Assembly: GCA_037783545.1 (NCBI GenBank)
Contig: JBBELK010000827.1
Coordinates: forward strand, 124,001 to 188,000
From: Henricia sp. BOLD:AAB3569
Taxonomy: Eukaryota; Echinodermata; Asteroidea; Spinulosida; Echinasteridae
Length of the DNA: 64,000 nt
Direction of reading: 5' to 3'
Positions 1-64,000 of the stretch are shown piece after piece. A model generated the notes under the pieces. It made no database searches, had not been told where the DNA came from, and saw only the letters and a program-made list of their open reading frames with translations. A program made the translations under genes and the position numbers. Positions within the stretch are counted from its first letter, which is position 1. Every line of letters starts with the position of its first letter.

Positions 1-957
1 AGAATCCCCCCTTCCACATTTTTTTAGTTTTTCTGTTTATCATGGAGGTGTATGTGTCTACAACACCATCACAACTTATTTTTCACAAAATCGACAGACT
101 TTTGCTTAAAACGTAAAGCAGTTCCGACCCTCTTCACCCAAATTCTGAAACGCTCTAGGTCACTCGGCTTGTTTATCAACAGGGTGTTGACGTCATCCTG
201 AGAAACATACAAAACGGTCTGTGCAGTATTGAATGGAAAATACACGAAGTGAATGTTTATCATGCCTATTTTGTCCTTGTAATTCAAAATACAAACGTGA
301 AAAACACTTCATGTAATATGACAGCAATTTACTATTACCTGTTTTGTGAAAAAACGATGAAATTGTGGCTCACAGTGACTCTCTTTTGAAGTAAATACTG
401 GTGCATTGCGACCGGTGGTTTTGTCACGGAACGAAGGGCATTCACAGCGGTCTGTGTACGGTCCACTGCGGCGTAGTTTCCACATGTGTTTGGACATCGG
501 CCGTACAAGTTATAGAATGAGTGACTCAATTTTCTCTCTCTTGGTAATAGAAAAGAAAATCTTTCTGCTCTTTTTTTTTCATAGTGTCTGGTAAAACATG
601 CAACCACGCAGCTACTGGGCATATCTCTGGCTTTTTTGGAACAACAAAATTCTTCAAAAAACACCATCTAAAAGAGACGGTTTTCTAAGTTTTTTGCATG
701 TAAACGTATGGAGCTAACTATCGTGTTGACTTCTCTTTCTCAGGATTGCGTCACGGGGTCACGCGCATATCATGAATACCTAATGAGCGTTTCAGAAATC
801 GCGAAAATCTCATTTTCGAAAAGCGCACTTTTGCTTGCAATTTATCCACTTAAAACCGACAATTAAAAAATAATAAAAATCCACGTCGGCAAGAGGGATG
901 TTTGGACTATCGAAAAAAGCCGAAATGCTGGATTTTCGTCAAGGGGGATTCTAGCTG
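1..957. other. Intronic or intergenic DNA, no gene seen
   Basis: No coding exon, RNA gene or known repeat is recognisable. The first ten bases (AGAATCCCCC) and bases 943-952 (GGGGGATTCT) are reverse complements, so the segment could be one transposon with very short terminal inverted repeats. The window edge makes this impossible to confirm. Confidence 0.3.
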
Positions 958-1232
958 TTTAACCTTAACACTAACCTATATAGGTTTGAGAACCAATAAT
1001 TATAGTTGGTTCTCAAACCTATATAGGTTTGAGAACTAATTATAAATACTATTGGTTCTCAAACCTATATAGGTTTGAGAACCAATAATAACTGTAATTT
1101 GTTCTCAAACCTATATAGGTTTGAGAACCAATATTAATTAGGGTTATGGTTAATTGGTTCTCAAACCTATATAGGTTTGAGAATTGGTTCTCAAACCTAC
1201 CGGTATATAGGTTTGAGAACCAATTACTATAG

Positions 1233-1560
1233 TTCTCAAACCTATATAGGTTTGAAAAAGACAGTTTTACAACCGTGGACGGTCCACGTTCGTCAAAGGT
1301 CCACAGTTTGAATGTGTTTATACCTATGAAGGTCCACGATTGCCGGCAAATACACACGCACACACCCATACTTGTATTTGCCGGCAATCGTGGACCTAAC
1401 TAGATTTACCTTATTTTGTAGGAAAGAATTTTTTTAATGACACTTAACTAAATTCTACTTTACTGTATAAAATAATTTTTTTCATGACACCAACATTTTT
1501 CACCTAAAGTTAGATAGATGAAATTTTACCTAAATGGTTCTCAAACCTATATAGGTTTAA
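1233..1560. repeat. Duplicated module with a strong hairpin, copy 1
   Basis: This segment of about 325 bp recurs at 2060-2378 with few changes. It starts in a TATATAGG palindrome unit, runs through GGACGGTCCACG, and holds a hairpin at 1331-1396 with perfect 23-bp arms (GGTCCACGATTGCCGGCAAA and on) and a CA-rich loop. It ends in an AT-rich stretch before the next palindrome. Two copies of a hairpin-bearing module linked to the palindrome suggest a non-autonomous mobile element, but no target duplication was recognised. Confidence 0.7.
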
Positions 1561-1632
1561 GAACAAAAAATAATTATAGTTTGTTCTCAAACCTATATAG
1601 GTTTGAGAACCAAATAACCCTAACCCTAAAAA

Positions 1633-1926
1633 CTATGAATTGTAGGATAGGGCGACAAATCGTGTGTAAAAAAGGTATATTAGGGCGACGTGCTCAATGT
1701 CGCCCTAATATTTTTGAGTTTAAAAATAATTTTTTTAGGTCAAAAACCATTTTTTTAAAATCGAGAACCATTTTTAATTAGGTCTAGAACTGTGTCTCTT
1801 AGGTCTGTGACCATCTCTGGAAGCTTTGGGTAAAAAAATAAGGTGTCATTTTGAGTGATTCTTGCCGAAATTTCGGTGGTCCCCGGGGAGAGTCTTCCCG
1901 AAATGTCGCCCCATTGCGGCATTCAG
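1633..1926. mobile_element. MITE with TAGGGCGACA inverted ends, copy 1
   Basis: The element is bounded by inverted repeats of about 23 bp (CTATGAATTGTAGGATAGGG, then CGACA) and contains further internal AGGGCGAC/GTCGCCCT pairs. It has no coding capacity. A second copy lies in the opposite orientation at 4722-5031. The superfamily is not recognised and no target duplication is clear. It sits inside the palindrome cluster. Confidence 0.75.
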
Positions 1927-2059
1927 AGTTGTTTAAACACTAATTATTATAGTTGGTTCTCAAACCTATATAGGTTTGAGAACTAATTATAAATACTATT
2001 GGTTCTCAAACCTATATAGGTTTGAGAACCAATAATAACTAGGTTTGAGAATTGGTTCT

Positions 2060-2378
2060 CAAACCTATATAGGTTTGAAAAAGACAGTTTTACAACCGTG
2101 GACGGTCCACGTTCGTCAAAGGTCCACAGTTTGAATGTGTTTATACCTATGAAGGTCCACGATTGCCGGCAAATACACACGCACACACCCATACTTGTAT
2201 TTGCCGGCAATCGTGGACCTAACTCGATTTACCTTATAATGTAGGAAATAATTTATTTAATGACACTTAACTAAATTGTACTTTACTGTAGAAAATAATT
2301 TTTTTAATGACACCAACTTTTTTTACCTAAAGCTAGATAGATGAAATTTTACCTAAATGGTTCTCAAACCTATATAGG
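2060..2378. repeat. Duplicated module with a strong hairpin, copy 2
   Basis: Second copy of the module at 1233-1560. The hairpin is at 2154-2219 and its arms are again perfect. Confidence 0.7.
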
Positions 2379-2645
2379 TTTGAGAACCAATAATAATTAT
2401 AGTTGGTTCTCAAACCTATATAGGTTTGAGAACTAGAAATTGGTTCTCAAACACTATGAACATCTAACAATGGAAATTGGGCACACACCATTGTTACTAA
2501 CAATGGGGTTACAATGAACATGTACATGTTCTTGCTCATAGTGAAACCTATATAGGTTTGAGAACCAATTCTCAAACCTATATAGGTTTGAGAACTAAAT
2601 AACCCTAACCCTAACACTAATTATTATAGTTCTCAAACCTATTCA

Positions 2646-2998
2646 TTTTAAAGCTCTTGAAATGGCCTTAATATAACATCAAAATTATACCATGTAAAAA
2701 ACATGTAACTGTGTATGTACATGTACATGTGATGTACATGTGATGTACATGGCATTTACATGTTATTTAATGTTTAAGTTATCGTAACTCAAAAACTGTA
2801 AGAGTGCCCATCCCAAATCTTTCTGGAAATGTTCCTAACACCTCTAGCTAAAAAATAAAAAGAAATTCCGCATTTTGACAAATACGCATTTTTGCAAATC
2901 AAGGTCAAAGGTTATAAATTCACATAACTTTGTTGTGGTACGAGATACAATTTTGATGTTATTTTATAAAATGAAAGCCATTTCAAGAGCTTTTAAAT
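2646..2998. mobile_element. Short foldback element
   Basis: Bases 2646-2690 and 2951-2998 are imperfect reverse complements of about 45 bp (TTTTAAAGCTCTTGAAATGG against its complement). The interior holds TACATG simple sequence. It looks like a non-autonomous foldback element; its class is not recognised. Confidence 0.6.
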
Positions 2999-3901
2999 GA
3001 TGTAAAGTTTATCTCTGTAGGTCCATTACTTTTAGAGATATAATTGTCCAAACATAGCAGGTCATGCTAATTAGTCCAAAGTTCGTTGACCCGTATCTCA
3101 AAAATTAATTGACCGAATTACATAAAATTTCAGTTTCCTGGGTTTCTCAAAGAGTCCAATCAGCACACCAAATTTCATTTCAATCCGTGATGGTCAGGTC
3201 CAAAAGCTCGTTGAATTGACACGGAATGACCCACCTGAAACAATCTCAATGAGCATGAAAATCTTTTTATTAGTCTTATCTGTCAATTTATTCTGTCTTT
3301 ACATCAAGCGATGCAGCATGATGCGCTCCCTCACTGTTACAATAGGCCCTAATTGACCCATAAACCGCAACAAATCAGGCTTCCTGAAAAAGCTTGAATA
3401 GTCTTTCCGCTGTCGATGGGCAAGGCGCGTGGTGCATTGGTTCTCGGTCTCTTTGGTTCTTGCATGCTTCACATGCGGTATATCAACCTCGAACATGTTC
3501 ACTGCCATTGTTAAAGCATGCCCGGAATGCAACCAGAACCTGGGATCGACCGTAAATAAGGTTACTGCGCCCTCTATTGACAAGATACATGTAGCACCGA
3601 TCACACAATCACACTGCTGGCCGTATGTGCGTGCGTGCGTGCGTGCATGCAGCACTGCAAACCGCCCGCAGTTTCTACTTTTAAAACAAGATTTTACTGT
3701 AGTTCAGTTTTACTACATCAGGGGTTCATTTCATGAAGCGATACAATCCTTTGTGACACCAGTTGCGATGAGTAAACAACCGTAATGTGCATCTCGAGTA
3801 ACGTGCATCTCGAGTTACGAAGGATCATAGCGCTTCGTGAATTACATTTTTTTGTTGTGATCCCGAAACCTTGAGTAAACCGGATTAACTTTGTTGTACA
3901 G
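2999..3901. other. Non-coding stretch before the first visible HGSNAT exon
   Basis: No exon is recognised. The region holds a short GCGT simple repeat near 3630-3650 and a 17-bp tandem duplication (GTGCATCTCGAGTAAC) near 3787-3820. The HGSNAT exon that would precede the one at 3902, encoding the conserved luminal histidine region, was looked for here and not found, so it probably lies to the left of the window. Confidence 0.5.
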
Positions 3902-6900
3902 GTTCGTTTTCATCATGGGAACTTCAATGGCCTTGTCTTTCAGCAGTATGATTAGACACAATGTATCACGTACTTCTATGATGAAAAAGATAATCCGACG
4001 GACCATCATCCTGTTTGGCTTGGGCATTGTGCTGGACAGTAAGTTACCGTAAAATCCTGTGTATAAGGCACACTTGTGTATAAGGCGCACCTCCAACAGC
4101 TTCCAACTGTTGGCTTAATCAAAACTGTGTGCCTTATACAATGGTTTTTATGATAGTCATGTTATACAGCATGTATCTGTTGCCTGTTATTTTTCGCCCG
4201 TTAAGTTCGAGCCCTGCCCAGGGTTCTCCCCAGCATATTTTTAAATGTGTGGGGCCCAATGCGATAAAGTCTGAGGGCCCGCCTAAGTGCCTGGGAAAAT
4301 TGTTGACTTTTGAAGCTATCTGGTGCATCTTAGAGCTATTCTTGAGTGACTTTTGAAAAGTATTTATAAAGGAATTTTTATGTGAAAAATCAAATTATTT
4401 AGGAAAACATCAAACAAAAATAAAACATTTAAGTAAACGCAAACACTGTTCGCATGTGTAGAATTTAAGCACTTTTTTATTTGTTAAAATAGCTCCAGTG
4501 ACAAGTGTGGTTATTAGACCATTGAGGCTTATAAAAAATTAATTCAAAATAGTTATCCAAAAATAAATAAGACATACAGCAAAATAAATAGGTACATGTA
4601 CTAGAACATTAAAATAAATCATACAAGTTGTTAGATTACAAGGTTATAAACATAGGTTAACGTAAAGAAGCAAGAACAAGGCTCGGGTTAAATAAAATAA
4701 ATCATTTTAAATATTGTAAGAACTCTGGATGCCGTAATAGGGCGACATTTTGGGAGACTCTCCCGGAGACCACCAAAATTTCGGCAAGAGTCACTCAAAA
4801 TGACACCTTATTTCTTTACCCAAAGCTTCCAAAAATGGTTCCAGACCTAAGAGAATCGGTTCTAGACCTAATACAAATGGTTCTCGATTTAAACATTTTT
4901 TTGTTTGACCTAACAAAATGATTTGACCTAAAAAAAATATTAGGGCGACACCAAAATGTCGCCCTATTGAGCATGTCGCCCTAATATAGCTTTTTTACAC
5001 ACAAATTGTCGCCCTATCCTAGCATTCATAGTTTTTGTAGATAGTAAACCAGTGCACTCGGGTGTACAAAACACCATTGACCCTTTCACAGCAGTGATTT
5101 TTTTTGTGTATATTGTTTTTGTTTAGGTGGAATGGACTTGTCCACATTTCGCATTCCTGGTGTTTTACAGAGGTTTGCTATCTCATATCTTGTAGTAGCA
5201 AGCCTTCATTGTATATCTGCTAAACAACGGCTGGAGGATTATCGTATCGCAGTAAGTTGAAAGGCGAATAATATTTCAATAATCTTTAGTTTGTTAAAAC
5301 AAGCAACTTCCCAACATACCTTGTTTTTGTCTGTAGTGCTTGTGTGCAGCTTTAAGACTTCTGGCATGAAAACAAATGAATGCAAACTTGAAAAATTGAT
5401 ATAATATCAAAATAGATCCAACCTTTGAAGTGAGCATTAATGATGTACAGTTGTAGTCAGAAGTTTACATACAACTGTGTTAAAACCGGTGTGCTTAAAA
5501 TTGCGTTGTCACCATTTTTGTAACAGTCTTTACTAAAGTCTTGATTTTGTGGAATTCCTCACGTGCTTGTAGTACTTAAAACATAGCTTGTACACCTTGC
5601 AATGGTTCGGGTAGTCTTGTTTACCATTTTGGGTGATGATGATAGTGGTGTACATGTATGTAAACTTCTGACTTCAACTGTACATGTACCTTCTAATACT
5701 CATTTACCCTGTGCTTTTTCATTATAGAATAAATACCACCAGATGTTTCGTGACTTGGTCGATTTCTGGCATGAATGGCTGGTCATTATTCCCCTAATCA
5801 TTCTCTACATCTGTCTTCTCTTCTTTCTGCCCGTTCCTGGATGCCCAGTGTAAGATTAAGATCTAAATTTGACTTTGTATAGACCACTGAACTTGCATCT
5901 TTTTGCTCGTCAAATGAAACGTTCAGACCATAGAGGCCAACATTACAAGTTGATTTATGTAAAGCAGTTCAGATCATTCTGAGGATTGATTGTGTAATCA
6001 GCAATCTATCACTCTGTATGTTTTGGGTGTGGGGTTATTGATTTTAAGAGATCGCAAACTGTTCATTCCATACCCATCAATGATTTCCCGACACTGTTGT
6101 ACTAGTGCGGTGCTTCTTGTCATGTTATTGTTTCCACTTTCACAAACAGAATTTCCGATATTCGTTTTGTGTGTGCCTTTTTCTACCCTAACTACCCCCC
6201 CCCCCCCAGGAGAAAGCCAATTGACTAAGTTTATCACATTTGCTGTTTTTAATGGGGATTCATAGTGTATTTGACTTGGTTGTATATTGTAATTTTTAGG
6301 TGCGAAGCATATACTAATATTTTAACTATATGGACCATGTGATCAATTGACAATTTTCCATGTTAAATTGTATTGGTTTTACTTGGCCAAATAAAACAAT
6401 TTAATTGAATTGAATTTCAGTGGCTACATGGGCCCTGGAGGACCTTTGATTGAAAACGGAAGCTTAATCAACTGCACTGGAGGGGTGACTGGTTATATCG
6501 ACAGGTGGATCTTTGGTGAAAAACACCTGTACTCTCATCCGACAGCTATGAAGGTTTATCACACCACCTTGAACTATGACCCCGAGGGAATACTGGGCTC
6601 AATACCATCCATATTCATCACCTTCCTTGGACTGCAGGTAATAATTTATGAACAAAACAAAAGTAGCACTTAAAGCTTATTTGAAGTTAGTTTTAAAGTG
6701 CTACCTTCTGAAATATTTTGTTACTGTACAGACTAACGTGATTGTTGTCCAGCTTTTTTCATTGTGATGTCTGTTTTCAAATCTAGGGACAAAATGACTT
6801 TACAAATTTGTAGAAACTGTGTAATAAAATAAGAGATCCTTGAAGATAGTATACATGATTGGTAAACTGTTACAAATAGTTTCATCCCCCTGTGTGATTG

Positions 6901-9900
6901 AAGGTATGCATGATTAAAACCAACCTGAGCAAAAACCAGCTCCGTACTTCGTCTAACTTTTGAGAAAACGGTCAAAAAAGGGTTTGCAGTCATTTCGCCC
7001 CAAAACCACTTCGCCCTGAACCATTTCACCCTGAACCACGGCCAGTGCACGAAGTGGTTTTGGGGCGAAGTGGCATTTGGACGATGTAGTGTTTGGACAA
7101 AGTAATTTTGGGGCGAAATGGCACTCGGCCGAAGTGGTTTGGGGCGAAGTTTTGAGGCGAGTTGAATTTTCGTCTCATGAGACGAAAACTAATTGTTTTA
7201 CTAATTTCTCAAAGACTATAGCACTTCAGACAAAACCATTTCAGGGAAAGTTTTCTAGGGTCATCATGTTTATATTGTGTAAGTTAGGCGTAAATCTGTG
7301 AACATTTCTCATTTTCGAGATTACCAATGACGTATACTGCCTTTAAGCTTATATTATTTCAGATAATATTGCTACAACAGTTACGTTGTATTGTTAGCTA
7401 TAACTAAGAACAATAAATAGCAAACATTGTGTTGATTGAGTAATGGTAGACTTGGAACGCATGGTGGCAGCAAACAAACCAGTCCTTTTTTCCATTGTTA
7501 GTCACGTTTGAGATAAAGTACCGGTATGCATGCTTAATATGACGTAAGCAATGGGAAAGGACCGGTTTGTTCGCTGCCTCCAAGTGTCTCAAAACTCTCC
7601 CAATACGATATCCATTTGACATATATGCAATGAACAATCTTCTGCGTTCCATTTATTTAAATTGTTTTTTAGGCTGGCAAGATTCTGCTTCTCCATCAGT
7701 ACCACAGCAGTAGAATTCTCCGACTTTTGATCTGGTCAACAGCAACGGTAAGTGTTATTAACTGTAGTATCAATTATCCCTGCTGAACTTTTTGAAGATA
7801 AAAGCATCGTTAAAACACTGGGGGTATGAAAATGAGAACCATGACCCTCTGTCACTACCATGTGGTATGATATGCAGAAATTTATTCACATGTTGCATCT
7901 CAAACTGGGATCTTTTGAAATTTTCATTCATCCTATATTGCCACCTCTAGATAGAAGATGTTGAGAGTTATTACTGAATTTCAGGAACATCAAATGAAGA
8001 CATACAAGTTGGTGAACATCGATATGAAGTGGTCCTGTTACAAAGCTAAACTATTTAATCAGTTGATTAACATTGTGGTCAAGTCAGACGTTTGTTGCAT
8101 GCTAATGGGCCTATTTCAGATGTCTTCAGTTTATCTCAAACTTAAAGGAATTCCCTTGTATACTCTTCTCAGGAGATAACTTTTGCCCCAAACGGTAAGA
8201 AAATGCTGCCACAATATACATTTCTAAAAAGCTTGTGTACAAATTTGCCCTGATACATATGTAACGTGGACAGACAAAATTGAAATTTTTGAGATGAACT
8301 GAAGACATATAAAAGGAATTTATTAGCGTGGAAAGACCCACTTATTAGCAAATCTGGGCACACAACGTTGAAATAATGACCACTTATTAACTCTTTTCCT
8401 ACGCCGCTCACAGCAGCTCGAGAAATGTCTACTTTTGGCCAGTAAGCGGCTGCCAGCGGCTTGCCTTTACACACAAACAAACGGTGGCCTTCAATTAATG
8501 ATGTCACGTAGTGAAAGAGTTAAGAGATTTCCAAAGGGCCACGCATGCGCTCGCAACGTTCCACCCGCACCTAGCTTGCTACACCATAGTCTTGGCCCAA
8601 GACTACTCTGGTCGATATTGGTTTGTGTCACTGGTTTGTGTACGCGTTGGCCATTCGCAGTAGTACGCCCTCTTGCAGCACTAACTGGCCAGCCCTTTGC
8701 TCACTAGAATCTCTCCCGGAAGTTCAGCATTGGGGGCGGTACCGTTTTATGTAAATAGCTGCACAGGGTTTTATGATGGCACACAAGGGACATATGGCAT
8801 ACCACAGATATCTTTGCAAATATTTGCAATGTCGCAATTATCTTCATAAACAAATGTATTTTGCGATGTCATACGCCTTTGCAAACATGTTTGTAAATAT
8901 ATTCGCAAACATTTGCCAAGAAACTTATGCCACCGAAAATATTAGCAACGATAAAACGGTAATGTTCGATGATTCTTGTAAGCCGCCTTTTTTTCAAACC
9001 ATTCGAAGCGCGTGCACGCGCTGTATTTGGGTGACGTGCTGCATCCGACGCGCTGTATTTGGGTCGCTCGCTGCATTTCGACGCGCTGCTGTATTTGGGT
9101 CACTCGCTGATTGGTTCCCTACGAAAGCCTAGGCAAAAACAAAGAAAAAGTAAAACCTTCCGGGAGAGATTCCCAAGACTACTCTAGTGAGCAAAGGGCT
9201 GGCCAGTTAGTGCTGCGAGAGGGCGTACTACTGCGAATGGCCAACGCGTACACAAACCAATATCGACTAGAGTAGTCTTGGTCCAAGACTAGCTACACCA
9301 CTGCGCTGAGCATGCAGCGCCCTCAAGAGATGAACACACTCACCACTTGAGGGCGCTGTTCAAAACAAATGCATTTAACTGTCATTGCCGTTATATTGAC
9401 GCTGATGCAATAGATTTGCGTGTTAACTGATCGATAATAGCAAGCAAATCATGTTTGGTGAAATTTACACCACATTTTGGAATGACCTGGCTGTACTTTC
9501 AAAGTGTTTTAGAGGATAAAATTCATTATTTGTTTCCGGGCGCTAACGGTACCTCTAATAAATGAGTACATGCCTATCCATTTGAGGTGTGTTTGCAGAA
9601 ACTACAATTCCACTGAATTGAACATGAAAGACATCCAGGGCAGTTTGGGGTGCTTTTAGGAGAAAGCTGCAGGGCAGTTTGGGGCGCTTTGAAGACTGAT
9701 GCGTTAAAGAGAGTCATTACTGGGATAAGTACATGTCTAAGATGCTGTAAAAATGATTGAAGCAAGTTGTTCCAATTTAAGTGTTATGGCGATTGTAATT
9801 GTTTTGTATAATAGTCTTCATCATAGTAGGCAGCCCACGAAATCGTTTCTTAGTAAGGATGACAGTGCTAGCTCACAGTTAGGAGTTGATTCATTTCCAT

Positions 9901-12900
9901 GTACATTTTTGCTTGTTTGCTTATTGCTTCCTTAGAGTGGTCTCTCTGTTTTATTGTGTGAGGCATCCAAAGAAGAAGGCTGGATACCAATCAACAAGAA
10001 TCTTTGGTAAGTCACTTCGGAGGCAAATTTCATGGCACTGTTTGGCACAAAATTTGCCTTCCAACGAATTTATTTGCCTCGTATTGCAAAAATGGGTTGC
10101 CAGCCGGAATTGTACTATTTTAGTGCTGTTTCTAAAAACATAGTTTGAACCACAATTATGGCTTGTAATACATTTTACAAAGCAAAGCAATGCATAGTTC
10201 CGAACTGTCAATCAAGCCGAACCCGCCGACCAATCACAACAGAACTAGCAGACAGCGCCCACATAGGTCAAAGTGATGCAATCATCACAACAATCACGCA
10301 ATTTTCTGCCCGTACAGTTTGTATGTTGTATACATGTATTTGCGCCAGTGACCGGTGAATTTTGGTTTCAATGTCGGGCGATTCGCTGTTCAGAGGTAGG
10401 AAAGTGCATTTTTATGAATATATGTCATCCCTGCATTACTAGCCCTTCGCTCAGTGTGTGCTACGGGTAACTGTCGACCATAAAAAAAATAAATACCTTT
10501 GAGTTTTCTCCAATGAATCTGTGCTTTCCATGCCGAGTCCCGTCGATTTGTACGTTGTGTCGCAATTTGTTTGCGATGGCTTGTGAGCACATAGCAACAA
10601 TATCTAACTGGGCAATCTCCAAACTATGCATTGTATGCTAAGCTAATTTGTGTTATTACGACACTATCAGATTATATAGCCACTACAGCCATGTTGGCGT
10701 CCCTGGGGTCTGCAATACATGTAGGGCTCTAGTAGGGACAGTAGGGTCCTGTTAGGTTTTTGGAAAAGTATTGCACGCAAAACTCCACTGGGACACATTA
10801 CCGATTAAAGACAGTAGGTAAGGATTTATGTCTGGTCACTAGGTTCGAGTACGGTCTAACTAGAATTGACTAGGATTAACTATGAAGTCTAATCATAGCA
10901 CCACCGTCACACAAAACTGCTGAGACTTGAGCCACACATTTGAATCTTTGAATCTGATTTCTTGTTTGATTTTGCCCCATAATGTAGGTCTCTGTCATTT
11001 GTCCTGGCTATGGGTGGATCTTCATTCCTCTTGCTGATGTTTTGTTACATAACAATTGACATGAAGCAGTGGTGGTCAGGAGTACCGTTCTTATTTGCAG
11101 GTGAGCAATGTGTAAATTTATATCAGGTTCTACTGCTCGGCTCAATATTACAGTGTTGCTGAACAGCTGAACTTTGGCTAATGGAGCATTGGGCTATTTT
11201 ATGGTGACTGTAATCACTCATTAAAGGAGAAGGGTACCCAAGAAACAAAGACCTTGTGCTCAAGAAGTACAACTAGTAAGTTATTTTAATGCAAAGAAAA
11301 AATGCACTGTGGGCGCCGCTATTTTGTCCTAATATTGAGCAAAGAATGACGTTTTCGCGTACAAGTCATTCGTGCATTTCTATTGCAATACACGAAAACG
11401 TTGTCCGCAAAAACGTCATCCGTTGACCAGTATTAGGACAAAATGGCGGCGCCCATAGTGCGACGCATCGCAAACATTTTGATTATTTGTGAAGTTCGTG
11501 TCCGCTTTTCAGTAGGTAATATTTCTTTTTCTTTGCATTAAAATAATTTACGAGTTGTACTTCTTGAGCACAAGGTCTTTTGTTTCTTGGGTACCCTTCT
11601 CCTTTAACTTCAGATGCAACAAACTAATGCAAAAAAGTATTTTCCAAGCATGTGTATACGCCTGGGTATTTCACAATCGAGACATATTGCTAACGTTACC
11701 ACACCTTTGCCCCGTCATCATGCCTTTTAAGCTAACACAGTGGCAGAATAAAATTGGGCCCAGTAGCACAGAACAGGTACCACTAAGCGCATGTTGCGCC
11801 TTTTCAAACACAGACGCACAACAAAACACCTATGAGATGCATGCCTTAATTTTGTCTCCCAAAATAAAAGTCTGCACACATGTGCCGTGGTTCGCACAAG
11901 TTCAACAGGGTCCTGGTACACTTAATTTCCCTTATCAGCACTTGTGAATGATCTCCCCAAGAATGGTTTTGTTGCACTCACTCTCAGTCCTCCGTGCACA
12001 TGCTGTATTCCCTACCGCCCCCCACACAATCCAGGAAGGGGAATATCCACCCAGTTCGAGAACCAGTGCAATGAATTTAATCAAAGTGTTGATTGTAGAT
12101 ATGGGTCTTTCCCAAAATTAGGGGTCAAAAATGTTTGGTGTCCAAGTTACGTAGGACACTCTCTGCTTCAAAAATCACCACTTAATTATGACCACAAATT
12201 CTCAGTGATTATAGGGGGCCTGTGATTATAGGGGACCTGTGATTATAGGGGACCTGTGATTATAGGGGGCAGCATCATTTGCTTCAATATTTTGTTCTCC
12301 GATTCCTGAAAAATATTCAAAACAAAAGACCATAAAGGCTTATAATTTGTTCCATGGTATTGAATAGGAGTTTGGTGTCCCGGGTTACCTATGCCAATGA
12401 AAATTGGCTGTAGAATGAGTTTGCATTACCCTTGGTGCCATATCTACACACAAACATTAAATTTAAGTGGCATTTGTTGAAATAAAAATAATTATTTTCT
12501 ACTGGGAAACCACTTTCAATCTTAAAAAGCATGTCACACTTTTGGACCTCTATTTTAGGGAATTACCCATAAACCAAGATTCTAAATCTTGGCATTATAT
12601 TAATTGAAATGCACACTCCACGCCTAAAACTGTATGAATTATTGAATTACTCATGTACATTTCTGTGCACAATCAGGGGACTTGTTTCGCTCTAGTGTAT
12701 AAATTGGGACTTTGGTGTAATTTCCCATGGCCTGTTCGTCTTTACATTTCACTTGAGAGTATACATGATTGGTGAACAGTCAAAACTGGCGTGAATTGAA
12801 CTGGTAATCGAAAGCATATGTCAAGAAAACTACCTTGTAGAAATTTCAGCCACATAGATGCAGTAATTCTTCAGAAAACCATCTTAATAACAAGTAAGCT

Positions 12901-13171
12901 TTTAGATACTAATTCTGACCTTTTTTGGAGGGTAATTACCAAACCTGTAGACTACCTTTAATAACAACGTGTTTGTTGTGTTTTGCCCACAGGCATGAAT
13001 CCCATCACACTGTACTGTGGTCATGAGATCCTCATGGATCGTTTTCCTTTCAGTTGGACGCCAGTCGTTGGCACACACGCCGAACTGCTTGCTATGAGCC
13101 TTTTGTGTTCATCATTATGGGTTGGCATGTCCTACTACATGTATACTATTAACTTTTTTGTAAAGATTTGA
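3902..13171 (+). CDS. HGSNAT: Heparan-alpha-glucosaminide N-acetyltransferase-like gene, 3' eight exons
   Basis: Exons: 3902-4038, 5127-5251, 5728-5849, 6421-6637, 7673-7747, 9936-10006, 10988-11100 and 12993-13171. All junctions are GT-AG, the phases match, and the join gives about 345 codons ending in TGA. The translation follows vertebrate HGSNAT in order: FVFIMGTSMALSFSSM, then FRIPGVLQRFAISYLVVA, then FLPVPGCPVGYMGPGGP, then NCTGGVTGYIDR, then YDPEGILGSIPSIFITFLG, then EEGWIPINKNLWSLSFV, then GMNPITLYCGHEI. The family is a multi-pass lysosomal membrane enzyme that moves acetyl from cytosolic acetyl-CoA to the terminal glucosamine of heparan sulfate. Hydrophobic membrane segments are visible in exon 3 (LVIIPLIILYICLLFFLPV) and exon 7. 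Human HGSNAT is about 635-660 residues, so the N-terminal part with the active-site histidine region is outside the window. No frame breaks were seen, so it looks functional. Confidence 0.95.
4045..4152. repeat. Small inverted repeat in HGSNAT intron
   Basis: TCCTGTGTATAAGGCACAC and a reverse-complement partner (GTGTGCCTTATACAATGG) enclose about 60 bp, with a further CTGTGTATAAGG-like copy inside. It resembles a short inverted-repeat transposon relic. Confidence 0.4.
4722..5031. mobile_element. MITE with TAGGGCGACA inverted ends, copy 2 (inverted)
   Basis: Reverse-oriented copy of the element at 1633-1926, alignable along its length, with ends GGATGCCGTAATAGGGCGAC and its partner near 5005-5031. 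It lies in the intron before the HGSNAT exon at 5127. Confidence 0.75.
5446..5682. mobile_element. Tc1-type MITE with Sleeping-Beauty-like ends
   Basis: The ends are inverted repeats of about 26 bp (ACAGTTGTAGTCAGAAGTTT on the left, its complement with small changes on the right) flanked by TA dinucleotides, the Tc1/mariner target. The end sequence closely resembles the outer repeats of fish Tc1 transposons of the Sleeping Beauty type. The interior of about 185 bp has no transposase, so it is non-autonomous. It lies in an HGSNAT intron. Confidence 0.8.
6195..6207. repeat. Poly-C run
   Basis: Run of 13 cytosines in an HGSNAT intron. The length is likely to vary or be misassembled. Confidence 0.8.
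6960..7155. repeat. Inverted array of a GGGGCGAAGTGG motif
   Basis: Variants of TTTCGCCCCAAAACCACTTC occur on the left (6990-7035), and their reverse complements occur several times on the right (7045-7155). The pair forms a large hairpin. Likely a transposon relic of unknown class, inside an HGSNAT intron. Confidence 0.65.
7449..7594. mobile_element. Small foldback element
   Basis: About 40 bp on the left (GGCAGCAAACAAACCAGTCC and on) is the imperfect complement of the right end (near 7548-7594). The total length is about 146 bp and nothing is encoded. It lies just upstream of the HGSNAT exon at 7673. Confidence 0.6.
8387..8523. mobile_element. TTAA-flanked MITE
   Basis: A 137-bp element bounded by TTAA on both sides with inverted ends CTCTTTTCCTACG and CGTAGTGAAAGAG. 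TTAA target duplications are typical of piggyBac-type transposons. No coding capacity. Confidence 0.65.
8587..9291. mobile_element. Mutator-like foldback element with 9-bp target duplication
   Basis: Long terminal inverted repeats of about 140 bp (8587-8731 and 9151-9291) begin TAGTCTTGGCCCAAGACTAC. The element is flanked directly by GCTACACCA on both sides (8578-8586 and 9292-9300), a 9-bp target duplication. Long inverted repeats with a 9-bp duplication are the hallmark of Mutator-like elements. The interior of about 420 bp includes short repeats of CGCGCTGTATTTGGGT and encodes nothing recognisable. It lies in an HGSNAT intron. Confidence 0.8.
9828..9888. repeat. Dispersed repeat shared with 14370-14486
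   Basis: GGCAGCCCACGAAATCG followed by TTTCTTAGTAAGGATGACAG and a CAGTTAGGAG tail recurs, with few changes, at 14413-14486 and partly at 14370-14412. Only about 50 bp lie between it and the HGSNAT exon at 9936. Confidence 0.65.
10007..10987. other. HGSNAT intron, nothing recognised
   Basis: No exon, RNA gene or repeat family was recognised between the exons ending at 10006 and starting at 10988. Short open frames here lack homology and splice context. Confidence 0.5.
11221..11607. mobile_element. TTAA-flanked foldback MITE
   Basis: TTAA flanks both ends. The terminal inverted repeats extend more than 60 bp (AGGAGAAGGGTACCCAAGAA and on) and a second inverted pair (GCGCCGCTATTTTGTCCTAA against its complement) continues inward, so nearly the whole 387 bp folds back. 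This is consistent with a piggyBac-type non-autonomous element in an HGSNAT intron. Confidence 0.8.
11608..12992. other. HGSNAT last intron, mostly featureless
   Basis: Apart from the small tandem repeat at 12206-12270 no exon or known element was recognised. Confidence 0.5.
12206..12270. repeat. Short tandem repeat, about 20 bp x 3-4
   Basis: GTGATTATAGGGGACCT repeats in tandem with small changes (GGGGGC or GGGGAC variants). Confidence 0.85.
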
Positions 13172-13527
13172 AATAGTTACACAAATTACTCTTGTTTAAA
13201 TGAATTAGTCAAAGAAGAATTATTTTTCCTGCGGAATAGAATGAATGTTCAAAATCCTCGTTTCTATTTAACAAGAGATAATTATATGTTCACGACTACA
13301 TTCAGTCATAAATAATCAGCATATGATTTCCCAAATGTGTGTGAATTTAGCCTGTGGACATTTTATTTTAAACTTGAACTTGAAGGGACAATTGCAATCC
13401 TGCATTGCTTTTCATTTGCCATCAATCTATTTTGCTACTTTGCAACCGATTTTCCCACACAGCTTTGTACAACCATTCTCAGACAGTTCATTGATGGATA
13501 GATTATCGATGATAAAATGAGAACTGT

Positions 13528-13533
13528 AATAAA
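13528..13533 (+). terminator. Candidate polyadenylation signal for HGSNAT
   Basis: AATAAA lies 357 bp after the HGSNAT stop codon. It is the first canonical signal found downstream; use is inferred, not shown. Confidence 0.4.
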
Positions 13534-14274
13534 AACAGAAAGACATACCAGTAAATATACGTAACCCTCTCTGCAAAAAAGGCCCTTAAAGGAACGCACC
13601 AGCTTATTACTTTTTACATAAAGTAGTGATCTGGCATTATTTTTCCATGGTCGTTGTGAAAAAAAAAATCATCAAAATGTCACGTAATGTGTTTGTAAAT
13701 AAGGTGTCGTTGGATACAGATGGACACGTGTTTAACCTCGTTTTCTTGTTTTTTTTTTTCTGACTCATCACACCCTGCATGATCCTCTCTAGGTCAGCGC
13801 TGACTTGAGGAAGCAGCTCGAATGCAACTAATTGGTTCTTCAACGTACTCAATAGTTCTGTTTTTTCTTAGGACGTTACTGTTATCGCCGCAAAGACACA
13901 AAAATCTGAGAGATATCAACACCCAGAAATCCTTCTTATGAAGGTTTGTCTACAAATTTGAAAATAGTGTTCGTAGGACATTATTTTTCAACAAAAAGTG
14001 AAATCAACCGCGATTGACAAAAGCAACTTGCACTTTGCGCTGATTTCTGCGGCTGGAAATAAAACTAACCTACAAGGCCATGTGATTTATACGAACCCGA
14101 AATCGGAGTGTTCCGTAAAGTCGTGCAAACATTTATAGAAGAATTTGACAATACATATGTTTTAAACTTTGTTCGCAACTTTTATTCTAAAAATAACTTC
14201 TCCCATGTAATGAACATGTACACAATTTTAGAGGCCAACTCCAACTCGTTGCTGAGATATGACCTCCATAAAAT
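13534..14274. other. Intergenic, nothing recognised
   Basis: No convincing gene or repeat. A stretch near 13873-13942 begins after CTTAG and is open, but it has no recognisable homology. Confidence 0.4.
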
Positions 14275-14590
14275 GTCTACCCTAAGTATACCCAACCCAC
14301 TTTTTCCGATCATAGCCGTGCCATTTTAATTTCTTTGTTTGCATTTTTGGAGGCCTGTATTTCAAAGCTTCCTTAGTAAGGATGACGGTGCTAGCTTACA
14401 GTTAGGAGCTTCAGTCGGCAGCCCACAAGGTCGTTTCTTAGTAAGGATGACCGTGCTACAGGTAGCTTACAGTTATAGGAGCTTCAATCTCTACCCTAAT
14501 AAGTATCCAACCCACTTTTTTTCTGATTATATAGTCGTGTCATTTAAATTTATTTGTTTGCATTTTCGGAGGTCTGTATCTCAAAAAGCT
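14275..14590. repeat. Rearranged duplication X-Y-Y'-X'
   Basis: Block X (about 14275-14370, with CCAACCCACTTTTT and TTTGTTTGCATTTTTGGAGG) recurs as X' at 14488-14590. Block Y (14370-14412, TTAGTAAGGATGACGGTGCT) recurs as Y' at 14434-14486. Y-type sequence also occurs at 9840-9888, so Y belongs to a dispersed family. Confidence 0.7.
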
Positions 14591-15228
14591 TAGGACTTTT
14601 TACCAGAAAATTGATATTTACATCGAATGGCATCCAATCTGCATGATTCTACTGTCAAAAGTACTATACCATGTTTCTAGCTCTCCCACAAAACCGTCAC
14701 ATGGGTTTTCTTCTTTTCATGCTTCACTGCGCTAATTCGCATGAACAACAGTTTTACTCTAATAGTCCAATGGGCCGGAAGGGTGCACCTCTCCGCCTCC
14801 CCCTAGAATTGACGAACCAACATTTTTCTAGAAGGTTTGCGTCTGTACTTTATTTTAAGACATGAGATTAACTGGGACTCACTATAGTTACTTGATTTTG
14901 GATGTTACATGAACCCTCAAGCCCAAGACTTTTGACGGCCATTTTAGGGTTGGGGGAAATTCAAATCCATTGTTCCGTCAAAAATTGTCGCAGAGATACA
15001 AGTTACCCCTCAAAATGTAGGTCTTGGTGAGTTCTACACAGCGGTATATGAGTCAGGTCTTTTAATTTAGTACGTAGGTGAACAGAGGTCAAAATGTCAA
15101 TTTTAGAGGGAAGTTAATTCGCTAAATGTGGTAATCCTTGATCGCCATCAAACAAAACTGTACGTGTAAACTAATAAAGTTTTACTATAACATGATATTA
15201 TTCTGTCTCAATGTATTTTATTCGCCAT
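14591..15228. other. Intergenic, nothing recognised
   Basis: No gene, RNA or repeat family was recognised. Confidence 0.4.
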
Positions 15229-15766
15229 ATACAGTGTGTTAAAAAAAAGAAAGAAAAAGGAAACCGAGATTAATTTGTTAATTTCGTGGAGATGGCTAAA
15301 TATTTTGGAAATTGGCAACAACCATCTATTAGCTAATGATGTCCTCTTTCTTATGACACCACGAAATCCAATTTACGGTCACACATGACTGAGCACGGAG
15401 CAGTGTAATCAACCATGTCAGAACTGGTCTTGCACCAAAAAGATGTTTTCATAATGAACCGTGTCTGCCCAGTGCAGGGCTTTTGTTGGGCCTCCTACAT
15501 TATGCAATCCTCTGCTGTTATTTTATTGCACACTCCTTAAAAGTTGTAAAGGTTGTTCATTTTCTCAGACCAGCAAAATGCAGCTTACAACTGAGCAGCG
15601 TGTGTTTGTGGTAACAGAGTGGTTGTCGACTTGGCGGGAATGGCACGGTCAGGAAAACGCTGACCAAAGGCATCTTCTACTTGCTGGAGGCTTCCAAAAT
15701 ATTTAGCCATCTACACGAAATTAACAAATTAATCTCGGTTTCCTTTTTTTTAACACCCTGTATATA
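15229..15766. mobile_element. Mariner/Tc1-like deletion derivative
   Basis: Inverted ends of about 75 bp: left ACAGTGTGTTAAAAAAAAG and on through GAAACCGAGATTAATTTG to CTAAATATTTTGGAA, right its near-exact complement ending AACACCCTGTATA. TA at or near each end fits a Tc1/mariner-type target. Between the ends is about 390 bp holding the first 40 or so codons of a transposase (15578-15706), so this is an internally deleted copy that would need a transposase supplied elsewhere. Confidence 0.8.
15578..15706 (+). pseudogene. Transposase N-terminal fragment
   Basis: The ATG at 15578 opens MQLTTEQRVFVVTEWLSTW, which matches the first helix of the DNA-binding region in mariner-like transposases (TxEQRxFxVxEW pattern). 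The frame runs 42 codons to a stop inside the right terminal repeat. All catalytic DDE/D residues are missing, so the fragment cannot catalyse transposition. Confidence 0.65.
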
Positions 15767-16137
15767 CAGGTTAATTTGATTACATTGGCTTTCTGCCACA
15801 ACGTGGGAAATAGGCGGGTCAATATAGCACCAAAAATACCCCAACATATAAACAAAACTTACAGGCATGGAAGGAGTAGAGACAATGACTTCTCTAATAT
15901 AACTGCTGATGTCGGATGTAGCTAATTTTATTGTTCAGGGTATTTTATTGTTCAGTGTATAACCTGATACTGTGGCAAGACTGGCTGCACCACATGAGCC
16001 GCTAAGGCAGGGTGGGCCACTCTGCCAGAATTGCCTCCCTGACAACCTGCACTCGTAGGTTTTTTTTTTAGACATGGGATTCAGAAGGTCTGGTCAGGCC
16101 CATGCAGGATAAAAACCTAACAAACTTGTTCATCCCG
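15767..16137. other. Intergenic, nothing recognised
   Basis: Short segment between the mariner-like element and the GC-rich minisatellite; nothing recognised. Confidence 0.4.
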
Positions 16138-17100
16138 AAGCCATTCAAGCCAAGCTCAATCCCCTTCCAGCTATGCCCAAAACCCAAGCCTGAAGCCATC
16201 CCCAGCCCAGCCCGAAGTCATCCAGCCCCAGCCTAATGCCCTCTCAGCAAAACAAGTCCAAATACCCAGCTTAAAGCCCAAAAGCCCAGCACAAAGCCAC
16301 CGTGGCCCAGCCCAAAGCTACCCCGGCCCAGCCCAAAGCCCTCGAGCCTGGTCTGAAGGCCACCCTAGTCTAGCCTGAAGCTGTGGGATGACTTCGGGCT
16401 GGGCCAGGATGGCTTTGGGCTTAACTTAAATGGGATGGCTTCGGGCAGAGCTGAGAAGGCTTTGGACAAGGTTGGGATGGTTCCGGGATGCACTGGGAGG
16501 TCTCTAGGTTGGGTCAGCGTGCAGTGGTTTCGGGCTGGGCCCGGGGTGTCTTTAGGCTGGGCCGGAATGGCTTCGGGCTGGGATCGGGGTATCTTCGGGT
16601 TGGGCCGGGATGGCTTTGGGCTGGGCCGGGATGGCTTTGGGCTGGGCCGGGATGGCTTCGGGCTAGGCCGGGGTGGTATAGGACTAGGGTTTTGGGGTTT
16701 GGGAGGGCATTAGGCTTGGCTGAGATGGCTTCGGGCTTGGCTGGAATGGCTTCGGGCTGGGTTGGGATGGCTTATAGCTGGGCTGGGATGGCCGGCTTCG
16801 GGCTGGGGTTTTGGGGTTTGGGCGTAGCTGGGAGACCATTAGGCTTGGCTGGGATGGCTTCGGGCTGGGCCAGGATGGCTTTATACTGGGCCGGGATGGC
16901 TTCGGGCTGGGCTGGCATAGTTTCTAGCTAGACAGGGATGGCTTCGGGCTGGGTTGGGATGGCTTATAGCTTGGCTGGGATAGCTTCGGGCTGGGGGTTT
17001 GGGCGTAGCTGAGAGGGCATTGGGCTTTGCTGGGATGGCTTCGGGCTGAGCCAAGATGGCTTCAGGTTGGGCCGGGATGGCTTCAGACTGGGCCGGATTT
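16138..17100. repeat. GC-rich minisatellite that switches strand
   Basis: Imperfect units of about 21 bp. From about 16138 to 16385 the + strand reads as C-rich units (AGCCCAGCCCAAAGCCA). From about 16388 to 17100 it reads as the complementary G-rich units (GGGATGGCTTCGGGCTGGGC), about 30 copies. The array is thus one large inverted repeat with arms of unequal length. The long open frames across it come from the repeat and are not taken as genes. Confidence 0.85.
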
Positions 17101-17689
17101 ACAGGGCCAAAATATTGGAACAGCCTCCCGCCCTGTTTAAGTAGCTGTCGTTCAATAAACACGTTCAAATATAAACTGAAAATGCTCCTCATAGAAAGCC
17201 AACTGTAAAGTAATTATAAAGATTTATAAGACCTACATGTAATAGTAAAACCGCTTGATCTATAAATGTTTGTTTATATAGTGTGTTTATGTATAGTGTT
17301 GTATGGCACTCCCGTCACAAGCTTCGGCTTTAAGGAATGTGCCTCCATTATGATGGAAATAATTGTAACTATATAGAGCGTAGGGCTTTTTCGCATTTTG
17401 TTTTTACTTCAAAACTTCAAAAACACCTAACCAGAATACAACGATTAACCAAATTCTCTATCTTTGAACACTTTTAAATTATAAGCCAAAAACTGTTTGA
17501 CCAATGGTTATCGAGGTCAAAGGTCACCCTTTTCATTTTTTTCCAAGCTTGGCTGTACCTAATCAAAATAATATGAGTCCCGTGTTGTTTGTTATCACTT
17601 TAACATTATAAGCCAACGAAGATGACCACTAGGAAACGATGTCAAAGGTCAAGCAATGTGCGCGTCTGCATGTACTTTTATTTCATGAA

Positions 17690-18120
17690 CCTTTAATCTG
17701 TCACGTGATTATAGCGACCTTTGTTTATAATGATCGTACATGGGGAAGGAACCAAGGTCATAGCTCAAACAGTTGATTTTATTATTTATTTTTCATTTTA
17801 TATATTTTATTTCATTCACCTGTAACCGGACAGGCGATGACGTCATCATCCTCAACGACTTTTGCTAGTGATCGTATATGGGAAGGAATCAAGGTTGTAG
17901 CTCGTATTTTTTAATATTTTATTTATTTTATTTTATCACCTTTAATCTGACACGTGATGACGTCATTATGACATCATCAGTTAAATACCCTTGTTAATGA
18001 CCGTATATGGCGCAGGAATCACGATCATAGGTCAATCGGCTGATTTGTTATGAATGTTTGAATATGGAAAACATTAAATTGTATGCGTCTTTAATCTGAT
18101 ACCTGATGATGAACAGTTTT
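17690..18120. repeat. Degenerate tandem repeat, about 120-150 bp
   Basis: Units marked by TTTAATCTGACACGTGATGA and a later CGTATATGGGAAGGAATCAA recur with starts near 17692, 17820, 17941 and 18091. Several units hold TGACGTCA. Strongly diverged. Confidence 0.55.
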
Positions 18121-18440
18121 TGAGTTGTCAGTTTGCCTGGGTGGGGGAAGTACTACTATACAGATCTTCCACTTTCAGGTGTTTGATGAACTGTGAGATA
18201 CCAAGTCATAGTGCATGTACGCATCAAAAGTCATTCCTTTGACTTTTGATTACTTAATTAGCTCATCGAGGAGTATCATAACATGTAGGTTCAGGATTTA
18301 TACTAATAGAATCTTGACCCAAATTTCATATAAAACAAAGTAACATGTACATTTAATGGAAATAGTATATTCATCGATTGAGAAAAGATTTGTTTAGATT
18401 TGAAATCTCCCATCCAAGTACTAACCGGGTCCTCAACCCA

Positions 18441-18545
18441 CCAATCATTGAGCTCTGTTGAGCAGCCAGTTTCCTCAACAGTCCAACCAGTAAGCTCCGT
18501 TGAGCAAGCTGTCTGCTCAACAGACCAATCACCGACCGATGTTGA
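18441..18545. repeat. 42-bp tandem repeat, about 2.5 copies
   Basis: CCAATCATTGAGCTCTGTTG-type units of 42 bp. The period is a multiple of three, so the - strand frame across it stays open with a 14-residue repeat; no homology supports a protein. Confidence 0.6.
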
Positions 18546-18639
18546 GGATGACGTCACCTTCGTGACCTTACCACGATGAGCGTGGTCAGAGGTCGATCAA
18601 CAATTCATTCACTCGAAAACTACGATACCGTACCGTACA

Positions 18640-19370
18640 ATAGACCGTATTCCCGAACGCGTGAGGGCGCTCGAACAAGGTGATTTGGGGGAAAATAGGG
18701 AGGTTTCGCACCGTCACGGATACCGATACGGATACGGATACGTCATGACTCTATGCGCTTCTCGTGACGCGTAACCGTAGTACACATGTTTTCATACGCG
18801 TAAATAACGGGTATCGGCCTCCATACGCGTAGCATAAAAACAGATACCGGTTATGCAGATTTTCCCCCTTTTTATGTGAAGGATTAATAAGTTGTGTGCA
18901 TTTTGTTTCTTTGTGATGTATCTTCCATGAATACCGATCGAATTTAATGAGTCATGCCCACGAGAAAGTGAGTAAAATCATGGAGGAAACCAAGCCAAGC
19001 GCAGAGCAGATTTAGCAGATCGTATTCACACAGTGCGAAACCCAGTTCAGTGTGCACATCAACGTGAACGGTTACCGTTATCATATCCGTACTCGTAACC
19101 GTATCCGTCACCTTGCGAAACCTCCCTTATGTCCATAGACGACTGTAGAAAAGTGGGGGTACGTGCACATGGTGCATACGTACGTACGTGGGGAAAAGTC
19201 GCGTACGCGGAGCGCGCAGACCTGTGTCGCGCGCACAGATTTCCATTCAAAATAAACGTTTAGAAGGCGTGTGCGCGTAGCGCGTTTTGTGTTCGAACAT
19301 AACGCACGATGGGCGCGGACCAGGCGCGGACCACTTGACAGCGCCCTCCACGTTCAGGAATACGGCCTAT
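18640..19370. mobile_element. Outer foldback element
   Basis: The left end ATAGACCGTATTCCCGAACG (then AGGGCGCT) is matched by the reverse complement at 19338-19370. The interior contains a second inverted-repeat element (18698-19126), which suggests insertion of one element into another. Class not recognised. Confidence 0.55.
18698..19126. mobile_element. Inner foldback element nested in 18640-19370
   Basis: GGGAGGTTTCGCACCGTCAC and the following GGATACGGATACG tract are the imperfect complement of 19075-19126. Arms are about 50 bp; the interior is non-coding. Confidence 0.6.
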
Positions 19371-20396
19371 TTCCCACAATTAAAACTAAATAAGAGCACG
19401 ATTATAAAACGTTGAATTGACAGAGAAAGACATATGGATCCGTCAGCCAGCGCTATGTTCATGGTGTGAGCTGAAACCCCTGAGTGAGTAAGAAAACGGA
19501 AATTTTATGTACGATTTGGAACGGCATTTGTTGTATTGCATTATATGTGTGGGCTCCCTAGCCCAGGTTGGACGTCGTCTTCATTGCATTACGAGTGACG
19601 TCCAGGTCACGATGTCTCTAAACAGGGGGATTGAAACTTCCACATAATTTGTTGAGCTATTTTACCTTTTAGTGGACGTCGAATTGATGTCCGTATATCC
19701 TTGGCGTCTTCATTTACAGGAACGGAAGGTTTAAAAAACATGTACACCAAATTTGACGAAAATATGCTGGATTTTAAGCACGAACCAACGTTAAATTCCA
19801 GGAAAAGCTGCCGGTATCATCAACTTTGGATAAGCGCGTGACACGCAATTCCATTCACGCGCAAGGACTTGCGCGCGCGTAATGCGCGAGCGCGGTGAGA
19901 ACAAAAAACGCATTGCGCGTTTCGAGCCGGCTATATACCTTATGTGTTGGGACAATTTGTGCACACTCTTAGTGGTCATTTTAGCGTGACTTTTCACCAT
20001 TTTCCTCCGGATTATGCATTTTGGTGCTTTGTAGAGGATTTCAAAACCCAGCAATCCCAGAGATTAGGACACGTGGAACTTTGTTAGCACATTACCGGCT
20101 TCCAGCACAAGGTAGAAATATTGATTTTTTCTGTTACAAAAATTTTCACCCTGTTTTTGGAACTTCATATCCTGGACTCTGTATCCCCATGTAGTATGCG
20201 GTACAGAGTCCAACCTGGGCCAGGGCTCCCGTATACTACTGTGTACACGTACTATGGACGCCATACGGGACTGAAAATAAATCCTGACTGGCTGAAACGC
20301 AGTCAGTGAGGTTCACTAATATAGGTATTTTTTTCGTATACATTGAACAAAGATTTTAAGGAAATTACCTCCTGGAATCAACACATAATGTAATTT
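19371..20396. other. Intergenic, nothing recognised apart from CG-rich tracts
   Basis: GCGCGC-rich patches near 19840-19900. A 40-bp segment at 20280-20325 (CTGACTGGCTGAAACGCAGT) recurs in the centre of the palindrome near 21165-21205. No exon recognised. Confidence 0.4.
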
Positions 20397-20660
20397 TAAG
20401 ATATACTTCCCACTTGCACTTTTGTCGCAAATGTTGCTTTTCTGTAGAAAAAGTCACGTTTTCTTCTTCAAAAATTGCCTTCAGTTAGTGCACAAGATAA
20501 CCATTCACGCGCGCGCGCAGCGCCCTCTGTTGTCGCGCTTACGCACAGACAGCTCGCCGCGTCATTTTGTGCATTACTTTATGCAGTAATTTTATCATTT
20601 ATTTATCTCAGAAATGCAACATTTGCGACGGAAGTACGTGTCAGTGGGAAGTATATCTTA
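20397..20660. mobile_element. Foldback element, 264 bp
   Basis: Left TTAAGATATACTTCCCACTT with TTGTCGCAAATGTTGC is the complement of the right end GCAACATTTGCGACGG with AGTGGGAAGTATATCTTA. Arms are about 55 bp. Confidence 0.65.
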
Positions 20661-20743
20661 GAATTGAATAAGCTATCGATTCCAATATATAAATTTACCC
20701 AAATCCGTGTTCAATGTATATGAAAAAAATACCCTATAATATA

Positions 20744-21612
20744 CACATATGGACTGGCAATGAGGTCACTAGTGCACGTCTATGGGCCCCAAGGGACTGT
20801 GAGTGACCACAAGAGGGTTCCATTTGAAATAGGACCCTCTTGTGGTCACTAACGTACACAAGGGGCACATAGAGTGCACTGGAGACCAAATTATGCCAGT
20901 CCATATGTGTTTTATAACACGCCTCAGGCAAAAATACACACGTGGAATTCAATTTAATACATTAACAAGCAACCTCCAGAGGGCGCAGTAACCGGTAGTA
21001 GTTTTTGAGACTACCGGTCAGGAACACTAGCAGGGAATCACGCGCGCGTGAAGTCTCAACGCGCGCTCCCGAAAATTGATACACGCGTCTAGTTCATGCT
21101 GGCACAAATTTCATGCACTATAGCCTAAATTATAACATGCCTCTTTCTGATTCTCAATCCTGACTGGCTGAAACGCAGTCACATGAGGTTCACTAATCTA
21201 GGCTAGTGCATGAAATTTGCGCCAGCGTGAACTGGACGCACGTATCAAGTTTCGGGCGTGAGCGTTAAGACTTCACGCGCGCGCGTGCTTCCATGCTAGT
21301 GTTCCTGACCAGTCGCTAGTCTCAAAAACTAGTGACCGGTTACTGCGCCCTCTGGAGGTTGCTTGTTAATGTATTAAATTGAATTCCATCTGTACATGTG
21401 TGTATTTTTGCCCGAGGCGTGTTATAAAACACATATGGACTGGCAATGAGGTCTCTAGCTAGTGCACGTCTATGTGCCCCTCGTGACTGTGAGTGACCAC
21501 AAGAGGGTCCTATTTCCTTCGGCCTCGGGAAATAGGACCCTCTTGTGGTCATTCACAGTCCCTCGGGGCCCATAGACGTGCACTAGTGACCTCATTGCCA
21601 GTCCATATGTAT
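20744..21612. repeat. 870-bp palindrome whose ends are themselves palindromes
   Basis: Each terminus (about 20744-20911 and 21428-21612) is a hairpin bounded by CACATATGGACTGGCAATGA and its complement, with an inner GACCACAAGAGGG pair. Between them 20912-21150 and 21170-21427 are imperfect inverted copies of one another (GTGCATGAAATTTGCGCCAG, CTCCAGAGGGCGCAGTAACC and others). The centre carries CTGACTGGCTGAAACGCAGT, also seen at 20280. Probably a composite foldback transposon. AT-rich flanks do not give a clean target duplication. Confidence 0.75.
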
Positions 21613-21905
21613 ATAATAGTAAGTGTTGTGGATGGAAAAAAATGAAAACGTTAGATTTCATGGGTGGGGAATTTATTTGTCAATCATTCACCAATCAATT
21701 CATTTAATGTTTTTTTGAAATGTATGGGCCCTATAATATCATGGGGGGGGGGATGTGATTGATTTAGTGAAATGAAAATGAAAATGAAAATGAAATGAAG
21801 TATAGATCATGTTCAAACCACGTACATGTTTTACATTGTACATTGCATTTATAGACAAATTTTTCTTAATTCAATCAATTGATGGGGATGTGTTGTTATT
21901 AACAG
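21613..21905. repeat. Simple sequence tract
   Basis: Contains a run of G near 21743-21753 and an (AAAATG)n tract near 21766-21800. No gene seen. Confidence 0.6.
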
Positions 21906-24883
21906 GTCAGAATGGAGGCAAAGCAAGAGATTTACAAGTGCAGCAAGTGTTATAAAGGAGAATTGCTACAGGATGCTTGCTCAGGGACTCATCGCACGCT
22001 TTAAATGTGCCAACGCTGCAGCGCCAAAGGTGCTCTATGCTGACAACAACTGTTGTAGGTATGTGAAATATTTTTTGCTTATATGTACATATAAGTAATT
22101 TGCCGCCATATCAGCTTTTCACCAGGGTCATAGTGCACAGCCATTATTACCAGGAAATTATCAGAATCATTTCTCTTCATGGGGAACACAATGCTGACCC
22201 CTCGAACATACAACTCCAATCAATAGACGCGATACGTAACCGCTTGACCATCATGGTTCATGTTTGTTTGCCGAGGTGCTTTCAAATTTAATTCCTGTGT
22301 TTGTGTGTTTTAAACTGTACTAATACTTTAATTCATCAACAATGACGTGTTCATTGACTTTAAAATGCAAAGTATTAAGGGTGTGTGTTCTCTTGTGAGC
22401 AATTTTGTTGCTCAAACAATCACTTTGGCAAACAATTCTATGAAGTGTGCTTATTTTCACTATACAGATTTATATGGGATAAGGTGGAAATGGTTATCAA
22501 TTCTGTCTGCATTTGTTTCAGGGATAGCGGGACCTCATGGCTTGAATCCCTCTTCCAAGACTGGAGTGATGATGGTATATGGTCATCAGACTTGACATTT
22601 GGCACTGGCTCCACCGGTGGGATGCTGTTGTGATAAAGCAGTCACATGCCAAGTATGGAGTGTTCATCAGTGCTCTAGCTGGTGCAGTACTGGCATACAA
22701 CAAACATGACATGGACCAACTCATCCAAGCCATCCGCAAAGGGAACAAGGACTTCTCGCAGTACAGTGATAAAGAAATGCTGTCTTTCGTCAAGCCACAT
22801 CAGGCATCAGCTGATGTGTGTCGAGTGACACGTGGTGTCCAGGTAAGCTGATGTTGTTATTTTGGGCATATTTTCATTTCAAGAACTTGATATTAAGAAC
22901 GATATATCAGTGTTCTCCAACTATACAATTTAAAGCTTGGCGGCAGGGTACCGAACATGATTGTACATGTATACACACGTATATACACATGTAAATATAC
23001 ATGTAAATATATATGAAAATACATGTATGTACATGTATATATACATGTGCATGCGACTTCTAAAGCATGGCGGGCGCCGCGGAAAGGATGGCGGGCCACC
23101 AGGCTTGTTTTACATGTTGGAGAACACTGTCTATTATGCATTAAATGCATCAAAACACATTGTTGATCTTCGAAATTGGTCTCTGCATTGTGAAAACTTT
23201 TACCTTCATCAGTTAATGAGGATTTGAGATGTTGCAAATTGTGAAAGATCAGTGACTTTTTACTGTTTATTTTCCTTTATCACACAGGAGACAAGAATGT
23301 GGAATTTGAAAACTAAAGGAATCATGATTACTTTAAATTAGTGCATTTACACAGTTTTCTTGCTTGTTTTCTGCAGGAGAGTGCATTTGCTGTCGAGTAC
23401 ATCCTGGAAGAGTTCAAGGGTCCAGCTGGTCTAGACATCGATGGTATCCCTTTGTTCAAGTCTCCAGAAGCTGTCAATAAGCATTGGGCTAATGCCAGTA
23501 AACATCTGAGTTGCATGCAGGTAAGGTTGCACAATGGGTCATTACATACACAGCGAAATTCCTACAGCCCACTGATTGACAAACAATAGTTGAGTTACAA
23601 CACCAGCACTGTATCGGTATCGGTACTGTACTCCTGTGCCCAACTGAATTGTAACGACACCGTAACGCTCCTGTACCGGTATCGGAACTTCGCAGGCTAC
23701 CGGTGATGTAACTGGACTAATGTTTTTCAATGAGCAGGTCGTATGAATTTTGCTGTGTTTAAGTATCAAACTTTTGTATGTGTGTCCCCATATCTTTTTA
23801 AGCCCTATACTTCATTTTATAACCAAATAATGCAGTGGTATAATGATGCAATGATGGTAAAGAACCCTGATAAACTTTATAGAAAGTTAAATGTTGATGA
23901 TTTCCAACTTGTTCCAAATGAGAAGGTCTGGCTTACTTATAAAAGACCCCAATGTATGTTCATAATGTTTAAACAATAAATTCTCAATGAAAATGTCAAA
24001 TTAACAATTTATGATTTAAAATATCAAAATACTTTAGAATGTAAAAACATTGTATGTAATTGGAATTATCCAAATTGTTTTCAATATTTTCAGGATCCAC
24101 CAAATATCCAGCTGTACGTGGCGACCAAGGTTGTTACTATCAATGGGGTAAAGCTGAACAAGTACAGGTGTCGAAGAGGCAGCAACTCCTTGGAAGGGCT
24201 CCATGCCCACTTATTTAAAGCCATCCCTTCGAAGCGATGTGGAATAATTCCTTTCCAGGTTAGCATGTACATTAACATTGATGGGGTATATTATGTCCAG
24301 TCAGAATTATAAAGTAGCATCACTTGTGTAATGGTGCATGGTGTGACAAATTTAAGAAATCCTGTTCAGTGGGTATACACACGCGATGCCACTTTGTACT
24401 TCTAAGTAGACTTGGTATAGAGTATGCAATCAATCAGTCAGAACAGATGGATAATTAATAAACAAAGCACCAATTTTGTATGACAGGTCTGAGACAACTG
24501 AAGCACATGGTTGCTGGTTCCACTCCACGGTCAGAAAACATGAGCACTAGTCTATTTGGATAATAATGTTGACTTCTGAATAAAGTTGTCTAAACCCTGA
24601 TGAAAGACAGATTTAGCTCTATGTTGAGTGACATAGTAATGCGTACAGTTGATATTGTATTGACTCCTTCGTTCTTTCATTCCTTTGTTCTATCTGTAAA
24701 AGGTACACACCATCAAAGGCCAAGACTGTTGGTAGTAATCAGAAAATGTTCACCTTATGTCCAACAACCAACAAATCAACTACACCTGGATTTCAGCAGG
24801 AAGTGTATGACAATTATGAACATTTTAAGAGAAGGGTGGATGAAGAGCTGGAGAGGAGGAAGAGTACCGGTTCACAGAACTAA
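21906..24883 (+). CDS. Transposase-derived uncharacterised protein gene, partial, with one frame break
   Basis: Exons: 21906-22058, 22522-22842, 23377-23520, 24094-24258, and tentatively 24703-24883. The peptides match a metazoan family of uncharacterised proteins resembling RNase H-fold DDE transposases: PKVLYADNNCC (first D), VIRLDIWHWLHRWDAVV (second D), AGLDIDGIPLFKSPEAVNKH, KHLSCMQ, DPPNIQLYVATK and YRCRRGSNSLEGLHAHL (candidate E). In the second exon SWLESLFQDWSDDG is in one frame and VIRLDIWHW in another. This net one-base change near 22565-22580 may be a real disruption or a sequence error. The last exon reads in phase only if another exon lies between 24258 and 24703; it opens YTPSKAKTVGSNQKMF and stops at 24881. 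The 5' exons are not identified. Function is unknown: it could be a domesticated gene or a decayed transposon copy. Confidence 0.65.
22961..23050. repeat. TACATG/ATACAC simple repeat
   Basis: A degenerate TACATGTATA and ATACACATGT tract inside an intron of the transposase-derived gene. Confidence 0.7.
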
Positions 24884-25430
24884 GTTCTACTTTTAAAGTA
24901 TGTTCCGCCTTTATCTTTTAGCTTTTGTAGCTGGAAGCAGTTTTCCATTTTGATGGGATATTTTTGAGATATGAGAAGAATTTGTCAACATTACCATTGT
25001 TAATGCATGACATTGTTTGTTTTTGATCGGTTCTTGCAAATAGTTCGGTCAAATAGAATGTGGTTTTCAGCTACCATTAGTTAAAGGATGATGGTGTTTG
25101 CATATTTACATACAAGTATGACTGTGGCTTTAATACTTCCTTAAATAGTTAGTCTACTAGATTTTGCAGCATTTGTTCATACTGCTTCTCTAGGAATTTT
25201 GTCTACAAAGTCTATGGGAGGTTGCTAACTACATGGAAAAGAAAGGAAATAACAAAATATGTCTTCACAGGGATGTAAACAATAGAATGGGTGCGGAGTG
25301 AAGACTGGTGCATACTCCGTGTGTGTTACATCCATCCGGTTGGGGCAAAATGTCCGCCTACTTCGGAAATAGTACAGAAATATTATCATATTTTGATGTA
25401 CCATACGTAATTTTTCACACAAAGTGGGTG
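24884..25430. other. Intergenic, nothing recognised
   Basis: Region after the transposase-derived gene with no recognised gene or repeat. Confidence 0.4.
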
Positions 25431-25945
25431 AAGGGAGGGAGGGGTAAACCATACAGATGCAGTGTAGCTCCACTTGCAGTACATGGTAAGAAATCAATGC
25501 TAGGTTATGTGGTGTATGTACTGCAGGTTGGATTATACTGAAGACAGTACAGTAGGCCCTATTCATTAGAATAGAAGGGGGAGAGAGAGAGGTAGGGAGG
25601 GAGGGGTAAACCCTACTGACTCCAGTGTAATCCCACTTGCAGTACATGCTAAGAGATCAATTCCAGGTTATGTGGTGTATAGGCATGTGTACTGCCGGTG
25701 GGATTATTCTGAAGTCAGCGGGTCTATACGGTATACACGCAGAGGAAGCACACATCCTGGGGTGGGGGTGAGGGAGGGAGGGGTAAACTGTCCTGACTCC
25801 AGTGTAGACCCACTTGCAATACATGCCAAGAGATCAATGCCAGGTTGTGCTGTGTATGTACTTTGAGTGGGGTTATGCTGGAGTCAGTACGGTATACATG
25901 GGAGGGAGTAGGCCTTGCCAACACATGGGGTGGAGAGGGAGGGAT
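25431..25945. repeat. Tandem repeat, about 165-175 bp x 3
   Basis: Units start near 25433, 25597 and 25772, each opening with GGGAGGGAGGGGTAAAC, continuing through CCACTTGCAGTACATG and AGATCAATGCCAGGTT, and ending near GTATACA. A partial fourth start is visible near 25925. Open frames on both strands follow the repeat and are not treated as genes. Confidence 0.75.
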
Positions 25946-27289
25946 GGGTACATGAAAGTGAAAACCTACTGTCCAATCCAATAGAGAATAATTTTTGTAG
26001 ATTAACAGTATTGTTCTTGTCACAAACTTTCTCTTGTTTTAAAGAGAATGCATAAGAGGTGAAAACAAATAAAATACTTGTCTTTTAAAATCTACACTGT
26101 GTTGTGCTTTTAATGATTTTAATAATCATTTTTAATTTTAAAATGACAGAGCTATGATTTTAATATGAGGAGCTATTTTCTCTCTTAAAGCAAGACTCAG
26201 TTTAGATATCAGTTTAAATCACTCAATTTTTTTTATATTGAAGTTCATACAAGTTAAACACTGATTTAACCACTAAAGTTTATACAAAGTGATTTCAAAC
26301 ACTGATACAAGTTAAACTCTGTAAACATTTGCATCCACAATTCTAAATTTGTAATGATTTTGGTAAATTTGGGCAGACATTAGCCATAAGCTAATGTAAC
26401 ATACGAAATAAGTTGTGTTCTCTATTTGTGCGAGTGTTCTCGTAGAGATGGTGTATGTTACGGTAGAGGCCGAGAGCGGTTAAGGCACAAAGAATTGATA
26501 CACGGAGGAGTTCAGCTAAGCGGAGAAACAATGATTTATTCTCAAGAACTCGATTCAACCCGGTACAATGTATGAGATGAAACCACAGAACATACGGCTG
26601 TAAACAGCTTATGGGTATGTCTGGGTATAGAAGAGTAACTTAGTACATGAACTGAAGATCTCTGAAACCTCAGAACATACGGCTGTAAACAGCTTATGGG
26701 TATGTCTGGGTATACAAGAGTACCTTAGTACATGAACGGACGAATCTGACCAATCTGACTAGAATGGTAAAATGCGGACATTTTATAATATTTCAGAGGG
26801 TCACCTCTGGAGGAAAATAGAGTATGATGTCATATAAGGAAAACATAACTGATATGACATCATTTCCAAGTAAAGGCATGCTGACCTAATGGTCAGTCCG
26901 GGGAATACCCCTGTGAGGTCACTTATGACCATACAAGGCTAAAACCACAGACTTAGGAATGTTGTGTGGGTTTTCCTTGTCAGCCAGTGTATATAGAGAC
27001 CTTGAGACCTTGAAGTGATTTATACAACCTGTTGTGCTAGTGTGGGTCATTTCAGGGGGCAGTCTAAAGTTTGGTCTTACACTAATTAATAAGATAAACA
27101 ATGCTTAAACATGTCGTGAATGGGGACGCTGACGCGTTAAAGAGGCTTTTATGGTTGTAACAATAGTTACATCTATAATTTTGCCTTTTGAAATCACCGC
27201 CACCTTTTACAAAGGTGATTTTCGGTGATCTAGGTGGTGATTTCCGGTGATCGGGTCCCAGGGAAGGTCCTCGGGGGAGGGTCGTAACC
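25946..27289. other. AT-rich flank of the 5S array with an 85-bp duplication
   Basis: At 26583-26752 a segment of about 85 bp (ACATACGGCTGTAAACAGCT and on to TTAGTACATGAAC) is present twice in tandem. Near 27195-27260 imperfect GGTGATTTTCGGTGAT repeats and their complement form a hairpin just before the array begins. No gene recognised. Confidence 0.5.
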
Positions 27290-27463
27290 CATTCCCAGGT
27301 GGTCTCCCACCGAAGTACTGACCGAGCCCAACGTTGCTTAACTGCGGTGATCAGACGGGAACCGGTGTATTCAATGTGGTGTGGACGTAGACGAATGGTT
27401 AAAAGGTTTACGTAATTGTAAACGTTTACCGATGAACAATATTTTACTAGACAAAAAAAAAGT

Positions 27464-27581
27464 GCCTACGACACTCGGTATTCCCAGGTGGTCTCCCATC
27501 GAAGTACTGACCGAGACCAACGTTGCTTAACTGCGGTGATCAGACGGGAACCGGTGTATTCAAGGTGGTATGGTCGTAGAC
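27464..27581 (-). rRNA. 5S rRNA-like gene, second unit from the array edge
   Basis: Full 118-nt unit. The - strand starts GTCTACGACCATACCAC and ends GTCGTAGGC, so the terminal helix (first nine against last nine bases) pairs with one G-T wobble as in animal 5S rRNA. The internal control region is recognisable (GCAGTTAAGC, and GGGAGACCACCTGGGAATAC). Confidence 0.75.
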
Positions 27582-28946
27582 GAATGCTAAAAAGGTTTGC
27601 GTAATTTTAAACGTTTACTGAAGAACAATATTTTACTCGACAAAACAAAAATGCCTACGACACTCGGTATTCCCAGGTGGTCTCCCACCGAAGTACTGGC
27701 CGAGCCCAAGGTTGCTTAACTGCGGTAATCAGACGGGAACCGGTGTATTCAATGTGGTGTGGACGTAGACGAATGCTTAAAAGGTTTACGTAATTGTAAA
27801 CGTTTACCGATGAACAATATTTTACTAGACAAAACAAAAGTGCCTACGACACTCGGTATTCCGAAGTGGTCTCCCACCGAAGTACTGACCAAGCCCAACG
27901 TTGCTTAACTGCGGTGATCAGACGGGAACCGGTGTATTTAATGTGGTATGGTCGTAGAAGAATGCTTAACAGGTTTACATAATTGTAAACGTTTACTGAA
28001 GAACAATATTTCACTCGACAGAACAAATTTGCCTACGATACTCGGTATTCCCAGGTGGTCTCCCAACGAAGTACTGACCGAGCCCAACGTTGCTTAACTG
28101 CGGTGATCAGACGGGAACCGGTGTATTCAATGTGGTGTGGTCGTAGACGAATGCGCAAAAGGTTTACATCAATGTAAACGTTTACCGAAGAACAATATTT
28201 TACTCAAAACAAAAGTGCCTACGACACTCAGTATTCCCAAGTGGTCTCCCACCGAAGTGTAAACGTTTACTGAAGAACAATATTTTACTCGACAGAACAA
28301 AAGTGCCTACGACACTCGGTATTCCCAAGTGGTCTCCCACCGAAGTACTGACCGAGCCCAACGTTGCTTAACTGCGGTGATCAGACGGGAACCGGTGTAT
28401 TCAATGTGGTATGGTCGTAGACGAATGCTTAAAAGGTTTACATCAATGTAAACGTTTACCGAATAACAATATTTTACTCAAAACAAAAGTGCCTACGACA
28501 CTCAGTATTCCCAAGTGGTCTCCCACCGAAGTGCTGACCGAGCCCAGCGTTGCTTAACTGCGGTGATCAGACGGGAACCGATGTATTCAATGTGGTATGG
28601 TCGTAGACGAATGCTTAAAAGGTTTACATAATTGTAAACGTTACTGAAGAACAATATTTTACTCGACAGAACAAATTTGCCTACGACACTCGGTATTCCC
28701 AGGTGGTCTCCCAACGAAGTACTGACCGAGCCCAACGTTGTTTAACTGCGGTGATCAGACGGGAACCGGTGTATTCAATGTGGTGTGGTCGTAGACGAAT
28801 GCTTAAAAGGTTTACATAAATGTAAACGTTTACCGAAGAACAATATTTTACTCAAAACAAAAGTGCCTACGACACTCAGTATTCCCAAGTGGTCTCCCAC
28901 CGAAGTGTAAACGTTTACTGAAGAACAATATTTTACTCGACAGAAC

Positions 28947-28950
28947 AAAA
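28947..28950 (-). terminator. Pol III T-run terminator (example unit)
   Basis: The - strand reads GTAGGCACTTTTGTTC, so a TTTT lies three bases after the mature 3' end. The same GGCACTTTTGTT follows most units; some have a longer or slightly changed run. Confidence 0.6.
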
Positions 28951-28952
28951 GT

Positions 28953-29070
28953 GCCTACGACACTCGGTATTCCCAAGTGGTCTCCCACCGAAGTACTGAC
29001 CGAGCCCAACGTTGCTTAACTGCGGTGATCAGACGGGAACCGGTGTATTCAATGTGGTATGGTCGTAGAC
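28953..29070 (-). rRNA. 5S rRNA-like gene, near-consensus copy
   Basis: 118 nt, near the majority sequence of the whole array. Compared with textbook animal 5S it keeps GTCTACGACCATACCAC, TCTGATCACCGCAGTTAAGC and CCTGGGAATACCGAGTG. It differs at ACTTCGGTGGG, where animals usually have ACTTGGATGGG. In helix II, base 18 cannot pair with base 60 (A against C), a feature shared by the copies compared. RNA polymerase III would read it from the internal control region and stop in the TTTT that follows. Confidence 0.75.
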
Positions 29071-30527
29071 GAATGCTTAAAAGGTTTACATAAATGTAAA
29101 CGTTTACTGAAGAACGATTTTTTTCTGGACAAAACAAAAGTGCCTACGACACTCGGTATTCCCAAGTGGTCTCCCACCGAAGTGCTGACCGAGCCCAGCG
29201 TTGCTTAACTGCGGTGATCAGACGGGAACCGATGTATTCAATGTGGTATGGTCGTAGACGAATGCTTAAAAGGTTTACATAATTGTAAACGTTACTGAAG
29301 AACAATATTTTACTCGACAGAACAAATTTGCCTACGACACTCGGTATTCCCAGGTGGTCTCCCAACGAAGTACTGACCGAGCCCAACGTTGTTTAACTGC
29401 GGTGATCAGACGGGAACCGGTGTATTCAATGTGGTGTGGTCGTAGACGAATGCTTAAAAGGTTTACATAAATGTAAACGTTTACCGAAGAACAATATTTT
29501 ACTCAAAACAAAAGTGCCTACGACACTCAGTATTCCCAAGTGGTCTCCCACCGAAGTGTAAACGTTTACTGAAGAACAATATTTTACTCGACAGAACAAA
29601 AGTGCCTACGACACTCGGTATTCCCAAGTGGTCTCCCACCGAAGTACTGACCAAGCCCAACGTTTCTTAACTGCGGTGATCAGACGAGAACCGGTGTATT
29701 CAATGTGGTATGGTCGTAGACGAATGCTTAACAGTTTACATAATTGTAAACGTTTACTGAAGAACAATATTTTACTCGACAGAACAAAAGTGCCTACGAC
29801 ACTCGGTATTCCCAGGTGGTCTCCCAACGAAGTAGGCCTACTGACCGAGCCCAACGTTGCTTAACTGCGGTGATCAGACGGGAACCGGTGTATTCAATGT
29901 GGTGTGGTCGTAGACGAATGCTTAAAAGGTTTACATCAATGTAAACGTTTACCGAAGAACAATATTTTACTCAAAACAAAAGTGCCTACGACACTCATTA
30001 TACTCAAACTTCAAAGGAAACACAGAGAGACTGCCAGGTTTTGTGTGTATCTTGCCACAGCTTCAATGTTTTAATCAACGTTACAACCGGAATACCAAAG
30101 ATTAAGGGCAAACCGGTAACCTAACATTAATCATTATGCGGTACCCATGACCACAAAAAAACAGCAACGTGATTGTGATACCCAAGACCACAGTTCAGAA
30201 ACAAGTAGTGATACCCAATGACCACTATCAACAACGGCCGTTGTGTAAGCAAATAAAATCCAACAAAATTCAGTAAAGAACAACAAATGTGCTAAACTTG
30301 AGCACTTGATAACCACACTTAATTGCCCCTCCTGTGAGGCTCAATCATGTCAAAATCAACTAGCAAAATACAATATGCAGCCCCTACCGCTGGCACATGA
30401 AGTAGGGGTATAGCCCGAGTGGAACATCACAGGCTATAAATTCAAGAATAAATGTTTGGAGTTGTTTGATCTCCCCATTGGTTATAAAACTGGATAAGCC
30501 CGTGTGGCACCTCACGGGCACATTAAC

Positions 30528-31803
30528 CCAGCTAACACATAACGTTCTGCGAACGTTCGCTGAATGTTCGTTTTTGGTCACGTTCGTTTTGAACGTCGAG
30601 GGGACGTTCCCCGAACGTTCGTGGAAGTTACGTTCGTCTTGAACGTCTAGGGGACGTTCTGCCGACGTTTGAATCTAACGTTAGACTATAACGTTCTAAA
30701 AACGTTATTTAACAACGTTCGGAGAACGTTTGTTTTTAGACACATTCGTTTTGAACGTCGAGGGGACGTTCTGTGGACGTTTGAATCTAACGTTGCACTA
30801 TAACGTCCTAAGAACGTTTTTTAATAACGTTCGGAGAATGTTCGTTTCTGGTCACGTTCGTTTTAAACGTCGAGGGGACGTTCTGTGGACGTTTGGATCT
30901 AACGTTGCGATATAACGTTCTAAGAACGTTTTTTAATAATGTTCGGAGAAAGTTCGTTTTTAGTCACGTTCGTTTTGAACGTCGAGGGGACGTTCCGCGG
31001 ACATTTGAATCTAACGTTACACTATAACGTTCTAAGAACGTTTTTTAATAACGTTCTGAAAAAGTTCGTTTTTGGTTAGTTTGTTTTGAACGTCGAGGGG
31101 ACGTTATGCGGACGTTAGAATCTAACGTTGCAGTGTAACGTTCTAAGAACGTTCCGAGAACGTTATTAACAAAGCAGATTGCGTGGAGAAATTTTTTCCG
31201 TAAATTTCACGAAAAAATGCGTTGTTTTAAGCTTTACGTTGTAACCACGCTCTGCATGATTTCAAGTGTATGTACTTTTGTATTTAAAACACATCTATAG
31301 TCTAAAAAGGTAAGATTTGCAAGAAATAATATTTAAAAATGTGGTTTCCAATGTCCGCCATTACCGCCAACTGTGACTACATACGAAGGAAATTCAAGGA
31401 GTATATATACAAAGCGTACTTACTATACGTAGTAAGAGGAAGTGACTGGTATCAAGAGCACTGGACTGCAGGTGAGAGATTAGTTAATATGTAAATAACA
31501 CATTGAAAATAGTCCGATTACGTCATGATTACATCACAATTGCGTCACAGTAAAGCAGTTGTAAGTTCAATTGATACGTCCTCTGAACGTCTTTTTGTAA
31601 CGTTCGTTTCTAACGTTCAGAGGACGTCCAGAGAACGTCCCCCGTACGTTCGCGGAACGTTCGGAGGACGTTAGCTTTGAACGTGCCGAGGACGTCCAGA
31701 AAACTCCACACAATTACGTTCCCCGGACGTTCATTCCTAACGTTCCGTGAACGTTCAGCTAACGTTCGGGGAACGTTCGGGGGACGTTATTTGGTTAGCT
31801 GGG
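30528..31803. mobile_element. Harbinger-type non-autonomous element with internal minisatellite
   Basis: The ends CCCAGCTAAC and GTTAGCTGGG are perfect inverted repeats, flanked by TAA on both sides. The empty site is visible in the sister repeat at 32872 onward (CACATTAAGTTCCG), which proves insertion with a 3-bp TAA duplication, as PIF/Harbinger elements make. The interior is largely a minisatellite of about 110 bp rich in AACGTT (about five units, 30580-31150) plus related sequence at 31580-31790. It encodes no transposase. Confidence 0.85.
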
Positions 31804-33013
31804 TAAGTTCCGTTATGATAACATTAGTTTTTATTTAAACCTATCGATTTACCAAATCAGTATGGAGCTCGAACCCTTCTGAGGCATCAAAATTTGCCAA
31901 CTGTTTCCCAAAAGCCAATTAAAAGTCAACTTAGAATTGTCCTGCTTCCCTCCAGCACAGGAGGAATGTAGGGGAGGTGGTGGGATTTTTGTTGAAGCAA
32001 ACGTTGATGTTAATTGATTGAAGTCGTGACTGAAAATGGCGATTTCCGCAAAGCTGCTGATTCATTGCGCAGTCTCGCTGCAACCCCTTGCGCTGATTGG
32101 TTGACGCAGGATCCTTGCAGGGCTCATAAAAGGGAGACGTGTTATCTCACGTCCGCAATGGCCGTGCACGACCGTAAAGGCCGGGAGTTTGCACACGGCA
32201 CGCAAGCAATGCCAACACTCCCCAGGATCCCTAATTTGCATACTGCAGCAGGGCACCCTCAGAAAGCGTCTACCACGCAAGCAAATTTTCGAGCAGGTTT
32301 TTCGTGTAGTATAATAAATTTTACCCATGATGTGGTAAAATGTCTTATACTCAAACTTCAAAGGAAACACAGAGAGACTGCCAGGTTTTGTGTGTATCTT
32401 GCCACAGCTTCAATGTTTTAATCAACGTTACAACCGGAATACCAAAGATTAAGGGCAAACCGGTAACCTAACATTAATCATTATGCGGTACCCATGACCA
32501 CAAAAAACAGCAACGTGATTGTGATACCCAAGACCACAGTTCAGAAACAAGTAGTGATACCCAATGACCACTATCAACAACGGCCGTTGTGTAAGCAAAT
32601 AAAATCCAACAAAATTCAGTAAAGAACAACAAATGTGCTAAACTTGAGCACTTGATAACCACACTTAATTGCCCCTCCTGTGAGGCTCAATCATGTCAAA
32701 ATCAACTAGCAAAATACAATATGCAGCCCCTACCGCTGGCACATGAAGTAGGGGTATAGCCCGAGTGGAACATCACAGGCTATAAATTCAAGAATAAATG
32801 TTTGGAGTTGTTTGATCTCCCCATTGGTTATAAAACTGGATAAGCCCGTGTGGCACCTCACGGGCACATTAAGTTCCGTTATGATAACATTAGTTTTTAT
32901 TTAAACCTATCGATTTACCAAATCAGTATGGAGCTCGAACCCTTCTGAGGCATCAACATTTGCCAATCGCGAGAAGCGCGACCCACAGAAAAATTCGGGC
33001 TCATACAAGAAAC

Positions 33014-33430
33014 TTAGAGCAGTGACAATATGCAGCAGCGCAAATTCCCCCGAAATGCGGTGTTGCCCTCAAGAGAGAGGTGAACCCCGTCCCGTCGGTA
33101 GAGGTTATGAGCAGACCCATGAAATTGTGGGTGCTCAAGCACATGGATTCCAAGTCCACGGCAATGTGACCTGGCCCAACAATTAGTTGCACGTCGAATA
33201 TGTTCCATTGATCTTTGCGAATTGGCGCCAAAATAAAAAAAAAGTCGTGGCAAAATGCAAGACCAGACCAGTGTGGTATTGGGAAACATATTTCGACACT
33301 CTGCCAGCAAGATGGCAATTCTTTGCCGAATCGAAAAGAAATCGACTTGCCCCAAGTCATTGGACCCAATGTGCAAAATAATGATGCGCGCGGAACCAAC
33401 ATCGCCTAACAAACTGGGCAATTCATGCAA
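33014..33430 (-). pseudogene. SGNH-hydrolase-like fragment of the fossil retroelement
   Basis: The - strand encodes a fragment with IIILHIGSNDLGQ, WSCILPR and YRRDGVHLSLEG, which are the GxND block and the late DGxHLS block of SGNH/GDSL hydrolases. Domains of this kind are known as an extra gene in Ngaro-type retroelements. It is a broken remnant of the element at 29998-33460, not a host gene. Confidence 0.6.
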
Positions 33431-33460
33431 GTGTGCTCCACTTTGCCCTTTCCATCGGAC

Positions 33461-36400
33461 CTGTATCCCACCGAAGTACTGGCCGAGCCCAACGTTGCTT
33501 AACTGCGGTGATCAGACGGGAACCGGTGTATTAAATGTGGTATGGTCGTAGACGAATGCTTAAAAGGTTTGCGTATTTATAAACGTTTACTGAATAACAT
33601 TATTTCACTCGACAAAACAAAAGTGCCTACGACACTCGGTTTTCCCAGGTGGTCTCCCACCGAAGTACTGACCGAGCCCAACGTTGCTTAACTGCGGTGA
33701 TCAGACGGGAACCGGTGTATTCAAGGTGGTATGGTCGTAGACGAATGCTAAAAAGGTTTGCGTAATTTTAAACGTTTACTGGAGAACAATATTTTACTCG
33801 ACAAAACAAAAATGCCTACGACACTCGGTATTCCCAGGTGGTCTCCCACCGAAGTACTGACCGAGCCCAACGTTGCTTAACTGCGGTGATCAGACGGGAA
33901 CCGGTGTATTCAATGTGGTATGGTCGCAGACGAATGATTAACAGGTTTGCGTAATTTTAAACGTTTACTGAAGAACAATATTTTACTCGACAAAACAAAA
34001 GTGCCTACGACACTCGGTATTCCCAGGTGGTCTCCCACCAAAGTACTGACCGATACAACGTTTCCTAACTGCGGTGATCAGACGGGAACCGGTGTATTCA
34101 ATGTGGTATGGTCGTAGACGAATGCTTAACAGGTTTGCATAATTTTAAACGTTTACTGAAGAACAATATTTTACTCGACAAAACAAAAGTGCCTACGACA
34201 CTTGGTATTCCCAGGTGGTCTCCCACCGAAGTACTGACCGAGCCCAACGTTGCTTAACTGCGGTGATCAGACGGGAACGGGTGTATTCAATGTGGTATGG
34301 TCGTAGACGAATGCTTAAAAGGTTTACAAAATTGTAAACGTTTACTGAAGAACAATATTTTACTCAAAACAAAAGTGCCTACGACACTCGGCATTCCCAG
34401 GTGGTCTCCCACCGAAGTACTGACCGAGCCCAACGTTGCTTAACTGCGGTGATCAGACGGGAACCGGTGTAATCAATGTGGTGTGGTCGTAGACGAATGC
34501 TTGAAATGTTAACATAATTGTAAACGTTTACTGAAGAACAATATTTTACTCGACAATGTGGTAATGCTTAAAAGGTTTGCGTAATTATAAACATTTACTA
34601 AAGAACAATATTTTACTCAAAACAAAAGTGCCTACGACACTCGGTATTCTCCCACCGAAGTACTGACCGAGCCTAACGTTGCTTAACTGCGGGAGGTGAT
34701 CAGACGGGAACCGGTGTATTCAATGTAGTGTGGTCGTAGACGAATGCTTAAAGGTTTACATAATTGTAAACGTTTACTGAAGAACAATATTTCACTCGAC
34801 AAAACAAAAGTGCCTACGACACTCGGTATTCCCAGGTGGTCTTCCACCGAAGAACTGACCGAGCCCAACGTTGCTTAACTGCGGTGACCAGATGGGAACC
34901 TGCGTATTCAATGTGGTATGGTTGTAGACGAATGCTTAAAAGGTTTGCGTAATTATAAACGTTTACTGAAGAACAATATTTTACTCAAAACAAAAGTGCC
35001 TAAGACACTCGGTATTCCCAGGTGGCCTCCCACCGAAGTACTGGCCGAGCCCAACGTTGCTTAACTGCGGTGATCAGACGGGAACCGGTGTATTCAATGT
35101 GGTATGGTCGTAGACGAATGCTTAAAAGGTTTGCGTATTTATAAACGTTTACTGAATAACATTATTTCACTCGACAAAACAAAAGTGCCTACGACACTCG
35201 GTTTTCCCAGGTGGTCTCCCACCGAAGTACTGACCGAGCCCAACGTTGCTTAACTGCGGTGATCAGACGGGAACCGGTGTATTCAAGGTGGTATGGTCGT
35301 AGACGAATGCTAAAAAGGTTTGCGTAATTTTAAACGTTTACTGGAGAACAATATTTTACTCGACAAAACAAAAATGCCTACGACACTCGGTATTCCCAGG
35401 TGGTCTCCCACCGAAGTACTGGCCGAGCCCAAGGTTGCTTAACTGCGGTGATCAGACGGGAATCGGTGTATTCAATGTGGTATGGTCGTAGACGAATGCT
35501 CAAAAGGTTTACATAAATGTAAACGTTTACTGAAGAACAATATTTTACTCGACAGAACAAAAGTGCCTACGACACTCGGTATTCCCAAGTGGTCTCCCAC
35601 CGAAGTACTGACCGAGCCCAACGTTTCTTAACTGCGATGATCAGACGGGAACCGGTGTATTCAATGTGGTGTGGTCGTAGACGAATGCTTAAAAGGTTTA
35701 CGTAATTGTAAACGTTTACTGATGAACAATATTTTACTAGACAAAACAAAAGTGCCTTCGACACTCGGTATTCCCAGGTGGTCTCCCACCGAAGTACTGA
35801 CCGAGCCCAACGTTGCTTAACTGCGGTGATCAGACGGGAACCGGTGTATTCAATGTGGTATGGTCGTAGACGAATGCTCAAAAGGTTTACATAAATGTAA
35901 ACGTTTACTGAAGAACAATATTTTACTCGACAGAACAAAAGTGCCTACGACACTCGGTATTCCCAAGTGGTCTCCCACCGAAGTACTGACCGAGCCTAAC
36001 GTTGCTTAACTGCGGGCGGTGATCAGACGGGAACCGGTGTATTCAATGTAGTGTGGTCGTAGACGAATGCTTAAAGGTTTACATAATTGTAAACGTTTAC
36101 TGAAGAACAATATTTCACTCGATAAAACAAAAGTGCCTACGACACTCGGTATTCCCAGGTGGTCTTCCACCGAAGAACTGACCGAGCCCAACGTTGCTTA
36201 ACTGCGGTGACCAGATGGGAACCTGCGTATTCAATGTGGTATGGTTGTAGACGAATGCTTAAAAGGTTTGCGTAATTATAAACGTTTACTGAAGAACAAT
36301 ATTTTACTCAAAACAAAAGTGCCTAAGACACTCGGTATTCCCAGGTGGCCTCCCACCGAAGTACTGGCCGAGCCCAACGTTGCTTAACTGCGGTGATCAG

Positions 36401-37661
36401 ACGGGAACCGGTGTATTCAATGTGGTATGGTCGTAGACGAATGCTTAAAAGGTTTGCGTATTTATAAACGTTTACTGAATAACATTATTTCACTCGACAA
36501 AACAAAAGTGCCTACGACACTCGGTTTTCCCAGGTGGTCTCCCACCGAAGTACTGACCGAGCCCAACGTTGCTTAACTGCGGTGATCAGACGGGAACCGG
36601 TGTATTCAAGGTGGTATGGTCGTAGACGAATGCTAAAAAGGTTTGCGTAATTTTAAACGTTTACTGGAGAACAATATTTTACTCGACAAAACAAAAATGC
36701 CTACGACACTCGGTATTCCCAGGTGGTCTCCCACCGAAGTACTGGCCGAGCCCAAGGTTGCTTAACTGCGGTGATCAGACGGGAATCGGTGTATTCAATG
36801 TGGTATGGTCGTAGACGAATGCTCAAAAGGTTTACATAAATGTAAACGTTTACTGAAGAACAATATTTTACTCGACAGAACAAAAGTGCCTACGACACTC
36901 GGTATTCCCAAGTGGTCTCCCACCGAAGTACTGACCGAGCCCAACGTTTCTTAACTGCGATGATCAGACGGGAACCGGTGTATTCAATGTGGTGTGGTCG
37001 TAGACGAATGCTTAAAAGGTTTACGTAATTGTAAACGTTTACTGATGAACAATATTTTACTAGACAAAACAAAAGTGCCTTCGACACTCGGTATTCCCAG
37101 GTGGTCTCCCACCGAAGTACTGACCGAGCCCAACGTTGCTTAACTGCGGTGATCAGACGGGAACCGGTGTATTCAATGTGGTATGGTCGTAGACGAATGC
37201 TCAAAAGGTTTACATAAATGTAAACGTTTACTGAAGAACAATATTTTACTCGACAGAACAAAAGTGCCTACGACACTCGGTATTCCCAAGTGGTCTCCCA
37301 CCGAAGTACTGACCGAGCCCAACGTTTCTTAACTGCGATGATCAGACGGGAACCGGTGTATTCAATGTGGTGTGGTCGTAGACGAATGCTTAAAAGGTTT
37401 ACGTAATTGTAAACGTTTACTGATGAACAATATTTTACTAGACAAAACAAAAGTGCCTTCGACACTCGGTATTCCCAGGTCGAGCCCAACGTTGCTTAAC
37501 TGCGGTGATCAGACGGGAACCGGTGTATTCAATGTGGTATGGTCGTAGACGAATGCTCAAAAGGTTTACATAAATGTAAACGTTTACTGAAGAACAATAT
37601 TTTACTCGACAGAACAAAAGTGCCTACGACACTCGGTATTCCCAAGTGGTCTCCCACCGAA
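33461..37661 (-). repeat. 5S rRNA-like tandem array, block 2
   Basis: About 22 units of 189 bp on the - strand. A seven-unit higher-order repeat of 1323 bp is visible: 34683-36005 and 36006 onward match closely, as do 35378 against 36701 and 35567 against 36890. A two-unit (378-bp) block is repeated again at the right end. A shortened unit lies near 34553 (spacer joined to ATGTGGTAATGC). The block ends at nucleotide 79 of a 5S unit, where the LINE is inserted. Confidence 0.9.
33814..33931 (-). rRNA. 5S rRNA-like gene, block 2 example
   Basis: 118 nt and close to the array majority, with one visible change in the 5' helix (GTCTGCGACC). Terminal helix and internal control region are retained. 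Confidence 0.7.
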
Positions 37662-37820
37662 TTTTTATTTATTTTTTTTTTTTTTTTCTGAGAGGAGTTA
37701 GACTCCATTTATTAACACATCTCCATGCATACAGTATCTACAATTTACGTACTTCGTACATAATTAAGTTACTTTATATGTATGTATATGATAAAAATTG
37801 CAACAATAGGACGTCTGAAA

Positions 37821-40466
37821 CTAGAATGCATAGTTCAATTGTTCCCCATCCATCCAACAAATAGCCCTATTTTGAGTGTAAATTTGTTCAAAATCCCTGC
37901 GGTGTAATCTTTTGACTTCCATACGTAAGTATTGTTTTAGTTGTCTTTTATATACACCAAGTATGTCAGGAACGTATGTATTTTTCTCTTGCGCTGCAGA
38001 CAGAGATATTTGAACCCTTAAGTTCCAAATAACACGAAAAACCTTACAAAAAAGCACACAAGCAGTACTATTAATTCCTGGACCAATACCAAGGACTCTA
38101 CAAATATCATTTAAATAAAAATGTTTGTCATCACCGTATTTTCGGAGCAAATTTTCAACAAAATTCCATGTCTCAAAGGTTTTACAGCAATAAATAAAAA
38201 GGTGCTCTGTAGTCTCTTGATTTTCATTACAAATTAAACATCTGTCATTTTCAGTAATCCCTATTTTATACAATATATCTCTTGTTGGCAAAATCCTGTG
38301 TTTAATTTTAAACCATAAATCTCTATCATTTGGATCAATTAATTTACTATATCCCCTTTTCCAACTTAAGGTCCAGTTCGGAGGAGAAGTCCTATTACAA
38401 ATTATTTCCCATTTTTGTTCGGCTTTGGGTTTTACAAAGGTCTTTATTACCAAGTTTCTATACATGAATTTCATTAATGATTTGTTAAGAACATAATAAT
38501 CTGCATCATTTTCATAATTACTAATTTCTAGCATATTGCATATATGGTTTTCTGGTCCACTCCTTGTTTCCTTTAAAAGGTTTGGTCTAATATTTACTCT
38601 TAAATCATTCATTGTTCTGGTAACAGTACCAGGTCTAATATCATATTGTTTGGAAATCAATGTGAGTGACTTGAGTTTATCACCTGACATAACATCACCT
38701 AGTTTTTTTATTCCATTTTCACTTAAAATGTTACCAACAAGTTTTTTTTTTTTGTTGCCCGTTAGTAGGGCATTTTGCCACAGTGGGACGTTGTGTGCTT
38801 CTTGCTTACAGGAGATAACTAAGTTAATACGTCCTCCGCCGTTATGAAATGCTTTAATTACCTCTCGATAAAATTCACTGGTATTTAAGGCTGTAGGGTA
38901 ATTCCCTAAAACATACCAACCTAAACCTTTAGCACTAGCTCTCTTGATCCAATAATCAAAATATTGTTTCCATTTTCCAGTACATGTGCTAAAACGGGTG
39001 AACCAATTTAATTTCAGACAAGTTAATCTATGTTTTACATTCAAAACCTCTGTACCTCCTCTTTCCTTAGGACCTCTGACTGTATCTCTGTTAATTTGAT
39101 CAGGTTTACTGTTCCAATAAAAGTCCCAAATACATTTATCCATTTTTTTTATTGAATCATCATTACATGGCACAACACTTCCCACATAATTAATACTAGC
39201 TCCAGCATAAGTGTTGATGATGACTGCTTTTCCTTTTAAAGTTAAATTCCTTCCCTTAAAACTGTTAAAAACACTCTTAATCTTGTTTATTCTGGGGTCC
39301 CAGTTGTCAGACTGGGTTACTTCATTGCCAATATAAACCCCTAAAATCTTATTCTTGTCATTGACCCAATTATACCCCCCTGGGCAATCTGTCCTCGATT
39401 TCCAGGTTCCAAGCCAGAGCCCTGTTGATTTCTGAATATTTGTTTTGGATCCCGTGCCTTCATTGTATATATTTAGAATGTTTGCTAAAATCGGAAAATC
39501 TTCATCACGAGAAATAAAAACCGTCGTGTCATCAGCATGCTGTATTAATTTGACTTGATCATCAGTGTATGGAATTGGGATACCCGTTAAGTTTGTATTA
39601 TTTCTAATTAGACAGGCCAATCCTTCTGCACAGATGGTGTACAAAAGCGGTGACAAGGGGCAACCCTGCCGGATACCTCTGGTTACGTCAAAGGGACGAG
39701 TTATATAGTTATTCACAATGACGCAACTTTTCGGTCTGCTGTACAAAACCATTATGTAATCAATGAACCCCTGAGGAATGCCGAGCTTATTCATAATTTC
39801 ATACATGTAATCCCATTCTATCCTGTCAAAGGCTTTTTCTTGATCAATACTTAGGAGCCCCCCTTGTTTATTGTTCATGTTAAGGTCATCTACAACATCT
39901 CTTAGAATCATTATATTATCGTGAATATTTCTACCTGATACCCCACTGCTTTGCTCTTCTCCAATCAAATTAGGCATACATTTGCGAAGTCGGTTAGTTA
40001 AGACTTTAGCAAGTATTTTGTAATCTACTGTCAATAAACTAATTGGACGCCAATTTTTTAGGTCTTCCCTATCCTCTTTGTTTTTGTATATTAATCTAAT
40101 AAGAGCAGTGCTCATTGTATATGGAAGTGAACCTCCTTCTTTGCATTCTTGAAAAACACTCAAAAGATCATCTTTAAGAATAGTCCAAAACTTGAGATAA
40201 AACTCTACTGTCAGCCCATCAATACCGGGTGATTTATCTTTATTCATTTGCTGGAGAGCAAGTGTAATTTCAGCTCCTGAAATATTACTTTCCAAAATCT
40301 CAGGTTCCTCGATTTCGTGTGAGTTGACATCATCTATAATTGTTTGTTGCTCATGGGGGTCAGTGCCATTAGTAGAATATAACTGGGAGTAAAACTCATT
40401 GATACGCTTAACAATATATCTAAATTCTGTAAGTGGGACGCCCTCAGCGTCTTTTATATTTGCCAT
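37821..40466 (-). CDS. LINE ORF2, reverse transcriptase and C-terminal zinc motif
   Basis: 881 open codons. RT motifs in order: KSPGIDGLTVEFY (about 78-90), NWRPISLLTVDYKILAKVL (138-156), SIDQEKAFDRIEW (motif A, 206-218), GIRQGCPLSPLLY (motif B, 264-276) and QHADDTTVF (catalytic ADD at 311-313). A C-terminal CLICNENQETTEHLFIYC (about 742-760) is the CX2CX8HX4C motif found in L1/Tx1 LINEs. The protein would reverse-transcribe the LINE RNA at the nicked target. The sequence style (KAFDR, ADDT, C-terminal CCHC) places it in the L1/Tx1 group rather than the CR1, RTE or R2 groups. Confidence 0.9.
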   Translation of the reverse strand: MANIKDAEGVPLTEFRYIVKRINEFYSQLYSTNGTDPHEQQTIIDDVNSHEIEEPEILESNISGAEITLALQQMNKDKSPGIDGLTVEFYLKFWTILKDDLLSVFQECKEGGSLPYTMSTALIRLIYKNKEDREDLKNWRPISLLTVDYKILAKVLTNRLRKCMPNLIGEEQSSGVSGRNIHDNIMILRDVVDDLNMNNKQGGLLSIDQEKAFDRIEWDYMYEIMNKLGIPQGFIDYIMVLYSRPKSCVIVNNYITRPFDVTRGIRQGCPLSPLLYTICAEGLACLIRNNTNLTGIPIPYTDDQVKLIQHADDTTVFISRDEDFPILANILNIYNEGTGSKTNIQKSTGLWLGTWKSRTDCPGGYNWVNDKNKILGVYIGNEVTQSDNWDPRINKIKSVFNSFKGRNLTLKGKAVIINTYAGASINYVGSVVPCNDDSIKKMDKCIWDFYWNSKPDQINRDTVRGPKERGGTEVLNVKHRLTCLKLNWFTRFSTCTGKWKQYFDYWIKRASAKGLGWYVLGNYPTALNTSEFYREVIKAFHNGGGRINLVISCKQEAHNVPLWQNALLTGNKKKKLVGNILSENGIKKLGDVMSGDKLKSLTLISKQYDIRPGTVTRTMNDLRVNIRPNLLKETRSGPENHICNMLEISNYENDADYYVLNKSLMKFMYRNLVIKTFVKPKAEQKWEIICNRTSPPNWTLSWKRGYSKLIDPNDRDLWFKIKHRILPTRDILYKIGITENDRCLICNENQETTEHLFIYCCKTFETWNFVENLLRKYGDDKHFYLNDICRVLGIGPGINSTACVLFCKVFRVIWNLRVQISLSAAQEKNTYVPDILGVYKRQLKQYLRMEVKRLHRRDFEQIYTQNRAICWMDGEQLNYAF

Positions 40467-41287
40467 AGCATTATTCTTGGTTCTTTGTTTTTCGATAGCA
40501 AAAAGAACTTGCTAGGTTTTTCACCTTCAGACTTATTTTTCAAATGTGTCCTTACACGAGCCTTTTCCCACTCGTTAGTTTCAATGGTTTTCAGCTGTTG
40601 TTCAAGGCGATTTAATTCATCAGTATTATGGTTTGGATTATTTGTGAGATCCCTATACTTCGTTTGAACAGCCTTTGTCTGTTGATTATATTTAAGTGAT
40701 TTTTCTTTACCATACTCTTTAAGAATTTCTTTAAGTTTGCTTTTCCCCATTTCCCACCAGTCAGTGATGGTGTTATAGCAGAATTGTTTGGTTTGCCAGT
40801 ATTTCCAAAAATGTGTTACTCTGTTAACACATTCCGGATCTTCAAGGTTATCGTTATTACACATCCATCTGCCTGGTCCGCTTACTGTTTGTTTGTCAAT
40901 TAACTTCATTAAAATGAGGTTGTGATCAGAAAACCCGACAGCATTAATAAGTATGTGTTCAAGGTTGCATATTAATTTGGCCGACATTAGGAAGTAATCA
41001 ATTCTGCTACTTGTTTTAGTACTTTTATTGTAATGTGTGTAGCCCAACTCACTAGGATGGATTGAACGCCACACATCAATCAAATTATTTTGTTGAACCA
41101 ATTTTAGAAAGGCAATACTACTCTTTTCCTTACTCATACCAAGATCAATATTACAATTGAAATCTCCTCCAATAATTAGATTTTCAGAATCAACAAGGAC
41201 ATCACAAAGTTTCCCAAAAAAGCAGTTTCTGGGGCCGAGAGCATTTGGAGCATACACTGAAGCAACAGTAATTTTTTGTTTGTCCAA
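40454..41287 (-). CDS. LINE ORF2, endonuclease middle and linker
   Basis: Contains ASVYAPN, LIIGGDFNCNID (conserved GDFN), SRIDYFLMS and GFSDHNLILMKL (conserved SDH), the remaining endonuclease motifs, and then a linker. The frame is open upstream of the first ATG at 41287 as far as the slip near 41385. It ends about 12 bases past the start of the reverse-transcriptase frame, so a second one-base slip lies near 40460-40480. Confidence 0.8.
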   Translation of the reverse strand: MDKQKITVASVYAPNALGPRNCFFGKLCDVLVDSENLIIGGDFNCNIDLGMSKEKSSIAFLKLVQQNNLIDVWRSIHPSELGYTHYNKSTKTSSRIDYFLMSAKLICNLEHILINAVGFSDHNLILMKLIDKQTVSGPGRWMCNNDNLEDPECVNRVTHFWKYWQTKQFCYNTITDWWEMGKSKLKEILKEYGKEKSLKYNQQTKAVQTKYRDLTNNPNHNTDELNRLEQQLKTIETNEWEKARVRTHLKNKSEGEKPSKFFLLSKNKEPRIMLWQI

Positions 41288-41382
41288 GTTTAGTTCGCCA
41301 ATAATAAATCTGCCTTCATCATCTCGCTTGATGTTGGTGAGTTTTGCTGTAATTTTATTCGAAATAAGAATTCCAACCCCCC

Positions 41383-41625
41383 TTAATTTTTTCTCAGTCC
41401 ATGACTAAAGGCGATTTCACCACCCCACTGCTTACTCCAAAAGCTCTCGTCCTCTTTTTCACTGTGAGTCTCTTGCAAAAGAGCAACATCGATTTTCCTT
41501 CTATGCATGTAATTAAATATTGTATCTCTTTTCATATTATTTCTCAATCCTTTGCAATTGAGTGTTACTACATTAAGCGCCATAATGAAGAGACTCACAG
41601 TGAATAAAACACCTTTCATAAACAT
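41383..41625 (-). CDS. LINE ORF2, N-terminal endonuclease part
   Basis: Encodes the start of the AP-like endonuclease: LNVVTLNCKGLRNNMKRDTI and VALLQETHSEKEDE, where the QETH glutamate is the conserved metal ligand. The frame ends in a run of six A near 41390; the following KLRGVGILISNKI continues one base out of frame, so a single-base slip in the A run separates it from the next part. Confidence 0.75.
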   Translation of the reverse strand: MFMKGVLFTVSLFIMALNVVTLNCKGLRNNMKRDTIFNYMHRRKIDVALLQETHSEKEDESFWSKQWGGEIAFSHGLRKN

Positions 41626-41643
41626 TAAGGATAATTTACCATT

Positions 41644-43464
41644 TTATTTTTTCTGGGTTGATGTACACTCGCGACCAACTGGTTGTGCTTGAATTTCTCT
41701 GTTCCTGCCTCTGCCCCGTCCTCTGGGTTGTGGGTAGGGTGTTGTTCTCCCAATTCGTTTCTTGTGACTTTTTAGTTCTTTCCATGGTCCTTGCTCGTCA
41801 CTTCCCTCGGCAGGTACGTTTTCAGGGTTTGTATTTGTTTCGTGGTGCTTTTCGTGGGTTATTTTCCCAGAGGGGTGTTGTTTGACTCGGTCTGCCCAGG
41901 ATGGACTTGGACTATCCTCGCGGTCGTGACTTTCAGCATCTTGCGTCGTTTCCATATCTTCAAAGTCTTCTGCTCTAGGTTCATTTACGGGGGCTTTGGC
42001 TGTATACATGTTGTGATCTTCAGGAAGATTTGTGGCTGGAGTGTTTTTATTTGCTAGTTTGTTCGACTTTTGAACTGGAGTTTTGTCTTGGTTGGTTTTT
42101 GAGGGAGTTCCTTTCCCATTTTGAGTGTTACCCTTCTTGTTGTTCTTGTCACCTTGACTCGTATCCTCTTTATCTTTGCGAGTGTCCTCTTTATCTCTGC
42201 GAGTGTCCTCTTTATCTTTGCGAGTGTCCTCTTTATCTTTGCGGGTGTCCTTTTTATCTTTGCGAGTGTCTTCTTTATCTTTGCGAGTGTCCTCTTTATC
42301 TTTGCGAGTGTCCTTTTTATCTTTGCGTGTGCCTTCCTCATCTTTGCGGGTGCCCTCTTTATCTTTGCGGGTGTCCTCTTTATCTTTGCGAGTGTCCTCT
42401 TTATCTTTGCGAGTGTCCTCTTTATCTTTGCGAGTGTCCTCTTTATCTTTGCGGGTGTCCTTTTTATCTTTGCGAGTGTCCTCTTTATCTTTGCGAGTGT
42501 CCTCTTTATCTTTGCGAGTGTCCTTTTTATCTTTGCGAGTGTCCTTCTCATCTTTGCGAGTGTCCTCCTCATCTTTGCGAGTGTCCTCCTCATCTTTGCG
42601 AGTGTCCTCCTCATCGTTGGTGGTGTCCTCTCCATCTTTGGTGGTGTCTTGCTCATCTTTGGTGGTGTCTTGCTCATCTTCGGTAGTGTCTTCCTCATCT
42701 CTGGTCATGTCCTCCTCGTCCTCTGTGTTGGTGTCTTCGTCTTGGGTGATATCGTCCTCATCTGAACTTGCATTCTCCTCTTCCGGTATGACAATCGTAG
42801 GACTTTCCAGCTCCACCTTTTCCTGTCGGTCATGCCAAGTTGATCTGTGGTCATAACTACCACAAACAAAGCACCTGCCTTTTAGTTCACAGTCTCTTGC
42901 AAAATGGCCTGGTTTCTGACAAATTTTGCACGTTTTTTGCTGTCCACGGTATTTCATGGGGAGTGAGAAGCCGGCTATTTTCACAAAACTGGGTATTGGC
43001 TTTTTAACATTATTGACAAGCATACTCCTAACTCCAGTTGCAATGTTAGGGTCGAAATCATGCACTTGGTGCCTAACATTAACCACAGTCCCGTACGGCA
43101 ATAATGCACCAATGACGGTATTATCGCTCATCTCATAAGGCACCTTTGCGTAAACAACAAGCGAATTTTGAATGTTGGCTCGTTCACATTGCATTAGTAG
43201 ATCTTGTATGATTAGCCCTCGCTGAGCTATTTGTTCGCAGTCCCGTTCGTTGTTGAAAGTCACATTGTACCAGCCGCTGTCGAGGGGGGCGATGCATTTT
43301 GTGGTTTCTACTGTGCCTAATTCCTTCCTTATGGCGTCATACACTTCTCTTGAAATTACATTTCCGAGATCCTTCGGATAAAACTTGATGGTATTCGGTC
43401 TCCGTAGTACCTGACGGTTAGCCTTGGCGGCATACATCGTGGCCAAGATGGCGGCTACACGCAA
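41644..43464 (-). CDS. LINE ORF1 protein with CCHC zinc knuckles and acidic repeat
   Basis: 606 codons, uninterrupted. The N-terminal part (about residues 20-175) has the look of an ORF1 RNA-binding region (TIKFYPKDLGNVISREVYDA). CKICQKPGHFARDC at 179-192 is a CX2CX4HX4C knuckle; CFVCGSYDHRSTWH at 198-211 is a CX2CX4HX4H variant. Residues of about 230-430 are a low-complexity tract dominated by a seven-residue EDTRKDK repeat, encoded by a 21-bp minisatellite. The tail is basic (GRGRGRNRE). ORF1 proteins coat the LINE RNA. The start at 43464 is the first ATG of the frame. Confidence 0.85.
   Translation of the reverse strand: MRVAAILATMYAAKANRQVLRRPNTIKFYPKDLGNVISREVYDAIRKELGTVETTKCIAPLDSGWYNVTFNNERDCEQIAQRGLIIQDLLMQCERANIQNSLVVYAKVPYEMSDNTVIGALLPYGTVVNVRHQVHDFDPNIATGVRSMLVNNVKKPIPSFVKIAGFSLPMKYRGQQKTCKICQKPGHFARDCELKGRCFVCGSYDHRSTWHDRQEKVELESPTIVIPEEENASSDEDDITQDEDTNTEDEEDMTRDEEDTTEDEQDTTKDEQDTTKDGEDTTNDEEDTRKDEEDTRKDEEDTRKDEKDTRKDKKDTRKDKEDTRKDKEDTRKDKKDTRKDKEDTRKDKEDTRKDKEDTRKDKEDTRKDKEGTRKDEEGTRKDKKDTRKDKEDTRKDKEDTRKDKKDTRKDKEDTRKDKEDTRRDKEDTRKDKEDTSQGDKNNKKGNTQNGKGTPSKTNQDKTPVQKSNKLANKNTPATNLPEDHNMYTAKAPVNEPRAEDFEDMETTQDAESHDREDSPSPSWADRVKQHPSGKITHEKHHETNTNPENVPAEGSDEQGPWKELKSHKKRIGRTTPYPQPRGRGRGRNREIQAQPVGRECTSTQKK
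42160..42660 (-). repeat. 21-bp minisatellite inside LINE ORF1
   Basis: More than twenty units of TATCTTTGCGAGTGTCCTCT (+1), read on the - strand as EDTRKDK. Because the unit is a multiple of three and lacks stops in most frames, several long spurious frames also run across it. Confidence 0.9.
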
Positions 43465-45866
43465 GTCTCCTGTACTTGACCACAGGAAGTAGGGCCAAAG
43501 GCCCTCGAAAAACAGTCAATCTCACCTCAATCCGGTGTTCTTAGAGTTTGTACTGAAGATGAAACTATTAGCTGTGCAAAAGGAGCAGGATATAGGCCTC
43601 AAAAAGACATAAATTTAAGAGCCGAAAAACTATCCGTGTCTACTGACCGAGCCCAACGTTGCTTAACTGCAGTGATTAGACGGGAACCGGTGTATTCAAT
43701 GTGGTATGGTCGTAGACGAATGCTTAACAGTTTACATAATTGTAAACGTTTACTGAAGAACAATATTTTACTTGACAGAACAAAAGTGCCTACGACACTC
43801 GGTATTTCCAGGTGGTCTCCCAACGAAGTACTGACCGAGCTCAACGTTGCTTAACTGCGGTGATCAGACGGGAACCGGTGTATTCAATGTGGTGTGGTCG
43901 TAGACGAATGCTTAAAAGGTTTACTTAATTGTAAACGTTTACTGATGAACAATATTTTACTAGACAAAACAAAAATGCCTACGACACTCGGTATTCCCAG
44001 GTGGTCTCCCATTGAAGTACTGACCGAGACTAACGTTGCTTAACTGCGGTGATCAGACGGGAACCGGTGTACTCAATGTGGTATATGGTGGTAGGCGAAT
44101 GCTTAAAAGGTTTACATAAGTGTAAATGCTTACTGAAGAACAATATTTTACACGACAAAACAAAAGTGCCTACGACACTCGGTATTCCCAGGTGGTCTCC
44201 CACCGAAGAACTGACCGAGCCCAACGTTGCTTAACTGCGGTGACCAGATGGGAACCTGCGTATTCAATGTGGTATGGTCGTAGACGAATGCTTAAAAGGT
44301 TTGCGTAATTATAAACGTTTACTGAAGAACAATATTTTACTCAAAACAAAAGTGCCTAAGACACTCGGTATTCCCAGGTGGCCTCCCACCGAAGTACTGG
44401 CCGAGCCCAACGTTGCTTAACTGCGGTGATCAGACGGGAACCGGTGTATTCAATGTGGTATGGTCGTAGACGAATGCTTAAAAGGTTTGCGTATTTATAA
44501 ACGTTTACTGAATAACATTATTTCACTCGACAAAACAAAAGTGCCTACGACACTCGGTATTCCCAGGTGGTCTCCCACCGAAGTACTGACCGAGCCCAAC
44601 GTTGCTTAACTGCGGTGATCAGACGGGAACCGGTGTATTCAAGGTGGTATGGTTGTAGACGAATGCTAAAAAGGTTTGCGTAATTTTAAACGTTTACTGG
44701 AGAACAATATTTTACTCGACAAAACAAAATTGCCTACGACACTCGGTATTCCCAGGTGGTCTCCCACCGAAGTACTGGCCGAGCCCAAGGTTGCTTAACT
44801 GCGGTGATCAGACGGGAATCGGTGTATTCAATGTGGTATGGTCGTAGACGAATGCTCAAAAGGTTTACATAAATGGAAACGTTTACTGAAGAACAATATT
44901 TTACTCGACAGAATAAAAGTGCCTACGACACTCGGTATTCCCAAGTTGTCTCCCACCGAAGTACTGACCGAGCCCAACGTTTCTTAACTGCGATGATCAG
45001 ACGGGAACCGGTGTATTCAATGTGGTGTGGTCGTAGACGAATGCTTAAAAGGTTTACGTAATTGTAAACGTTTACTGATGAACAATATTTTACTAGACAA
45101 AACAAAAGTGCCTTCGACACTCGGTATTTCCAGGTGGTCTCCCACCGAAGTACTGACCGAGCCCAACGTTGCTTAACTGCGGTGATCAGACGGGAACCGG
45201 TGTATTCAATGTGGTATGGTCGTAGACGAATGCTCAAAAGGTTTACATAAATGTAAACGTTTACTGAAGAACAATATTTTACTCGACAGAACAAAAGTGC
45301 CTACGACACTCGGTATTCCCAAGTGGTCTCCCACCGAAGTACTGACCGAGCCCAACGTTTCTTAACTGCGGTGATCAGACGGGAACCGGTGTATTCAATG
45401 TGGTATGGTCGTAGACGAATGCTTAACAGTTTACATAATTCTAAACGTTTACTGAAGAACAATATTTTACTCGACAGAACAAAAGTGCCTACGACACTCG
45501 GTATTTCCAGGTGGTCTCCCAACGTAACGAAGTACTGACCGAGCCCAACGTTGCTTAACTGCGGTGATCAGACGGGAACCGGTGTATTCAATGTGGTGTG
45601 GTCGTAGACGAATGCTTAAAAGGTTTACTTAATTGTAAACGTTTACTGATGAACAATATTTTACACGACAAAACAAAAGTGCCTACGACACTCGGTATTC
45701 CCAGGTGGTCTCCCACCGAAGAACTGACCGAGCCCAACGTTGCTTAACTGCGGTGATCAGACGGGAACAGGTGTATTCAATGTGGTATGGTCGTAGACGA
45801 ATGCTTAAAAGGTTTACAAAATTGTAAACGTTTACTGAAGAACAATATTTTACTCAAAACAAAAGT

Positions 45867-45984
45867 GCCTACGACACTCGGTATTCCCAGGTGGTCTCCC
45901 ACCGAAGTACTGACCGAGCCCAACGTTGCTTAACTGCGGTGATCAGACGGGAACCGGTGTATTCAAGGTGGTATGGTCGTAGAC
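45867..45984 (-). rRNA. 5S rRNA-like gene, block 3 example
   Basis: 118 nt. It belongs to the subgroup with C at position 18 (AAGGTGG on the + strand), which also fails to pair with base 60. All other landmarks of the family are kept. Confidence 0.7.
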
Positions 45985-48900
45985 GAATGCTAAAAAGGTT
46001 TGCGTAATTTTAAACGTTTACTGGAGAACAATATTTTACTCGACAAAACAAAAATGCCTACGACACTCGGTATTCCCAGGTGGTCTCCAACCGAAGTACT
46101 GGCCGAGCCCAAGGTTGCTTAACTGCGGTGATCAGACGGGAATCGGTGTATTCAATGTGGTATGGTCGTAGACGAATGCTCAAAAGGTTTACATAAATGT
46201 AAACGTTTACTGAAGAACAATATTTTACTCGACAGAACAAAAGTGCCTACGACACTCGGTATTCCCAAGTGGTCTCCCACCGAAGTACTGACCGAGCCCA
46301 ACGTTTCTTAACTGCGGTGATCAGACGGGAACCGGTGTATTCAATGTGGTATGGTCGTAGGCGAATGCTTAAAAGGTTTACATCAGTGTAAATGCTTACT
46401 GAAGAACAATATTTTACACGACAAAACAAAAGTGCCTACGACACTCGGTATTCCCAGGTGGTCTCCCACCGAAGAACTGACCGAGCCCAACGTTGCTTAA
46501 CTGCGGTGACCAGATGGGAACCTGCGTATTCAATTTGGTATGGTCGTAGACGAATGCTTAAAAGGTTTGCGTAATTATAAACGTTTACTGAAGAACAATA
46601 TTTTACTCAAAACAAAAGTGCCTAAGACACTCGGTATTCCCAGGTGGCCTCCCACCGAAGTACTGGCCGAGCCCAACGTTGCTTAACTGCGGTGATCAGA
46701 CGGGAACGGGTGTATTCAATGTGGTATGGTCGTCGACGAATGCTCAAAAGGTTTACATAAATGTAAACGTTTACTGAAGAACAATATTTTACTCGACAGA
46801 ACAAAAGTGCCTACGACACTCGGTATTTCCAGGTGGTCTCCCAACGTAACGAAGTACTGACCGAGCCCAACGTTGCTTAACTGCGGTGATCAGACGGGAA
46901 CCGGTGTATTCAATGTGGTGTGGTCGTAGACGAATGCTTAAAAGGTTTACGTAATTGTAAACGTTTACTGATGAACAATATTTTACTAGACAAAACAAAA
47001 GTGCCTTCGACACTCGGTATTCCCAGGTGGTCTCCTACCGAAGTACTGACCGAGCCCAACGTTGCTTAACTGCGGTGATCAGACGGGAACCGGTGTATTC
47101 AATGTGGTATGGTCGTAGACGAATGCTCAAAAGGTTTACATAAATGTAAACGTTTACTGAAGAACAATATTTTACTCGACAGAACAAAAGTGCCTACGAC
47201 ACTCGGTATTCCCAAGTGGTCTCCCACCGAAGTACTGACCGAGCCCTCACGTTTCTTAACTGCGGTGATCAGACGGGAACCGGTGTATTCAAGGTGGTAT
47301 GGTCGTAGACGAATGCTAAAAAGGTTTGCGTAATTTTAAACGTTTACTGGAGAACAATATTTTACTCGACAAAACAAAAATGCCTACGACACTCGGTATT
47401 CCCAGGTGGTCTCCAACCGAAGTACTGGCCGAGCCCAAGGTTGCTTAACTGCGGTGATCAGACGGGAATCGGTGTATTCAATGTGGTATGGTCGTAGACG
47501 AATGCTCAAAAGGTTTACATAAATGTAAACGTTTACTGAAGAACAATATTTTACTCGACAGAACAAAAGTGCCTACGACACTCGGTATTCCCAAGTGGTC
47601 TCCCACCGAAGTACTGACCGAGCCCAACGTTTCTTAACTGCGGTGATCAGACGGGAACCGGTGTATTCAATGTGGTATGGTCGTAGGCGAATGCTTAAAA
47701 GGTTTACATCAGTGTAAATGCTTACTGAAGAACAATATTTTACACGACAAAACAAAAGTGCCTACGACACTCGGTATTCCCAGGTGGTCTCCCACCGAAG
47801 AACTGACCGAGCCCAACGTTGCTTAACTGCGGTGACCAGATGGGAACCTGCGTATTCAATTTGGTATGGTCGTAGACGAATGCTTAAAAGGTTTGCGTAA
47901 TTATAAACGTTTACTGAAGAACAATATTTTACTCAAAACAAAAGTGCCTAAGACACTCGGTATTCCCAGGTGGCCTCCCACCGAAGTACTGGCCGAGCCC
48001 AACGTTGCTTAACTGCGGTGATCAGACGGGAACGGGTGTATTCAATGTGGTATGGTCGTCGACGAATGCTCAAAAGGTTTACATAAATGTAAACGTTTAC
48101 TGAAGAACAATATTTTACTCGACAGAACAAAAGTGCCTACGACACTCGGTATTCCCAAGTGGTCTGCCACCGAAGTACTGACCGAGCCCAACGTTTCTTA
48201 ACTGCGATGATCAGACGGGAACCGGTGTATTCAATGTGGTGTGGTCGTAGACGAATGCTTAAAAGGTTTACGTAATTGTAAACGTTTACTGATGAACAAT
48301 ATTTTACTAGACAAAACAAAAGTGCCTTCGACACTCGGTATTCCCAGGTGGTCTCCTACCGAAGTACTGACCGAGCCCAACGTTGCTTAACTGCGGTGAT
48401 CAGACGGGAACCGGTGTATTCAATGTGGTATGGTCGTAGACGAATGCTCAAAAGGTTTACATAAATGTAAACGTTTACTGAAGAACAATATTTTACTCGA
48501 CAGAACAAAAGTGCCTACGACACTCGGTATTCCCAAGTGGTCTCCCACCGAAGTACTGACCGAGCCCTCACGTTTCTTAACTGCGGTGATCAGACGGTAA
48601 CCGGTGTATTCAATGTGGTATGGTCGTAGACGAATGCTTAACAGTTTACATAATTGTAAACGTTTACTGAAGAACAATATTTTACTCGACAGAACAAAAG
48701 TGCCTACGACACTCGGTATTTCCAGGTGGTCTCCCAACGAAGTACTGACCGAGCCCAACGTTGCTTAACTGCGGTGATCAGACGGGAACCGGTGTATTCA
48801 ATGTGGTGTGGTCGTAGACGAATGCTTAAAAGGTTTACTTAATTGTAAACGTTTACTGATGAACAATATTTTACTTGACAAAACAAAAGTGCCTACGACA

Positions 48901-51900
48901 CTCGGTATTCCCAGGTGGTCTCCCATCGAAGTACTGACCGAGACCAACGTTGCTTAACTGCGGTGATCAGACGGGAACCAGTGTACTCAATGTGGTATAT
49001 GGTCGTAGGCGAATGCTTAAAAGGTTTACATAAGTGTAAATGTTTACTGAAGAACAATATTTTACACGACAGAACAAAAGTGCCTACGACACTCGGTATT
49101 CCCAAGTGGTCTCCCAACGAAGTACTGACCGAGCCCAACGTTGCTTAACTGCGGTGATCAGACGGGAACCGGTGTAATCAATGTGGTGTGGTCGTAGACG
49201 AATGCTTCAAAGGTTTACATAATTGTAAACGTTTACTGAAGAACAATATTTTACTCGACAATGTGGTAATGCTTAAAAGGTTTGCGTAATGATAAACGTT
49301 TACTAAAGAACAATATTTTACACGACATAACAAAAGTGCCTACGACACTCGGTATTCCCAAGTGGTCTCCCAACGAAGTACTGACCGAGCCCAACGTTGC
49401 TTAACTGCGGTGATCAGACGGGAACCGGTGTACTCAATGTGGTATATGGTCGTAGGCGAATGCTTAAAAGGTTTACATAAGTGTAAATGTTTACTGAAGA
49501 ACAATATTTTACACGACAGAACAAAAGTGCCTACGACACTCGGTATTCCCAAGTGGTCTCCCACCGAAGTACTGACCGAGCCCAGCGTTTCTTAACTGCG
49601 GTGATCAGACGGGAACAGATATATTCAATGTGGTATGGTCGTAGACGAATGCTTAACACTTTACATAATTGTAAACGTTTACTGAAGAACAATATTTTAC
49701 TCGACAGAACAAAAGTGCCTACGACACTCGGTATTCCCAGGTGGTCTCCCAACGAAGTACTGACCGAGCCCAACGTTGCTTAACTGCGGTGATCAGACGG
49801 GAACAGGTGTATTCATTGTGGTGTGGTCGTAGACGAATGCTTAAAATGTTTACGTAATTGTAAACGTTTACTGATGAACAATATTTTACTCGACAAAACA
49901 AAAGTGCCTACGGCACTCGGTATTTCCAGGTGGTCTCCCAACGAAGTACTGACCGAGCCCAACGTTGCTTAACTGCGGTGATCAGACGGGAACCGGTGTA
50001 TTCAATGTGGTGTGGTCGTAGACAAATGCTTAAAAGGTTTACTTAATTGTAAACGTTTACTGATGAACAATATTTTACTAGACAAAACAAAAGTGCCTAC
50101 GATACTCGGTATTCCCAGGTGGTCTCCCATCGAAGTACTGACCGAGACCAACGTTGCTTAACTGCGGTGATCAGACGGGAACCGGTGTACTCAATGTGGT
50201 ATATGGTCTTAGGCGAATGCTTAAAAGGTTTACATAAGTGTAAATGTTTCCTGAAGAACAATATTTTACACGACAGAACAAAAGTGCCTACGACACTCGG
50301 TATTCCCAAGTGGTCTCCCAACGAAGTACTGACCGAGCCCAACGTTGCTTAACTGCGGTGATCAGACGGGAACCGGTGTACTCAATGTGGTATATGGTCG
50401 TAGGCGATTGCTTAAAAGGTTTACATAAGTGTAAATGTTTACTGAAGAACAATATTTTACACGACAGAACAAAAGTGCCTACGACACTCGGTATTCCCAA
50501 GTGGTCTCCCACCGAAGTACTGACCGAGCCCAACGTTTCTTAACTGCAGTGATCAGACGGGAACAGGTGTATTCAATGTGGTATGGTCGTAGACGAATGC
50601 TTAACACTTTACATAATTGTAAACGTTTACTGAAGAACAATATTTTACTCGACAGAACAAAAGTGCCTTCGACACTCGGTATTCCCAGGTGGTCTCCCAA
50701 CGAAGTACTGACCGAGCCCAACGTTGCTTAACTGCGGTGATCAGACGGGAACAGGTGTATTCATTGTGGTGTGGTCGTAGACGAATGCTTAAAATGTTTA
50801 CGTAATTGTAAACGTTTACTGATGAACAATATTTTACTAGACAAAACAAAAGTGCCTACGACACTCGGTATTCCCAGGTGGTCTCCCATCGAGGTACTGA
50901 CCGAGACCAACGTTGCTTAACTGCGGTATTCAATGTGGTATGGTCGTAGACGAATGCTTAAAATGTTTACATAATTGTGAACGTTTACTGAAGAACAATA
51001 ATTTACTCGACAATGTGGTATGGTCGTAGACGAATGCTTAAAAAGTTTGCGTAATTATAAACGTTTACTGAAGAACAATATTTTACTCAAAACAAAAGTG
51101 CCTACGACACTCGGTATTCTCAGGTGGTCTCCCACCGAAGTACTGACCGAGCCCAACGTTGCTTAACTGCGGGCGGTGATCAGACGGGAACCGGTGTATT
51201 CAATGTAGTGTGGTCGTAGACGAATGCTTAAAGGTTTACGTAATTGTAAACGTTTACTGAAGAACAATATTTCACTCGACAAAACAAAAGTGCCTACGAC
51301 ACTCGGTATTCCCAGCTGGTCTCCCACCGAAGAACTGACCGAGCCCAACGTTGCTTAACTGCGGTGACCAGACGGGAACATGTGTATTCAATGTGGTATG
51401 GTCGTAGACGAATGCTTAAAAGGTTTGCGTAATTATAAACGTTTACTGAAGAACAATATTTTACTCAAAACAAAAGTGCCTACGACACTCGGTATTCCCA
51501 GGTGGTCTCCCACCGAAGTACTGGCCGAGCCCAACGTTGCTTAACCGCGGTGATCAGACGGGAACCTGTGTATTCAATGTGGTATGGTCGTAGACGAATG
51601 CTTAAAAGGTTTGCGTAATTATAAACGTTTAATGAAGAACAATATTTTACTCAAAACAAAAGTGCCCACGACACTCGGTATTCTCAGGTGGTCTCCCACC
51701 GAAGTACTGGCCGAGACCAACGTTGCTTAACTGGGGTGCTCAGACGGGAAACTGTGTATTCAATGTGGTATGGTCGTAGACGAATGCTTAAAAGGTTTGC
51801 ATAATTATCAACGTTTACTGAAGAACAATATTTCACTCGACAAAACAAAAGTGCCTACGACACTCGGTATTCCCAGGTGATCTCCCACCGAAGTACGGAC

Positions 51901-54900
51901 CGAGCCCAACGTTGCTTAACTGCGGTGATCAGACGGGAACCGGTGTATTCAAGGTGGTATGGTCGTAGACGAATGCTGAAAAGGTTTGCGTAATTTTAAA
52001 TATTTACTGAAGAACAATATTTTACTCGATAAAACAAAAATGCCTACGACACTCGGTTTTCCCAGGTGGTCTCCCACCGAAGTACTGGCCGAGCCCAAGG
52101 TTGCTTAACTGCGGTGATCAGACGGGAACCGGTGTATTCAATGTGGTATGGTCGTAGACGAATGCTTAAAAGGTTTACATAAATGTAAACGTTTATTGAA
52201 GAACAATATTTTACTCGACAGAACAAAGGTGCCTACGACACTCGGTATTCCCAAGTGGTGTCCCACCGAAGTACTGACAGAGCCCAACGTTGCTTAACTG
52301 CGGTGATCAGACGGGAACCGGTGTATTCAATGTGGTATGGTCGTAGACGAATGCTTAACAGGTTTGCGTAATTTTAAATGTTTACTGAAGAACAATATTT
52401 TACTCGACAGAACAAAAGTGCCCACGACACTCGGTATTCCCAGGTGGTTTCCCAACGAAGTACTGACCGAGCCCAACGTTGCTTAACTGCGGTGATCAGA
52501 CGGGAACCTGTGTATTCAATGTGGTATGGTCGTAGACGAATGCTTAAAAGGTTTGCGTAATTATAAACGTTTAATGAAGAACAATATTTTACTCAAAACA
52601 AAAGTGCCCACGACACTCGGTATTCTCAGGTGGTCTCCCACCGAAGTACTGGCCGAGACCAACGTTGCTTAACTGGGGTGCTCAGACGGGAACCTGTGTA
52701 TTCAATGTGGTATGGTCGTAGACGAATGCTTAAAAGGTTTGCATAATTATCAACGTTTACTGAAGAACAATATTTCACTCGACAAAACAAAAGTGCCTAC
52801 GACACTCGGTATTCCCAGGTGGTCTCCCACCGAAGTACGGACCGAGCCCAACGTTGCTTAACTGCGGTGATCAGACGGGAACCGGTGTATTCAAGGTGGT
52901 ATGGTCGTAGACGAATGCTAAAAAGGTTTGCGTAATTTTAAATGTTTACTGAAGAACAATATTTTACTCGATAAAACAAAAATGCCTACGACACTCGGTT
53001 TTCCCAAGTGGTCTCCCACCGAAGTACTGACAGAGCCCAACGTTGCTTAACTGCGGTGATCAGACGGGAACCGGTGTATTCAATGTGGTATGGTCGTAGA
53101 CGAATGCTTAACAGGTTTGCGTAATTTTAAATGTTTACTGAAGAACAATATTTTACTCGACAGAACAAAAGTGCCCACGACACTCGGTATTCCCAGGTGG
53201 TTTCCCAACAAAGTACTGACCGAGCCCAACGTTGCTTAACTGCGGTGATCACACGGGAACCGGTGTATTCAATGTGGTATGGTCGTAGAAGAATGCTTAA
53301 AAGGTTTGGGTAATTTTAAACGTTTACCGAAGAACAATATTTTACTCAAAACAAAAATGCCTACGACATTCGGTATTCCCAGGTGGTCTCCCACCGAAGT
53401 ACTGACCGAGCCCAACGTTGCTTAACTGCGGTGATAAGACGGCAACCGGTGTATTCAATGTGGTATGGTCGTAGACGAATGCTTAGAAGGTTTGGGTAAT
53501 TTTAAACGTTTACCGAAGAACAATATTTTACTAAAAACAAAAGTGCCTACGACACTCGGTATTCCCAGGTGGTCTCCCATCGAAGTACTGACCGAGCCCA
53601 ACGTTGCTTAACTGCGGTGATCAGACGGGAACCGGTGTATTCAATGTGGTATGGTCGTAGAAGAATGCTTAAAAGGTTTGCGTATTTATAAACGTTTACT
53701 GAATAACATTATTTCACTCGACAAAACAAAAGTGCCTACGACACTCGGTATTCTTAGGTGGTCTCCCACCAAAGTACTGGCCGAGCCCAAGGTTGCTTAA
53801 CTGCGGTGATCAGACGGGAACCGGTGTAATCAATGTGGTGTGGTCGTAGACGAATGCTTGAAAGGTTTACTTAATTGTAAACGTTTACTGAAGAACAATA
53901 TTTTACTCGACAATGTGGTAATGCTTAAAAGGTTTGCGTAATTATAAACGTTTACTAAAGAACAATATTTTACTCAAAACAAAAGTGCCTACGACACTCG
54001 GTATTCTCCCACCGAAGTACTGACCGAGCCCAACGTTGCTTAACTGCGGGCGGTGATCAGACGGGAACCGGTGTATTCAATGTGGTATGGTCGTAGACGA
54101 ATGCTTAACAGTTTACATAATTGTAAACGTTTACTGAAGAACAATATTTTACTCGACAGAACAAAAGTGCCTACGACACTCGGTATTTCCAGGTGGTCTC
54201 CCAACGAAGTACTGACCGAGCCCAACGTTGCTTAACTGCGGTGATCAGACGGGAACCGGTGTATTTAATGTGGTATGGTCGTAGACGAATGCTTAAAAGG
54301 TTTGCGTATTTATAAACGTTTACTGAATAACATTATTTCACTCGACAAAACAAAAGTGCCTACGACACTCGGTATTCCCAGGTGGTCTCCCACCGAAGTA
54401 CTCACCGAGCCCAACGTTGCTTAACTGCGGTGACCAGACGGGAACCTGTGTATTCAATGTGGTATGGTCGTAGACGAATGCTTAAAATGTTTGCGTAATT
54501 ATCAACGTTTACTGAAGAACAATATTTTACTCGACAGAACAAATGTGCCTACGACACTCGTTATTCCCAGATGGTCTCCCAACGAAGTACTGACCGAGCC
54601 CAACGTTGCTTAACTGTGGTGATCAGACGGGAACCGGTGTATTCATTGTGGTGTCGTCGTAGACGAATGCTTAGAAGGTTTACCATATTGTAAACGTGTA
54701 CTGATGAACAATATTTTACTAGACAAAACAAAAGTGCCTACGACACTCAGTATTCCCAGGTGGTCTCCCATCGAAGTACTGACCGAGACCAACGTTGCTT
54801 AACTGCGGTGATCAGACGGGAACCGGTGTACTCAATGTGGTATAAGGTCGTAGGCGAATGCTTAAAAGGTTTGCGTAATTATAAACGTTTAATGAAGAAC

Positions 54901-57900
54901 AATATTTTACTCAAAACAAAAGTGCCCACGACACTCGGTATTCTCAGGTGGTCTCCCACCGAAGTACTGGCCGAGACCAACGTTGCTTAACTGGGGTGCT
55001 CAGACGGGAACCTGTGTATTCAAGGTGGTATGGTCGTAGACGAATGCTAAAAAGGTTTGCGTAATTTTAAATGTTTACTGAAGAACAATATTTTACTCGA
55101 TAAAACAAAAATGCCTACGACACTCGGTTTTCCCAGGTGGTCTCCCACCGAAGTACTGGCCGAGCCCAAGGTTGCTTAACTGCGGTGATCAGACGGGAAC
55201 CGGTGTATTCAATGTGGTATGGTCGTAGACGAATGCTTAAAAGGTTTACATAAATGTAAACGTTTATTGAAGAACAATATTTTACTCGACAGAACAAAGG
55301 TGCCTACGACACTCGGTATTCCCAAGTGGTCTCCCACCGAAGTACTGACAGAGCCCAACGTTGCTTAACTGCGGTGATCAGACGGAAACCGGTGTATTCA
55401 ATGTGGTATGGTCGTAGACGAATGCTTAACAGGTTTGCGTAATTTTAAATGTTTACTGAAGAACAATATTTTACTCGACAGAACAAAAGTGCCCACGACA
55501 CTCGGTATTCCCAGGTGGTTTCCCAACAAAGTACTGACCGAGCCCAACGTTGCTTAACTGCGGTGATCACACGGGAACCGGTGTATTCAATGTGGTATGG
55601 TCGTAGAAGAATGCTTAAAAGGTTTGGGTAATTTTAAACGTTTACCGAAGAACAATATTTTACTCAAAACAAAAGTGCCTACGACATTCGGTATTCCCAG
55701 GTGGTCTCCCACCGAAGTACTGACCGAGCCCAACGTTGCTTAACTGCGGTGATAAGACGGCAACCGGTGTATTCAATGTGGTATGGTCGTAGACGAATGC
55801 TTAGAAGGTTTGGGTAATTTTAAACGTTTACCGAAGAACAATATTTTACTAAAAACAAAAGTGCCTACGACACTCGGTATTCCCAGGTGGTCTCCCATCG
55901 AAGTACTGACCGAGCCCAACGTTGCTTAACTGCGGTGATCAGACGGGAACCGGTGTATTCAATGTGGTATGGTCGTAGAAGAATGCTTAAAAGGTTTGCG
56001 TATTTATAAACGTTTACTGAATAACATTATTTCTATCGACAAAACAAAAGTGCCTACGACACTCGGTATTCCCAGGTGGTCTCCCACCGAAGTACTGGCC
56101 GAGCCCAAGGTTGCTTAACTGCGGTGATCAGACGGGAACCGGTGTATTCAATGTGGTATGGTCGTAGACGAATGCTCAAAAGGTTTACATAAATGTAAAC
56201 GTTTACTGGAGAACAATATTTTACTCGACAAAACAAAAATGCCTACGACACTCGGTATTCCCAGGTGGTCTCCCACCTAAGTACTGGCCGAGCCCAAGGT
56301 TGCTTAACTGCGGTGATCAGACGGGAACCGGTGTATTCAATATGGTATGGTCGTAGACGAATGCTCAAAAGGTTTACATAATTGTAAACGTTTACTGAAG
56401 AACAATATTTTACTCGACAGAACAAAAGTGCCTACGACACTCGGTATTCCCAGGTGGTCTCTCAACGAAGTACTGACCGAGCCCAACGTTGCTTAACTGC
56501 GGTTATCAGACGGGAACCGGTGTAATCAATGTGGTGTGGTCGTAGACGAATGCTTGAAAGGTTTACTTAATTGTAAACGTTTACTAAAGAACAATATTTT
56601 ACTCAAAACAAAAGTGCCTACGACACTCGGTATTCTCCCACCGAAGTACTGACCGAGCCCAACGTTGCTTAACTGCGGGCGGTGATCAGACGGGAACCGG
56701 TGTATTCAATGTGGTATGGTCGTAGACGAATGCTTAAAAGGTTTGCGTATTTATAAACGTTTACTGAATAACATTATTTCACTCGACAGAACAAATGTGC
56801 CTACGACACTCGTTATTCCCAGATGGTCTCCCAACGAAGTACTGACCGAGCCCAACGTTGCTTAACTGTGGTGATCAGACGGGAACCGGTGTATTCATTG
56901 TGGTGTGGTCGTAGACGAATGCTTAAAAGGTTTACTTAATTGTAAACGTGTACTGATGAACAATATTTTACTAGACAAAACAAAAGTGCCTACGACACTC
57001 AGTATTCCCAGGTGGTCTCCCATCGAAGTACTGACCGAGACCAACGTTGCTTAACTGCGGTGATCAGACGGGAACCGGTGTACTCAATGTGGTATAAGGT
57101 CGTAGGCGAATGCTTAAAAGGTTTGCGTAATTATAAACGTTTAATGAAGAACAATATTTTACTCAAAACAAAAAGTGCCCACGACACTCGGTATTCTCAG
57201 GTGGTCTCCCACCGAAGTACTGGCCGAGACCAACGTTGCTTAACTGGGGTGCTCAGACGGGAACCTGTGTATTCAATGTGGTATGGTCGTAGACGAATGC
57301 TTAAAAGGTTTGCATAATTATCAACGTTTACTGAAGAACAATATTTCACTCGACAAAACAAAAGTGCCTACGACACTCGGTATTCCCAGGTGGTCTCCCA
57401 CCGAAGTACGGACCGAGCCCAACGTTGCTTAACTGCGGTGATCAGACGGGAACCGGTGTATTCAAGGTGGTATGGTCGTAGACGAATGCTAAAAAGGTTT
57501 GCGTAATTTTAAATGTTTACTGAAGAACAATATTTTACTCGATAAAACAAAAATGCCTACGACACTCGGTTTTCCCAGGTGGTCTCCCACCGAAGTACTG
57601 GCCGAGCCCAAGGTTGCTTAACTGCGGTGATCAGACGGGAACCGGTGTATTCAATGTGGTATGGTCGTAGACGAATGCTTAAAAGGTTTACATAAATGTA
57701 AACGTTTATTGAAGAACAATATTTTACTCGACAGAACAAAGGTGCCTACGACACTCGGTATTCCCAAGTGGTCTCCCACCGAAGTACTGACAGAGCCCAA
57801 CGTTGCTTAACTGCGGTGATCAGACGGGAACCGGTGTATTCAATGTTGTATGGTCGTAGACGAATGCTTAACAGGTTTGCGTAATTTTAAATGTTTACTG

Positions 57901-58683
57901 AAGAACAATATTTTACTCGACAGAACAAAAGTGCCCACGACACTCGGTATTCCCAGGTGGTTTCCCAACAAAGTACTGACCGAGCCCAACGTTGCTTAAC
58001 TGCGGTGATCACACGGGAACCGGTGTATTCAATGTGGTATGGTCGTAGAAGAATGCTTAAAAGGTTTGGGTAATTTTAAACGTTTACCGAAGAACAATAT
58101 TTTACTCAAAACAAAAGTGCCTACGACATTCGGTATTCCCAGGTGGTCTCCCACCGAAGTACTGACCGAGCCCAACGTTGCTTAACTGCGGTGATAAGAC
58201 GGCAACCGGTGTATTCAATGTGGTATGGTCGTAGACGAATGCTTAGAAGGTTTGGGTAATTTTAAACGTTTACCGAAGAACAATATTTTACTCAAAACAA
58301 AAGTGCCTACGACACTCGGTATTCCCAGGTGGTCTCCCACCGAAGTACTGGCCGAGCCCAAGGTTGCTTAACTGCGGTGATCAGACGGGAACCGGTGTAT
58401 TCAATGTGGTATGGTCGTAGACGAATGCTCAAAAGGTTTACATAAATGTAAACGTTTACTGGAGAACAATATTTTACTCGACAGAACAAAGGTGCCTACG
58501 ACACTCGGTATTCCCAAGTGGTCTATCGCCCACCGAAGTACTGACCGAGCCCAACGTTGCTTAACTGCGGTGACCAGACGGGAACCGGTGTATTCAATGT
58601 GGTATGGTCGTAGACGAATGCTTAAAATATTTGCGTAATTATAAACGTTTACTGAAGAACAATATTTTACTCAAAACAACAGT

Positions 58684-58801
58684 GCCTACGACACTCGGTA
58701 TTCCCAGGTGGTCTCCCACCGAAGTACTGACCGAGCCCAACGTTGCTTAACTGCGGTGATCAGACGGGAACCGGTGTATTCAATGTGGTGTGGTCGTAGA
58801 C
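58684..58801 (-). rRNA. 5S rRNA-like gene, block 3 example
   Basis: 118 nt with full terminal helix. It has CGACCACACCACATTG at the 5' side where the majority has CGACCATACCACATTG. An identical copy is at 63054-63171, 4370 bp away. Confidence 0.7.
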
Positions 58802-59764
58802 GAATGCTTAAAAGGTTTACGTAATTTTAAACGTTTACTGATGAACAATATTTTACTAGACAAAACAAAAGTGCCTACGACACTCGGTATTCCCAGGTGG
58901 TCTCCCACCAAAGTGCTGACCGAGCCCAACGTTTCTTAACTGCGGTGATCAGACAGGAACCGGTGTATTCAATGTGGTATGGTCGTAGACGAATGCTTAA
59001 AAGGTTTAAGTAATTTTAAACGTTTACTGATGAACAATATTTTACTCGACAGAACAAAAGTGCCTACGACACTCGGTATTCCCAGGTGGTTTCCCACCAA
59101 AGTACTGACCGAGCCCAACGTTCCTTAACTGCTGTGATCAGACGGGAACCGGTGTATTCAATGTGGTATGGTCGTAGACGAATGCTTAACAGTTTACATA
59201 ATTATAAACGTTTACTGAAGAACAATATTTTACTAAAAACAAAAGTGCCTACGACACTCGGTATTCCCAGGTGGTCTCCCACCGAAGTACTGGTCGAGCC
59301 CAACGTTGCTTAACTACGGTGACCAGACGGGAACCGGTGTATTTAATGTGGTATGGTCGTAGACGAATGCTTAACAGGTTTGCGTAATTTTAAACGTTTA
59401 CTGAAGAACAATATTTTACTCGACAAAACAAAAGTGCCTACGACACTCGTATTCCCAGGTGGTCTCCCACCAAAGTACTGACCGAGCCCAACGTTTCTTA
59501 ACTGCGGTGATCAGACAGGAACCGGTGTATTCAATGTGGTATGGTCGTAGACGAATGCTTAACAGTTTACATAATTGTAAACGTTTACTGAAGAACAATA
59601 TTTTACTCGACAGAATAAAAGTGCCTACGACACTCGGTATTCCCAGGTGGTCTCCCAACGAAGTACTGACCGAGCCCAACGTTGCTTAACTGCGGTGATC
59701 AGACGGGAACCGGTGTATTCAATGTGGTGTGGTCGTAGACGAATGCTTAAAAGGTTTACGTAAT

Positions 59765-60510
59765 TAACAGCATTGGATATATTTTGGTATTATTGGAAAT
59801 TTGATTATAAATTTGATTATAATTTCAATAAAATACGTCATTTTTAAGGGGCCAACTACATTTTTTGACACCATTTTTTAAAGTTGCAGGTAAATTGAGG
59901 GAAACTTAAGGTTCTGACAGCATATTATCGTAATTACACGTGAAACACACCAGATGACAAACAAATTTAGAAGGGTTCAAAACCTAATTAGTCAACTGAG
60001 CATCTTTATTTCTTCTTTTAATTCTAAATTACACAAATAAAATAACAAGTAGTAATAAATTAGAATTGTTGTCTGCCAAAATTAAACAATCTGTTATACT
60101 ATGGAAACCAAACTGAATAAGTAACACATATGTACCCAAAAGTGGCACAGGCAATAAACCATACCGTTTTTAAACTAAAAAATACTAACTATTGTGTTTA
60201 AGGCCGTTTGTGTTCTATATTTGACAATTCCAACATAATTTTTAACAACTTCTTTGAAATAAGTGGATTTTGCAGGAAAAATAAATAACAGTGACATGAC
60301 AAAGCCTTTACAACAACAAAATACAGACCAAAACTGTAGTGAGCATTGTTTATAACACCGAAAGCAGTTTGTGATAAGCACATCGCAGAGCGGGAAGTTG
60401 TGATACGCTCTCTACATGAACCATAGAGGGCAGACTATTATGGTACACCGACAGGCGTACCTTACTGTTCATGGACCACATAGGGGACAGACTATTAAGG
60501 TACGCCGCCT
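59765..60510. other. 746 bp of non-array DNA between 5S blocks
   Basis: AT-rich DNA with no recognised gene or transposon. Near its right end a segment of about 57 bp is repeated (AGAGGGCAGACTATTATGGT against AGGGGACAGACTATTAAGGT). It has no inverted ends or target duplication. The right edge coincides with the start of the 4370-bp duplication, so this may be former flanking DNA of the array rather than an insertion. Confidence 0.5.
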
Positions 60511-63500
60511 GGTGTATTCAATGTGGTATGGTCGTAGACGAATGCTCAAAAGGTTTACATAAATGTAAACGTTTACTGGAGAACAATATTTTACTCGACA
60601 AAACAAAAATGCCTACGACACTCGGTATTCCCAGGTGGTCTCCCACCTAAGTACTGGCCGAGCCCAAGGTTGCTTAACTGCGGTGATCAGACGGGAACCG
60701 GTGTATTCAATATGGTATGGTCGTAGACGAATGCTCAAAAGGTTTACATAATTGTAAACGTTTACTGAAGAACAATATTTTACTCGACAGAACAAAAGTG
60801 CCTACGACACTCGGTATTCCCAGGTGGTCTCTCAACGAAGTACTGACCGAGCCCAACGTTGCTTAACTGCGGTTATCAGACGGGAACCGGTGTAATCAAT
60901 GTGGTGTGGTCGTAGACGAATGCTTGAAAGGTTTACTTAATTGTAAACGTTTACTAAAGAACAATATTTTACTCAAAACAAAAGTGCCTACGACACTCGG
61001 TATTCTCCCACCGAAGTACTGACCGAGCCCAACGTTGCTTAACTGCGGGCGGTGATCAGACGGGAACCGGTGTATTCAATGTGGTATGGTCGTAGACGAA
61101 TGCTTAAAAGGTTTGCGTATTTATAAACGTTTACTGAATAACATTATTTCACTCGACAGAACAAATGTGCCTACGACACTCGTTATTCCCAGATGGTCTC
61201 CCAACGAAGTACTGACCGAGCCCAACGTTGCTTAACTGTGGTGATCAGACGGGAACCGGTGTATTCATTGTGGTGTGGTCGTAGACGAATGCTTAAAAGG
61301 TTTACTTAATTGTAAACGTGTACTGATGAACAATATTTTACTAGACAAAACAAAAGTGCCTACGACACTCAGTATTCCCAGGTGGTCTCCCATCGAAGTA
61401 CTGACCGAGACCAACGTTGCTTAACTGCGGTGATCAGACGGGAACCGGTGTACTCAATGTGGTATAAGGTCGTAGGCGAATGCTTAAAAGGTTTGCGTAA
61501 TTATAAACGTTTAATGAAGAACAATATTTTACTCAAAACAAAAAGTGCCCACGACACTCGGTATTCTCAGGTGGTCTCCCACCGAAGTACTGGCCGAGAC
61601 CAACGTTGCTTAACTGGGGTGCTCAGACGGGAACCTGTGTATTCAATGTGGTATGGTCGTAGACGAATGCTTAAAAGGTTTGCATAATTATCAACGTTTA
61701 CTGAAGAACAATATTTCACTCGACAAAACAAAAGTGCCTACGACACTCGGTATTCCCAGGTGGTCTCCCACCGAAGTACGGACCGAGCCCAACGTTGCTT
61801 AACTGCGGTGATCAGACGGGAACCGGTGTATTCAAGGTGGTATGGTCGTAGACGAATGCTAAAAAGGTTTGCGTAATTTTAAATGTTTACTGAAGAACAA
61901 TATTTTACTCGATAAAACAAAAATGCCTACGACACTCGGTTTTCCCAGGTGGTCTCCCACCGAAGTACTGGCCGAGCCCAAGGTTGCTTAACTGCGGTGA
62001 TCAGACGGGAACCGGTGTATTCAATGTGGTATGGTCGTAGACGAATGCTTAAAAGGTTTACATAAATGTAAACGTTTATTGAAGAACAATATTTTACTCG
62101 ACAGAACAAAGGTGCCTACGACACTCGGTATTCCCAAGTGGTCTCCCACCGAAGTACTGACAGAGCCCAACGTTGCTTAACTGCGGTGATCAGACGGGAA
62201 CCGGTGTATTCAATGTTGTATGGTCGTAGACGAATGCTTAACAGGTTTGCGTAATTTTAAATGTTTACTGAAGAACAATATTTTACTCGACAGAACAAAA
62301 GTGCCCACGACACTCGGTATTCCCAGGTGGTTTCCCAACAAAGTACTGACCGAGCCCAACGTTGCTTAACTGCGGTGATCACACGGGAACCGGTGTATTC
62401 AATGTGGTATGGTCGTAGAAGAATGCTTAAAAGGTTTGGGTAATTTTAAACGTTTACCGAAGAACAATATTTTACTCAAAACAAAAGTGCCTACGACATT
62501 CGGTATTCCCAGGTGGTCTCCCACCGAAGTACTGACCGAGCCCAACGTTGCTTAACTGCGGTGATAAGACGGCAACCGGTGTATTCAATGTGGTATGGTC
62601 GTAGACGAATGCTTAGAAGGTTTGGGTAATTTTAAACGTTTACCGAAGAACAATATTTTACTCAAAACAAAAGTGCCTACGACACTCGGTATTCCCAGGT
62701 GGTCTCCCACCGAAGTACTGGCCGAGCCCAAGGTTGCTTAACTGCGGTGATCAGACGGGAACCGGTGTATTCAATGTGGTATGGTCGTAGACGAATGCTC
62801 AAAAGGTTTACATAAATGTAAACGTTTACTGGAGAACAATATTTTACTCGACAGAACAAAGGTGCCTACGACACTCGGTATTCCCAAGTGGTCTATCGCC
62901 CACCGAAGTACTGACCGAGCCCAACGTTGCTTAACTGCGGTGACCAGACGGGAACCGGTGTATTCAATGTGGTATGGTCGTAGACGAATGCTTAAAATAT
63001 TTGCGTAATTATAAACGTTTACTGAAGAACAATATTTTACTCAAAACAACAGTGCCTACGACACTCGGTATTCCCAGGTGGTCTCCCACCGAAGTACTGA
63101 CCGAGCCCAACGTTGCTTAACTGCGGTGATCAGACGGGAACCGGTGTATTCAATGTGGTGTGGTCGTAGACGAATGCTTAAAAGGTTTACGTAATTTTAA
63201 ACGTTTACTGATGAACAATATTTTACTAGACAAAACAAAAGTGCCTACGACACTCGGTATTCCCAGGTGGTCTCCCACCAAAGTGCTGACCGAGCCCAAC
63301 GTTTCTTAACTGCGGTGATCAGACAGGAACCGGTGTATTCAATGTGGTATGGTCGTAGACGAATGCTTAAAAGGTTTAAGTAATTTTAAACGTTTACTGA
63401 TGAACAATATTTTACTCGACAGAACAAAAGTGCCTACGACACTCGGTATTCCCAGGTGGTTTCCCACCAAAGTACTGACCGAGCCCAACGTTCCTTAACT

Positions 63501-64000
63501 GCTGTGATCAGACGGGAACCGGTGTATTCAATGTGGTATGGTCGTAGACGAATGCTTAACAGTTTACATAATTATAAACGTTTACTGAAGAACAATATTT
63601 TACTAAAAACAAAAGTGCCTACGACACTCGGTATTCCCAGGTGGTCTCCCACCGAAGTACTGGTCGAGCCCAACGTTGCTTAACTACGGTGACCAGACGG
63701 GAACCGGTGTATTTAATGTGGTATGGTCGTAGACGAATGCTTAACAGGTTTGCGTAATTTTAAACGTTTACTGAAGAACAATATTTTACTCGACAAAACA
63801 AAAGTGCCTACGACACTCGTATTCCCAGGTGGTCTCCCACCAAAGTACTGACCGAGCCCAACGTTTCTTAACTGCGGTGATCAGACAGGAACCGGTGTAT
63901 TCAATGTGGTATGGTCGTAGACGAATGCTTAACAGTTTACATAATTGTAAACGTTTACTGAAGAACAATATTTTACTCGACAGAATAAAAGTGCCTACGA
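60511..64000 (-). repeat. 5S rRNA-like tandem array, block 4
   Basis: About 18 units. The whole block matches 56141-59630 at a constant distance of 4370 bp, with no difference at the places compared, so it is a very recent segmental duplication. It runs off the window. Confidence 0.9.
63054..63171 (-). rRNA. 5S rRNA-like gene, block 4 example
   Basis: Duplicate of the gene at 58684-58801. Full 118-nt unit with paired ends. Confidence 0.7.

Follow-up and report, generated by a model that had tools for sequence, protein, structure and literature searches.

An echinoderm LINE family (APE-type, L1/Tx1 group) very probably specific for 5S rRNA genes

Described site-specific LINEs and the Henricia element

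To our knowledge, zebrafish Mutsu, which reportedly goes back to Kojima and Fujiwara 2004 and Locati et al. 2017, is the sole known LINE that singles out one nucleotide within the 5S gene. Tx1L of Xenopus targets a specific site within another repeat, Tx1D. In the accessible parts of two sources Mutsu is a LINE of ~5.5 kb with two ORFs that resides in 5S rRNA genes, and both sources, in naming it together with 5S rRNA, refer to zebrafish (PMC11202950, PMC3706591). Sequence-specific LINEs of other multicopy RNA genes include, as far as the available text goes, Keno, which carries an APE endonuclease and occupies U2 snRNA genes, and Dewa, found in a tRNA-Leu spacer (PMC4640811, PMC3706591). From similarly partial sources, TRE5 of Dictyostelium is an L1-clade LINE at Pol III genes, extrachromosomal 5S genes included (PMC5911963), a Jockey-like LINE is regularly present in the 5S arrays of Tribolium freemani (PMC11202950), and Dada-5S is likewise mobile and specific for the 5S rRNA gene (PMC8869645). 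Among the literature matches listed, titles and abstract openings revealed no 5S-specific LINE in an echinoderm, most subscription journals lying outside the search.

The element analysed here very probably represents an echinoderm LINE family with an APE-type endonuclease that belongs to the L1/Tx1 group and is specific for the 5S rRNA gene, a new family of an already known kind. Its closest known family is Mutsu: both have two ORFs and insert in the 5S rRNA gene, but Mutsu measures ~5.5 kb and lives in zebrafish, whereas the Henricia LINE measures ~6.0 kb and belongs to another phylum, the likeness being one of ORF number and target gene as given in partial sources. With Keno and Dewa, as described in the accessible text, it has in common the specificity for a multicopy RNA gene, although the targets differ, and the insertions of TRE5 lie 37-54 bp upstream of the target genes according to the available portion of the source (PMC5911963), whereas the LINE here lies inside the gene. 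The Tribolium freemani element belongs to another LINE clade and to satellite arrays with 5S, the accessible text naming no fixed nucleotide in the gene (PMC11202950), and Dada-5S, as partly documented, is a DNA transposon that has only its 5S specificity in common with the present LINE. With hosts in two phyla, the 5S niche would have been colonised either repeatedly or across a broader range of hosts.

The window is the whole stretch of 64,000 nucleotides that was analysed, and its features are collected in Table 1. The initial annotation had described the flanks as one split 5S unit, in the same orientation as the LINE and free of target duplication; all of this is confirmed, with nt 1-77 on the right and the remainder of a 119-nt gene, from nt 79, on the left. 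At the 5' junction, 5S nt 1-77 are followed by GACACGGATAG. Compared with two other full-length copies, to which the window LINE is 99.1-99.2% identical, the window ORF2 is broken by two frameshifts, while both of the copies examined (2/2) contain an open ORF1 and an open ORF2 frame of 1273 codons. The window element is one defective copy of a 5S-targeting LINE family that looks young, with ORFs open in two other copies.

Table 1. Coordinates of the split 5S gene, the inserted LINE and the host array within the window
Feature	Position	Strand	Remarks
LINE copy, both ends complete, ORF2 defective	37662..43640	-	5' end = 43640, poly(A) end = 37662
5S rRNA nt 1-77, upstream half of split gene	43641..43717	-	
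5S rRNA nt 79-119, downstream half	37621..37661	-	nt 78 absent in window copy
ORF1, ~597 aa counted from first Met	41644..43437	-	CCHC zinc knuckle and long 7-aa charged repeat; PF00098 found on L142 ORF1
ORF2: APE endonuclease, reverse transcriptase, zf-RVT	37821..41583	-	domains detected on open ORF2 of copy L142
3' UTR	37688..37820	-	last bases GTCTAACTCCTCTCAG ahead of tail
A-rich tail	37662..37687	-	A-run with interruptions
Host 5S rDNA tandem array	27280..63922	-	units mostly ~186-190 bp; 138 Rfam matches in window

Pfam detected APE, RVT_1 and zf-RVT domains in ORF2 of copy L142 and zf-CCHC in its ORF1, and among solved structures the best match of ORF2 was human L1 ORF2p (322.8 bits). 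Judged from these predictions, the element combines the features of the L1/Tx1 group, namely two ORFs, an A-tail and an ORF2 that encodes an APE endonuclease, an RT and a zinc motif at its C-terminus. The ORF2 had been annotated as L1/Tx1-type, a reading that the APE-type endonuclease, RT and zf-RVT sustain, while the Tx1-clade label is partly supported, the nearest solved structure being that of human L1.

Junctions across the genome

The 740 Mb assembly was searched with a pattern for the LINE 5' end, and each of the 62 matches had its flanks read, the copy counts being those of one assembly of repetitive arrays. In 60 of the 62, the LINE adjoins 5S rRNA nt 77 in one orientation; the two 5' ends outside 5S belong to C1051 and C2. 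At the other extremity, 59 of the 67 3' ends lie at 5S nt 78/79, a few of them with one or two additional bases, so that most copies are at one 5S nucleotide and in one orientation. Another four are displaced deeper into the 5S gene or into the spacer (C192:992188, C213:1981468, C213:1437549, C232:1018384) and four are elsewhere (C698, C1051, C1124, C1398). Since, besides these four displaced ends, a second A-rich run stands in for part of the spacer in L061, the 3' site is not absolute. An internal ORF2 marker gave 69 matches, with at least one end in 5S for 66/69 and both ends for 46/69, ends being assigned by position. The assembly contains 40,583 5S sites, which at ~190 bp each amount by simple arithmetic to ~1% of the genome, and the concentration of 5' ends at one nucleotide and in one orientation is far beyond chance. 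Tabulating the flanks of every copy, the check that the initial annotation had proposed for its candidate 5S-specific retrotransposon, therefore returned the same 5S nucleotide nearly throughout, and young copies at unrelated sites with variable duplications, a pattern at odds with 5S targeting, were not found.

One base had been reported as missing from the target. This is correct for the window copy, which lacks nt 78, a C, but does not extend to the family as a rule. The 3' junction set started from 66 matches, seven of them without the LINE 3' motif; three of these seven are the LINE copies with shortened 3' ends, L136-138, while the other four, from the bases matched, look like ordinary 5S variants carrying two mismatches and were set aside, which brings the set to 62 junctions. 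Because 53 of these 62 keep the nt 78 base (nine, the window copy included, are without it), the typical insertion falls at nt 77^78 with no loss. The 5' joint is ambiguous by 2-3 bases, since (G)TA is common to the 5S target and the LINE start; we count (G)TA as the LINE's own because the two non-5S copies with read 5' ends also start (G)TAGAC.

Old relatives at a second target

A few old and degenerate relatives lie outside 5S, and three of these occupy a single site in a dispersed repeat (GGGCTGGTTC...) with ~800 sites. Two of these copies, in which both ends could be read, are flanked by imperfect target duplications of 12-16 bp. Since the few old relatives sit in a repeat other than 5S and mostly at a constant position there, the LINE lineage has had two specific targets. 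In occupying a site inside another repeat these relatives resemble Tx1L, whereas the young family, unlike Tx1L, targets 5S genes and does so without target duplication. Tentatively, and with more doubt than confidence, we suggest that one lineage exchanged one strict target for another while remaining in the same host line, from the dispersed-repeat site with its 12-16 bp duplications to 5S nt 77/78 with none, the (G)TA of the LINE start matching the new target. Such a switch, if true, would offer a natural before/after pair for an APE endonuclease gaining a new target. The 5S target was also compared with the target of the old relatives (GGGCTGGTTCCAAATGG); as 534 of 2000 shuffles reached the local alignment score, the two are not claimed to be similar. 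With 700 bases of the C1051 copy as query, 41 matches were obtained from the best 40 of 113 candidates, and among the matches listed only C1051 itself and C698 come from contigs that have no 5S junction. Either the old lineage has few members, or the others score too low to be among those best 40 of 113.

Alternative accounts and a putative insertion mechanism

The joints themselves argue for several independent 5S insertions and not for one amplified copy. In L136-138 the LINE ends early at three different 3' points, each with a separate tail, at the same 5S site; among 5'-truncated copies, L147 and L148 have the same joint at 5S nt 37 and L150 has its joint at nt 63, all with the usual 3' junction; and in L030 a tail is followed by 5S nt 78-99, a second tail and 5S nt 78 again, the structure expected if a parent element residing in 5S gave a read-through RNA that then inserted into a further 5S gene. 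Many insertions are suggested by the differing premature tails, the displaced 3' junctions, the two 5'-truncation joints and the one transduction-like tail. A LINE without target preference could instead have entered one 5S gene by chance and been multiplied by unequal crossing-over and gene conversion. Some copies are indeed array duplicates rather than insertions, and this account gains from one tail and 140-nt flank common to four loci (six rows), from the C1253 and C455 pairs, which recur at equal spacing, and from the 66 of 69 matches that are identical over the 33-base ORF2 marker. However, the varied ends, truncation joints and second-tail copy would not be expected from copying, and the copies are spread over 15 contigs besides C698 and C1051. 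Moreover, tail and flank form 46 distinct combinations in 65 rows, in which some loci are repeated, and although slippage can alter tail length, 36 distinct 140-nt flanks remain. On the variant junctions, a single multiplied insertion is largely refuted and appears highly improbable.

Two further accounts concern the choice of target. Selection might spare, of a LINE landing anywhere without site preference, only the copies in huge and tolerant 5S arrays; 5S sites are extremely numerous, and with 40,583 of them the loss of single genes should be harmless. Nevertheless, survival of this kind predicts copies of either orientation, in the spacer and at any nucleotide of 5S, whereas all of the in-5S copies whose 5' end is intact (60 of 60) lie at the same nucleotide and point the same way, and we find the proposal highly improbable. 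It is unlikely that the element, in place of sequence choice by the endonuclease, is tethered to 5S genes through Pol III or TFIIIA factors, the kind of route proposed for Dictyostelium TRE5-A with TFIIIB. This account has the 5S target, a Pol III gene, in its favour, as well as the ORF1 of TRE5-A, reported to bind TFIIIB in the accessible part of the source (PMC5911963). In the same partial source TRE5 uses a window upstream of its genes (PMC5911963), whereas here a single nucleotide inside the gene is used. Recognition of DNA sequence is favoured because the old relatives occupy a fixed site in a dispersed repeat.

For target choice by the endonuclease itself and not by a Pol III factor, which we infer, the following course may be proposed. 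The ORF2 endonuclease would nick the antisense strand of the 5S gene at nt 77/78, at times one base further, and the freed 3' end ...CACCGAAG would serve as primer for reverse transcription, starting at the poly(A) tail of the LINE transcript, this order of cleavage and priming being presumptive. The end of the full-length cDNA would then join nt 77, perhaps guided by the shared 2-3 bases (G)TA, and with the joint at that nucleotide a target duplication would not form. What was observed is the fixed site and orientation, the A-tails, the variation among 3' ends and among 5' ends, the two open-ORF copies and the absence of duplication. Open ORFs, a nucleotide-defined target and relatives with a different fixed target together make endonuclease target choice accessible to direct tests, and a natural enzyme of the APE type with a defined 5S site could be set beside R2 as an insertion tool.

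Mitochondrial sequence was also considered for the host, probably a sea star. Mitochondrial code 9, common to echinoderms and flatworms, reads AAA as N, AGR as S and TGA as W. In cox1, all eight AAA codons (8/8) fall opposite Asn in the best solved COX1, and of five AGA codons three align with Ser and two with Ala. Between cox1 and cox2 lies nad4L, named by eye, in what we take to be the echinoderm gene order; code and gene order appear to fit Echinodermata. In L139 an inverted nad1 and tRNA cluster precedes cox1 (nad1 named by eye, a single marker), presumably the asteroid-type order.

The LINE within the 5S rRNA gene array

The assembly that contains the window comprises 740.7 Mb in 2104 contigs. 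The initial annotation had proposed that a LINE splits a single 5S gene and lies in its orientation, and both the window sequence and the Rfam matches bear this out. The two halves of the gene were also correctly delimited, though the complete gene measures 119 nt and not 118. The window copy consists of an A-rich tail, ORF1 and ORF2, the latter spread over three frames and hence carrying two frameshifts.

Features of the 5S array and of the LINE copy in the window
Feature	Position (window, or nt of the 5S gene)	Strand	Remark
5S rRNA tandem array	27280-63922	-	138 Rfam matches
LINE inside one 5S gene	37662-43640	- (5S orientation)	window copy
5S flanks of window copy	right, nt 1-77; left, from nt 79	-	119-nt gene as reference

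The array shows a second break at 29998-33430, with direct repeats of ~0.5 kb that start, as judged by eye, near 30003 and 32350 and enclose an AACGTT-rich middle part. It also contains a recent duplication, the 5S units of 56240-59552 recurring at 60610-63922 with identical scores, displaced by 4370 bp.

Target specificity and site of insertion

With a 26-base pattern for its start (≤3 mismatches), the LINE was matched 62 times in the whole assembly, and the flanks of all these matches were read (the window copy plus 39 and 22 others). The expectation that the genomic copies would share one 5S site held, since 60 of these 62 5' ends are preceded by 5S sequence that stops at nt 77 (GGTCAGTA; the copy L071 differs by one base), all 60 oriented like the 5S gene. 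The two remaining ends, at C1051:284393 and C2:894721, lack a 5S flank, and L149, an additional copy with an identical 5' joint, lies outside the matches of this pattern. The LINE end, searched over the whole assembly with a 19-base pattern (≤2 mismatches), was found 67 times: 59 ends adjoin a matched LINE-5S junction when paired by position, four run into 5S past nt 79 or into 5S spacer (L047, L055, L130, L131) and four lie outside 5S (L132-135). A 33-base ORF2 marker (≤3 mismatches, whole assembly) matched 69 times, exactly in 66; judged by position, 46 of these copies end in 5S on both sides, 20 on one side and three on neither. The copies on contigs C698 and C1051 are outside 5S, while the third (C141:18132) shares its contig with other 5S copies.

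Uninterrupted 5S sites amount to 40,583 matches in the assembly (29-base pattern, ≤3 mismatches), from which, at ~190 bp per site, the arrays are calculated to occupy ~7.7 Mb, about 1% of the assembly, and the LINE ~1 in 600 sites. Given so small a share, chance landing cannot account for 60 of 62 5' ends in 5S, and it explains still less the single-nucleotide precision of the joint. The 5S complement is itself very large, about 40,600 sites of this 29-base core (≤3 mismatches) in 740 Mb.

The initial annotation had described the target as lacking one base. This is true of the window copy but not of the family in general: nt 78 is present in 53 of the 62 LINE-5S 3' junctions and absent in nine, including that of the window copy, so that the missing base represents a minority form. 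Since the usual 3' junction is an A-run followed by CTTCGGTGGG, both target halves are complete and the site is nt 77^78; in a few junctions one or two bases are added or altered at the position of nt 78. The LINE start (G)TAGAC also occurs in both non-5S copies for which the 5' end was read, and therefore target and LINE have two to three bases of the 5' joint in common. These junctions could be produced if the antisense strand of the 5S gene were nicked at nt 77/78 and target-primed reverse transcription started at the LINE A-tail, the end of a full-length cDNA being joined at nt 77, perhaps via the shared (G)TA. In this scheme short cDNAs are attached to 5S further upstream, part of the target being lost, as the truncated copies L147, L148 and L150 show.

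Independent insertions, array duplicates and a second target

Independent insertions and array duplication both occur. One tail and flank are common to four loci (six rows), and the pairs on C1253 and C455 have equal spacing; these are plain duplicates. Many other structures are not what copying of a single insertion would be expected to yield. L136-138 sit at the usual site, their LINEs ending prematurely at three separate 3' positions and each bearing a distinct tail. Four copies without a matched 5' end were retrieved. L149 proved complete to the full 5' end; in L147 and L148, probably duplicates of one another, the ORF1 repeat region (LINE position near 1204) is joined to 5S nt 37; in L150, LINE position near 5794 is joined to nt 63 across a telomere-like filler of GGGTTA repeats. 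In the copy L030 the tail runs into 5S nt 78-99, after which come another A/T tail and, for the second time, 5S from nt 78 onward. The simplest reading is that a read-through RNA of a 5S-resident parent re-entered another 5S gene, template jumping being an alternative.

Copies outside 5S are few, old and degenerate; their longer alignment pieces are about 81-96% identical. Those on C1051, C698 and C2 occupy the identical position in one dispersed repeat (GGGCTGGTTC...; 797 sites in the assembly with a 25-base pattern, ≤3 mismatches), which indicates two specific targets in the LINE lineage. Imperfect target duplications of ~12-16 bp flank C1051 and C2, the two copies with both ends read. The copies on C1124 and C1398 have GCTGGTTCCA in common and other sequence downstream, and look like one duplicated locus. 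The young look of the 5S copies would result from turnover of the arrays alone and does not fix the order of the two targets.

Coding capacity, affiliation and accompanying observations

Frames were examined in two further full-length copies, L141 and L142, whose identity to the window copy is 99.1-99.2%. Stop-to-stop, ORF1 spans 616 and 623 codons, a difference of seven, and ORF2 1273 codons. In L142, ORF1 contains a zf-CCHC domain and ORF2 the domains Exo_endo_phos, RVT_1 and zf-RVT. A long seven-residue charged repeat of TRKDKED type is seen in ORF1 (window about 42150-42620). The nearest solved structure to ORF2 is human L1 ORF2p (322.8 bits; best R2, 89.2). Zebrafish Mutsu, ~5.5 kb long, is likewise a LINE found in 5S genes (PMC11202950; PMC3706591), and PMC4640811 names the Tx1 clade, with APE endonucleases, as one of three groups to which most reported target-specific families belong. 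We file the LINE as a new 5S-specific family of the L1/Tx1 group, Mutsu-like in action and a possible member of Mutsu or the Tx1 clade.

The mitochondrial cox1 reads through 11 TGA codons; all eight AAA codons align to Asn of the best-matching solved COX1, and of five AGA codons three align to Ser and two to Ala. This usage is that of mitochondrial code 9, which echinoderms share with flatworms. Between cox1 and cox2 lies an ORF, read by eye as nad4L, that corresponds to the echinoderm gene order. The opposite strand carries an ORF that by eye resembles nad1 and is followed by tRNA genes ahead of cox1, an arrangement that would fit the sea-star order. On contig C955 cox1 occurs three times with a period of 16,221 bp, and thus the mitochondrial genome was assembled there as a concatemer. 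At L150 (C142:2241210-2247500), another 5S gene is interrupted by an element of 811 bp that has AGGAACACGTTGCCTTC as terminal inverted repeats, is flanked by a duplicated TTAA target and looks non-autonomous and of piggyBac type.
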